Source of the DNA: a virus
Strand: one strand, 5' to 3'
IMG/VR virus record: IMGVR_UViG_3300021440_000075
Location: 1-36,326 of that record
DNA: 36,326 bases
Made by a program: the position numbers and the translations under genes. Below the pieces are notes generated by a model. The model was not told the DNA's origin. It saw only the letters and a program-made list of their open reading frames with translations, and made no database searches. This document shows positions 1 through 36,326 of this stretch, one piece after another. How positions within the stretch are numbered: position 1 is the stretch's first letter; each line of letters begins with the position of its first letter.

Positions 1-1
1 A

Positions 2-118
2 AAATGTGACGAAATACGTGCAATTGGTGCTCGTGTTGGTTGGGACAGGTTTCTTAATAAAAAAGAAACTAACTGGAAAAAGATAAGCACAACTTTGACA
101 TACAAAGTGGAGAATTAA
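2..118 (+). CDS. C-terminal end of a virion gene (5' cut by window edge)
   Basis: Frame 2 is open from the window edge to a TAA at 116-118 and gives 38 residues rich in Lys and Trp, ending in TYKVEN. The next gene starts two bases later, with its ribosome site (GGAG) overlapping these last codons, so the two genes are co-transcribed. The position directly before the ejection proteins suggests a tail or head-tail protein. I do not recognise the family from so short a piece. Confidence 0.6.
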   Translation, partial: KCDEIRAIGARVGWDRFLNKKETNWKKISTTLTYKVEN

Positions 119-119
119 A

Positions 120-947
120 ATGGCAAGTATGTTAGGAACACAGTCTTCATCTAGCAATAGCGTAGGCAACTCAAATCAAAGGATTCCAGCTTATCAGCGC
201 AGAGCACTGGCAAACCTAATGGGGCAGGCTAAAAACACAATGGCAAGTCAGACTGCCAATGTTAATGCTATGATTCCTCAAGTTCAGCAGCAAATGGCAG
301 GTGTTCTTGGTAAACAGGGACAAGCTTTTGATAACTTAAACGCTGGAGGCGCTTATAGTAGTGCCGACCTTAATTCTATTCTTAGCAAGGTAGAGGGGTT
401 TCAAAACACTCCTAGCCAGTCTACTGGACTATACGAAAGTATTATGGGAGGCCAGGGCAATAACTATGTTGATGCAATGAAAAATATGTTTTATAAAGAT
501 GCTCAGCGAACTAGAGATTTGAGCGAAGCTAGCCTTGATGCTAGAATGGCTGGGACTGGAATGGCTGGTGGCTCTAGGCATGGTGTTGCAGAGGCTCTGA
601 TTAGTAGAGACATCGATAAAAATTTACAAGATCAGATGACTAAAGTTGGCTATGACTCATTTGATAAAGACTTACAAAACAAAATGAATATTGCAAAGCT
701 CGCTGATGAACAAACTACAGCTAGGCAAGGCATGTTTGCAAACCTCGGTAGCATGGCTTTGCAAGGTAAAAATGCAAATATGAACACAGCGGCAAGCATG
801 ATACCTTCTATGGGCCAAACTGCAATGTCGCAATTTGCTCCAACAATGTTGCCATGGACTAATTTGCAGAATTATTCTGCCGCCATTGGCAATCCTACTG
901 TTTTAACAAATACGCGTCAGTCTGGCTCGTCTGAATCTGGTAAATAG
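120..947 (+). CDS. Predicted internal virion / DNA-ejection protein
   Basis: 275 residues, rich in Gln, Ala, Met, Ser and Asn, with no signal peptide or clear membrane segment. A central helical stretch (about 120-200) contains a GxGMAGGSRHGVAEALISRD segment, and the C-terminus carries WTNLQNYSAAIGNP. I have the impression that proteins of this style precede the transglycosylase ejection protein in podoviruses, which fits the order here. The start is supported by GGAG about 8 bases upstream. It is first in a run of five closely packed genes (gaps of 2-12 bases). The role as a protein packaged in the head and ejected with the DNA is inferred from context and composition; no catalytic motif is visible. 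Confidence 0.6.
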   Translation: MASMLGTQSSSSNSVGNSNQRIPAYQRRALANLMGQAKNTMASQTANVNAMIPQVQQQMAGVLGKQGQAFDNLNAGGAYSSADLNSILSKVEGFQNTPSQSTGLYESIMGGQGNNYVDAMKNMFYKDAQRTRDLSEASLDARMAGTGMAGGSRHGVAEALISRDIDKNLQDQMTKVGYDSFDKDLQNKMNIAKLADEQTTARQGMFANLGSMALQGKNANMNTAASMIPSMGQTAMSQFAPTMLPWTNLQNYSAAIGNPTVLTNTRQSGSSESGK

Positions 948-949
948 TT

Positions 950-1150
950 ATGGCACAAATGTTAGGTGGCAGCAGTGGTCAAAGTGGGGGTATGAGCTCT
1001 ATGATGGAGTCTATGCCAATGGGGCTAGGTGGGGGCATGGGTTTGTTTGATAACAAACAACAAGGACAGCCCACTCAGCAAGCAAACGCAGAACAAGAAG
1101 GAATGCAAAGTTTTATGAACGCTTTGCTAAAAATGTATGGCAAGCGCTAA
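950..1150 (+). CDS. Small Met/Gly-rich virion-associated protein
   Basis: 66 residues. The first half is a Met-Gly-Ser-rich low-complexity stretch and the second half is Gln-rich, ending in a short helix (FMNALLKMYGKR). It starts two bases after the stop of the previous gene, so translation is probably coupled. I do not recognise the family. Composition and position among ejection-protein genes suggest a small internal virion component. A real gene is favoured by tight packing and by the lack of any competing frame. Confidence 0.6.
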   Translation: MAQMLGGSSGQSGGMSSMMESMPMGLGGGMGLFDNKQQGQPTQQANAEQEGMQSFMNALLKMYGKR

Positions 1151-1162
1151 CTGGAGAATATT

Positions 1163-1612
1163 ATGGCATTTTTAAGTAGCATGGGTTCAGCTATAGGTGG
1201 CATGTTTAGTGGCGCAGGTGGCGCAGCAGGAAGTGCAGGCTTAAGCGGTGCAGCTGGTTCTAGCTTGACAGGTGCTGGTATGGCAAGTAGCATGGGTTAT
1301 GGTGCCCCTATTGCTGCTGGGGCCGCCGAAGCTGCACCTGCAGCGGCTGGGTCCAGTGGGTTTATGTCAGGCTTAGCTGATGCCTCTGGTCTTATGACAG
1401 GCGGTAAGTTTGACTCCACAAAAGCAGGTGGTATGGTGGGCTCTATGCTAGGACAAAGCTTAATGCAAGGCGGCCAAGGTGCTCCTCAAGCATCTCCTGT
1501 GAGTCTTGCTGACATGTCATCTCAAGTTCAGCAAGCGCTTAAAGAAAAGCCTTGGGCTACGCCTAGCTTTAATGCTAGTAGTTACATAAACGACTTACTG
1601 CGGGGAGGCTGA
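1163..1612 (+). CDS. Gly/Ala/Met-rich internal virion protein
   Basis: 149 residues, dominated by Gly, Ala, Ser and Met over the first two thirds (MAFLSSMGSAIGGMF and onward), then a more ordinary C-terminal helix and tail. Small-residue helices of this kind could insert into a membrane, as expected of proteins that form a DNA-translocation channel after ejection. GGAG lies about 7 bases before the ATG, and the next gene begins two bases after its stop. The function is inferred from neighbours; no family recognised. Confidence 0.6.
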   Translation: MAFLSSMGSAIGGMFSGAGGAAGSAGLSGAAGSSLTGAGMASSMGYGAPIAAGAAEAAPAAAGSSGFMSGLADASGLMTGGKFDSTKAGGMVGSMLGQSLMQGGQGAPQASPVSLADMSSQVQQALKEKPWATPSFNASSYINDLLRGG

Positions 1613-1613
1613 T

Positions 1614-2696
1614 ATGGCAGAAGGATTTATGGGCGGGTTGATGGAGGGTCTTATTTCTCAAGTTGCGCCTGCTTACTTCAATTCAATGAAGCAAGAAGAA
1701 CAAGCCACTGCTAAGGCGCAGTATGCACAGCAACAAATGGATACGCTTGGTAGTGCTATTGCAAAAACGTACGACCCAATTATAGCTAATGAAAAGAACC
1801 CAGCTAGGCGGCTAACTTACCAACAAATGAAAGAGCTAGCCCTAACAAAGAGTCCGCTACTTGCTGAGTTTTTCCCTAAAGCTATTGAGCAAGCCCAAAA
1901 ATACAATTTTGAAGAAACTAGCCCAACTTCAAATATGAAAGATGTTGAGTACACTGCTCAAGTTGACCCAGAAAACTATCCACCTGCTGTAAGAGCTAAA
2001 CTTATGGCTGAGCATCTAGTTAGACCGTCTACGTCTATAACCATGGGCGGTGGAAGACCTGCGCCTGCTTCTGGCTATATGTATGCTACGTCTGACAATA
2101 ATGACCCTACGCAAACGTTTATACCAGGAGGCCCAGCAGACCCGTCAAAGAAACCCATGACAGACTCAGAAGGTAAAGCGCTAAGCTTTTATGAGTCAGG
2201 TAAAGCTGCTAATGACATATATAGCAATTTAGAGTCTGGTATTAAAGAGCATAAGCTAGACGCTAAGCATATTGCCGAGTCAATACCTGTTGTAGGCGAC
2301 ATTGCAGGTATAGCAGTAAGTTCAACGATGTCTCCAGAGCAACAGCAAGCAGAGAATGCTCAGAGAACATTTATAAACTCTATTACACGTGCCCAAACTG
2401 GAGCTGACGCTAAAGATAGCGAAATGGCTAATTTGCGTAAGATGTTTTTCCCTGACTCTAGCGCAAGTCCAGAGCTTAAAAAACAAATGCAAGCTATGCG
2501 TGGCGTAGTGCTAGACAGCTTATACAAGCAAGCGGGTGAAAATTTACGCAAGCCGGCAGAACAACCTAAACAAAAAGAAGCCGCTGGCCAAAGTAAGACT
2601 GGAGTTTCAAGAAAAGTAATTAGAGCAGGCACTGATGAAAATGGCCGCAGAGTGTATATGCATGCTGATGGTTCTACTGACTTTACACCATACTAA
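1614..2696 (+). CDS. Predicted ejection / internal virion protein
   Basis: 360 residues. The N-terminus (MAEGFMGGLMEGLISQVAPA) is a short amphipathic, glycine-containing helix. This is followed by a long Gln/Lys helical region (20-100), a Pro/Gly-rich middle (about 140-180) and a second helical part (190-310). The C-terminal 25 residues look like a small beta tail (RVYMHADGSTDFTPY). No enzyme motif is visible. It lies between a Gly-rich virion gene and the transglycosylase gene, with an 8-base gap to the latter, so it is probably part of the ejectosome. An alternative is a head-tail adaptor, which I consider less likely given composition and position. Confidence 0.6.
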   Translation: MAEGFMGGLMEGLISQVAPAYFNSMKQEEQATAKAQYAQQQMDTLGSAIAKTYDPIIANEKNPARRLTYQQMKELALTKSPLLAEFFPKAIEQAQKYNFEETSPTSNMKDVEYTAQVDPENYPPAVRAKLMAEHLVRPSTSITMGGGRPAPASGYMYATSDNNDPTQTFIPGGPADPSKKPMTDSEGKALSFYESGKAANDIYSNLESGIKEHKLDAKHIAESIPVVGDIAGIAVSSTMSPEQQQAENAQRTFINSITRAQTGADAKDSEMANLRKMFFPDSSASPELKKQMQAMRGVVLDSLYKQAGENLRKPAEQPKQKEAAGQSKTGVSRKVIRAGTDENGRRVYMHADGSTDFTPY

Positions 2697-2704
2697 GGTG
2701 AAAT

Positions 2705-5245
2705 ATGGCTATTACATGGGACGATGAAGTAAACTCAAACTCAAGTAAAGAGACTCACTTAGTTGGTCTTGAAAAGCAATATGGCTTAGACAATGGCGTG
2801 CTAAAAGGCTTGTGGAACACCGAGTCTGCAAAAGGCACGAACATGAGAACTAAGCTATCTTCTGCTAAAGGGCATTTTCAGTTTATTGATAGCACGGCAA
2901 AAATGTATGGCTTAAAAAATCCTGACGACTTTTATGAGGCGTCCGATGCTGCAGCTAGGTACTTAAAAGACTTAAAAGACCAGTTTGGCGGTGACATTGT
3001 TAAAGCTATAGCGGCTTACAAAGCGGGCCCAGGTGCTGTTCAAAAGAATGGCATAGCAGCTCCTGCTATGGGGAAAAATGCTGATGCTGCGTATATCAAT
3101 AAAGTCTTAGGCACTCCTAATGCAGCTAAAATAGTATGGGACGAGTCGCCAAATGACGCAGTTGGTTCTCCTAAAGTAGACAACACAGCTAATACTAAAA
3201 ATCAGTTTGCGTCTGACCCGCACGCGGGTATGGAGCATCCTGCACAGCCTAGCCCTACAGAATTTTTTGACCCTGTACAAAAAGGTGCTTTTAAAATAGG
3301 TTTACGCACACCGTGGGGACAATCTGCAATGATACACGCTGGACGTGTAGCTTCTGGGTTTATTGAGCAAGGTAAAAAAGCAAGTAACTTTTTAGGTCGA
3401 GTTTTTGAGGATGACCCTGCAGTGTTGAGAGAAAGTTTTGCTAGGGACGATGCTATAAACGCCAAGCGAGCTGACGAAACTCATGCCTATGAACCTTTTC
3501 AGATAAGCTCTCCAATAGGGTCAGGTCTAGTGGGCGGCGCTTTACCCTACTTAGTTACAGGGCCTACTATTGGCCCTGTAGCTGCTAAAGCTGCAGCTGG
3601 TCTAGGCGACTTAATAGGCGCTCCAATGGTTGCTGGAGCTCGTGCTGCTACTGATGCAGGTATTAGAGGCGCCTCAGGGCTATCTGCTAGTAGTAACCCG
3701 CTTACGCGTGGTTTTGGTAAAATGTTAGAACGCGACGTGATACAACCTACTGTGCTTGCACGGGAAACTGCTAAAAACAGCCGTTTTACTAACGTTAACA
3801 ACCCTATGTTTGCTGACTTAAAGCGTACTCTGACAACAGCCCCGCTGACAGGCGCTTTAGAAGGCGCGTCTAATATAGACACTAATGCTACGGGCGGTGC
3901 TTTAGAAGGCGTTGTAGGTGGGGTAGCTGGCAAGACTTTGCGACCTTTCACAAATAGGATTCCATCCTACTACAGCAAGCCTAATAAAGAGCTAATTGAC
4001 TGGTATCAAAAACAGGGGGCAAACCTTTTACCTGGCGAAATGACAGGCTCTTCAACGCATCAACAAATAGAGTCTCAGTTAAGAAAAAGCATAGGCTACT
4101 CAAATGAATTTCAAGTGCACGATGCAAGTAAAAATCTTACAAATAGTAGAATAGCCTACCAAGCTATGGGTATTTCTCCTGAGCATTATTTTGATAAAGA
4201 AACCAAAATGATTAAGCAGGTTGCACCAGAAGTTTTGGACGCTCATAGAAATTCTTTGAAATCACAGTATAACGCACTAGAAGCCAGCACTACGCCAGTA
4301 TTTGATAAAGCCAACTTGGCCAGTCTTGACGCTCACGTTAAAGCTATTGCAGAAAGTCCATTTACAGAAGCCGCTAAGTACAGCAAACTTGCGCAAAAAG
4401 CTGTAGACATGGCAAAATCTACGTTAGTGCAGAATAGGAGTAGCCTTACTGGTCGCCTTGAAACAGGCAAAAACTTTGATGGTACCACATACAAAAATAT
4501 AAGGTCTATGCTTAAAGATGGCATCGATGGAGCCTACAAAGTAGGCGACACTAATGCTGCCAAGCAGCTACAACCACTGTTGCAAGAGCTAGACCAAGCA
4601 GCGGAAAGAGGCGTTGCGCGTGCTAAAGGTACTACAAGCGCTAAGCACTGGAAAGACCTTAATACTAAGTACGCTATGACTAACTTAGTATTAGAGCATG
4701 GCATGGGCACTAATGGTATTGACACAACAAGGCTATATAGCCATTTGCGTTCAAACGACGCAATGAGGCTCTTTTTAGACAAAGGGCCACCACGTCTGCA
4801 AGCTCTTCAAAAGCTAGCTAAAGTGGGTGACATTCTTGCGCACCAAGATAAGTCATTTGGCGCTATGAAGCAACCTAAGTCTTTGGGTGTTTTTACAAGT
4901 ATTGGACAAATGACTAGCGTGCCAGGACTATCGCAGCTAACAAAGCTAGGCGCAGCACCACTACTGTGGGCATATAAGAAAGGTTACCCAGGTACTACTG
5001 GTTTCCTTAACATGCATCCAGAAGCAACCCTGCCTGTTGGCCCATTTAGAGCTAAGCTAGGCCGATACTGGGAAGGCCCGGGTATTTATACACATGCTGC
5101 TGCTCAAAGTGGTCAGACACACGACAAAATACTACGCGGTGGTATTAATGCAGCTAAGTATGTTGGCAAAGGCATTAACGATACAAGTGATATTGTAAGT
5201 AAAGGCTTGGCTGATCTTTTAAGGTATAATTCAACAGGAGAATAA
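2705..5245 (+). CDS. Ejection protein with N-terminal lytic transglycosylase (SLT) domain
   Basis: 846 residues. Residues 15-115 form an SLT/goose-lysozyme-like domain: the catalytic Glu is probably E40 in NTESAKGTN, followed by AKGHFQFI (54-61) and the family motif AAYKAGPGA near 100-108. The rest is a long, mostly helical region with Gly/Ala-rich segments around 270-320 that could insert into a membrane. Proteins with this layout (T7 gp16 type) sit inside the podovirus head, are ejected into the envelope and cut peptidoglycan locally so that the DNA conduit can form. It is last in the ejection-protein run. SLT assignment is confident; the ejection role is inferred from architecture and neighbours. 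Confidence 0.85.
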   Translation: MAITWDDEVNSNSSKETHLVGLEKQYGLDNGVLKGLWNTESAKGTNMRTKLSSAKGHFQFIDSTAKMYGLKNPDDFYEASDAAARYLKDLKDQFGGDIVKAIAAYKAGPGAVQKNGIAAPAMGKNADAAYINKVLGTPNAAKIVWDESPNDAVGSPKVDNTANTKNQFASDPHAGMEHPAQPSPTEFFDPVQKGAFKIGLRTPWGQSAMIHAGRVASGFIEQGKKASNFLGRVFEDDPAVLRESFARDDAINAKRADETHAYEPFQISSPIGSGLVGGALPYLVTGPTIGPVAAKAAAGLGDLIGAPMVAGARAATDAGIRGASGLSASSNPLTRGFGKMLERDVIQPTVLARETAKNSRFTNVNNPMFADLKRTLTTAPLTGALEGASNIDTNATGGALEGVVGGVAGKTLRPFTNRIPSYYSKPNKELIDWYQKQGANLLPGEMTGSSTHQQIESQLRKSIGYSNEFQVHDASKNLTNSRIAYQAMGISPEHYFDKETKMIKQVAPEVLDAHRNSLKSQYNALEASTTPVFDKANLASLDAHVKAIAESPFTEAAKYSKLAQKAVDMAKSTLVQNRSSLTGRLETGKNFDGTTYKNIRSMLKDGIDGAYKVGDTNAAKQLQPLLQELDQAAERGVARAKGTTSAKHWKDLNTKYAMTNLVLEHGMGTNGIDTTRLYSHLRSNDAMRLFLDKGPPRLQALQKLAKVGDILAHQDKSFGAMKQPKSLGVFTSIGQMTSVPGLSQLTKLGAAPLLWAYKKGYPGTTGFLNMHPEATLPVGPFRAKLGRYWEGPGIYTHAAAQSGQTHDKILRGGINAAKYVGKGINDTSDIVSKGLADLLRYNSTGE

Positions 5246-5246
5246 A

Positions 5247-5471
5247 ATGGCTGGTAAATACAAAGTAACAGGTGTTAATCAACCTACATTTAGACAAGCA
5301 AAAGCCTACGCAGAAGGCAGAGCAGGCAAAGTTGCTGGCCTTGTTGCAGGCAATAATCCACACGGCGCCACTACTCCAGCTGGTATTGCGTGGCTGGCTG
5401 GATTAAATGAATACAATACTGTGGGTGCTGTGCAACCTAGAGATCATTGTGCAGATTTGCCTAAAGTATAG
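5247..5471 (+). CDS. Small basic protein, possibly RMF-like
   Basis: 74 residues, starting two bases after the transglycosylase stop, with AGGAG about 7 bases upstream. It has the pattern AYAEGRAGK...NPHG...AWLAGLNEYN, which resembles the Ala-x-x-x-Gly repeat followed by a Trp-x-x-Gly box of ribosome-modulation-factor-like small proteins found in some phages. The likeness is short and could be chance. If real, the protein might bind ribosomes or other nucleic acid; if not, it is an unassigned small late protein. It lies at the boundary between virion and lysis genes. Confidence 0.6.
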   Translation: MAGKYKVTGVNQPTFRQAKAYAEGRAGKVAGLVAGNNPHGATTPAGIAWLAGLNEYNTVGAVQPRDHCADLPKV

Positions 5472-5518
5472 GCTAAACGAATGGCTCACGAGACGAGCTA
5501 ACTTTACTGGAGTATTGT

Positions 5519-5902
5519 ATGAGCAATGAACAAAACTTTTTAACAGAGCTTTTAGAGCTGTTTAATCATTTAACGCATCACCTTCACAAACTGGAGAAAC
5601 TTATTATGTCTACTCAAGAAGAATTAGCAACACAATTGACAGCAGTAAACACAAATTTAAGCAATATTTTAACGCAACTTTCAAAGGTGTCTACCGAAGT
5701 TAGGGCTGCTACTCAATCTCAGCTTGATGCAATTTTAGCTTTACAAGGGCAGCTCGCAACAGGACAATTGTCACCAGAAGCACAAGCGGCTTTAGACGCA
5801 GTTATTGCAACTACTGGGCAGTTATCTGCGTCTGTACAAAGTCTAGATGATATTAACCCAGATGCTCCAGCGCCAGTTGCAGATCCAGCTCCTGTAGTCT
5901 AA
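5519..5902 (+). CDS. Coiled-coil protein of unknown function, two possible starts
   Basis: 127 residues from the first ATG. A second ATG at 5606 (residue 30, MSTQEELATQL) also has a good ribosome site (GGAGAAACTTATT). Residues 30-95 are a long heptad-like helix (Leu/Val/Ile spaced among Thr, Gln and Ser), and the last 20 residues are Pro/Ala/Asp-rich (DAPAPVADPAPVV). Phages often carry such small helical proteins near the lysis genes and they commonly begin with the MSTQ-like segment, so 5606 may be the main start and the upstream 29 residues an extension or leader peptide. Function unknown. Confidence 0.6.
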   Translation: MSNEQNFLTELLELFNHLTHHLHKLEKLIMSTQEELATQLTAVNTNLSNILTQLSKVSTEVRAATQSQLDAILALQGQLATGQLSPEAQAALDAVIATTGQLSASVQSLDDINPDAPAPVADPAPVV

Positions 5903-5920
5903 TAGCACTATATTGTCAAT

Positions 5921-5950
5921 CAAGGTCAGCGCTTGCTGGCCTTGTTATAC
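5921..5950 (+). terminator. Stem-loop, possible terminator or attenuator before the endolysin gene
   Basis: CAAGGTCAGC (5921-5930) pairs with GCTGGCCTTG (5935-5944) around a GCTT loop: ten pairs including one G-U. The tail (TTATAC) is only weakly T-rich, so partial termination or RNA processing is as likely as a full stop. It lies between the coiled-coil gene and the endolysin gene and could lower lysis gene expression relative to virion genes. Confidence 0.5.
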
Positions 5951-5961
5951 GGAGTATTGAT

Positions 5962-6591
5962 ATGAATTATTTACAGAAGTATCAGGAGCATTTGGGCTTA
6001 GCGCCTGATGGCATTATGGGACCTAACACAGCGAATGCGATGATGGCGGATTTGGGAGTCACTGATAAATTGCTATTTGCCCATGTTCTAGGTCAGGTGG
6101 CGCATGAGAGCGGTCTTTATACCCACTTTCGGGAAAACTTGAACTATAATGAGGCTGGGCTTCTAAATATTTTTTCTAAATATTATAAGCCAAACCCTAG
6201 TTTAGCGGCATTGCACGCTAGAAAACCAGAATTAATTGCTAATCATGTCTATGCTAACCGCATGGGCAACGGCGACGAGGCCAGCGGCGATGGTTGGCGT
6301 TATCGGGGTATATTTGGACTTCAACTCACCGGAAAGACTAACATTACAAAGTTTTTGGATAGCATAGGCTTGCCAGCAGATACCGACCTAGACAGCTTAA
6401 AGGATAACCCTAAAGTTTATTTTCAAGCGGCTTTCTACTGGTTTAATGAGAATGCAGTCGATAAGAAGTGCGTGGACACAAGTGACAGTTGCATATTAAC
6501 TGTAACCAAGCGCGTTAATGGTGGCACTAACGGACTGGATGATAGAAAAGTTCAGACTAAGAAAGTATTTAAAGCTTTGGGGCTTGCCTGA
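5962..6591 (+). CDS. Endolysin, GH19 chitinase/lysozyme-like, with short N-terminal peptidoglycan-binding motif
   Basis: 209 residues. Residues 1-30 resemble half of a PG_binding_1 motif (LGLAPDGIMGPNTANAM). The catalytic domain has the GH19 pattern AHESG...FRENLNY, giving E49 as the likely acid and E58 as the second catalytic Glu. It continues with YRGIFGLQLTGKTNI (around 113-128) and ends in RVNGGTNGLDDR, typical of phage GH19 lysins. No signal peptide is visible, so release should depend on a holin. The gene opens the lysis cassette: its stop TGA overlaps the ATG of the next gene (TGATG), indicating coupled translation. Confident on family. Confidence 0.9.
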   Translation: MNYLQKYQEHLGLAPDGIMGPNTANAMMADLGVTDKLLFAHVLGQVAHESGLYTHFRENLNYNEAGLLNIFSKYYKPNPSLAALHARKPELIANHVYANRMGNGDEASGDGWRYRGIFGLQLTGKTNITKFLDSIGLPADTDLDSLKDNPKVYFQAAFYWFNENAVDKKCVDTSDSCILTVTKRVNGGTNGLDDRKVQTKKVFKALGLA

Positions 6592-6863
6592 TGGAATCCG
6601 CTGTTATTGCTTTATTTGTCTATTCGGTGCTGATATCCGCAAAATATTTGCAGCAGCGTGCGGAACTTCAAGATGCAGCCCAAAAAGTCGTACACCTAAC
6701 CAAAATAGTTAAGGAAACTGACCCATATATTGAGCGCATAAGCACTGAGTGTGCCGACTGGAAGGAGCGTTGCCGTATCATCGAATTTGAACGTAATGCA
6801 GAGCGTGAGACGGTTAGGCGCGTGCGTGCTATATTTGAACCAGCAGTGTATGAGTGTGAATGA
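6591..6863 (+). CDS. Small membrane-anchored helical protein of the lysis cassette (spanin- or holin-associated)
   Basis: 90 residues. An N-terminal hydrophobic segment (about 2-19) is followed by a long charged helix rich in Glu, Arg and Lys. This is the layout of an inner-membrane signal anchor with a periplasmic or cytosolic coiled coil, as in Rz-type i-spanins, but a regulator of holin is also possible. It starts on the A of the endolysin stop (TGATG) and ends in an ATGA overlap with the next gene. Two Cys (near residues 54 and 61) and a final Cys are notable. Family not recognised. Confidence 0.7.
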   Translation: MESAVIALFVYSVLISAKYLQQRAELQDAAQKVVHLTKIVKETDPYIERISTECADWKERCRIIEFERNAERETVRRVRAIFEPAVYECE

Positions 6864-6982
6864 AGCCTAATCAAGAAAACATACCAATGTGGTTAATTAT
6901 ATTGCTGATATGCTCAGTGTTCGTCTGCACCGTTGCGATATGGGTATGGCTTGGTTTCAAGGTATTAGAGGCTATGCCGTGA
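6860..6982 (+). CDS. 40-residue single-span membrane peptide
   Basis: Reading from the ATG at 6860, which overlaps the previous stop (ATGA), gives 40 residues: a short polar N-terminus (MKPNQENIP), a hydrophobic span from about 10 to 33 (WLIILLICSVFVCTVAIW) and a short C-tail. The stop TGA at 6980-6982 overlaps the GTG start of the next gene (GTGA). A single-span peptide linked by stop-start overlaps on both sides in a lysis cassette could be a pinholin-like protein or a holin partner. The chained overlaps are the main evidence that it is a gene. Confidence 0.6.
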   Translation: MKPNQENIPMWLIILLICSVFVCTVAIWVWLGFKVLEAMP

Positions 6983-7194
6983 GCCGCCTAGAGTTTGCTA
7001 TACGCTTTAGTACGTTGGTATTTGCTTTTGCCTTGATAGTCTATGTTATCCATGCAGATAAACCCATAGCGATTATTGCTAGCATGATCTCGATCATCGT
7101 GGCGGCTTTGTCGGGTGACTGGTCACGGGCTAACACTAACACGACGATTATTAACAACGACCCGGCAGAAGGCGCATCTGATGAGACTGAGTGA
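6979..7194 (+). CDS. Probable holin (two-span membrane protein)
   Basis: 71 residues from a GTG start at 6979 that overlaps the previous stop. Two hydrophobic segments (about 10-25 and 30-47) are separated by a tight HADKP turn, followed by a polar, acidic tail (NNDPAEGASDETE). A hairpin of two spans with a hydrophilic C-terminus is a class II holin layout. The holin would open the inner membrane so that the endolysin, which lacks a signal peptide, can reach peptidoglycan. An open upstream extension to 6889 overlaps the neighbouring gene heavily and is not favoured. Confidence 0.65.
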   Translation: MSRLEFAIRFSTLVFAFALIVYVIHADKPIAIIASMISIIVAALSGDWSRANTNTTIINNDPAEGASDETE

Positions 7195-7555
7195 GTTTGG
7201 CATGGTGGCCGGGATTGTTTCCGCCGTATCTGTGGGTGGCACGATTGCCGCTTATAGTCCACCTTGTGAGATTAACAAGGATGCTCTAAAAACGATTGAA
7301 GATCAAAACAATCGCCTAAGCGAGCAGAACGAACGCTTAAGCGATGCCAATAAAGTCATCCAGGACGCGCTTGCTAAGTTGCCAGATGACCAGCAAAAGC
7401 TGGTTAAAATGATCGAAGATAACGACTTTAAGGGCAAGCAGCTCGATAAAGAGATTGCTCGCTTTCAAAACGAACCCTGCAAGCCCGTTGTTAAATCTAA
7501 CCTAACCACTGAAAACTTGCTTTTAGGTATGATCGAAAAAAAAAGCCACCTGTAA
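7181..7555 (+). CDS. Spanin-like protein: N-terminal span plus coiled coil (0-frame product)
   Basis: 124 residues from ATG 7181, which overlaps the end of the holin gene by 14 bases. Residues 6-26 are hydrophobic and small-residue-rich (MVAGIVSAVSVGGTIAA). A Cys at 29 and a long heptad helix follow (about 35-100, including DQNNRLSEQNERLSDANK). That is the form of an inner-membrane spanin subunit. The 0 frame stops right after a run of nine A residues; a -1 shift there would add 62 residues ending in a second membrane span (see next entry). SPPC before the helix is not a standard lipobox. A longer start at 7115 would lie inside the holin gene and is not favoured. Confidence 0.7.
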   Translation: MRLSEFGMVAGIVSAVSVGGTIAAYSPPCEINKDALKTIEDQNNRLSEQNERLSDANKVIQDALAKLPDDQQKLVKMIEDNDFKGKQLDKEIARFQNEPCKPVVKSNLTTENLLLGMIEKKSHL

Positions 7556-7728
7556 ACACTGGCTTAACCCTCCCTATATTGCCGCCTGAGTCTCAATTAG
7601 GCGGCATATCAATTCAGCTTAACCAACCCGAGCTACCAGACAAAGAACCCCCGGGCGTACCTTTACCTTCCGCTTTCTGGCTGTTTCTGGCGGGGTTGGC
7701 TTTGATATGCGCCTATTTAGGTGTATAA
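7543..7728 (+). other. -1 frame continuation of the spanin-like gene after an A9 run
   Basis: The run of nine A residues (7536-7544) contains A_AAA_AAA in the 0 frame. A -1 slip yields KPPVNTGLTLPILPPESQLG, a Pro-rich linker, then a C-terminal hydrophobic segment (SAFWLFLAGLALICAYLG) and a stop at 7726-7728. In this frame there is no ATG between the upstream TGA (7510-7512) and the join. Pairing of 7543-7548 (AAGCCA) with 7560-7565 (TGGCTT), and an 8-bp stem at 7580-7606, lie downstream. Either programmed frameshifting or a homopolymer error would make one protein with spans at both ends. An independent Rz1-like gene is less likely because there is no lipobox. Confidence 0.5.
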
Positions 7729-7735
7729 GCCCGTG

Positions 7736-7948
7736 TTACGCGGCATAAACCGGCTCACCGTCAGGAATTATCAATAATCCTTGCACATCGCTTCCAATGT
7801 CTCTTGCGTCGCGTTTATTTCCGCTCCATGGATTGTATAGCCATGCAACCAATCCATGCCATTCTCGCCATTGTGCCGCATGGCTTGGGTATGGGTGCGG
7901 GTATCCATTGGCTGGGTCAAATTTCATTAAAGAGTCTTGCTGTTTCAT
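7736..7948 (-). CDS. Small conserved-looking phage protein, unknown function
   Basis: 70 residues from an ATG with AAGGA 7-11 bases upstream. Aromatic- and Pro-rich (NGYPHPYPSHAAQWREWHG, then WLYNPWSG), ending in LLIIPDGEPVYAA. I believe short phage proteins of this style occur elsewhere, but I can assign no function. It is the last gene of the long minus-strand block and meets the plus-strand lysis cassette tail to tail with about seven bases between them; I see no strong terminator in that junction. Confidence 0.6.
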   Translation of the reverse strand: MKQQDSLMKFDPANGYPHPYPSHAAQWREWHGLVAWLYNPWSGNKRDARDIGSDVQGLLIIPDGEPVYAA

Positions 7949-8034
7949 TTTTCATCCTTGCCGTATAACCCGGCACTCAAGGCGACGCCGTTAAGCATCG
8001 CGGTTTATATTAGCGCCACAATCGGCGCGTCCGC

Positions 8035-8262
8035 TCACAAATTCTTCACACGTGTCTCAAACGTTGATGACCACACATGCTCGAATACTTCGCCACATTT
8101 TGGGCATTCAATAGCCGAGTGTTCACCGCAATCTTCACAATAGACCACGGTCTCGGTCCAATCTGTATGGCAAGACCATTCATCACATTCGTGGCATTTT
8201 ATTTGGCAGCCCTTAGTGAGATCAGGGTTAAATTTCCATAAACTAAAATCAATTATTTCCAT
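8035..8262 (-). CDS. Zinc-ribbon small protein
   Basis: 75 residues with three CxxC pairs (CHEC, CEDC, CPKC) and extra Cys/His, spaced as one or two zinc ribbons. The rest is acidic and aromatic. Such mini-proteins often bind nucleic acid or a host protein. It overlaps the preceding gene (8249-8485) by 14 bases and belongs to a cluster of Cys-rich small genes that includes Lar. Function not recognised. The 86 bases after its stop (7949-8034) hold nothing I can support beyond very short frames. Confidence 0.6.
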   Translation of the reverse strand: MEIIDFSLWKFNPDLTKGCQIKCHECDEWSCHTDWTETVVYCEDCGEHSAIECPKCGEVFEHVWSSTFETRVKNL

Positions 8263-8485
8263 TAGCTACCAAAGCGACAAACTCATTTAAAGTAATGTCA
8301 TTTTCAATCCTAAATCCAGAGTCAGTTTCTATGTCTCTTCCTCTGTGGGAATCGATAGTTATCTCAACGCTCCCAACATCAAAATCATTGTTTGACCAAT
8401 AGGTTCTCAACGCTTGCTCTATATCTTCTCTTAATTTTCGTTTGGCGTACACGGCGCTTTGCCTATTTTCACATTGCAGCGTCAT
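8249..8485 (-). CDS. Hypothetical small protein
   Basis: 78 residues from ATG 8485 (MTLQCENRQSAVYAKRK), chosen because GGGGG lies about 9 bases upstream. An open extension to 8518 exists but lies inside the Lar gene. The protein is a mixed alpha/beta domain: helix (RKLREDIEQALRTYW), strands (DVGSVEITID), then a C-terminal helix. No catalytic motif is visible. It overlaps the Lar-like gene by 17 bases and the zinc-ribbon gene by 14, consistent with translational coupling. Confidence 0.6.
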   Translation of the reverse strand: MTLQCENRQSAVYAKRKLREDIEQALRTYWSNNDFDVGSVEITIDSHRGRDIETDSGFRIENDITLNEFVALVANGNN

Positions 8486-8792
8486 AAGCACACCCCCAGC
8501 ACATAACGTCCGAATCATTTAAAGGACTCTGTGTACAGGCACTGCCACCGCAAGCGCAGCATGTGCCTATAACTTTATGTTGAATTTCTTTTATGTCACA
8601 ACTAAAAGGTTCATTAACTCTAGAGTTCCAAGCATTGACGGCTTGTTCTTTTGTCGACTTAAAATCAATTGTTGCGCCGCACCCAGTACAATCAACATGC
8701 CATGTCCAATGAACGTCGTAATCGCTTGATTGGTCTTCGGAGACATAGGCTTGGCTGCCACAAAAAGGGCACGGTAGTAGCTCTACGCTCAT
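8469..8792 (-). CDS. Lar-like restriction alleviation protein
   Basis: 107 residues. The N-terminal 60 match the Lar family (PF14354-like) pattern: LLPCPFCGSQ, an acidic loop, then VDCTGCGATI and the closing EQAVNAWNSR, with two Cys pairs binding zinc. The C-terminal 45 residues carry further Cys (CCACGG, CWGC), longer than the minimal family. Rac-prophage Lar modulates type I restriction and modification, but many phage members of the family have no tested role, so anti-restriction activity is only inferred. The ATG overlaps the stop of the upstream 42-residue gene (ATGA). Confidence 0.75.
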   Translation of the reverse strand: MSVELLPCPFCGSQAYVSEDQSSDYDVHWTWHVDCTGCGATIDFKSTKEQAVNAWNSRVNEPFSCDIKEIQHKVIGTCCACGGSACTQSPLNDSDVMCWGCAYDAAM

Positions 8793-8917
8793 TGTGAACC
8801 CCCTATTTTGACAATATTAGCTCCTGCGTTTGGCTGTACTCTTGCGGGACAGCCGTGTAGGTGTGTAATATCAATAATAGAACTGCCTTTTTGTTTGCAT
8901 AATTTACAAATAAACAC
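8789..8917 (-). CDS. 42-residue Cys/His miniprotein, GTG start
   Basis: A GTG at 8917 shares its G with the ligase stop (TAGTG) and has AGAGGAAG upstream. The frame runs 42 residues to a TGA that overlaps the Lar ATG. The peptide begins VFICKLCKQKG and has HLHGC further on, giving CxxC plus HxHxxC, enough for one zinc site. Overlaps on both sides and the strong ribosome site make it a convincing gene although it is very short. Function unknown; it leads the Lar cluster. Confidence 0.65.
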   Translation of the reverse strand: MFICKLCKQKGSSIIDITHLHGCPARVQPNAGANIVKIGGSQ

Positions 8918-9966
8918 TATTCTTCCTCTCTAAATGCAATTGCCACAGGATGAAAAGGCACACCGTCTTTTGTAAATTCAGCAAACTCAATTGTTAGCAT
9001 TTTACCAACGTACAGATATGCTTTTTCGTAAATTTCATGTTTCTTTTCCATAGTACCAGGCGCAGTAACTGAAACTACTCTACCGTGGGGCGTAACACAA
9101 TGTAGTATAGCCCACCCATCTTTGGAGGGTACTATGCTATTAACTACAACTTCCATGTCAAGTCGCATCTTAACTTTTAATAGCTGTGATGACCGAGACC
9201 CTGGCTCATAAGGTTTGTCGTTGTCTCTAAACATGAGTCCTTCATAACCTTGTGCTTGAACTTCTTTTAAATTCTCTTTAGTGGACATTTCAAAAGAATA
9301 CCCGTTATCTGTTAATGCAGCAATAACATTAGAGCCTAGCTTATAAGTATGCAGCAAATTAAACCTCTGAGAAAAAACATCGTCACTTATTTGATCATAC
9401 ACAATGTATTTAAGATCTTTGTTTGCTGGCTGTATGCGTCTGACAATACTTGATATAGTCTGTAAAGGCTTGCCATGTATATACAGCTCTCCATCAAGCG
9501 TATTGCCTTCTGGAATGTCTATTTCTTCAAGTATATGGCTAACTGTATTAATAATTTTTCCATTACGAGAATACGCAATAAGCTCGTCGCCTTGGCGTGT
9601 TATCAAACAGCGGTGGCCGTTGTACTTGTATTGCCAAAATCCATTTTTGTTGCTTTTTTGACTGTCATACGTCTTTGCTAACATAGGCTTAAACAGTTTA
9701 CTAGCATTAAGCCCCATGCTATCTCTAGCTTCTTCAATTGTCTCACAGTAGCCTTTGTCTTTCTGCCTATTAATGCGAGACTCTATTCGTAGATGCACTT
9801 GCTCTTTCAAGGAGCGTCCAGACTGGTTCCGCTCAATTTCTTCATATTGAGTTTGCTTAGCACCACCTAATTGCCCCCATTCGATAGCAATTATGTCTAG
9901 CCCCTGCTGATATACAATCCACTCTTGAATTGCGCCTGCATTACTTATTTTATATAGCGTTTTCAT
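8917..9966 (-). CDS. ATP-dependent DNA ligase with N-terminal WGR-like segment
   Basis: 349 residues from ATG 9966 (a GTG at 9975 would add three). The N-terminal 50 residues resemble a WGR-like module (IEWGQLGG). The nucleotidyltransferase domain follows, with motif I KYNG (nucleophile Lys about residue 114), motif III TLDGELYIHG, motif IV EGLMFRD and motif V LLKVK. An OB-fold is at the C-terminus. It seals nicks in phage DNA. The usual motif I is KxDG; here Asn replaces Asp, which is unusual but keeps the Lys. It sits downstream of small genes and upstream of the Lar cluster. Confidence 0.9.
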   Translation of the reverse strand: MKTLYKISNAGAIQEWIVYQQGLDIIAIEWGQLGGAKQTQYEEIERNQSGRSLKEQVHLRIESRINRQKDKGYCETIEEARDSMGLNASKLFKPMLAKTYDSQKSNKNGFWQYKYNGHRCLITRQGDELIAYSRNGKIINTVSHILEEIDIPEGNTLDGELYIHGKPLQTISSIVRRIQPANKDLKYIVYDQISDDVFSQRFNLLHTYKLGSNVIAALTDNGYSFEMSTKENLKEVQAQGYEGLMFRDNDKPYEPGSRSSQLLKVKMRLDMEVVVNSIVPSKDGWAILHCVTPHGRVVSVTAPGTMEKKHEIYEKAYLYVGKMLTIEFAEFTKDGVPFHPVAIAFREEE

Positions 9967-10186
9967 TTGTGACACTCACATAAATTTCAATATCATAATC
10001 AGCCGTATGGCATTCCAATTGTATTGCGCCGTCTCCCGGGACGGCTTGCCACGAGTATTCTGATAACAAACTGGCAATTTCTTTTGCCTTCTCTATTGTC
10101 CTATTGTTCGGAGCAGCGCCAATGTACCCATCCCATCCATCAGGTAATTCTTCAAAACTGTCTAGCACTTCGTTAATTGGTTTCAT
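9950..10186 (-). CDS. Hypothetical phage protein
   Basis: 78 residues from ATG 10186 (a GTG at 10201 adds five). It begins with an acidic segment and then LPDGWDGYIGAAPNNRTIEK, followed by a helix and a beta-rich C-terminus (GAIQLECHTADYDIEIYVS). The family is not recognised, and I see no catalytic or metal site. It overlaps the start of the ligase gene by 17 bases, so the two are probably translated together. Confidence 0.6.
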   Translation of the reverse strand: MKPINEVLDSFEELPDGWDGYIGAAPNNRTIEKAKEIASLLSEYSWQAVPGDGAIQLECHTADYDIEIYVSVTNENAI

Positions 10187-10216
10187 TATTTTCTCACTCA
10201 CTCAAATTGGTTTTAT

Positions 10217-10477
10217 TTATTTTACTATTTTTAAGTTTTCTTTGGCAATGTACTCCCTATACAATGTTTCAGCTTGATGGTCCGGAGTAAACTCACCTGT
10301 ATCTAAAAAAAACCAGTTTCCTCTGGCAAGCATACCAATTTTGCGAGGCTCAGTATGCTTTGTTTTAAATGGCCAAAAACCTTTTGTAATTTCAACGTCT
10401 ACTTTAGCATAGTCTGTTCTGTTTGCGCAAGAACCAGTTGAGCCTATCATTTTAAAGTTTGACAGTTTAATTTGCAT
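10217..10477 (-). CDS. Hypothetical phage protein
   Basis: 86 residues, mixed beta and helix, with the basic-aromatic segment KGFWPFKTKHTEPRKIG and a C-terminal helix (ETLYREYIAKENLK). It overlaps the preceding 52-residue gene by 11 bases, with a ribosome site (GGAG) inside that gene's last codons. No known domain seen. Probably a small early protein in the block of short genes upstream of ligase. Confidence 0.6.
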   Translation of the reverse strand: MQIKLSNFKMIGSTGSCANRTDYAKVDVEITKGFWPFKTKHTEPRKIGMLARGNWFFLDTGEFTPDHQAETLYREYIAKENLKIVK

Positions 10478-10625
10478 TTTTAATTCTCCGCTTTAGTTCA
10501 TTTGCAAGTTCAGGTGTAAGGAGCTTTGTTCTAACCCATTGCTTATGATATTTTGCTGCAACTGCTTCTCCATAAATTTCAAAAGAAATCTTGTCGCCTT
10601 TTTGTACGGCTTTTATTCTGCTCAT
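10467..10625 (-). CDS. Hypothetical 52-residue basic protein
   Basis: ATG at 10625 overlaps the stop of the upstream gene (ATGA) and GGAGGAG lies just before it. The 52 residues (MSRIKAVQKGDKISFEIYGE at the start) are strongly basic, with a beta-like first half and a helical second half ending in ELKRRIKNAN. Too small to assign. The overlap at both ends and the ribosome site support it as a gene. Confidence 0.6.
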   Translation of the reverse strand: MSRIKAVQKGDKISFEIYGEAVAAKYHKQWVRTKLLTPELANELKRRIKNAN

Positions 10626-10801
10626 CTATAGTCTCCTCCAAATTCGTAAATATCAGTTAATTCATTGCGTTTTTGCTCAATACGCTTTTGTATTGCTTTT
10701 TCAATTGTTGGTGACTTTGCCATATTTGACTTTAGCATAAATTCATCTTGCTGAATTTCTTCGTGCAAGCGGTTAATTCTTTTTTTGTCTTGGTAGTCCA
10801 T
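10622..10801 (-). CDS. Hypothetical 59-residue helical protein
   Basis: ATG at 10801 with AGGAG about 6 bases upstream, and ATGA overlap with the next gene. The 59 residues are almost entirely helical and charged (QDKKRINRLHEEIQQDEF at the start), ending in EFGGDYR. It is the first gene after the promoter at 10827-10855 and so probably leads its own transcript through ligase and Lar. Function unknown. Confidence 0.6.
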   Translation of the reverse strand: MDYQDKKRINRLHEEIQQDEFMLKSNMAKSPTIEKAIQKRIEQKRNELTDIYEFGGDYR

Positions 10802-10826
10802 GTTATTCTCCTATTAATAAAAGTAT

Positions 10827-10855
10827 ATTATATCACAAAAATTAAATGTAATAAA
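10827..10855 (-). promoter_or_regulatory. Sigma70-like promoter inside the minus-strand block
   Basis: On the minus strand TTTATT (-35) is followed by 17 bases and a perfect TATAAT (-10); TAATAG sits directly before the -35 box, as at the divergent promoter near 22.48 kb. The predicted start is about 20 bases before the ATG at 10801. Directly upstream lies a 28-bp block repeated exactly at 16528-16555. It would drive the small genes, ligase and the Lar cluster. Confidence 0.55.
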
Positions 10856-10858
10856 CTA

Positions 10859-10946
10859 TTAAAGAAGGGCTGACGTGGCAAGATTTATCAGGACCCCTAG
10901 GTTTATATTAATTAATAATTATCGTATCCTGGCGGCACCTCTAGGT
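10859..10946. repeat. Copy 1 of a repeated ~87-bp promoter-upstream element
   Basis: Positions 10859-10886 are identical to 16528-16555 (28 bp, containing GGGCTGACGTGGCAAG). Similarity continues with loss of exact match: ACCCC-(T)-AGGT, an AT-rich ATTAATTA stretch, TCGT, and GGYRCCTC. In this copy GGCAC (10934-10938) can pair with GTGCC (10956-10960), running into the 3' end of the dCMP deaminase gene. Each copy lies just before a similar promoter and after a stop codon, suggesting an activator site or a structured RNA that separates transcripts. Confidence 0.7.
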
Positions 10947-10948
10947 CA

Positions 10949-11437
10949 TCAGGATGTGCCAAATTTTAATATCCCAGGAAAAAATATAATATAATTGCGA
11001 CCTGTCTCTCTAGAATTAGTCATCCACAAATTAAGAGCATCTTCATCGTAGACTTTTAAGAATACAAGCAATTTACATGATGTGTTCATCAACATCTTCA
11101 TACAATGCATGCAAGGAGATGCACTAGTATAGCATATCTCTATTTCATTCACATTAGCGCATTGCATAAGTGCATTCTGTTCAGCATGCACTGCCTCACA
11201 TATGTGCAAACCTTCTCTAGAAGGTAGTTCTGATCCGGCACAAGGGTAGTTAATACAATGAGTCATTCCAGTTGCATTACCATTGTAACCACTACCAATT
11301 ATGTGGTCATGCCTGTCTACCAATATACAGCCCACTTGTCTTCTAATGCATGTAGACTGTTCAGACAAATTTGTAGCCATTTTTAAGAACGTAACATGCT
11401 TTTTAGGCCTAGTAGCTTGTTGATTGTCGTTTGACAT
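10949..11437 (-). CDS. dCMP deaminase
   Basis: 162 residues from ATG 11437, chosen over the upstream start (11467) because GGAGG lies about 6 bases before it. Zinc site of the cytidine/dCMP deaminase family: H84-A-E86 with the catalytic Glu, and PCMHC giving C109 and C112. N-terminal substrate-loop features (RRQVGCILVD, GYNGNATG) are typical of dCMP deaminases. It converts dCMP to dUMP, the substrate of the ThyX encoded two genes upstream. It overlaps the dUTPase gene by 29 bases. Confident. Confidence 0.9.
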   Translation of the reverse strand: MSNDNQQATRPKKHVTFLKMATNLSEQSTCIRRQVGCILVDRHDHIIGSGYNGNATGMTHCINYPCAGSELPSREGLHICEAVHAEQNALMQCANVNEIEICYTSASPCMHCMKMLMNTSCKLLVFLKVYDEDALNLWMTNSRETGRNYIIFFPGILKFGTS

Positions 11438-11807
11438 TTTTCCTCCAAACTTTATCGTACTCTTCATTAATGTTTTCTGGAGTTATGCCTACTGCTAAAC
11501 AAATGTTTAGGCAAAAACATAGCATATCAATAGCTTCTGATCTAACGCTTTCATTAGTTTCAAATTTTTCAGCTGTTAAATCTTTATGCTCTTTACACCA
11601 GGGCTTATAAATAGCTTTATTCCCATTCCCTATAGCCAATAGTATTTCTGTAACTTCTTCATCCATGAAGAATGCATGATCTTTAATGTAGTCTATAACT
11701 ACTCCTTTTTCAAAAAACTGTAGGCCATACTTATTAGGATGTACTCCATGATGATTGAGCTTAATTAGAGCTAATAATTCTAATTGTTTTTGAAGTATTT
11801 CGTTCAT
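11409..11807 (-). CDS. Probable dUTPase of the all-alpha NTP-pyrophosphatase type
   Basis: 132 residues, all helical. Features of dimeric dUTPase / MazG-like enzymes are present: EEVTE (metal-binding Glu pair) near residue 50, a second acidic helix (SEAIDMLCF) near 90, and the closing EEYDKVWRKN...RQ. The expected reaction is dUTP to dUMP plus pyrophosphate, keeping uracil out of DNA and feeding ThyX. A related MazG activity on another dNTP cannot be excluded. Its ATG overlaps the ThyX stop (ATGA). Confidence 0.75.
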   Translation of the reverse strand: MNEILQKQLELLALIKLNHHGVHPNKYGLQFFEKGVVIDYIKDHAFFMDEEVTEILLAIGNGNKAIYKPWCKEHKDLTAEKFETNESVRSEAIDMLCFCLNICLAVGITPENINEEYDKVWRKNVKRQSTSY

Positions 11808-12706
11808 ATCGCATCAATCTCCTTTAACAATTGTTCACGAAGTTCGAGGTATACTTCACCACCAGGGAATTCTTCACGCCCTATTGGGTGAAAGAATTGA
11901 GATTCATTCCATTCAAAGACGTCATTCTTTTCATTAGGTGGGAATATGTTCGTTTTGCCCGCCAACGACTGTTTAATGTAGAATGAATCTTGACGCCTAA
12001 AGTCTACACAGCTTTTGAGGAATGGGTACAGTTTCAATACTTCAAGCCATAGTTTCATAGCTATTACATTGTCAACTGTAGTTTGAATTTGTTCGTCCCC
12101 TCGCATTGCACAATATCCGACAAGGTCTTTGATACAACATCTAACCATGTAAAAGTGTTCAAAGCAACGAGGCATAATTGTACGAGCATCTAGGCCGTGG
12201 ACCTTTCCAGAATCCATCATGTCAATGTACAATTGATGGCACATTTTTACAGCAGCCCTATATCGGTCGTAGAATTCTTCATTGACCATTATGCTTGGCT
12301 TAACAACTACTCTATCATCGCGCATATCTCTATCGCCATGACACTGAGCACTAAAACTAAATAGGCGGTGGCGAATAAGATGTGTAGTATCAATAAGGTC
12401 CATACCCGATACTCCCCAGCAAATGCCAATAGTCTCCATACCTGTAGGCAATATGTTTCCAGAAAATAGCTCTCTGATGCATATGTCGATGTCTTCTTCA
12501 TTGAAACCTTCGTACTTTAGCTTATCATTCCATGTGTTCATCATAAACACAGAAATTGTGTCACGGAATTGTTGTATTGTAGGAGCACTGAATATCTTCA
12601 CTTCAATGTTGTTTAGCTGTTCTACAAACTCTAAGTGCCCAGATTGGCCAAACTTAGGCTTAGTGTGAAGTGGTGCGATATCTAATTTGTTAAGACTTTT
12701 TGGCAT
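11804..12706 (-). CDS. thyX: Flavin-dependent thymidylate synthase
   Basis: 300 residues. The ThyX signature is visible at 112-120 (RHRLFSFSA), followed by the catalytic and substrate region and a late ARTIMPRCF...VGYCAMR segment matching the dUMP/FAD-binding helices. It makes dTMP from dUMP with FAD, NADPH and methylenetetrahydrofolate. Somewhat longer than cellular ThyX (about 220-250), with an N-terminal extension of about 20 residues and a C-terminal one. It forms an operon with dUTPase and dCMP deaminase, which supply dUMP. Confidence 0.9.
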   Translation of the reverse strand: MPKSLNKLDIAPLHTKPKFGQSGHLEFVEQLNNIEVKIFSAPTIQQFRDTISVFMMNTWNDKLKYEGFNEEDIDICIRELFSGNILPTGMETIGICWGVSGMDLIDTTHLIRHRLFSFSAQCHGDRDMRDDRVVVKPSIMVNEEFYDRYRAAVKMCHQLYIDMMDSGKVHGLDARTIMPRCFEHFYMVRCCIKDLVGYCAMRGDEQIQTTVDNVIAMKLWLEVLKLYPFLKSCVDFRRQDSFYIKQSLAGKTNIFPPNEKNDVFEWNESQFFHPIGREEFPGGEVYLELREQLLKEIDAI

Positions 12707-12980
12707 TTTGTTCTCCTTTAATTAGTTTGTGGTAGATCATTTGAGCATAGTGCGCTATTTTCAAACAGTCCATGGCGTCATGGTGTTCACGACTGTTTTT
12801 ACCTAGACGAGTAATGTATCTATGCAAATTAAGGCGGCATTCTTCTAAACTATATTCAGAAGCTAAGTCATCACTCTTATCTCCATACTGAGGTATCACA
12901 TATTCTCTAATGTGAACAACTACCTCAGCTGAAAATTCATTCCAATCTATTTCTTTACCACTGAAATCGTTTGTACGCAT
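12690..12980 (-). CDS. Hypothetical protein between HD phosphohydrolase and ThyX genes
   Basis: 96 residues, mainly helical and acidic (VHIREYVIPQYGDKSDDLAS, then LHRYITRLGKNSREHHDAMD). His and Asp are frequent, but no defined metal motif is present. It overlaps the gene before by 26 bases and ThyX by 17. Association with nucleotide genes suggests a supporting role, but I do not recognise the family. Confidence 0.6.
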   Translation of the reverse strand: MRTNDFSGKEIDWNEFSAEVVVHIREYVIPQYGDKSDDLASEYSLEECRLNLHRYITRLGKNSREHHDAMDCLKIAHYAQMIYHKLIKGEQNAKKS

Positions 12981-13482
12981 ACAGTTCTTCCTCTGCTGAT
13001 GTTATTCTTGATTTAGTCTCATCTAGTACTTTTTTCATGTACTTGTTATCACTAAGTTTAAGCTCATGATTAGCATATTGCATACATTGTATAATGTCTG
13101 CATAGTGCACAATTTTGGATTCGATTGTGAAATGTTCTTTATGTTCTAACCATAATCGATATACTGGAGCTGGGAATTCTCTTTCAGCGATTTCAGCTTC
13201 TGCTTCCTGTACAGCCAACGCAATTTTTGGAAATAATTTTTTAGTTGGCACAGTAATGTCATCAATCCACGATTCTGTCCAATCATGCATAACAGCCATT
13301 GTGACAGCCGATCCAAGATCGAAATCATAGTCTTTGTGTAGTCTAATGACTATGCAAGCAACAAAGAAAGAATGTTCAGCTACAGATTCGCTTAACACTC
13401 TAGGCACAGTTGAGTACCGCTGGATGTGAGACAAATTGTAGATTTGAGAATAAAAGCTCTCTAAAGTCGAATCACTACTCAT
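12955..13482 (-). CDS. HD-domain phosphohydrolase, YfbR/DatZ-like
   Basis: 175 residues. HD-fold motifs in order: R22 (early Arg), AEHSF with H37, MHDWTE with H66-D67-x-x-E70, and HYAD with D129. This matches YfbR-like 5'-deoxynucleotidases and the similarly sized DatZ dATP hydrolases of 2-aminoadenine phages. The likely reaction is dephosphorylation of deoxynucleotides. No PurZ-like gene is seen in this window, so the general nucleotidase reading is preferred. It overlaps the deoxyribosyltransferase-like gene by 8 bases. Confidence 0.8.
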   Translation of the reverse strand: MSSDSTLESFYSQIYNLSHIQRYSTVPRVLSESVAEHSFFVACIVIRLHKDYDFDLGSAVTMAVMHDWTESWIDDITVPTKKLFPKIALAVQEAEAEIAEREFPAPVYRLWLEHKEHFTIESKIVHYADIIQCMQYANHELKLSDNKYMKKVLDETKSRITSAEEELYAYKRFQW

Positions 13483-13912
13483 ATTGCATTCCTTCAGCTG
13501 GTTTTACATCATAGAAATAGCCATACTTTTGATAGTTGGCCACTTGGTTGTACAACTCTTCATACGTGTGCACAACCTTGCCTGATGCAGCTAACATAAT
13601 ATTAAACTTAAGCTCAGGCTTCCATCCTAACCATATGTATAGCACTGGCACTCCTTTAGCGAATGCATAACCGCATTCCCATATTGTACCCACATCTTTA
13701 CCATCTGTAACTGCAATAATGTATTTACAGTTGTTGATAGCCATGCAGTTTCCTAACAACACTGTTAATGGGTCGTCCCCTGGCTTCCACAGGTTGGCAT
13801 CCTTAGGCGAGAAGTAATCTACTTCGTTGTCTGACAATACGCCTTTTACTTTTTGTAAAATAGCGTCCTGTTCTTCTGTAAACCAAGGTGCTGCAATGTA
13901 CACTTTACTCAT
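13475..13912 (-). CDS. Nucleoside 2-deoxyribosyltransferase-like protein
   Basis: 145 residues from ATG 13912, which overlaps the upstream stop (ATGA); an earlier start at 13927 lies inside the upstream gene. The Rossmann-like fold of PF05014 is visible: VYIAAPWF at the start, then VTDGKDVGTIWECGYAFAKG with E79 as the probable nucleophile Glu, and FNIMLAAS near the C-terminus. Members exchange bases on deoxynucleosides or, like Rcl, cleave deoxynucleoside monophosphates. Here it sits with HD, ThyX, dUTPase and dCMP deaminase genes and probably reshapes or scavenges the host pool. Exact substrate unknown. Confidence 0.8.
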   Translation of the reverse strand: MSKVYIAAPWFTEEQDAILQKVKGVLSDNEVDYFSPKDANLWKPGDDPLTVLLGNCMAINNCKYIIAVTDGKDVGTIWECGYAFAKGVPVLYIWLGWKPELKFNIMLAASGKVVHTYEELYNQVANYQKYGYFYDVKPAEGMQYE

Positions 13913-14427
13913 AGTGGAATCCCCCATTGTTTTGAAAGTTTGACTAATGTTTCTGCTTGTGCGATGGCGTCACACAGTGCATGGTGGGGCATAATAGGCT
14001 TTGTGTAAGCCGCTGGGCAAAACAGGTTTTTTACTGTACGGAAGCATCTGTTGTTTCGATAAGACCAGCCCTTTATGCCAAGCCGCTTTAAATGATTTTG
14101 TATAATGGCATTGTCAAAATCAACACCGTTGCCCCATACGCATGAATTACCGACAAAGCCTACTAGTTGTTCTAGGCAATCTCTAAGGGGCTTAGCCGTC
14201 CCAGTTGCGAGGGCTTCACGAGCTTCTGTTGTCTGAGTTAGCCACCACTGTACCGTGGCATAATCCATATCACCCTCCCATTGAGGCAACTCATAGAAGC
14301 AGTTTTCTGGATTTAGCAATGGTTCTTTAAAGTCTGTATCTGCACCAAACTTAAAGGCACCAATAGAGACCACGCAAGCATTCATGCCAGTGCCCATTGT
14401 TTCAATATCTAGCATTACATGTTTCAT
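13909..14427 (-). CDS. DnaQ-like 3'-5' exonuclease
   Basis: 172 residues. DEDD-type motifs: LDIETMG (D7, E9), WGNGVDFDNAII in the middle, and HHALCDAIAQAE with the H-x4-D pattern that marks DEDDh enzymes. The layout resembles the short ExoVIII-like/Rv2179c-like exonucleases common in phages. It could trim DNA or RNA ends in replication or degrade host nucleic acid. It is distinct from the polymerase-associated exonuclease at 19953. It ends in ATGA overlap with the deoxyribosyltransferase-like gene. Confidence 0.85.
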   Translation of the reverse strand: MKHVMLDIETMGTGMNACVVSIGAFKFGADTDFKEPLLNPENCFYELPQWEGDMDYATVQWWLTQTTEAREALATGTAKPLRDCLEQLVGFVGNSCVWGNGVDFDNAIIQNHLKRLGIKGWSYRNNRCFRTVKNLFCPAAYTKPIMPHHALCDAIAQAETLVKLSKQWGIPL

Positions 14428-14430
14428 TTG

Positions 14431-14619
14431 TTATTTCTCCCGTGTGTCTACACTGTCAATATACGCTACTACTAGAGCTACTTCTTCTGGATGCAGTCTT
14501 GCAAATTCTACTATCTTATCTTTCATATTAAATACCCCAAAGTCCCTTGGTTGTATGCTATGGTTGCGTAAAAAGTTTTGGTATTTGGCTTGCTCATATT
14601 GCCACCTCTTTTGATTCAC
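14431..14619 (-). CDS. Small helical protein; start uncertain (GTG 14619 or ATG 14526)
   Basis: The 62-residue frame from GTG 14619 overlaps the upstream gene by 26 bases. An alternative reading is two chained miniORFs: ATG 14597 (in ATGA overlap with the upstream stop, AGAGGTGG before it) giving 24 residues, whose TGA at 14523-14525 overlaps ATG 14526, giving the last 31 residues of this frame (MKDKIVEFARLHPEE and onward). The C-terminal helix is shared by both readings. Function unknown. Confidence 0.45.
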   Translation of the reverse strand: MNQKRWQYEQAKYQNFLRNHSIQPRDFGVFNMKDKIVEFARLHPEEVALVVAYIDSVDTREK

Positions 14620-14902
14620 TTACGCTGGCCTTTAACAAGTCGATTTCTCTTTGTAGCCTATTGTTTTCTTCTAATATATCATTTATATCTATATCAGTAG
14701 GCTCAACAAACTGGTCAGAGTAAATTTTTACAAGTCTCCATTCCATATCATTCTCTTTCCACTTTGTCTCCCTTGTGCTAGACCAACCATCTTGTTCAAA
14801 TGTCTTAGCGTTAGTGGCAAGATATAAAATTGCGCTTTCTGGAATAAAATCTGTATCTAACTCAACAATTTGCTGGTAACTTGTTTGTAAATAATATTTC
14901 AT
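14594..14902 (-). CDS. Hypothetical protein with C-terminal coiled coil
   Basis: 102 residues from ATG 14902, which overlaps the lipoprotein stop (TGATG) and follows AGGGGAAGG. The N-terminal 70 residues are mixed alpha/beta and rich in Trp, Tyr and Glu. Residues about 75-97 (INDILEENNRLQREIDLL) form a short leucine-heptad coiled coil, suggesting a dimer. No catalytic motif seen. Unassigned early protein. Confidence 0.6.
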   Translation of the reverse strand: MKYYLQTSYQQIVELDTDFIPESAILYLATNAKTFEQDGWSSTRETKWKENDMEWRLVKIYSDQFVEPTDIDINDILEENNRLQREIDLLKASVSESKEVAI

Positions 14903-15084
14903 CACCTTCCCCTATTCATATCGCGCAGTTGGTCATTGCGTCGCATTTGGTAAATTGTTAAGTATTCTCCCATTCTTTGATAATGGTCTTCCGCTTCTGG
15001 GCTATACGCAACAGGTCGCCCATCACCGAACCAAAACTCATGTGAGCAGCCAGTTAAGCATAGCAATAGTATTAAGTATTTCAT
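14902..15084 (-). CDS. Small lipoprotein
   Basis: 60 residues with a lipoprotein signal: MKYLILLLCLTGC, lipobox LTGC with the modified Cys at 13. The mature part has 48 residues, charged and aromatic, ending in MRRNDQLRDMNRGR. The ribosome site TTTGGAG is clear. Lipid modification would place it in the envelope. A lipoprotein gene in an early/replication operon, away from the lysis cassette, is typical of superinfection-exclusion lipoproteins such as Llp or Cor, but that role is only inferred; an Rz1-like function is less likely because of position. Confidence 0.7.
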   Translation of the reverse strand: MKYLILLLCLTGCSHEFWFGDGRPVAYSPEAEDHYQRMGEYLTIYQMRRNDQLRDMNRGR

Positions 15085-15111
15085 TACATATCTCCAAAGT
15101 TAAATGTTACT

Positions 15112-16461
15112 CTATTTTAATAAAGCTTCTAGTAAAGCTGATTGAAGCTTGTCTTTCTTATCTAATACTTTCATAATGTTTTCATCCACAGTATTTTTAG
15201 ACACAATGTGGTGAATCGTTACAGTATTTTTAACTCCCTGCCTATGAACCCGCCTATTAGCTTGTTCATACAATTCTAAATCAAACGGTATGCTAAACCA
15301 CACGACAGCATTGCATGTTCCCCCTTGTAAGTTTAACCCATGGCCGCCGGCCTGTGGCTGTAAATATAATAAGGGTAATTTACTATTGTTCCAATCGTTA
15401 ATCGTTTTACCTAACGTTTTTGAATCAACTCCTGCGCCAATATGTGGAGCCGGCAATACGCTTTTTAAGCGAGATAAGTCATGGTTATATTCGTAAATCA
15501 CTAATAGTGGTCTGCCGCCTAGTTCTTCAAGTAAGTCTTCAATAACCTTAACTTTTTCCATGTGTAGTATGACATGCTCTCTATTTTCATTGTATATACC
15601 TCCATTTGATATTTGTTTTAATTTACTCCCTGCTGTAGCAGCATTTACAGCAACTGCCAATTGTTCCTCTCCATATTCAGCAATGTAGTGCTTTTTCATA
15701 TCGTTATACATAGTTCTTATCTTGGGCGATAACTCTATTTCGATAGTGTTATACATAATTTCCGGTAAGTCAAGCTCATTAGAGCTTTTATGCATAATAA
15801 TATCGTTAACTGAACTATAGATGCGTTGTTCAGAACCTTCTATAAGTTCGTATGCATAACCCATGTATCCAGCCGGCCTAAAATATGTGTTTCTAAATTG
15901 TGTAATGTATTTACTTAAACGTTTGCCTTGATCTAATATGAAGACTTGTGGCCATAGTTGTATAAGCCCGTTAGGCGCAGGCGTTCCGGTTAGGATAACT
16001 CTGCGCACAAATAAAGGCAATAAACGCTTTAGTATCTTGAATCTCTGGCTTGTATGATTCTTAAATAATGTGGATTCGTCACAGACTAACATCCATTTAT
16101 TCTTTTTAAACAAAGAAATATCTTTTGATAGCCATGGTAGTCCATCTGGATTGATAACATATATGTCCACGTTCTTTTTAACGGTCTTGTTTTTATCTGA
16201 TCCATGTAGAACACATATTTTTAAGTCTTGAAAAGGTTCCCATTTTAGAACCTCACTTGGCCACACAATTGATGCGACTCTTAAAGGCGCGATTACGAAC
16301 AATTTATCAACAACGCCTTGGCTTTTCAATAGTTTATATGCTAACAATGTGATAGCAGTTTTGCCTAAACCCGGGTCTAGGAATAAACCCGCGTTTTCGT
16401 GACTGCATAGCCATCTTACTGCATCTATGCCATATTGTTTCATTATGAGTTGTTGAGCCAT
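15112..16461 (-). CDS. SNF2-family DNA helicase/translocase
   Basis: 449 residues, with both RecA-like halves. Motif I DPGLGKT (29-35), Ia IAPLRV, motif II DEST (128-131), motif III GTPAPN, motif V GGHGLNLQ and motif VI RRVHRQG. Shorter than cellular SNF2 proteins, as usual in phages. It probably translocates on duplex DNA, remodelling replication or recombination intermediates. Its neighbours are a VRR nuclease and a Cas4-like nuclease. It follows its own promoter (16486-16514), with AGGA about 8 bases before the ATG. Confidence 0.9.
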   Translation of the reverse strand: MAQQLIMKQYGIDAVRWLCSHENAGLFLDPGLGKTAITLLAYKLLKSQGVVDKLFVIAPLRVASIVWPSEVLKWEPFQDLKICVLHGSDKNKTVKKNVDIYVINPDGLPWLSKDISLFKKNKWMLVCDESTLFKNHTSQRFKILKRLLPLFVRRVILTGTPAPNGLIQLWPQVFILDQGKRLSKYITQFRNTYFRPAGYMGYAYELIEGSEQRIYSSVNDIIMHKSSNELDLPEIMYNTIEIELSPKIRTMYNDMKKHYIAEYGEEQLAVAVNAATAGSKLKQISNGGIYNENREHVILHMEKVKVIEDLLEELGGRPLLVIYEYNHDLSRLKSVLPAPHIGAGVDSKTLGKTINDWNNSKLPLLYLQPQAGGHGLNLQGGTCNAVVWFSIPFDLELYEQANRRVHRQGVKNTVTIHHIVSKNTVDENIMKVLDKKDKLQSALLEALLK

Positions 16462-16485
16462 AGCGTATCCTGTTAATTTATGTAT

Positions 16486-16514
16486 ATTTTATTATCATAA
16501 TTTTAAGTAATAAA
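16486..16514 (-). promoter_or_regulatory. Sigma70-like promoter before the SNF2 helicase gene
   Basis: Minus strand: TTTATT, 17 bases, TAAAAT. The -35 region (AGTTTATTAC) is the same as at 10850-10855, and the same 28-bp block lies just upstream. The predicted start gives a leader of roughly 18 bases before the helicase ATG. Confidence 0.5.
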
Positions 16515-16527
16515 CTTATATTTTCAT

Positions 16528-16612
16528 TTAAAGAAGGGCTGACGTGGCAAGATTTTTATATACCCCAGGTAATATATTAATTATAAATTTTCGTGTCATC
16601 ACGGTGCCTCAG
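16528..16612. repeat. Copy 2 of the repeated ~87-bp promoter-upstream element
   Basis: 16528-16555 is identical to 10859-10886; the following ACCCCAGGT, ATTAATTA and GGTGCCTC segments match copy 1 with changes. In this copy CGTG (16592-16595) pairs with CACG (16600-16603), CCAGGT (16565-16570) can pair with ACCTGG near 16637, and TCACA/TGTGA near 16622-16636 form another hairpin. The 193-bp gap 16462-16654 holds only this element and the helicase promoter. Confidence 0.7.
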
Positions 16613-16654
16613 ATTGTCCTAGATCACACGATTGTGACCTGGATAATATTAATT

Positions 16655-16840
16655 TTATAAATAATCAGGCCAAAAGAAATCGTTGTTAATTGGGAGCTTA
16701 CATAGTTTTTTGCTTATCGGCGCGATATCACCAGCCGAATAAAAAGTATGTTCTTTCTTAGGTTTAATATAGTTCTTTTTATAAAGCCATATCTTTAAGA
16801 TTGAATTAGGCGTCATCATCCTGTAACTATTTTTAGCCAT
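16655..16840 (-). CDS. Hypothetical basic protein
   Basis: 61 residues, Lys- and aromatic-rich (ILKIWLYKKNYIKPKKEHTF), overlapping the end of the VRR-NUC gene by 25 bases. The ribosome site is weak. It may be a small DNA-binding protein or a chance frame; it is retained because it lies on the coding strand between two genes and fills otherwise empty sequence. Confidence 0.45.
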   Translation of the reverse strand: MAKNSYRMMTPNSILKIWLYKKNYIKPKKEHTFYSAGDIAPISKKLCKLPINNDFFWPDYL

Positions 16841-17091
16841 TGGTCTACTTCTTCTTTCGTTGATATTACAATGTAATTCAGAGTATGTTTTCTCATTTCT
16901 TTTCCCACATGTTCTTGCATAGGCGATAGCCGGCCAGTTGGGGACTTAGTCTCTATTGCCCAAATTTGTTGGCGTACAAATGCTATTCTATCGGGTACCC
17001 CTTTGTTGCCAGGTGATACCCACTTATAGCATTTGCCGCCTAACTTTTCAACCTGTTGTTTCAGGTATCGTTCGACCGTTTTCTCTAACAT
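16816..17091 (-). CDS. VRR-NUC domain nuclease
   Basis: 91 residues, a stand-alone VRR-NUC domain (PD-(D/E)XK superfamily). Motifs: GVPDRIAF with D34, WAIETKS with E47 and K49, and LSPMQE with Q59, in the order of the family. Such phage proteins are thought to cut branched DNA structures, perhaps acting as junction resolvases with the adjacent helicase. I see no clear ribosome site, and the 33 bases to the upstream cargo gene are AT-rich. The cargo gene (17125-18087) separates it from the Cas4-like nuclease gene. Confidence 0.85.
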   Translation of the reverse strand: MLEKTVERYLKQQVEKLGGKCYKWVSPGNKGVPDRIAFVRQQIWAIETKSPTGRLSPMQEHVGKEMRKHTLNYIVISTKEEVDQWLKIVTG

Positions 17092-17124
17092 TTATTCATG
17101 AACAATCTTTATCTTTTTCTAGCA

Positions 17125-18087
17125 TTATTTTAATTTGTTTAATGTGCTGTCATATAGCAATGATTGAGGATCATATCCCATTTTAATTAAAGTGTCTATA
17201 GGAGAAATATTTTCTAAAGATTTATTAGATTTATTTAATCTATTTTCTATCATTCTAGCTTGTGCTTCATGCGCTGCAGATTGATATATTTCTTTGTAAG
17301 GATTAGTTTGAAAATTATTTAATCTTTTATTGTTAATACCGACTATATTTTGAAGTATATTGAAGTTATCTGGATTATCTAATTCATCTGATAATCTTTC
17401 TAATCCAAATTCATGCGTAGTCCCATTATGCTCTTGTATTGAATGAGTTAGTTCGTGCAACAATGTTTTTAATGAATTTTGATGATTTGTCCCAATATTA
17501 ACAACATCATTTCCTGTAGACATAGAACTAGATAAATAAGAACCTTTTGTGTTTTGAGGTTTAATTTCTACAGATTCAAGATAAGGGTAATTATCGTATA
17601 GTTGTTGATGCGATAAAAACTCTTTAAGTGAGCCTTTTGTTGACATAGGTTTTAACAATTTAGCATTTATATCTGGAATTTCACTTAACATTATTTTTTG
17701 CCCTTTTGCTGTTTCCCATGGGTACATTTTTGTTGCTTTCCAGATTTCAGATAGATTGGAACCTTTTTCTAACATGGATTTTGCTGTATTGGCTAGTTTT
17801 TCTGAATAATCTTTAGATAAAGGGCTCAAAATACTTCCCACAATTCCAGATCCTGAAGGAGCAAAAGGCATACCCCCTGTTTGCGCTAAACCAGCAATAT
17901 TTATAGCTCCCTCAACTTGTGCGTATGGATTATCAGAATACATAGTTTTATCCATATTATTCTTAATAAAATTACTAAGATGTTTTAAAGCATTTAAAGG
18001 GTGATTTATGCTTGATGCGATAGTACTATCACTCGGCTTAAAATTTGATTGTTTAAAATTTTTTACTAATTTATCTAAACTACTCAT
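17125..18087 (-). CDS. LPD23-like zinc metallopeptidase with shared N-terminal sorting-like domain
   Basis: 320 residues from ATG 18087, chosen because CAGGAG sits 8-13 bases upstream, inside the last codons of the Cas4-like gene. Residues 1-87 match the N-terminus of the protein at 28142 (shared DS..SSI.HP, AGL.QTG.MPF, GSI). Residues 105-138 (EIWKATKMYPW ... SEIPD) and the zincin site HELTH (211-215) with AAHEAQAR (271-278, E274 probable third ligand) match the LPD23 peptidase of polyvalent phage proteins. It is AT-rich and sits between two nuclease genes, like an inserted cargo gene. A protein delivered with phage DNA is inferred. Confidence 0.75.
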   Translation of the reverse strand: MSSLDKLVKNFKQSNFKPSDSTIASSINHPLNALKHLSNFIKNNMDKTMYSDNPYAQVEGAINIAGLAQTGGMPFAPSGSGIVGSILSPLSKDYSEKLANTAKSMLEKGSNLSEIWKATKMYPWETAKGQKIMLSEIPDINAKLLKPMSTKGSLKEFLSHQQLYDNYPYLESVEIKPQNTKGSYLSSSMSTGNDVVNIGTNHQNSLKTLLHELTHSIQEHNGTTHEFGLERLSDELDNPDNFNILQNIVGINNKRLNNFQTNPYKEIYQSAAHEAQARMIENRLNKSNKSLENISPIDTLIKMGYDPQSLLYDSTLNKLK

Positions 18088-18089
18088 TT

Positions 18090-18731
18090 TTATCTCCTGT
18101 ATAATGGACAAATGTTTTGTACATGGCAGTACTTACAGTATTGGTTCTTGGTTGGCTTAAATTCTGTATCATTGTGAATCTTGGCCGCCTTTTCATTCCA
18201 TAGCGCAACGTCTTCTTCTAGAGTGTCTCTAGTAAAAGTATAGTCATGCACTTCGCCTGAAGCTAAATACCAAAATTCTATGTGGACTTCCTTTTCATCT
18301 GTTCGTACCATGTGAGCATTAGCATATAACCGCGCTTGATTCACATGCTCCTCATAGTGCTTACCTGTTTTGAAGTCAATCACATAGTTGTCTATTCTAG
18401 CATCTAGCTTCATACGAAGCCATGCATCCTCATGGAACCAACCGTCTGGAATGAACTCCCACTTATCATTAAATGTAAGTGCCTCTTCAGGGATGGCACC
18501 ATGCTTTTTAAGATTCATGAACTCTTTAGAGAACTTTCTAAGTACGGCAGGTACTCCGTCTATATTACCTTTGAGATATTCCTCCGCCATACTGTGTGCA
18601 GTAATACCTTTTGTTAGAAAGTACGACGGAGGTTCTTCAATTTTGTCTATCTTTATACATTTGTACTTAAATGCGCATTGTTCATACAAATTTAATGTAG
18701 ATAGAGACCAACTTGGCTTCTTAATCTTCAT
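18090..18731 (-). CDS. Cas4/RecB-like PD-(D/E)XK nuclease with probable Fe-S cluster
   Basis: 213 residues. N-terminal C19 in LYEQCAFKYK, H46 in GITAHSMAEEYL, the catalytic core LDARIDNYVIDFKTGK (D114, D119, K121) and the Q-x3-YA motif (Q132). The C-terminal CKYCHVQNICP gives C199, C202 and C208, which with C19 fit a 4Fe-4S cluster as in Cas4/AddB. Likely an exonuclease for replication or recombination ends. It overlaps the polymerase gene by 11 bases. Confidence 0.85.
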   Translation of the reverse strand: MKIKKPSWSLSTLNLYEQCAFKYKCIKIDKIEEPPSYFLTKGITAHSMAEEYLKGNIDGVPAVLRKFSKEFMNLKKHGAIPEEALTFNDKWEFIPDGWFHEDAWLRMKLDARIDNYVIDFKTGKHYEEHVNQARLYANAHMVRTDEKEVHIEFWYLASGEVHDYTFTRDTLEEDVALWNEKAAKIHNDTEFKPTKNQYCKYCHVQNICPLYRR

Positions 18732-19956
18732 ATACTTTCATATCTCCAAAGTTAGGCCCTATTTTGCCTTCTGATCTTAAAGGCACGTCCCATCCTGGGA
18801 TATTGTCCATACAATATTTTAGCAATACCATCTCTTGTTCGTAGCAGTCCTCAGGGGCTGATACCACTATTTCATCATGCACTACCAGTACAATACGACC
18901 TTTACGATCAGGATGATAGTAGTATCTATTCATTGCCTCCTTGGTCATGTCGGCGCTGCTACCTTGTATGAGTACATTACCTAGTTTATAGTAAAATTCA
19001 CGTCTACGGCCGTTCACCATAGCAGCTGGTTCTACATCATAAAGGCGGCCTCCCCATGTGCGAATACGTTGCCCACTTCTAGCCATCTTTTCAACAACTT
19101 TCATAAGGTCTTTAAACTCTGGTAAAGCCTCGTCGTATGCTTGAAAGAATATTCTAGCTTGGCTATCAGGTATACCTAACATTAATGCAAGCTTGCCTGG
19201 TCCGCCGCCATATAGTTTTAAGAACGAAATAGTTTTGGTAACTACACGGTTCAACTGCTGGCCTGTAGTGTCCTTTATCATTTGTTGAACCCATGTATGT
19301 ACGTCCAACAATGGGTTTTGCATATATGCTTCAAGTATGTTACCTTCAGCATAGTGCGCAGTTACACGTAACTCCTGGCCATTGAAGTCTCGTTTAATTA
19401 GCATATGCCCGATCTCAGGGTAGACTAATGAACGTAAGTTAGGGGTATCGTCGTCAGGTGGGTTACGTGGCAACTGTTGGAAGTTGGATGACATACGACC
19501 TGTGCGAGTTCCATAGTCGTTATCTCCTCTAGTCTGTTGAAAATAAGGATAGTATCTGCCCTTATACCTTTTGGCAGATGTGGCCATAGGGTTAATGTAC
19601 GTGCCTAAAGCTTTTTGTAGTTTTGAACGTATTTCAAGAACGTGTCTTAGCTCATCATCTTTAATCAAATCAGCTAAGAACTCCCGGCCATAGCGTGGAT
19701 TACCTTTTTCTGTGTACTGTAGCTTAGACTCGTCAATTAACCCTTTCTTTCTGGCAGCAGTAAACCATGCTTTAGTGCCCGGCTCAGCTGGAACAATTTT
19801 AGAGAGATATTTCTCACCGTTGTCAAACTTGTTTTGCCAAAACTGTTGTTGTGCTTGTATAGTAGGAGCAAGCTGGACACCTTGTCTTTCCATGTCGATA
19901 ATGACAGGAATGAGGTCCATTTCTCTTTTATACGCATCTTTAGTTAGATGTTTCAT
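18721..19956 (-). CDS. DNA polymerase I (family A), polymerase domain as a separate gene
   Basis: 411 residues holding only the palm-fingers-thumb part. Landmarks: RTGRMSSNFQQLPR (151-164), motif A IKRDFNGQELR with D190, motif B R237-x3-K241-x3-F245-x3-Y249-G, motif C VVHDEIV with D361. The residue matching E. coli F762 is Phe (F245). No exonuclease domain is present; it is encoded by the gene before, whose TGA overlaps this ATG (ATGA). The polymerase starts at the usual linker between domains, so this looks like a natural split rather than a truncation. Confidence 0.92.
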   Translation of the reverse strand: MKHLTKDAYKREMDLIPVIIDMERQGVQLAPTIQAQQQFWQNKFDNGEKYLSKIVPAEPGTKAWFTAARKKGLIDESKLQYTEKGNPRYGREFLADLIKDDELRHVLEIRSKLQKALGTYINPMATSAKRYKGRYYPYFQQTRGDNDYGTRTGRMSSNFQQLPRNPPDDDTPNLRSLVYPEIGHMLIKRDFNGQELRVTAHYAEGNILEAYMQNPLLDVHTWVQQMIKDTTGQQLNRVVTKTISFLKLYGGGPGKLALMLGIPDSQARIFFQAYDEALPEFKDLMKVVEKMARSGQRIRTWGGRLYDVEPAAMVNGRRREFYYKLGNVLIQGSSADMTKEAMNRYYYHPDRKGRIVLVVHDEIVVSAPEDCYEQEMVLLKYCMDNIPGWDVPLRSEGKIGPNFGDMKVYED

Positions 19957-20501
19957 TTAGCTTCCTCTATAATAGGTATGAAGAAGTTGTAAAGAGCATA
20001 CGTCATATCGACGTCAGCACAAGCATATTTGCCGACTAAATCACCCGGGGCTTTACATATGTATGCGCCCCATGTCTTTTCGGTGGCAGCGGGTACATTA
20101 CGTAGTATCCAGTTCTTCAAATCAGTTTGCTCATCAGGCGGTATGCCGCAATATTTTAAGACGAGGTCTTTAAGCTTAAGTGACTCGTCTCTAGGGTCGT
20201 TCAAATAAGCCATAATCATTGTATCATTAAGCCGCCAAGATGGAACAGGAATGCCAAACCATTCTTCTAATATTCTGTTGTCGAATTTAGCATTATGCAT
20301 AACAATGATATCATCGGTTGAGTTCACAATGTATTCTAACCGTAAATCAGCAGCCTCGAGACTACAGTTGTTTTTCGTAGGATGCCCCCAAGCCAGATAG
20401 TCTGCCGGTTCATCATTAAATTTTATAGCAACGCCTACGGGCTCTGGTGATACATCAGACCCTGGCACAATAGGATAAGTTTCGAAATCAATTGTGTACA
20501 T
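19953..20501 (-). CDS. DNA polymerase I 3'-5' exonuclease domain as a separate gene
   Basis: 182 residues from ATG 20501 (TGATG junction with the gene before). DEDDy motifs: TIDFET with D5 and E7, HNAKFDNRIL in the middle, and YACADVDMTYALY near the end. LKLKDLVLKYCG is also typical of the PolA proofreading domain. It should act with the polymerase encoded directly downstream. The 4-base overlap between the two genes suggests equal production and assembly as one two-subunit enzyme. Confidence 0.9.
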   Translation of the reverse strand: MYTIDFETYPIVPGSDVSPEPVGVAIKFNDEPADYLAWGHPTKNNCSLEAADLRLEYIVNSTDDIIVMHNAKFDNRILEEWFGIPVPSWRLNDTMIMAYLNDPRDESLKLKDLVLKYCGIPPDEQTDLKNWILRNVPAATEKTWGAYICKAPGDLVGKYACADVDMTYALYNFFIPIIEEAK

Positions 20502-20704
20502 CAATGGTCCTCCATTCCTTCGAAGAGAGCATCAAAACAGTCTTCGCAATAGCCTGATATTTTAGTTTCAGTCCAACCTGCTTTTGTATGCACATTGGCA
20601 TCTGAGAATGCCTGGTCACAACTAATACACAACCCTTTTTCCATATTTGACAAAGTAAGACCGGCAATTTTAGCTGATTCTTCTTTTAAGTCTTGTAGCG
20701 ACAT
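20501..20704 (-). CDS. Small Cys-rich (zinc) protein
   Basis: 67 residues with CISC near residue 26 and CEDC near 54, making a four-Cys zinc site around a Trp/Thr/Lys-rich loop. TTTGGAG precedes the ATG. Its stop overlaps the exonuclease start. Position suggests a replisome accessory or nucleic-acid-binding protein; the family is not recognised. Confidence 0.65.
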   Translation of the reverse strand: MSLQDLKEESAKIAGLTLSNMEKGLCISCDQAFSDANVHTKAGWTETKISGYCEDCFDALFEGMEDH

Positions 20705-20721
20705 TTCATATTCTCCAAAGT

Positions 20722-20758
20722 AAATAGGGGATAATTTTATCCCCTATTTGTTATTATA
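20722..20758 (-). promoter_or_regulatory. Promoter-like -10 followed by a strong 12-bp stem-loop at the 5' end of the pol transcript
   Basis: Minus strand: TATAAT at 20758-20753 with only a poor -35, then a perfect hairpin in which 20738-20749 pairs with 20722-20733 around a 4-base loop (arms AAATAGGGGATA). The hairpin ends about 12 bases before the TTTGGAG ribosome site of the 20501 gene. If transcription starts here, the stem would cap the mRNA. Otherwise it may be a partial terminator for the ssDNA-binding gene upstream. Another 6-bp stem (20787-20802, CATGCG arms) follows that gene's stop. Confidence 0.5.
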
Positions 20759-20810
20759 ACACGATTTTAATGGTAGAACACTATCTCATGCGATTCCGCA
20801 TGCCTAATGC

Positions 20811-21593
20811 TTATGACATCTTGGATTTTTTCGATGTGCTATTAGCCGGTTCTACATAAGGAGTGTAGCCAGATACGTCATAAGGCGTCGTAACTGTTTC
20901 AACAAAGAAGTCTTTTGCTGCCACAATTTCTTCCAATATAGACTGATCTGAAAGGTCCTCAATGAACACAGGATTGATTTTTGGCCAGTCCTCATCTTCG
21001 TCCATAACAAGCTTTGTTGCCACTGACCATACTGGACGACTACGACGGATAGGTATACTTTTTGCATACGACGCCCATGCCTTCAATGACGTAGGAGGTA
21101 GACGGACTATTGCTAGTTCTTCAACTCCCACATAGTTGTCGTCACCGTCGTATGCAGCTAGTAGTAGCCTACGGCCGTTTTTGCAGGCCTTACCTTTACC
21201 TTGTGTAGCTGTGCCATACTCATTGTTAGGGCAACCGCTACATGTTGGGTGTTGCGGATTAGGCGAACTTGGGTGTGGTGCCATATCTTCGCCATCTACT
21301 GATAACGAAAAGCACGCCGGAGGCACAACAGTATCGGGGTCATAAGGCCGGTCATAGTACGAGTTGTCGTATGCTGTAGCCAATACAACACAGTCCATAG
21401 ATGTGCCTAGTTTCGTATCATCTAATGTGAACTTCTTGCCCTTGATACTGATAAAAGGCGTAGAAGCTTTCTCAATAGACGATGCTGTTGATGCCGCCTG
21501 TTGTAACAGTTTAGTCATTTCTGATGTTAACATTACTTCAGTCGATTTCGGGGTTTGTACTTGTATTTCTGTTGACTCGCTTTCTTTTGTCAT
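20811..21593 (-). CDS. Putative ssDNA-binding protein
   Basis: 260 residues. The N-terminal 45 residues are low-complexity Ser/Thr/Glu. The core is beta-rich (about 48-215) with a Cys cluster (CSGCPNNEYG ... ACKNGRRL, around 118-142) that probably binds zinc. The C-terminus is Ser/Lys-rich. Phages with this gene order (this protein, then split or whole PolA) often have it annotated as ssDNA-binding, which is my reason for the call; no sequence motif proves it. It overlaps the upstream gene by 4 bases (ATGA). Confidence 0.5.
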   Translation of the reverse strand: MTKESESTEIQVQTPKSTEVMLTSEMTKLLQQAASTASSIEKASTPFISIKGKKFTLDDTKLGTSMDCVVLATAYDNSYYDRPYDPDTVVPPACFSLSVDGEDMAPHPSSPNPQHPTCSGCPNNEYGTATQGKGKACKNGRRLLLAAYDGDDNYVGVEELAIVRLPPTSLKAWASYAKSIPIRRSRPVWSVATKLVMDEDEDWPKINPVFIEDLSDQSILEEIVAAKDFFVETVTTPYDVSGYTPYVEPANSTSKKSKMS

Positions 21594-21958
21594 GATTTCG
21601 TTACCCGAATAATAGTTGTTTCAAATGTAGTAATACCCGGAATGACCTCTCCATTTTCAATCCTATCAGACCATGCTGTAGACGATAGTCGTCTATGAAG
21701 AAGATCAAATGCGCTATGTTGATGTACGAAGGAGTATAGGGCATCCCATTCAGCAACAATAGGCTTTGTTTGCTTAAGGAGGTTAATCCTGGCAACAGGC
21801 AATGTCATTGAAGTAAGGTCTAACTCCTTCATTTCACATATAATAGCATCTTTAAGGCTATCTACTACTTCTTTTTGTTCAGCTGCTTGTCTGTCTAAAA
21901 CTTTTTGACGATCTAAAGCTACAATCAGCTGAATAGATAACTCTTTTAAAGATGGCAT
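21590..21958 (-). CDS. Conserved-looking replication-block protein, unknown
   Basis: 122 residues. The first 50 form a helix with heptad character (LDRQAAEQKEVVDSLKDAI). The rest contains KPIVAEWDALYSFVHQ and DLLHRRLSSTAW, then GEVIPGITTFETT. I recall similar proteins directly upstream of the putative ssDNA-binding protein in other phages, without known function. Likely a partner of that protein or of the polymerase. It is separated by 3 bases from the gene before. Confidence 0.6.
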   Translation of the reverse strand: MPSLKELSIQLIVALDRQKVLDRQAAEQKEVVDSLKDAIICEMKELDLTSMTLPVARINLLKQTKPIVAEWDALYSFVHQHSAFDLLHRRLSSTAWSDRIENGEVIPGITTFETTIIRVTKS

Positions 21959-21961
21959 TGC

Positions 21962-22339
21962 TTACGCAGCTTCTTCAACTGTTTCAACTTCGTTTTGGTC
22001 AACCAGTGCAAAAACAACTTCTATTTCAGCAGGAGTTGGATTTTCTTCAGTGATTTCGCTGGAGGGCGCCATACGAGTATATGTTCCATCCTTTTTAAGC
22101 GCGTTACGAGCAGCAGGCCAGTCTTTGACTTTATCCAAATTGTGTGCGACCAACGCTGCACATAATGTGGTGTGGGCGACGCCATTGGCGGTTACCTGTA
22201 CTCTTGACTTAGACACGCCACGTTGTGCTGCACTAATTTTTTTGCCAGCTTCTGTTTGTTCTTTTTCGGGTGCTTCAGTTAAGTCGTTTTCGATTTCAGC
22301 TGATGCTTCGTTTTCTTTGAACATTGATGATTTAGCCAT
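21962..22339 (-). CDS. Regulator-like protein, paralogue of the gene at 25890
   Basis: 125 residues. Acidic N-terminus (to about 30), a conserved core (31-85) with KKISAAQRGVSK, a TLCAAL helix and KDWPAARNALKK, and an acidic C-terminus. The core matches the protein at 25890-26264. The KIS-x-AQ-x-G segment followed by a TLC/AL helix is reminiscent of NUMOD-type DNA-binding modules, which makes a DNA-binding role plausible but unproven. First gene of the minus-strand block, behind promoter 22403-22430. Confidence 0.6.
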   Translation of the reverse strand: MAKSSMFKENEASAEIENDLTEAPEKEQTEAGKKISAAQRGVSKSRVQVTANGVAHTTLCAALVAHNLDKVKDWPAARNALKKDGTYTRMAPSSEITEENPTPAEIEVVFALVDQNEVETVEEAA

Positions 22340-22402
22340 CTTAATTTTCCTCTTTAGATTAAGTTAATGTTAATACAATAGGATATTTATCCTACAGAGT
22401 TA

Positions 22403-22430
22403 ATTATATCAGGATATTGATAGTTGTAAA
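22403..22430 (-). promoter_or_regulatory. Leftward early promoter
   Basis: Minus strand: TTTACA (22430-22425), 16 bases, TATAAT (22408-22403). The -35 box is part of the TAATAGTTTACA motif. The sequence from -35 to -10 closely matches the promoter at 26321-26348 that precedes the paralogous gene. It would drive the whole minus-strand replication block. Confidence 0.65.
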
Positions 22431-22485
22431 CTATTATTTTACGCTCACACGTGTACGTGATATAAGGAATAATTAATAGTTTACA
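22425..22485. promoter_or_regulatory. Paired inverted operator motif between divergent promoters
   Basis: TGTAAACTATTA (22425-22436) and its exact reverse complement TAATAGTTTACA (22474-22485) face each other 37 bases apart and cover the -35 boxes of both divergent promoters. ACACGTGT (8-bp palindrome) lies between them. The symmetry suggests one protein that controls both directions. Related half-sites form the palindrome at 26431-26457. Confidence 0.6.
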
Positions 22486-22508
22486 TCTGTATTATTAAAG
22501 AGTATAAT
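22480..22508 (+). promoter_or_regulatory. Rightward promoter for the primase operon
   Basis: TTTACA (22480-22485), 17 bases, TATAAT (22503-22508): an almost ideal sigma70 promoter. The -35 box overlaps the operator motif. The predicted leader runs about 85 bases and contains the hairpin at 22556-22606 before the first gene. Confidence 0.7.
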
Positions 22509-22555
22509 GATAGGGTCATATCTGACACTTGCTATCGACGGGTAGTAAGTCATAC

Positions 22556-22606
22556 CTCCATAAGTGGGTTGGTCCTACATGTTTGTGTAGGACTTGCTCT
22601 ATGGAG
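22556..22606 (+). promoter_or_regulatory. Two-tier hairpin in the primase operon leader
   Basis: Inner stem GTCCTACA (22572-22579) with TGTAGGAC (22586-22593), loop of 6. Outer stem CTCCATA (22556-22562) with TATGGAG (22600-22606). The outer stem includes the ATG at 22601, so the RNA could hide that start codon. The two perfect stems (8 and 7 bp) are unlikely by chance. A fold switch or a translation control is possible; I do not recognise a known riboswitch. Confidence 0.55.
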
Positions 22607-22867
22607 ATTTCAATTACTTATGATGAGGCTATTATGAATGAAGACGAATTGTCTCATAACTCTTTTTTGGAAGGGTTTGAGGATGGCTATGAATGTGGTT
22701 GTGGTGATCCAGACACAGTTTGGGGATATTCTTTTTCAAGGTATGGGCGATATGAGTCCGTACTATCTGAGTACTATCAAGACTGCTATAACATTGGTTT
22801 TAAGTTTGGCCGGCAAGCCTCTATATGTGACTACAATGACGTCGCCTTAAGAGAGAGTGGCCAATGA
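22601..22867 (+). CDS. Small protein, first gene of the primase operon
   Basis: 88 residues from ATG 22601; ATG 22634 (MNEDELSHNS, AGG before it) would give 77 and avoids the hairpin. Upstream frame to 22529 contains the leader and is not favoured. The protein is acidic and rich in Gly, Tyr and Cys (EDGYECGCGDPDTVWGYSFS), possibly a zinc or protein-binding domain. Its stop overlaps the primase ATG (22864) by 4 bases. Function unknown. Confidence 0.6.
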   Translation: MEISITYDEAIMNEDELSHNSFLEGFEDGYECGCGDPDTVWGYSFSRYGRYESVLSEYYQDCYNIGFKFGRQASICDYNDVALRESGQ

Positions 22868-25074
22868 CATCATTTAAACGTGAAGGTTCCAGTACAGGGA
22901 CAGGAAATGAATATGTAATTGGCGGAGGTATAGGAAGAATATTAGAACGTAACTTCAGGTTTAACCCTGATGGCATACCACAAGAGCTCAAGGATAGAGC
23001 ACAATGGGTTGTATGGGCTCATTTAGAGACGTCTCAAACAGAAGAACAAAAGGCACAAGGTGTACCACCTATTGCAGGAAAACTTCCTGTGTACGTTAAG
23101 AAGATCGATAGAGGGCATCTAGTAGGTCGAGCACTTTGGAGAGATAAGAGCTATTTATTAACATTCGATGAAGCTCTTAGGCGTTACAATGCGCATTCTT
23201 CAGTCATACATGGTGTTGGATTCGTTTTTAGTGACGACGACCCATTTACAGTCATTGATATCGACAAAGTTACAGAGACAGACGACGAACGACTACTGTT
23301 TATTAAAGGCAACACATGGTGTGAAGTTAGCCAGTCTGGCAAAGGTTATCATATTGTAGTTAAAGACGTTTCTGTAGGGACTAAAGTCAATGCAGGTACA
23401 GGAGTTGAGATATACAGTAAAGGCCGGTTCATTGCCATGACGGGTAATGTGAGCATAGGCTGTCCTTTACACATTATTAGCGACCAACAGTTGGTTAATG
23501 ATGTGGTGGTGTACCATACTGCCCATAGTAAGGGCGGGACATTGACGGGAACGAAATACGAAAAGAAGAAGGTAGTGTCTTCGGGTGGCCGAAACAATGA
23601 AATGTTTGCGTTCATTGGCAGCTGTGTATGGAAGGGCTACACAAGAGAACATACAATTGTTGCTTGTAGACAATATAATGATGAATGCTTTGTTCCTCCT
23701 TTGGACGAACAAGAATATCTAAGTATGGTCCATGAGCAATTCAAGAAGGCGTCCAGAGTTGCACAGGATGCGATAGATTCTATACTATTACGGTATGTAT
23801 TGATACGCGATTGTAATCGTTGGTGGGATTTTACACATAAAGTATGTGTCGTGGATGATGCTATCAATAAAGAGCATCAGCATATGTTTAAGGGCACCAA
23901 AGGCGAACTGCCTAAGCTGAACAAGTTCTTATGTGACTCACCTAGTTTGCAAACTGTTACGTCACTAGGTTGGCGGCCGATACCTTGGGGAATGGAGGAC
24001 GACAATTCACATAAGTTTTACAAAATAGACGGCTGTGAGTTTGTCAACACATGGAAAGGCTGGGGCTGTGCGCCTGTGGCTGGAGACGTTAGTGTGTGGT
24101 TAGAACTGTTGACACATTTGGTGCCAGAGGATGAATATCGCCGCCAACTGCTTATGTGGTTATCGTACATGGTGAGGCATCCAGACAAGAAATGCCAATG
24201 GCAAATAGTGTTGTTAGGCGTATCTGGTGCAGGTAAAGACTCATTGTTTAAACCCTTATCTGCTATATTCGGTTCAGCATCTAAACCTATTGGTAATGAA
24301 GACATCAAAGGATCTTATGACGACGGTCTTATTGGCACTAAGTTGCTACATGTGTCTGAAGTTAGAGGGCTACGGGGCGATTCAATTGAGAAGATGAAAC
24401 GGTTTTGTGCTAGTGAAAATACATCGTTGATGATGCTTAACCCTAAAGGTATGACGAAAGTCTACGTAGAGAACCTTTGGTCAGTTGTTATTATAACGAA
24501 CGACTATGGAGCGCTAGCTCTTGATATGAATGAACGAAGGTTTTACGTTTTAAATTCTAGTAAAGTTATGAGTGAGAGCCTTCAGTCGCGCTATTATACA
24601 TGGTTTATGAGCGGTGGTAGTTGCGCGCTTATGCATTATTTGTTGTATGATGTCGATATTAGCGATTTTAATCCTCATCAGTTGCCAGAACGGACCGTAC
24701 ATTTTTATAATATGCATGACTCCACAAGGAATGATATGGAGAGCATTTTAAGTGATATGAATGAAAATAAAGTAGGCTTGTTCTCACATGATTTGATATT
24801 CCCGGACCATGCTTGGAGTATGCTAAGAATGAAGGATGTTATGTGCCCTGCTTCTAAAGTGATGACATGGCTTAAACAGAATGGTTGGGATTCATACAAT
24901 GGCTCGTTTAAGATTATGAAAAAGATGAATGGTGAAGTTAATTGTAAATCGAGGCATTGGCTATACAGGATTGGAGGTGCTTTTGACTATAATATACATA
25001 AAGTTGGTAGTGTTGAAGTGTGGCTCGAATGTGATCGTATAGAGAAATTTGTCACAAACAATGGTAAATTTTGA
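22864..25074 (+). CDS. Primase-helicase: PrimPol-like N-terminus and SF3 helicase
   Basis: 736 residues. Residues about 100-195 show archaeo-eukaryotic primase motifs: VIDIDK (D132, D134), SGKGYH (158-163) and VEIYSKGRFIAMTG. The C-terminal half is an SF3/D5-like helicase (DUF5906-type): Walker A GVSGAGKDS (452-460), Walker B KLLHVSEV, sensor region VVIITND and MNERRFYVL. It unwinds DNA and primes synthesis for the split PolA on the opposite strand block. The iteron cluster starts two bases after its stop. Confidence 0.85.
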   Translation: MTSFKREGSSTGTGNEYVIGGGIGRILERNFRFNPDGIPQELKDRAQWVVWAHLETSQTEEQKAQGVPPIAGKLPVYVKKIDRGHLVGRALWRDKSYLLTFDEALRRYNAHSSVIHGVGFVFSDDDPFTVIDIDKVTETDDERLLFIKGNTWCEVSQSGKGYHIVVKDVSVGTKVNAGTGVEIYSKGRFIAMTGNVSIGCPLHIISDQQLVNDVVVYHTAHSKGGTLTGTKYEKKKVVSSGGRNNEMFAFIGSCVWKGYTREHTIVACRQYNDECFVPPLDEQEYLSMVHEQFKKASRVAQDAIDSILLRYVLIRDCNRWWDFTHKVCVVDDAINKEHQHMFKGTKGELPKLNKFLCDSPSLQTVTSLGWRPIPWGMEDDNSHKFYKIDGCEFVNTWKGWGCAPVAGDVSVWLELLTHLVPEDEYRRQLLMWLSYMVRHPDKKCQWQIVLLGVSGAGKDSLFKPLSAIFGSASKPIGNEDIKGSYDDGLIGTKLLHVSEVRGLRGDSIEKMKRFCASENTSLMMLNPKGMTKVYVENLWSVVIITNDYGALALDMNERRFYVLNSSKVMSESLQSRYYTWFMSGGSCALMHYLLYDVDISDFNPHQLPERTVHFYNMHDSTRNDMESILSDMNENKVGLFSHDLIFPDHAWSMLRMKDVMCPASKVMTWLKQNGWDSYNGSFKIMKKMNGEVNCKSRHWLYRIGGAFDYNIHKVGSVEVWLECDRIEKFVTNNGKF

Positions 25075-25075
25075 T

Positions 25076-25327
25076 GGTAACCACCTTTTTTGAAGCTGGT
25101 TACTGTGGTTACTTGTATAGTGTGCCTAAGTGTTTAAAATTTAACAGGATTTTTGTAATAAAGGAACCAAGTAACCAAGTAACCAGGATTTATTATTATT
25201 AATTTTAAAAAATTTGAAAGTAGTAAAAATTTAATATTTAATTTTAATTTTTTTTAAAATCTGGTTACCTCGTTTTTATTAATAAAATCAAGGCCTTAGC
25301 AAACTATTGAGTAACCACTGGTTACTC
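25076..25327. other. Candidate replication origin: eight GTAACC iterons in AT-rich DNA
   Basis: The 8-mer AGTAACCA (or its complement TGGTTACT), allowing one change, occurs at 25076-25083, 25097-25104, 25106-25113, 25170-25177, 25178-25185, 25262-25269, 25310-25317 and 25319-25326, plus a weaker AGGAACCA at 25162-25169 in tandem. The last two form a perfect 19-bp palindrome (25309-25327). Between 25186 and 25261 the DNA is nearly pure A/T. This is the usual form of an iteron origin with a melting region. It fills the whole gap between primase-helicase and small terminase genes; no ORF fits. Confidence 0.65.
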
Positions 25328-25347
25328 GAAGAAATTTTTTATAAAAA

Positions 25348-25695
25348 ATGGGTAAGAAAATGGATAGTAATGATGTTGTAAGCATAAATCATTTAAGAAA
25401 AATCTTAATCAAAGATAGGAAAGATAGCAACGATTTAAGGGCCGAGAAGGTCCGAAGTGAGCTAGACCCTAGGGCAATGATAGAAGAACTGACTCACCTC
25501 TGCGAGGAGAGCAAAACCTGTAGGCTTGAAGACTTGGAAAGACTCAAGTTCAGAGCAGGGGTAGTGACTACATTGTTAAAGAAATGCTTACCAGACTTAC
25601 GTAGTCTAGAAGTACAAGAGAAAAAGCAATCTCATTCGAAGCTGATACTAGAGTTTCCGGCTATTGATAGTGTAAGCAAAAAAGAGGCGGACTAA
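25348..25695 (+). CDS. Putative small terminase subunit
   Basis: 115 residues, helical and charged. LKFRAGVVTTLLKKCLPDLR followed by SLEVQEK resembles the C-terminal part of podovirus small terminases, and the position upstream of the large terminase agrees. The N-terminal 45 residues are basic and could bind DNA. The ATG at 25348 has no clear ribosome site; ATG 25360 is an alternative. A minus-strand operon and the control region lie between it and the large terminase, which is unusual. Moderate certainty. Confidence 0.5.
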   Translation: MGKKMDSNDVVSINHLRKILIKDRKDSNDLRAEKVRSELDPRAMIEELTHLCEESKTCRLEDLERLKFRAGVVTTLLKKCLPDLRSLEVQEKKQSHSKLILEFPAIDSVSKKEAD

Positions 25696-25703
25696 CCGCC
25701 TCT
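25677..25703 (-). terminator. Rho-independent terminator of the 26.3-25.7 kb minus-strand operon
   Basis: AGAGGCGG (25683-25690) pairs with CCGCCTCT (25696-25703), loop of 5. On the minus strand the stem is followed by six T, a strong intrinsic terminator. On the plus strand the tail is not T-rich. The small terminase stop codon lies in the loop. Confidence 0.8.
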
Positions 25704-25715
25704 CCATTTGTATAG

Positions 25716-25847
25716 CTAAGGGCCATCTTGTCGGAAGTAGTTCGCATAAGTCTCACACATTTCATGTGGTGTGATATCAAAGAATGCCATTGCCATAACT
25801 TCAGCAATGAACGTAAAAGCTAAGCCGATTGCTAATTGTTTAAGCAT
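25716..25847 (-). CDS. 43-residue single-span membrane protein
   Basis: ATG 25847 with TTTGGAG about 7 bases upstream. The peptide has a hydrophobic N-terminal segment of about 20 residues (LAIGLAFTFIAEVMAMAFF), then a polar tail with one Cys (DITPHEMCETYANYF). It is either a membrane peptide or has an uncleaved signal. It sits between the regulator-like paralogue and a strong terminator, on the minus strand amid plus-strand genes, like a moron. Function unknown. Confidence 0.6.
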   Translation of the reverse strand: MLKQLAIGLAFTFIAEVMAMAFFDITPHEMCETYANYFRQDGP

Positions 25848-25889
25848 ATCTATCTCCAAATGTGAGAGCCATCCTTGGCTCAAAGTTAA

Positions 25890-26264
25890 TTAAATGGTTA
25901 TCTCGAATGTAACTATTGTGCCATCCAATAAGTGCATAGCGGCCGGACCAGTCTTTAACAACTTCCTGGCTTTAATCCAGTCGCCTTGGACATTAAAACC
26001 ATGTGCCCTTAAAGCATCACATAATGTGTGGTAAGACTTATCACCAACTTTGACCGATACGGGCTTTTTTGACACACCTGTTTGGGCGGCACTTATTTTG
26101 TGGCCTCTATCCCCCTTTTTCGCTGATTCTGGTTTGGTCGATGCTATCGCCTTGGATTGTTCGGCTAATTTCGCAAAAGCATTGGTAGAACTATTGGGTC
26201 TTAAAGCGTTAGACTTAGAGACATATGATTTTGCATTATTGATTTCATTGATTTCTGTGTTCAT
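25890..26264 (-). CDS. Regulator-like protein, paralogue of the gene at 21962
   Basis: 124 residues from ATG 26264 (AGGA 8 bases upstream; a TTG at 26282 and an ATG at 26270 are worse placed). A Ser/Asn/Lys-rich N-terminus, then a core (about 48-107) with GHKISAAQTGVSKKPVSVKV, TLCDALRAHG and GDWIKARKLLK, which matches the 21962 protein residue by residue in those blocks. It has the same length but a different tail (LDGTIVTFEITI). Its promoter also matches that of the paralogue. Probably a DNA-binding regulator of the control region at 26.3-26.7 kb. Confidence 0.65.
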   Translation of the reverse strand: MNTEINEINNAKSYVSKSNALRPNSSTNAFAKLAEQSKAIASTKPESAKKGDRGHKISAAQTGVSKKPVSVKVGDKSYHTLCDALRAHGFNVQGDWIKARKLLKTGPAAMHLLDGTIVTFEITI

Positions 26265-26320
26265 TGACATATTCCTATACAAAGATTAAAATGTTTGGGC
26301 TCGTTTCCGAGCTTGAATAC

Positions 26321-26348
26321 ATTCTATCAGGTTTTTGTTAGTTGAAAA
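26321..26348 (-). promoter_or_regulatory. Promoter of the regulator-like paralogue
   Basis: Minus strand: TTTTCA (26348-26343), 16 bases, TAGAAT (26326-26321). Compared with 22403-22430, TTTnCAACTAnCAA and CCTGATAnAAT are shared, including most of the spacer, so the two promoters appear to derive from one sequence. Confidence 0.6.
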
Positions 26349-26430
26349 CCCCCTAAATAGGAAATATATTATTAACAACGAGGAAACAATACTTTATGAA
26401 TTAAATCAATAACTTATATGGAAAATAAAA

Positions 26431-26457
26431 TGTAAATGATAATCATTATCGTTTACA
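26431..26457. promoter_or_regulatory. 27-bp palindrome, probable operator
   Basis: TGTAAATGATAA and TTATCGTTTACA flank a TCA centre: 12-bp arms with one mismatch. The arms resemble TGTAAACTATTA at 22425 and 22474. It lies between the promoter of the paralogue and the large terminase gene, so it could control both. Confidence 0.6.
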
Positions 26458-26497
26458 TGCTAGCTTTGGTGCACGTTGTGTGTCTATGCTCGTAGGC

Positions 26498-26544
26498 GTC
26501 AACATCATAAGGTAGGGGAGGGGGCACTGTTGACTATGCCTTAT
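26498..26544 (+). promoter_or_regulatory. Interleaved inverted repeats, pseudoknot-capable
   Basis: GTCAACA (26498-26504) matches TGTTGAC (26528-26534), and ATAAGG (26507-26512) matches CCTTAT (26539-26544). The order A-B-A'-B' could fold as an H-type pseudoknot in RNA, with a G-rich 15-base loop. No clear promoter is seen just upstream. The rest of the 450-bp gap 26283-26732 holds the two promoters, the palindrome and the tandem array. Confidence 0.35.
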
Positions 26545-26581
26545 AAAAACCAGCAAACGAGGAGAGAGGCTGAAAAATAGA

Positions 26582-26682
26582 ACTTTCTTTTAGACTTTCT
26601 TTTAGACTTTCTTTTAGACTTTCTTTTAGACTTTCTTTTAGACTTTCTTTTAGACTTTCTTTTAGACTTTCTTTTAGACTTT
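26582..26682. repeat. Tandem array of eight perfect 12-bp repeats before the large terminase gene
   Basis: ACTTTCTTTTAG is repeated eight times without change (26582-26677), followed by a partial ACTTT. One strand is almost pure pyrimidine. It sits 50 bp before the large terminase start. Possible roles are a pac site, a terminase or regulator binding array, or an origin element; a purine-pyrimidine tract of this kind can also form triplex DNA. The absence of any change between copies suggests recent expansion or strong selection. Confidence 0.9.
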
Positions 26683-26697
26683 ATATAAAAAATAAAG

Positions 26698-26726
26698 TGT
26701 ACAAATAGTTCAAAATGTGATATACT
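26698..26726 (+). promoter_or_regulatory. Promoter just before the large terminase gene
   Basis: TGTACA (26698-26703), 17 bases, TATACT (26721-26726). The expected start falls on or next to the ATG at 26733, so the transcript would have almost no leader. No ribosome site is present before the ATG, which agrees with a leaderless mRNA. Confidence 0.45.
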
Positions 26727-26732
26727 ATTATC

Positions 26733-28139
26733 ATGCAGATTACGTATAAACCCAATAAAACAGCCTTAGAGTTCCATCATAGTCGAAACTTCGTTAGAGG
26801 TTTGATGGGACCAATAGGTAGCGGAAAGAGCGTAGCTTGCGTAATCGAACTATTAATTATAGCTCATCAACAAGAACCCGATAAACAAAATGTAAGACGA
26901 ACACGATTTGCCATTATACGAAATACATATAGAGAATTGTTAGACACAACAATGGCAACGTTCTTTACTTGGGTAGATAAAGAAACTGGTAATTACAGTG
27001 CTTTAAACATGACATTCACACTAGAGCAAATTCAGCCCGATGGAACAACTGTATTATGTGAATTCTTATTTCGAGCTTTAGACCGTCCAGAAGATATCAA
27101 AAAATTGTTATCTCTTGAAGTAACTGCTGTATGGATTAACGAAGCACGAGAACTACCAAGAGCTGTAGTAGATATGGCACAAGGTCGTGTAGGCAGATAC
27201 CCATCACGTCATATACACGCAAAACCCACATGGTTCGGGCTAATCATGGACACAAACTCTCCTGATACGTCTCACTGGTGGTATAATCTGTTTGAAGAAC
27301 TACGTCCAGACAATCATACATTGTTTAAACAACCTTCTGGCCTCTCATCTGAAGCAGAAAATATAGATAATCTACCCCCTGATTACTATACAAATATGCA
27401 AGCTGGCAAAAGTCTAGATTGGGTAAAAGTTTATGTGCATGGCGAATACGGGTTCTTATCTAGCGGAAAGCCGATTTATCCCGAATACAACGATTCAATC
27501 CACTATGCATCACAACCTGTGCGGCATTCAAACCACCCTTCCACCACTATTTATGTGGGCATTGACTTTGGCTTGACACCTGCTGCAGTCATTGGGTTCT
27601 TCACATCGTTTGGTCAACTAATTATTATTGATGAATTAGTAACGTTTAACATGGGAACCGTAAGTTTTGGGCAAATATTACACCGTATGCTCAGCAATCC
27701 TGTATATAACAAATGTAAAATCGAAGTGCACGGTGATCCTGCTGGTGAGCAGCGCGCACAGACCGACGAGATGACGCCTTATATGATTCTGGCTAACGAA
27801 GGTATCATCGCATGGCCGACATTTACAAACGACGTCACTATTAGACGAGAAGCTGTTGCGAAGTTGCTGACACAGCTAGCAGCTGATGGTAAGCCGCATT
27901 TGATGGTGACAGAAAAGGCAGCTATGCTTCGTAAAGGGTTTATGGGCGGATACACTTATAAACGTATGCAAGTTGCAGGTAGTGAACGTTACGCTGAAAA
28001 GCCCGATAAAAATCAATATTCACATGTGCATGACGCTTTACAGTACTTAGTATTAGGCGCTATAGGTTCAGACCAGGTTATAGGCGGTTCACAACACAAT
28101 AAGCTTGACTACTCACGTACACTAAGAGGAATAAGGTAG
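26733..28139 (+). CDS. Large terminase subunit
   Basis: 468 residues. ATPase: Walker A GPIGSGKS (26-33), Walker B TAVWINEA with the catalytic Glu at 137. Nuclease: YVGIDFG (D278), IIIDELV, EVHGDPAGEQR and the late HDALQYL motif, all in the order of phage terminases. It cuts and pumps DNA into the capsid through the portal encoded two genes downstream. The start lacks a ribosome site; the upstream array may be its recognition site. Length is normal. Confidence 0.95.
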   Translation: MQITYKPNKTALEFHHSRNFVRGLMGPIGSGKSVACVIELLIIAHQQEPDKQNVRRTRFAIIRNTYRELLDTTMATFFTWVDKETGNYSALNMTFTLEQIQPDGTTVLCEFLFRALDRPEDIKKLLSLEVTAVWINEARELPRAVVDMAQGRVGRYPSRHIHAKPTWFGLIMDTNSPDTSHWWYNLFEELRPDNHTLFKQPSGLSSEAENIDNLPPDYYTNMQAGKSLDWVKVYVHGEYGFLSSGKPIYPEYNDSIHYASQPVRHSNHPSTTIYVGIDFGLTPAAVIGFFTSFGQLIIIDELVTFNMGTVSFGQILHRMLSNPVYNKCKIEVHGDPAGEQRAQTDEMTPYMILANEGIIAWPTFTNDVTIRREAVAKLLTQLAADGKPHLMVTEKAAMLRKGFMGGYTYKRMQVAGSERYAEKPDKNQYSHVHDALQYLVLGAIGSDQVIGGSQHNKLDYSRTLRGIR

Positions 28140-28141
28140 TA

Positions 28142-29056
28142 ATGTTACTAGAAGAACTACTACAGAGAATTAAGGGGCAAGACTTTGGCCCGAAAGACTC
28201 TATGGTAGTGTCCTCTATAGCACATCCTGTGAAGGCTGCTGATAAGCTAATGCAATTTGTGCAAAACAGTATGCAAACTGCTGCCGGTATGCACACACGA
28301 GAAAGCCTCGCTGATAATCCGATGCCTTGGTTAGCACCCTCCAGAGAGCAGCAAGTTAAAGCAGGTTTAGACTTAGCAGGGTTACTGCAAACTGGCGCGA
28401 TGCCATTTGGCGCTAAAGGCGCAGGCACGTTAGGCAGTATTAGGCGTCCACAAGATATCGTGTTTCCAGAGATACACAACTACAACATGGAAGGAGTGCG
28501 AAGGCTTAGTCCTGAGGACTTTAGAAAGTTAGCGCCCCAGAATATACCTGACTTAACAAAAATCGCCCACCTGTATAGAGGGGCAACGGGCTACTTAGAC
28601 AAGCCTGGCCAGCATGTTAAGCTTCCAGAAGAGCCTACTAGTTTTCTAGAAAAGCTGCTAACTGCTAAGGCAAAAGACTACGGCGAATTTAGCGACTTGC
28701 TTGATGATGTGTCTATAGGCTTTGAGGCTCAGAAAAATTTGTTTGAGCCCACTAAGCAAACTTTAAACAAAGTTATGTACGTATCTAGAGATGCGCCAGC
28801 TAAGCTTAAAGCGCATCCCGAGAGTGTTGTATCAGCACAAGTTATAGACCCTAAGTTAGTTGATAGTTACGCTGCTAAATACAATAGTAATGAAGCTTCA
28901 CAAAAAGCTGTATATAAGCTGCCAGTAGGCGCGGAATACTACCACCCCGGCGGTTTAGCAGACACCAACGAAGTGCTACTTAAAGCGTCGGCGTTAGAGC
29001 AAGCGCAGCGTTTAAATGCTGAAAAGCTTATAAGACGGCTTAAAAGAAAACAATAA
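28142..29056 (+). CDS. Probable virion-delivered effector: shared N-terminal domain plus possible ADP-ribosyltransferase-like domain
   Basis: 304 residues. Residues 1-100 match the N-terminus of the metallopeptidase at 17125: F.P.DS, SSI.HP, F..N.M, DNP, AGLLQTGAMPF and GSI in the same order. Residues 143-290 are a separate domain with LYRGATG (144-150), VMYVSRDAPAKLKAH (211-225) and ADTNEVLLKAS (273-283). Arg then Ser then Glu in this order could be an R-S-E ADP-ribosyltransferase core, as in T4 Alt, but the likeness is weak. It sits between terminase and portal (2 and 33 bases away), where head-packaged proteins are often encoded. The gene is surely real; the function is inferred. Confidence 0.6.
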   Translation: MLLEELLQRIKGQDFGPKDSMVVSSIAHPVKAADKLMQFVQNSMQTAAGMHTRESLADNPMPWLAPSREQQVKAGLDLAGLLQTGAMPFGAKGAGTLGSIRRPQDIVFPEIHNYNMEGVRRLSPEDFRKLAPQNIPDLTKIAHLYRGATGYLDKPGQHVKLPEEPTSFLEKLLTAKAKDYGEFSDLLDDVSIGFEAQKNLFEPTKQTLNKVMYVSRDAPAKLKAHPESVVSAQVIDPKLVDSYAAKYNSNEASQKAVYKLPVGAEYYHPGGLADTNEVLLKASALEQAQRLNAEKLIRRLKRKQ

Positions 29057-29089
29057 CAGTAGTTAGTGTTAACAACTGGATAATCAATA

Positions 29090-31252
29090 ATGAAACAAAA
29101 AATAGACGACGCATTTGTTCTTTCTGTTATCAGCAATGAAATAGAGCAAACACTGTCGTTTTCTCCGAATAATTTTTCAAGCGGCACATCTATTGACATA
29201 GAGACGCCACTTAACTATTACCTTGGTAAACCTGATGGCACTGAGGTTGAAGGCCGTTCGCAGGTTACCTCTACAGATGTCGCAGACTGCATAGAGTGGA
29301 TTATGCCTTCTGTAATGGAGGCTTTCCTTGGCTCAGCTGATTGCGTTTCATTCGACCCTATTAATCCTGAAGATGAAGAACAAGCGGAGCTGGAAACAGA
29401 GTACGTCTATGACGTTTTAATGAAGAAAAATGATGGGTTTGTTATTCTTCATCAAATGACAAAAGATGCACTTCTACAAAACAATGGTATTAGCAAAGTC
29501 TACTATACAAAAGAAGAAAAAGTTGAAACTGTTTCTTATTCTGGTCTTACACAGGAACAGCTACATTTACTGGTAAATACAAAGAAAGACATAGATATTT
29601 TCTCTTTAAAAGAAGACGTAACCGACTTTGGCACTTTTTATGATGTTCAGTTTAAAAACACTTGCGCCTACGGTAAAATAAATGTTGAGTCTGTACCTTT
29701 AGAGAACATAAAGGTTAACAGTGACCACAATTCTATTAATTTGACAAACGCCAGGTTTGTTTGCCATGAAATGGTCAAGACTTACACTGACCTTATCAAT
29801 TTAGGTATACCTGAAAAAACTATAAAAGACTTGCCTTTTGCTAATAGCTATCGCAATTCGTTTAGGCAAGAAGCTCAGAACGAGTCTGTTTTGAGCTCTC
29901 GTAGCTCTATTGACATGACTATGCAAGAATACGATTTGCAAGAGTCTTACTTATACATGGACTACAATAACGACGGTATTGCCGAGTATGTAAAAGTCAC
30001 TACAGTAGGCGAAGGCACTCCAACGCACCTTATTTCTGTTGAGCCTCTACCTGATGGCTCACCTTGGGTCGGTTGTACCGCTATTTTGATGTCCCATAAG
30101 TTTAGAGGCCTATCTATTTATGATAGAGTAAAGGAAATACAAGACCAATCAACAGCGGTATTGCGCTCCACTTTAGATAATTTCTATCTTCAAAATAACC
30201 AAGAAAAAGAAGTTGTGCAAGCTCTTATTGTTGATATGGACGAGTTGCTTACTTCTACGCCTGGTGGCATTAAGCGTGTAAAGCAAGCTGGTGCTATCAA
30301 TCCTATCCCTGTACAAGCTTTTACAGACTCTCCAATTCTGTTAATGCGGTACTTAGCCGAAATGAAAGCTGGGCGTACGGGCGTTTCTGCTGATGGCCCT
30401 TCTGCGCCTCAAAATATTGGTGACAGAGTAGGTTCACAAGGCGTTGCACAGTTGATGACTGCTAAAGAAGCGCTTTCTGGTCTCATTGTCCGTGTTTTGG
30501 CTGAGACTGGTCTTAAGCCTATTTATATAAAAATTAGAGATTTAGCACATAAGCATATTGATACTATTGAAGACTACAAATTTAAAGGCCGATGGGTTCA
30601 AGTCAATCCTTCTGAGTGGATTCCTAGAAGCTTAACTACTGTAAAAGTAGGCTTAGGCGCTGGTAATAAGCAAGAAAAGCTTGCTGCAATTGGTCAATTA
30701 CAAAGTATACAGGCTACACTTGCTAGCTCTCCATTTACTTACTTGTTAGACGACACCCGTATTTACAACACAATTAACGAATTTTGTAAGCTTTCTGGTC
30801 TTCATTCTGCTTATAAGTATGTGCTAGATCCACAGTCTGATGTTGCAAAGCAGCAAAAACAAATGCAACAACAGTCACAAGCGGAAGCTAGTGCTAAAGC
30901 TGAGCAGGTACAAGTGGCACAAATGCAGATGGAGGCTTCTTTGGCACAAGCTGAGCTTGGCAAAGCTGAGGCTATGCAGCAAAGTGTTAGGTACAAAGCG
31001 GAAGCTGAGGCTAATAAGCAAAAACTTGACTTGGCTAAGCACCAATACGAAGCTAAACTAGCTATTATTGAACAACAGTATGAGCAAATGAAAATATTGG
31101 CAGATGATGCCAATAAGAGTGCTGATATGGAGCTTCGTCATAAAGCTATGGATGTTGATGTATTTAAGACGCTTACTACAGTCAATGCACAAAAAGATAT
31201 TGCATTGATCAATGCTAGCTCAAAAGAAAATAAACCTGGTGAAGCAGCATGA
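29090..31252 (+). CDS. Portal protein
   Basis: 720 residues, in the range of P22-like and other podovirus portals. The N-terminal 100 residues (PLNYYLGKPDG, then SQVTSTDVADCIEWIMPSVM) and the wing region followed by the stem are typical. The last 140 residues (about 575-715) are a long Gln/Ala/Glu-rich helix with repeated AQxE-type steps, fitting a barrel. Twelve copies form the vertex through which the terminase pumps DNA. The stop overlaps the next ATG (ATGA). Confidence 0.9.
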   Translation: MKQKIDDAFVLSVISNEIEQTLSFSPNNFSSGTSIDIETPLNYYLGKPDGTEVEGRSQVTSTDVADCIEWIMPSVMEAFLGSADCVSFDPINPEDEEQAELETEYVYDVLMKKNDGFVILHQMTKDALLQNNGISKVYYTKEEKVETVSYSGLTQEQLHLLVNTKKDIDIFSLKEDVTDFGTFYDVQFKNTCAYGKINVESVPLENIKVNSDHNSINLTNARFVCHEMVKTYTDLINLGIPEKTIKDLPFANSYRNSFRQEAQNESVLSSRSSIDMTMQEYDLQESYLYMDYNNDGIAEYVKVTTVGEGTPTHLISVEPLPDGSPWVGCTAILMSHKFRGLSIYDRVKEIQDQSTAVLRSTLDNFYLQNNQEKEVVQALIVDMDELLTSTPGGIKRVKQAGAINPIPVQAFTDSPILLMRYLAEMKAGRTGVSADGPSAPQNIGDRVGSQGVAQLMTAKEALSGLIVRVLAETGLKPIYIKIRDLAHKHIDTIEDYKFKGRWVQVNPSEWIPRSLTTVKVGLGAGNKQEKLAAIGQLQSIQATLASSPFTYLLDDTRIYNTINEFCKLSGLHSAYKYVLDPQSDVAKQQKQMQQQSQAEASAKAEQVQVAQMQMEASLAQAELGKAEAMQQSVRYKAEAEANKQKLDLAKHQYEAKLAIIEQQYEQMKILADDANKSADMELRHKAMDVDVFKTLTTVNAQKDIALINASSKENKPGEAA

Positions 31253-31506
31253 TTAATTATGAACAGCTAGTTGTGACAGAGTATATGCGATATACTGAAA
31301 ACTTTGGTGCTATCTCTATGAAACAACTAGAACAGCCTATCAAATCGCTGACAGATATGCACTCACAAAACAATGAAGCAGTTATGCAACAAATTAGTGA
31401 TCTTGCAAACACTGTGCAAGGACTACACGAATCAGTAAATAGACCTCGTATTAAAAGACCAATACGTGATGAAAATGGCTTAATAACGCATGTTATAGAG
31501 GAATAA
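31249..31506 (+). CDS. Small head-operon protein, helical
   Basis: 85 residues, starting in the portal stop. Helical, with Gln/Asn-rich heptads (about 25-60, MHSQNNEAVMQQISDLANTV) and a basic stretch (RPRIKRPIRDENG) near the end. Many phages carry a protein of this size after the portal; its role is unknown, perhaps in assembly. Confidence 0.6.
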   Translation: MINYEQLVVTEYMRYTENFGAISMKQLEQPIKSLTDMHSQNNEAVMQQISDLANTVQGLHESVNRPRIKRPIRDENGLITHVIEE

Positions 31507-31507
31507 A

Positions 31508-31939
31508 ATGGCTTCTACTAGTTTTACAAACTTAACAAGAAACTTATGTATCGCAAGGCATAACTTTTCTAGTGACACATTAAAAGTTTTGCTTGTTTCA
31601 AGTATACCATCTGAAGCAAACTTAGACGCATGGATTGCTCGTTCTGACGTTACTAATGAGATAACAGGAACAGGCTATACTGCTGGTGGTATTGCGCAAG
31701 CCTATACGTTCAACACAATAGACACAACTAACAATAGAAATACTCTTACGCTAACAAATATTGTTAATGGCTGGACTGCTGCTACGTTTAGTGCAGTTGG
31801 AGCTATTGTCTACAAAAATAGTGGTACGAACACAACTGACTATCTTGTTGGGTTTATTGATTTTGGTGGCACTGTAACTGCTTCTGCTGGTAATTTCAGT
31901 ATCACATATACAAGTGATATTCTTGTGACTAGAGTATAG
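31508..31939 (+). CDS. Virion surface-type protein, beta-rich
   Basis: 143 residues, Thr/Asn/Ser-rich and beta-stranded throughout. LKVLLVSSIPSE, GTGYTAGGIAQAY and a WTAATFSAVGAIVY segment recall a widespread phage structural protein found near fibre genes. Probably a decoration or fibre-attachment protein. It is separated by one base from the previous stop and two bases from the next start. Confidence 0.6.
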   Translation: MASTSFTNLTRNLCIARHNFSSDTLKVLLVSSIPSEANLDAWIARSDVTNEITGTGYTAGGIAQAYTFNTIDTTNNRNTLTLTNIVNGWTAATFSAVGAIVYKNSGTNTTDYLVGFIDFGGTVTASAGNFSITYTSDILVTRV

Positions 31940-31940
31940 T

Positions 31941-32306
31941 ATGCCTCGTTTCTCCGATAGAACCAAGGAAACGACGACAACCACTGGAACTGGAACAGTC
32001 ACGCTATTGGGTGCAGTTAGCCAGTTTGATGCGTTTACTGCTGATTTTGCCGTTGGTGATACTCAGATACCTTATGCGATCGTTGGGCAGACTGGGACTG
32101 AGTGGGAAACTGGCTATGGTACGTTAGTCACGTCTAGTACGCTAAGCCGCGATCAGGTAGCCGAGTCATCAAATGCAAATGCCTTAGTTAATTTCAGTGC
32201 AGGAACTAAGGATGTATTTGTTACGATTCATGAGCACATTGCTAACCAGCTGACCGAACTAGGTTTAGCTAATGCCCTTTCAATGGGCAATGTCCCATTA
32301 ATGTAG
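31941..32306 (+). CDS. Fibre-module structural protein
   Basis: 121 residues. The pattern RTKETTTTTGTGTVTLLGAV, then AIVGQTGTEWETGYGT, TLSRDQV and FSAGTKDVFVT is one I associate with small phage fibre- or tail-associated proteins of the beta type. It lies in a run of five structural genes between portal and scaffold. A receptor-binding or trimer-capping role is possible but not shown. Confidence 0.6.
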   Translation: MPRFSDRTKETTTTTGTGTVTLLGAVSQFDAFTADFAVGDTQIPYAIVGQTGTEWETGYGTLVTSSTLSRDQVAESSNANALVNFSAGTKDVFVTIHEHIANQLTELGLANALSMGNVPLM

Positions 32307-32313
32307 GAATATT

Positions 32314-32757
32314 ATGGCAGCAAATAATTTACCAATGTACGTTAAAGCCGTTAGCAATAGCTCAACGGGTGGCAGTACCAAGACTTTTTCAGCCAAGATA
32401 ACGCTTGCAGCCAATGACTTTGATGGCACAAATGCTAACAATGTCTTAGTCGCGACAATGGACAGTACAAATGGTTCATTCTTGCTGGGGTTCATGTGCA
32501 AAGCTAACGGTACAAACGTTGCATCAGTGGCACGTATGTTCCTGAACAATGGCTCGACTAATGCAACAGCGACAAATAACACGTTTCTGAGCGAATTACC
32601 CTTGCCTGCGACGACAGCTGCAGCAGCGGGTATCACCTCTAACGATATTTGGTGGGCTATCAACAGACCATTTGAACCGGGCACTAAAATATACATCGGC
32701 TTAGGTACCGCCGTTGCTGCTGGCTGGCAGTTTATTCCGTTCTACGGGACTTACTAA
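32314..32757 (+). CDS. Virion structural protein, beta-rich
   Basis: 147 residues, rich in Asn, Thr, Ala and Gly, with alternating hydrophobic strands. YVKAVSNSSTGGSTKTFS at the start and PGTKIYIGLGTAVAAGW at the end fit a surface beta domain. It overlaps the next gene by one base (TAATG). No family recognised; probably part of a fibre or decoration complex. Confidence 0.6.
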   Translation: MAANNLPMYVKAVSNSSTGGSTKTFSAKITLAANDFDGTNANNVLVATMDSTNGSFLLGFMCKANGTNVASVARMFLNNGSTNATATNNTFLSELPLPATTAAAAGITSNDIWWAINRPFEPGTKIYIGLGTAVAAGWQFIPFYGTY

Positions 32758-33698
32758 TGTCAGCACCTATGTATCTGCCCGGCTATGGCATGAATACGGA
32801 TGTATTCTATGCTACTGCGCCTTCTAGTACACAGAGGCACTTGCAAATATGGCATAAGCCACGTAACAAGACCATGGCGCAATTTGTCCTGGTCGGTTGC
32901 GGTGGTAATGGCGGTAATGGCGCGATTGGTGCAAACAGCACAGCAGCAGGAGGAGGCGGTGGTGGCTCTGGTGGCGTAAGTATACTCACTGTGCCATTGA
33001 ATTTCCTGCCGCCAGTGCTTTACATCAACGTGATGCAAGGCGGTGGCGCGGCTGCATCGTATATATCGGTGACATCCAATACGCCCACTACCAGCCCCAC
33101 AGCATCCTATTTACTGTTAATCGCTAACAGCGGCGGTAATGGTGGTAACGCTGCTGGTGCAACAGCTGGTGCTGCTGGTACAGCGGGTGCTGTTGCTACT
33201 ATTGCCAACAATATTCTTGCTGGCTGGGGTAACTTTAACTTTATGGCTGGTCAGTTGGGTATTATCGGTGGTGTTGCTGTTGCGGGTGGTGCGTTAACGT
33301 TGCCTACCTCCGGCGCATGTACAACCGGAGGTACAGGTGGTGGCGGCTTGCCTGCTGCTGCTACGGCTGGCACAAACGGCGGTATGATTAACGGGTCTGC
33401 TCAGACAGGTTCTCCGTATGAAATTGGTAACCGACTCGGCGGCGTTGGCGCTGCTGCTGCAACGACCCCAGCAGGTTCTGGTACGCCAGGGGTTGTAATG
33501 GGCAATCATTATTTTCTAGGCGGCACAGGCGGCGGCTCTACGCACGGTACGGCGACAGGCGCAGGCTTAGTGCAATCCAATGGTGGCGATGGGGCTTACG
33601 GGTGCGGCGGTGGAGGCTCAGGCGGCGCATTAACTGGCTCGGCAGCTGGCAAGGCTGGTCGTGGTGGCGATAGCATTTGCTTTATAACTACCTGGTAA
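32757..33698 (+). CDS. Glycine-rich fibre/adhesin protein
   Basis: 313 residues. After about 40 ordinary residues, Gly makes up a large share, with runs such as GGGGGGSGG and GCGGGGSGGA. Long glycine runs between short hydrophobic strands are the sign of polyglycine-II sandwich folds in receptor-binding adhesins such as gp38 of S16-like phages. The protein ends in RGGDSICFITTW, a compact beta tail. This region is clearly richer in G+C than the flanking genes. Likely receptor-binding tip. Confidence 0.65.
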   Translation: MSAPMYLPGYGMNTDVFYATAPSSTQRHLQIWHKPRNKTMAQFVLVGCGGNGGNGAIGANSTAAGGGGGGSGGVSILTVPLNFLPPVLYINVMQGGGAAASYISVTSNTPTTSPTASYLLLIANSGGNGGNAAGATAGAAGTAGAVATIANNILAGWGNFNFMAGQLGIIGGVAVAGGALTLPTSGACTTGGTGGGGLPAAATAGTNGGMINGSAQTGSPYEIGNRLGGVGAAAATTPAGSGTPGVVMGNHYFLGGTGGGSTHGTATGAGLVQSNGGDGAYGCGGGGSGGALTGSAAGKAGRGGDSICFITTW

Positions 33699-33699
33699 T

Positions 33700-34686
33700 A
33701 TGAATTTAGGATTTAACTCACTTGGCGAATCTCCATTAAGCACCCTAACTACTGTAGGGTCGTCTAATAATGGTAATGCGAGTGCTAGTCTATTTTCAGT
33801 CACTTTGTCTGGAGCATCTGGAAATGCTAGTGGGAGTGCTAGTGCATCTGGTGCAGGATTCGAAGTACAACTAACTGGTAGTAGTGGCTCTGCGTCTACT
33901 GCTACTAATGGTAATGCAAGCGGTGCAGGATTTAGCGTACAGCTTACGGGTAGTAGTGGTAGCGCTTCTGGAACTACTAATGGTTCCGCTACTGGCGCAG
34001 GCTTTAATGTACAGATAACAAGTGCTAATGGTACGGCATCTACTTCTGCTAATGGTAGTGCAAGTGCGGCAGGGTTTGAAGTACAGCTAACAGGTGCGAG
34101 CGGTAATGCTTCTACAGGGGTAAATGGTAGCGCTACAGGCTCAGGGTTTAATGTACAAATAACAGGAAGCAGCGGGACTGCTTCTAGTAGTGGCAGTGCA
34201 AGTGGTGTTGGTTTTAATATACAAATCACGGGTGCTAATGGCAATGCGTTTACAAACTTAAATGGTAATGCGTCTGGTTCTGGTTTTGGCATATTGATAA
34301 CAGGCAGTGATGGTACTGCCTCAGATGGTTCAGGAATACAACAAGACACTAAAGGAATAAGCGGCAAGAAACACGTTACTTATGTAAAGCGTGAAAAACA
34401 GCAAGAAGTAATAAAACTGAGACCTGAGGAAATAGACCAACAGGTTTACAATCTATTATTTAATGAAGCAAAAGAGGTAATTAAAGATGCAAACATTAAG
34501 ACTTCTAGCATTGACGTTCTTGCTGATTCCGTGGTGTCTGATGTTATTGATAAGTTTAGTGAGACTCAAGCCGCTGTATCACGAGAACAAGCGTTAGAAG
34601 AAGCACGTCTAAATGCACAAAGAATTATTGATCAGTATTTAGAGATGCTTCGAAGAGAAGATGAAGAAATTTTATTGTTATTATAG
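33700..34686 (+). CDS. Fibre-like protein with eight 24-residue repeats
   Basis: 328 residues. Residues 32-212 contain eight units of 22-24 residues with the pattern F-x-V-Q-[LI]-T-G-x-x-G, then A-S and N-G-x-A-[ST]-G-x-G; the Phe of each unit falls at 32, 54, 78, 102, 126, 150, 172 and 196. That is the look of a beta-solenoid or a fibrous shaft. From 222 on the protein is charged and helical with a coiled coil (ending MLRREDEEILLLL). No signal peptide. Probably a virion fibre, with the helical tail anchoring it. I know no family with this exact repeat. Confidence 0.7.
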   Translation: MNLGFNSLGESPLSTLTTVGSSNNGNASASLFSVTLSGASGNASGSASASGAGFEVQLTGSSGSASTATNGNASGAGFSVQLTGSSGSASGTTNGSATGAGFNVQITSANGTASTSANGSASAAGFEVQLTGASGNASTGVNGSATGSGFNVQITGSSGTASSSGSASGVGFNIQITGANGNAFTNLNGNASGSGFGILITGSDGTASDGSGIQQDTKGISGKKHVTYVKREKQQEVIKLRPEEIDQQVYNLLFNEAKEVIKDANIKTSSIDVLADSVVSDVIDKFSETQAAVSREQALEEARLNAQRIIDQYLEMLRREDEEILLLL

Positions 34687-34695
34687 GGGACTGAT

Positions 34696-34842
34696 GTGGA
34701 ATTAGAAGAAGCTTTGTACGAACTTCATGAGACTGGAGGCTTTATCCGTAGAAAAGTCTGGGACTCCGCTGTAGATATTTCTCTTGAAGATGCTATTGCT
34801 AGTGATTGGGAAGTTGTTGATTATTCAGAGGATGATGAATAG
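34696..34842 (+). CDS. Tad2-like (DUF2829-type) miniprotein, GTG start
   Basis: 48 residues from GTG 34696, after AGGGGA. The sequence holds LEEALYELHETGGFIRRKVW (EAL...RRxxW motif), then ISLEDAIASDWEVVDY, which matches the ends of the Tad2/DUF2829 family: EAL-x-L, an Arg-x-x-Trp core and a final DWEV. Tad2 sequesters the cyclic ADPR signal of Thoeris defence. Here the middle loop of the family is missing, so ligand binding is uncertain. Its stop shares a G with the next GTG (TAGTG). Confidence 0.55.
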   Translation: MELEEALYELHETGGFIRRKVWDSAVDISLEDAIASDWEVVDYSEDDE

Positions 34843-35117
34843 TGTCGCTTTCATCTAAAAATGACTGCGCTAAGGCTATGGCACTTGCTAAGAAAGCAGA
34901 AGGTGCGTACTCTTATCTTTTGGATATCATTGAAAAATACAAGGATGACTTGCTAAATGACTTTATTCACACTAAAGTTGATTTAGACGAAGATTTTATG
35001 GTGCTTTGTCCCATAAAAAGACGTTTTGATGCTTTGCTTGACCTAAAAAATATGGTAGAGTCGCATATTAATGACGGTAAAGTAGCTCAAAAAATGATTG
35101 ATAAATTTGATTCCTAA
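34842..35117 (+). CDS. Hypothetical helical protein, GTG start
   Basis: 91 residues from a GTG that overlaps the previous stop. Helical, with Lys/Glu/Asp and a central LDEDFMVLCPIKRRFDALLDL. No motif. It sits directly before the scaffold gene (9-base gap) and might help in head assembly, but that is only context. Confidence 0.6.
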   Translation: MSLSSKNDCAKAMALAKKAEGAYSYLLDIIEKYKDDLLNDFIHTKVDLDEDFMVLCPIKRRFDALLDLKNMVESHINDGKVAQKMIDKFDS

Positions 35118-35126
35118 AGGTGAGTT

Positions 35127-36173
35127 ATGTTCTGGTTAAAAAATAGATTGCAAAACTTAGAAGACGGTCAAGGTAGTTCGCTTGATTCTGTTTCTAGTAT
35201 GGACGACATGGCAGAATTTCTTGTTAATGTCGACGGCTTAGACAACGAGTTGCCTATTGATGACAAAAAAGAAGATGTTGAAGTCATTGATAAAAAAGAC
35301 GAAAGTACTGATGAAGAAGTCACATGGGGCAAAGCTCTTGGTATTGACGACTCAGCTGTTGTTCTCGATGACACAGGCAATTTAAAAGCTGTAAAAGTAA
35401 AAGTTGATGGGCAGGAAGAAGAAGTTGCGCTCAAAGAACTTGTTTCTGGTTATCAGTTTAATAAGCATAATACTCAAAAAAGTCAATTGTTAGCCGAAGA
35501 AACAAGACAGTTTAAAACTGCTGTTGAGCAAACAACTAAGCAATACACTGATAAGCTTGATTCTCTTGAAAAAGCTACTGCTTATGTTAAAGGGCAGTTT
35601 TTGAAGCAGTACGAAGATGTTAATTGGTCTTTAATAAGACAACAGAACCCTGCTGAGTATGCTGCATTAGTGCAAGATTTCCAAATGCAGAGTGCAGAGT
35701 TTGATAGAATATTAGAAGTTGTTGCTTCTACTAAAAATGCAGAAGCCGAACAGCTTCAAAACGAGTTTCAAGAAGGTCAAAGACAATTGCATCAAAGGCA
35801 AATTGAATTGACCTTAGAAAAAAATCCTGAGTGGAGAGATCAAAAAGTTCTAAAAAGTGCACTCGAAGATTTAAGTTCTTTTGCAGGAGAAGCCTATGGC
35901 TTTACGCCTCAAGAATTTGCATCAATTAACGATCATCGCATGATAGAAGTGCTTAAAGATGCCATGAAGCTCAAGCGTGGAGTTAAGGAGGCTGAGCAAA
36001 AAATTGTTCAGCAAAAGCCTAATTTCCAAAAACAAACAAGTCTAAAACGCAACAATGTTTCGCACTTAGACAAACTAATTAAACGCGCAGCTTCATCGAC
36101 GGGTACACAAAGACGCGCTGCTGAAACTGACGCTATTGCACAATTACTTATTGATACTGGAGTAAAAACATGA
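35127..36173 (+). CDS. Capsid scaffolding protein
   Basis: 348 residues, acidic, Gln/Glu/Lys-rich and helical. Disordered acidic N-terminus (about 1-70), then KVKVDGQEEEVALKELVSGY (about 92-111), a module common in phage scaffold proteins, then coiled coils (115-230) and a basic C-terminus (KLIKRAASSTGTQRR), as expected for binding to capsid shells. The capsid ATG lies inside the TGA of this gene (ATGA), which matches the usual scaffold-capsid order. No protease motif is seen. Confidence 0.8.
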   Translation: MFWLKNRLQNLEDGQGSSLDSVSSMDDMAEFLVNVDGLDNELPIDDKKEDVEVIDKKDESTDEEVTWGKALGIDDSAVVLDDTGNLKAVKVKVDGQEEEVALKELVSGYQFNKHNTQKSQLLAEETRQFKTAVEQTTKQYTDKLDSLEKATAYVKGQFLKQYEDVNWSLIRQQNPAEYAALVQDFQMQSAEFDRILEVVASTKNAEAEQLQNEFQEGQRQLHQRQIELTLEKNPEWRDQKVLKSALEDLSSFAGEAYGFTPQEFASINDHRMIEVLKDAMKLKRGVKEAEQKIVQQKPNFQKQTSLKRNNVSHLDKLIKRAASSTGTQRRAAETDAIAQLLIDTGVKT

Positions 36174-36326
36174 GTACAGCTAACTTAGACGCAGCTGATT
36201 TAAGAACGGTTGCTAGAGGTGGTCTCATCCGTGAGGATGTAATGAACAAGATTTGGGATATCTCAAAAATCCCATTGCCATTTACTGATATGATCGGAAC
36301 TGATAGTTCTACCCACCCATATAAAG
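36170..36326 (+). CDS. Major capsid protein, N-terminal part (cut by window end)
   Basis: The frame from ATG 36170 stays open to the end: 52 residues starting MSTANLDAADLRTVARGGLI. The segment IREDVMNKIWDISKIPLPFT resembles the N-terminus of SU10/DUF5309-like HK97-fold capsid proteins (REDL...IYNI...TPF). Order after scaffold supports this. The rest lies outside. Confidence 0.7.
   Translation, partial: MSTANLDAADLRTVARGGLIREDVMNKIWDISKIPLPFTDMIGTDSSTHPYK

Follow-up and report, generated by a model that had tools for sequence, protein, structure and literature searches.

A shared N-terminal domain before exchangeable C-terminal domains in two phage proteins, a possible virion-sorting or ejection tag

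Why do two otherwise unrelated proteins of one phage begin with the same domain? Phages inject enzymes along with their DNA, and to our knowledge few signals are known that put proteins into the particle or carry them into the host. A first-pass annotation of this DNA noticed a common N-terminal part in a metallopeptidase and in a second protein encoded near the portal gene, and proposed that it sorts effectors into the virion or tags them for ejection. A short domain that is fused to many enzymes and swapped at one locus of near-identical phages would make a good candidate for a signal of this kind. The finding proved real and richer than first stated; the tag function is treated here as a hypothesis.

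The window, i.e. the whole stretch of DNA analysed, is a 36,326-base virus record in full. A minus-strand block encodes DNA ligase, helicase, endonuclease, exonuclease and DNA polymerase; we call it early from its gene content and strand. A plus-strand block encodes primase, terminase, an SU10-type portal, scaffold and a lytic internal virion/tail protein. The two genes lie where they had been placed, one in the early block and the other between terminase and portal, and the strand of the peptidase gene is corrected to minus (ATG at 18087, stop at 17125). Its 320-residue product starts with the shared N-terminal domain (NTD, residues 1-90; 17818-18087, minus strand), as delimited by BLASTP and profile matches. 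An LPD23-like stretch (residues 92-120; 17728-17814), the HExxH zinc-peptidase motif HELTH (residues 211-215; 17443-17457) and the sequence HEAQAR (residues 273-278; 17254-17271) follow on the same strand. The neighbouring minus-strand genes encode an exonuclease upstream (18090-18731) and a phrog_93, VRR-NUC-like endonuclease downstream (16816-17091). The second gene (28142-29056, plus strand; 304 residues) lies between the genes for the terminase large subunit (26733-28139, plus) and the SU10-type portal (29090-31252, plus; Pfam PF23899, E=4.7e-150). Its NTD, delimited in the same way, covers residues 1-104 (28142-28453) and is followed by an orphan C-terminal domain with the motifs YRG, YVSRD and NEVLL (28454-29056).

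All of the sequence blocks originally listed as shared were found in both proteins. The statement that the N-termini are alike and the C-termini unrelated is borne out by BLASTP (37% identity over 101 residues, 72.4 bits, E=5e-19); the match spans residues 4-89 of the peptidase and 3-103 of the 28142 protein, and elsewhere there is only noise. The likeness also survives profile comparison. In IMG/VR, a search with a degenerate DNA pattern for AGLxQTGxMPF returned 25 stretches, and profile-guided scans of the same collection yielded 43 distinct loci that overlap with these. With the NTD profile, for which 22 members were used, 37 unique copies were recovered, namely the two window proteins (E=6e-27 for the peptidase and 2e-38 for the 28142 protein) and 35 others. 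The nearest relative of each window NTD is a copy in another phage (87% and 85% identity), and the two fall in different clades of the NTD tree. A chance likeness is ruled out by the E-value, and a recent duplication within the genome is ruled out by the closest relatives in other phages and the different clades. Nothing beyond the presence of both copies in one genome speaks for either of these explanations, and their combined probability is negligible.

The domain matched no described family. A Pfam scan of 22 NTD members, LPD families included, returned only two weak, unrelated DUF matches at E≤1, and a PHROG search with the same members gave no match better than E=0.05. Sequence matches in the PDB were weak, mostly to retroviral integrase, and at E>0.3 represent noise. 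Among isolate phages, tblastn recovered no copy, whether the query was either window sequence or a consensus. Judged from these searches, the NTD (~100 residues) is a previously unnamed and undescribed domain family with exchangeable partners. Pairs of NTDs are ~35-50% identical, and 15 columns are invariant in 13 divergent protein sequences. Eight positions are invariant in 22 members (F15, D19, S20, S24, P29, G80, G85 and G98 in the numbering of the 28142 protein). AlphaFold2 places helices at residues 17-27, 29-47 and 68-84, with no confident fold (pLDDT 53, pTM 0.30). The helix at residues ~28-48 is conserved and amphipathic (moment 0.45-0.52), and the QTGxMPF...GTLG segment stops where the partner domain starts. 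A transmembrane reading of the latter was rejected; its 19-residue hydropathy maximum of 0.77-0.93 is too low for a membrane span. A near solo version of the domain occurs in L060 (8285-8815), a 176-residue NTD protein with ~62 residues after the domain, encoded beside the head closure gene Hc3.

Homologues do not share one C-terminus. About a dozen C-terminal types are found behind the NTD: among the 37 unique copies from the phage genomes searched they form 11 sequence clusters, or 12 labels after one cluster is split. The types that can be named are ART-PolyVal (39.6 bits against a cut-off of 31.2), LPD23 with an HExxH zincin, PcfJ (53.9 against 25) and DUF7178 (84.9 against 27); several others are nameless. 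The early suggestion that LPD23-type peptidases belong with polyvalent proteins holds, in that ART-PolyVal, LPD23 and PcfJ are familiar parts of proteins of the polyvalent or conjugation type. The clearest exchange is seen between the window and a sister phage, G001 (contig 3300021440_000083), most of whose late-block proteins are 87-98% identical to those of the window. The portals of the two are 98.5% identical, the terminases 72% and the NTDs at the terminase-portal locus 85%. The G001 allele continues from the NTD into 377 residues ending in a PcfJ domain, and the two C-termini are unrelated save for a 20-residue overlap next to the NTD. Nucleotide similarity ends at 28476 and restarts at 29090, the start of the portal gene, leaving 28477-29089 without similarity. 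A second such pair, L055 and L061, has NTDs 85% and portals 87.5% identical in front of and behind unrelated C-termini. Mapped onto the NTD tree, the C-terminal types require at least 17 changes (the minimum possible is 11), and fully supported sister pairs carry different C-termini. The types are also more clustered on the tree than in shuffles, as inherited fusions would be. Elsewhere in the window, at 10000-25074, the early/replication block is far more diverged from G001 (L042/L043), with helicase at 40%, exonuclease at 27% and primase at 23%, or is missing; this is a module replacement.

Exchange also affects the other side of the junction. The relatives include large mosaic proteins with frames of up to 2,164 residues. 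In these, the same zincin is found behind the NTD or behind a module of the form VPSWVPLAGGxGAGDLLMG...ALTTLAPGVKATEGLP, and the same ART behind the NTD, behind the VPSWVPLAGGxGAGDLLMG module or behind a third module, YPNATKF...VPTTEQMRDPNF. Adjacent genes in L046 carry both front-module types. The NTD itself also occurs in mid-protein positions of large polyvalent ORFs, up to twice per protein, and each such copy directly precedes an effector. One protein combines ART-PolyVal, NTD-zincin and NTD-DUF7178 (L047), and another combines ART-PolyVal and PcfJ (L003). As judged from these arrangements, both slots are exchangeable, the front modules as well as the effectors. The NTD therefore shares its place with other front modules, an observation that speaks for a role common to the whole class and against a unique tag. 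Two unrelated front modules besides the NTD, of the forms YPNATKF...VPTTEQMRDP and AQDQNENLGKLAEMLGSARD...VKATEGLP, stand before the same ART and zincin (L047, L051, L066, L074, L046). One tblastn query with each of the two further front modules found no match in INPHARED. Linkers of the form YA(E/D/Q/K/H)GG(S/E/I/R)V recur between modules (L003, L012, L047, L051, L053, L054, L066, L068, L072, L074), and could be processing sites or flexible joints.

Where do the NTD genes lie in other genomes? Nearly all copies sit among virion genes, and the only early-block copies seen are the window peptidase and its orthologue in a sister contig, L015. An NTD gene is found immediately upstream of the portal gene in the window (28142), G001, L048, L055, L061, L059, L065 and L066-type polyvalents, and upstream of the terminase gene in L077. 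In five portal-adjacent cases the effector stop and the portal start are separated by 0-57 nt. Other copies adjoin the head closure gene Hc3 (L060, L063, L078), a virion structural protein gene (L058), or a tail fibre or head-tail adaptor gene (L086, L088, L089; one gene further in L087). DNA-ejection protein genes share the module with the NTD gene in L087 and L046. Many copies come from related polyvalent contigs and so are not independent; the number of distinct contexts is at least six, and in some contigs, which are short fragments, the surroundings are unreadable. The domain accompanies head machineries that are unrelated to one another (SU10-type portal, Hc3), which makes it unlikely that it docks to one fixed partner.

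Several known systems resemble this arrangement. MuF polymorphic toxins, whose genes lie beside portal genes (Jamet et al. 2017, PMC5576092), likewise have a conserved N-terminal part, exchangeable C-terminal enzymes and portal or terminase neighbours. Adjacency to portal or terminase is found for the window 28142 gene and at least seven further contigs, and the C-termini vary among about a dozen types, whose toxicity is putative. However, the 22 NTD members lack the MuF domain in the Pfam scan, and their genes lie immediately upstream of the portal gene whereas MuF toxin genes lie downstream. MuF toxin genes are followed by a small immunity ORF, for which the five portal-adjacent cases leave no room. 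Because of the missing MuF domain and immunity ORF, we assign the NTD proteins to polyvalent/MuF-like effectors and not to MuF toxins. MuF toxins are also prophage-borne, whereas two scans of 84,980 bacterial and archaeal genomes found no NTD relative at the sensitivity used, which is weak evidence on lifestyle. The lack of an immunity gene and of cellular relatives fits lytic infection better than a toxin of lysogens.

Polyvalent proteins (Iyer et al. 2017, PMC5512222) combine ART, zincin, LPD23 and further recurring domains in mosaic proteins with a virion context and predicted ejection, as the NTD relatives do, and T4 Alt is described as packaged and injected. If a polyvalent protein is taken to have at least two recurring effector or LPD domains in a virion context, the L047 and L003 proteins qualify. 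The window peptidase qualifies through LPD23, weak in itself (E=0.05) and clear in its homologues (best 2.3e-18), and through its fold matches in BFVD, which are LPD-named phage proteins. In contrast to polyvalent proteins, the NTD is mostly found in short two-part proteins, and it is not among Pfam's LPD families. The two-slot organisation, with three front modules and many effectors, does not appear in the portions of PMC5512222 available to us, nor does the word PcfJ appear in its main text. T4 Alt, T7 gp14-16 and P22 gp7/16/20 are enzymes or helical proteins that reside in the head and are ejected along with the DNA (PMC8954989). T4 Alt and the podoviral ejection proteins vary between related phages, as the NTD effectors do; no sequence link to them was found, and the presence of the NTD proteins in the virion is putative. 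Gene 5 of Sulfitobacter phage phiGT1 (QLB38217.1, MT584811) encodes an ART-PolyVal-type protein 36% identical to an NTD-family ART. It lies two genes downstream of the portal gene, within the head module, and its N-terminus is unrelated to the NTD. Pre-toxin domains (Zhang et al. 2012, PMC3482391) resemble the NTD in standing directly before variable toxin domains. They belong to bacterial secreted toxins, with no sequence link to the NTD in the Pfam scan.

Combining these data, the sequence comparisons give good support to the NTD being a front module of effectors, and a function as a sorting or ejection tag is plausible. On the best reading, portal-linked effectors carry it as a front module that is MuF-like without being MuF, and that probably serves virion loading or ejection. 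By analogy with MuF toxins (PMC5576092) and polyvalent proteins (PMC5512222), NTD effectors would be synthesised late and incorporated into the particle, either close to the portal or together with ejection proteins; on infection they would be ejected into the host along with the DNA. The C-terminal enzyme, be it an ADP-ribosyltransferase, a zincin peptidase or a PcfJ domain, would then act on host proteins or defences. The front module would serve the loading or passage of the effector, and the amphipathic helix and the QTGxMPF...GTLG segment could provide the element for loading or passage together with its linker. We regard it as an even call whether the NTD is an exchangeable front ('pre-effector') module of phage effectors that serves virion loading or ejection and is organised like polyvalent proteins and MuF toxins. 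Against it stand the early-block position of the window peptidase, between exonuclease and endonuclease genes, the mid-protein copies, where an N-terminal tag would be needless, the use of different head machineries, which is contrary to one fixed portal contact, and the lack of a confident AlphaFold2 fold. A broader proposal is more tentative still: a polymorphic effector system that is linked to the portal but independent of MuF, in phages that are uncultured and probably lytic, and in which three interchangeable front modules (NTD, 'YPNATKF' and 'AQDQNENLG') load or translocate about a dozen enzymes and constitute an undescribed class of virion-delivery signals.

Chief among the rivals is a generic pre-effector role within the infected cell, where the NTD would anchor, inhibit or present the effector, or be cleaved by a protease; the place in the virion module would then reflect late expression only. 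Mid-protein copies directly before effectors, the filling of the same slot by two unrelated modules, an NTD lineage in the early block and the use across different head machineries all agree with this explanation, and pre-toxin domains are a recognised class (PMC3482391). It fits less well with the adjacency to the portal gene in several divergent SU10-portal lineages and the location among virion genes in nearly all others, which is more specific than what late expression alone would produce, and we consider it rather unlikely. Alternatively, the NTD might be kept mainly as a stretch of homology for the recombination of effector cassettes, with little function of its own. The exchange breakpoints do lie at the end of the NTD, and the domain recurs before several cassettes in mosaic genes. 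However, its invariant columns persist at the pair identities given above; the NTD is too diverged in DNA to provide homology and yet conserved as protein, so selection acts on the protein. This explanation is improbable.

The window peptidase calls for an alternative of its own. The enzyme may act inside the cell instead, as an early protease of host or defence proteins with a leftover NTD, in which case only the 28142 protein would be a virion effector. This concerns the peptidase copy alone and is compatible with a loading or ejection role for the family. In its favour stand the early-block place and the coupling to the exonuclease gene, whose stop lies 2 nt before the peptidase start, an arrangement conserved in the sister contig L015. 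The gene has 29.5% GC, compared with 40.8% in the whole window, which points to acquisition as a separate cassette. The NTD-zincin genes of other phages are located in virion modules, and the place of this copy in the early block therefore seems to be derived. On the other hand, the peptidase NTD retains all invariant residues and shows no visible decay. We place this alternative just below an even chance; the gene looks like a separately acquired cassette with its NTD retained. Promoters around it were no more frequent than in shuffles. The H, E and H of the HExxH motif are invariant in 11 homologues, as expected for a zincin, and Glu274 in HEAQAR, which is near-invariant, is a candidate third zinc ligand. 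The structure model is mostly below pLDDT 50, with the LPD23 region better, and a PDB fold search with it gave nothing significant, so the zincin fold is unconfirmed. The contig of L015 has an extra ORF of 196 residues between its DNA polymerase and exonuclease genes (L002, 4580-5170), with no counterpart there in the window; by eye it looks like a homing-endonuclease-type insertion.

The 28142 protein fits the virion-effector scheme directly. Its C-terminus has no homologue in INPHARED, IMG/VR or the fetched loci, and the protein has no Pfam match. By eye only, the YRG, YVSRD and NEVLL motifs recall those of ADP-ribosyltransferases, enzymes with a characteristic fold and an R-S-E or H-Y-E catalytic triad. 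For this reading neither a profile match nor a PDB sequence match was obtained. The NTD could serve as a search handle, in that anything behind it becomes a candidate anti-host effector, nameless families such as this orphan included. Several NTD effectors, those of window 28142, L048, L055 and L061, end in basic tails (IRRLKRKQ, GEKKRNKK, VDYIKGKK, KDKKRNKK).

Follow-up and report, generated by a model that had tools for sequence, protein, structure and literature searches.

The window analysed here, a virus record of 36,326 bases, has a 273-base gap (nt 25075–25347) between the stop of a primase-helicase gene and the next ORF, and this gap is probably an iteron-type origin of replication, with the primase-helicase as the protein that would bind and open it. 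We infer the binding, the melting, the priming site and the origin activity from the comparisons given below. Origins with this layout have been demonstrated in other mobile elements, and the array of short repeats in the gap is most likely the place where replication starts. An iteron-type origin had been proposed in the initial annotation of this DNA, and it is still the best supported reading, because the same anatomy is found after homologous genes in phage NrS-1, in the nearest full-length relative (L144), in 25 of 89 PrimPol genes surveyed, and in the tested element EcCICFT073. No prior description of this phage was found among the publications listed.

The repeat array and the AT-rich block

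In the ORF list of the window the primase-helicase stop ends at nt 25074 and the downstream ORF begins at nt 25348. The array had been placed directly after the stop codon, and it does start there, at nt 25076. A motif search of the window returned nine matches to AGTAACCA at not more than one mismatch between nt 25076 and 25326, six of which are exact; no other exact copy occurs in the 36,326 bases. Eight close copies in both orientations had been reported earlier, in agreement with the finding that GTAACCA is intact in eight sites of the gap (nt 25077, 25097, 25106, 25171, 25179, 25262, 25311 and 25319), four on each strand. This count, within 252 bp, compares with a maximum of four for any 7-mer with at least two G/C in the same length when the window was simulated 30 times with a first-order Markov model. 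Across the window as a whole the motif shows no excess (27 matches to AGTAACCA at up to one mismatch, against 34 expected), so the signal of the array is its clustering, and the case rests on that. As for the three copies previously described as tandem, two are good sites at an 8-bp pitch, but the third is degenerate and has no counterpart in the close relative L002. The features of the region are listed in Table 1.

Table 1. Features in and around the gap that follows the primase-helicase gene (positions are those of the window).
Feature	Position (nt)	Strand	Remarks
88-aa ORF, probable operon partner	22601–22867	+	overlaps primase start; equals part of P0003, from an internal Met
Primase-helicase, 736 aa, proposed initiator	22864–25074	+	domain, sequence and structure matches
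Iteron 1	25076–25083	+	GGTAACCA; L002 has AGTAACCA here
Iteron 2	25097–25104	-	AGTAACCA
Iteron 3	25106–25113	-	AGTAACCA
Degenerate copy	25162–25169	+	AGGAACCA; absent from L002
Iteron 4	25170–25177	+	AGTAACCA; 8-bp tandem with iteron 5
Iteron 5	25178–25185	+	AGTAACCA
AT-rich block, proposed melting region	25189–25260		69 of 72 bases A/T
Iteron 6	25262–25269	-	GGTAACCA
19-bp palindrome	25309–25327		iterons 7 and 8; scores also as terminator-like hairpin
Iteron 7	25310–25317	+	left arm of 19-bp palindrome
Iteron 8	25319–25326	-	right arm of 19-bp palindrome
P0002, 115-aa ORF, putative small terminase	25348–25695	+	L144 homologue directly precedes TerL-like gene

The nearly pure A/T stretch noted between the copies contains three G/C in 72 bases (95.8% AT) and is the AT-richest 72 bp of the window, the next-richest reaching 84.7%. 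Five iterons lie 5' of it and three 3', so that it is flanked by two sets. The palindrome said to be formed by two of the copies is exact (GAGTAACCA-C-TGGTTACTC, 9+1+9). The minimum of the cumulative GC skew, at about 20–22 kb, was considered as an origin marker and set aside, as it falls where the genes change strand and says little.

The primase-helicase and origins of related initiators

The proposed initiator consists of an AEP PrimPol domain, a PriCT-1/helix-bundle region, an SF3/D5-type DUF5906 helicase and a C-terminal helical region; among the Pfam matches, PriCT_1 scores just over the cut-off and DUF5906 above it. At the sequence level it matches the NrS-1 polymerase in both halves, and the SaPI5 primase-helicase over the PrimPol part (E 1.3e-7). 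An AlphaFold model (mean pLDDT 74, pTM 0.50) was compared with solved structures by fold search, and matched 6k9c (NrS-1; Z 24.8, rmsd 5.9 over 356 residues), 7rr3 (NrS-1 PrimPol; Z 17.0, rmsd 2.3 over 162 residues) and, with residues 259–685, 7om0 (SaPI5 primase-helicase; Z 18.1, rmsd 7.8). According to the model, no solved structure comes closer over both halves than that of the NrS-1 primase-polymerase. Helicases of poxviruses and ASFV also match the helicase fold, but are uninformative on the type of origin. Near the C-terminus, residues 677–715 are modelled at pLDDT below 50, so that the model does not show a DNA-binding domain.

Two candidates for the protein that binds the iterons had been put forward, the primase and its 88-residue operon partner. 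Our analysis makes the primase-helicase much the likelier, because it resembles the NrS-1 polymerase and the SaPI5 primase-helicase, and because in SaPI Rep and SCCmec Cch2 helicases of this kind bind downstream iterons with their C-terminal domain (available text of PMC7581432). The partner has no Pfam or PHROG match, and nothing found favours it as the iteron binder. The window also encodes a PolA-type polymerase on the minus strand (nt 18721–20504), as two overlapping ORFs of 183 and 411 aa that match successive parts of phrog_17. Since this separate polymerase is present, the PrimPol is probably a primer and opener rather than the main polymerase. Other genes on that strand specify a DNA helicase, a ligase and nucleotide enzymes, and nt 10949–14427 (minus) carry a dCMP deaminase, a dUTPase-like, a dATP triphosphohydrolase-like and a nucleoside deoxyribosyltransferase gene in a run. 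The portal protein is kin to those of podovirus-like phages.

In PICIs, according to the available text of PMC6092414, the initiator gene is followed immediately by the origin, in which an AT-rich region lies between two iteron sets; plasmids of EcCICFT073 require both primase and ori, and replication stops if either is lost. The detector used for the window finds 11 GGTAGA sites in EcCICFT073, on both strands and directly 3' of the primase. The window resembles the PICI/SaPI systems, as described there, in the position of the origin immediately 3' of a primase/helicase initiator gene and in the two iteron sets around an AT-rich region, and further in the SF3/D5-type helicase of the initiator, the SaPI5 structure matching the model. 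As far as sequence can tell, every testable feature of a PICI/SaPI-type pri-rep-ori origin is present. The differences are that PICIs and SaPIs are satellites whereas the window belongs to a podovirus-like phage that encodes a PolA of its own, and that the iteron letters are not the same, those of the window being AGTAACCA, with a predicted origin function.

For SaPI Rep and SCCmec Cch2, the accessible part of PMC7581432 reports binding of downstream iterons by the helicase C-terminal domain, and the CCPol-MP primase begins at iterons. The Cch2/CCPol-MP system is thus similar to the origin proposed here in its short iterons downstream of the gene and in the mode of binding, but its primase and helicase are separate proteins and its iterons are three copies of AAGTG; in the same part of that source its replication in vivo is not demonstrated. 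ORF904 of pRN1 is likewise a PrimPol-SF3 initiator with an origin just downstream of its gene. In contrast to the window, what the available portion of PMC4234260 describes as that origin is not an iteron array but a stem-loop, which lies downstream of orf904 and for which a stem of 21 nt and a loop of 58 nt are predicted at 75 C.

In NrS-1 (AB746912.1), 11 GTGTAAC sites are located at nt 17062–17371, directly 3' of the primase stop at nt 17051; eight sites there contain GTAACC, and both strands are used. The available text of PMC8718748 and PMC7102993 contains no description of this array. The hypothetical CDS NRS1_29 (nt 17055–17456) covers most of it, and for this reason may not be a real gene. 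NrSPol begins synthesis without a primer at TTTGGTTA (available text of PMC8718748). An exact search found one copy of this sequence in NrS-1, on the minus strand at nt 17198 and within the GTGTAAC array, as against two copies in the genome centre mentioned, together with a possible origin, in the accessible part of PMC7102993. The overlap of the priming site with the array is not claimed here as new. In the window there is no exact copy of TTTGGTTA in the array, the sole copy being at nt 6697, and CTTGGTTA, one mismatch away from it, is found on the minus strand at iterons 4–5. Similarities between the two phages include the best structural match of both protein halves, an array directly after the stop codon with sites on both strands, and a common GTAACC core. 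They differ in overall protein identity, which is about 24%, in the longer iterons of NrS-1 (AAAGTGTAACC, with 12 bp spacing in the tandem part), and in that NrSPol is described in the available sources as the phage's own replicative polymerase, whereas the window has a separate PolA. Kazlauskas 2018 (PMC5862659) assigned the NrS-1-like primases to the PrimPol family; iterons are not mentioned in the available part of that paper.

Conservation and distribution of arrays

A near-identical primase (98%) was found in one contig only (L002 and L013). Iterons that are lost from close relatives had been named as a result that would count against the origin, and in this single close relative all eight are kept. 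Between L002 and the window, 2 of 64 iteron bases differ, compared with 21 of the 209 other bases of the gap; of the two iteron differences, one is toward the consensus and one is a gap in a T run. An extra conservation of the iterons is only suggestive in this comparison (one-sided Fisher P 0.06). In L006 and L007, two contigs with the same sample number, the structural DNA is 94% and 92% identical to nt 29086–36210 of the window and the replication genes differ, a pattern that points to an exchanged replication module. In L006 the primase is of the RepB type, and six AGAACA sites, distributed over both strands and surrounding AT-rich DNA, come directly after its gene; this contig was counted in favour of the origin reading as a case of 94% identical structural DNA joined to another initiator with a different array of its own. 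Against the origin reading, no array follows the DUF3854/DUF5906 primase of L007, nor does one follow the phage primases of L003, L005 and L141, which are more distant. In L011 (portal 57%) two genes on the opposite strand make up the primase, and the gap preceding a P0002-like gene holds TACTCA/GAGTAC sites. The separate primase and helicase genes of this contig occupy nt 2366–4745 (minus), the primase gene showing a 9-bp in-frame repeat near nt 4147–4187.

The nearest full-length relative of the protein, in L144, shares 32% identity with it. The gap after its gene carries AGTACTCA sites, three of them in tandem at the 8-bp pitch also seen in the window, and the gene order is primase, array, P0002 homologue, TerL-like gene. 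Between L144 and the window, six of the eight positions of the 8-mer are the same. By itself this agreement is weak, since 6% of random octamers agree as well when rotation and strand are allowed for.

A protein-profile survey fetched 146 PrimPol loci (80 of 549 viral, and 66 genome loci). One of these (L143) was excluded as the same contig as L002, as were 14 of the remaining 145, in which the ORF is not closed, and those with ORFs below 640 aa or less than 800 nt downstream; this left 89 genes whose ORFs reach 640 aa or more and are followed by at least 800 nt of sequence. An array was defined as one hexamer in at least six copies within 300 bp. Arrays were present downstream of 25 of the 89 genes, upstream of 3 of 86, and inside 2 of the 89 ORFs, and at a threshold of at least eight copies the counts were 15, 0 and 1. 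In the shuffle control, in which a single one of ten shuffles at the threshold is enough for a locus to be counted, 3 of 89 loci had an array at six copies and none at eight. After clustering at 60% protein identity, 22 of 73 clusters have a downstream array, against two upstream and two inside the ORF. The remaining 64 of 89 genes have no array at the six-copy threshold, which counts against the origin reading. Consensus sites vary between families and are mostly found on both strands. The commonest exact hexamer is GGTTAC, present in 3 of the 22 dereplicated positive families (the window and NrS-1 left out), and as a universal core it was rejected, most of these families carrying other letters. 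In the families compared, the letters of the iterons drift, yet GGTTAC recurs in distant ones.

A blind scan from the DNA side collected viral contigs with three close copies of GTAACC (at least 120 loci), with the reversed motif CCAATG as control. At least five copies within 300 bp were seen in 65 of the 120 listed GTAACC loci, compared with 30 of 120 for CCAATG, and noncoding arrays with at least two sites per strand in 21 of 120 listed loci, compared with 2 of 120 in the control. Among these 21 listed arrays, eight are preceded by an ORF of 500 aa or more that ends less than 1 kb away, while in none does such an ORF begin beyond the array. All eight ORFs match primase/helicase families, including TOPRIM, PrimPol, VapE and DUF5906 types, and a primase/helicase match is likewise seen at two more of the 21, L056 and L102, where the ORFs are cut by the end of the locus; the assignment covers these ten arrays, with L063 among the other 11. 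Direct comparison with eleven primase queries matched 3 of the 120 listed GTAACC loci.

Alternative readings and proposed mechanism

The main rival explanation, although an unlikely one, is that the repeats are binding sites for the putative small terminase P0002, in a pac or cos region. P0002 has no PHROG match and looks like a small terminase by its position, its L144 homologue lying directly before the TerL-like gene; an array between primase and terminase genes is also found in NrS-1, L144, L145 and L262, and one noncoding GTAACC array of the blind scan (L063) has a terminase large subunit gene nearby, in a locus with no primase match. The array, however, stays with the primase when the neighbouring genes are different (RusA in L006, an ERCC4-type nuclease in L151, a sigma factor in L157, a methyltransferase in L176), and the PICI origin is followed by a small ORF and SSB. 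The window, moreover, has another array directly before TerL, a perfect 12-bp tandem repeat of ACTTTCTTTTAG (8.4 copies, nt 26582–26682), which is found in L002 and L008 too. In L007, 9-bp GCATTTAAA repeats and three 100-bp repeats occur 5' of a terminase-like gene. It is possible that these repeats before the terminase genes, in the window and in L007, are a packaging site.

It is similarly improbable that the gap is an origin of the pRN1 type, at which the primase-helicase would recognise a large stem-loop and not duplex iterons. A stem of 19 pairs with a 52-nt loop is predicted in the gap, the single-stranded fold pairing iterons 2 and 3 with iterons 4 and 5 (9+10 bp), the fold of the whole gap has an MFE of -38.2 (z -4.4), and the pRN1 origin is a stem-loop in the available text of PMC4234260. 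Such a fold, however, follows by construction from inverted tandem iterons, and sites 1, 6, 7 and 8 are outside the stem. In L002 a deletion beside iteron 3 (TTACTTG to TTACTG) shortens the stem beyond the iterons, which are themselves kept. Control of transcription, with the repeats as operators and the palindrome as terminator of the primase transcript, is very unlikely, since apart from a terminator-like hairpin formed by the palindrome and the T-rich DNA after it (one found, 0.2 in shuffles), promoter-like sites are at shuffle level (3 vs 2.7), and a single operator needs fewer than eight two-strand sites spread over 250 bp around an AT block. The palindrome may serve both as an iteron pair and as a terminator.

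In the iteron-origin reading, copies of the primase-helicase would bind duplex DNA at the eight AGTAACCA sites, probably via the region C-terminal to the SF3 helicase, and would assemble on the iteron groups on both sides of the AT block. The block would then be melted and the protein loaded as ring helicases, after which the PrimPol half would prime the exposed strands, possibly from the iterons themselves, and the PolA-type polymerase encoded on the other strand would extend the primers. A more tentative idea, which we consider possible but doubtful, is that one protein reads the iterons twice, in duplex form through its helicase part, to open the origin, and as single strand through its PrimPol part, which would prefer them as the sites of first priming. 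Recognition of the template by the primase would in that case hold the GGTTAC core across distant initiators while the flanks drift. Double reading would fit NrS-1, because the measured priming site is already inside the array.

To our knowledge, few phage origins are known outside the model phages. Judged by the sequences compared, the array is ordinary in kind, and the comparative pattern is unexpectedly broad. The survey results point to the gap behind a PrimPol-helicase gene as a good place for predicting origins from sequence only, and suggest that initiator and iterons move jointly as an exchangeable cassette. The overlap of priming site and array in NrS-1 makes it testable whether one repeat may serve both for helicase loading and for the start of primers.
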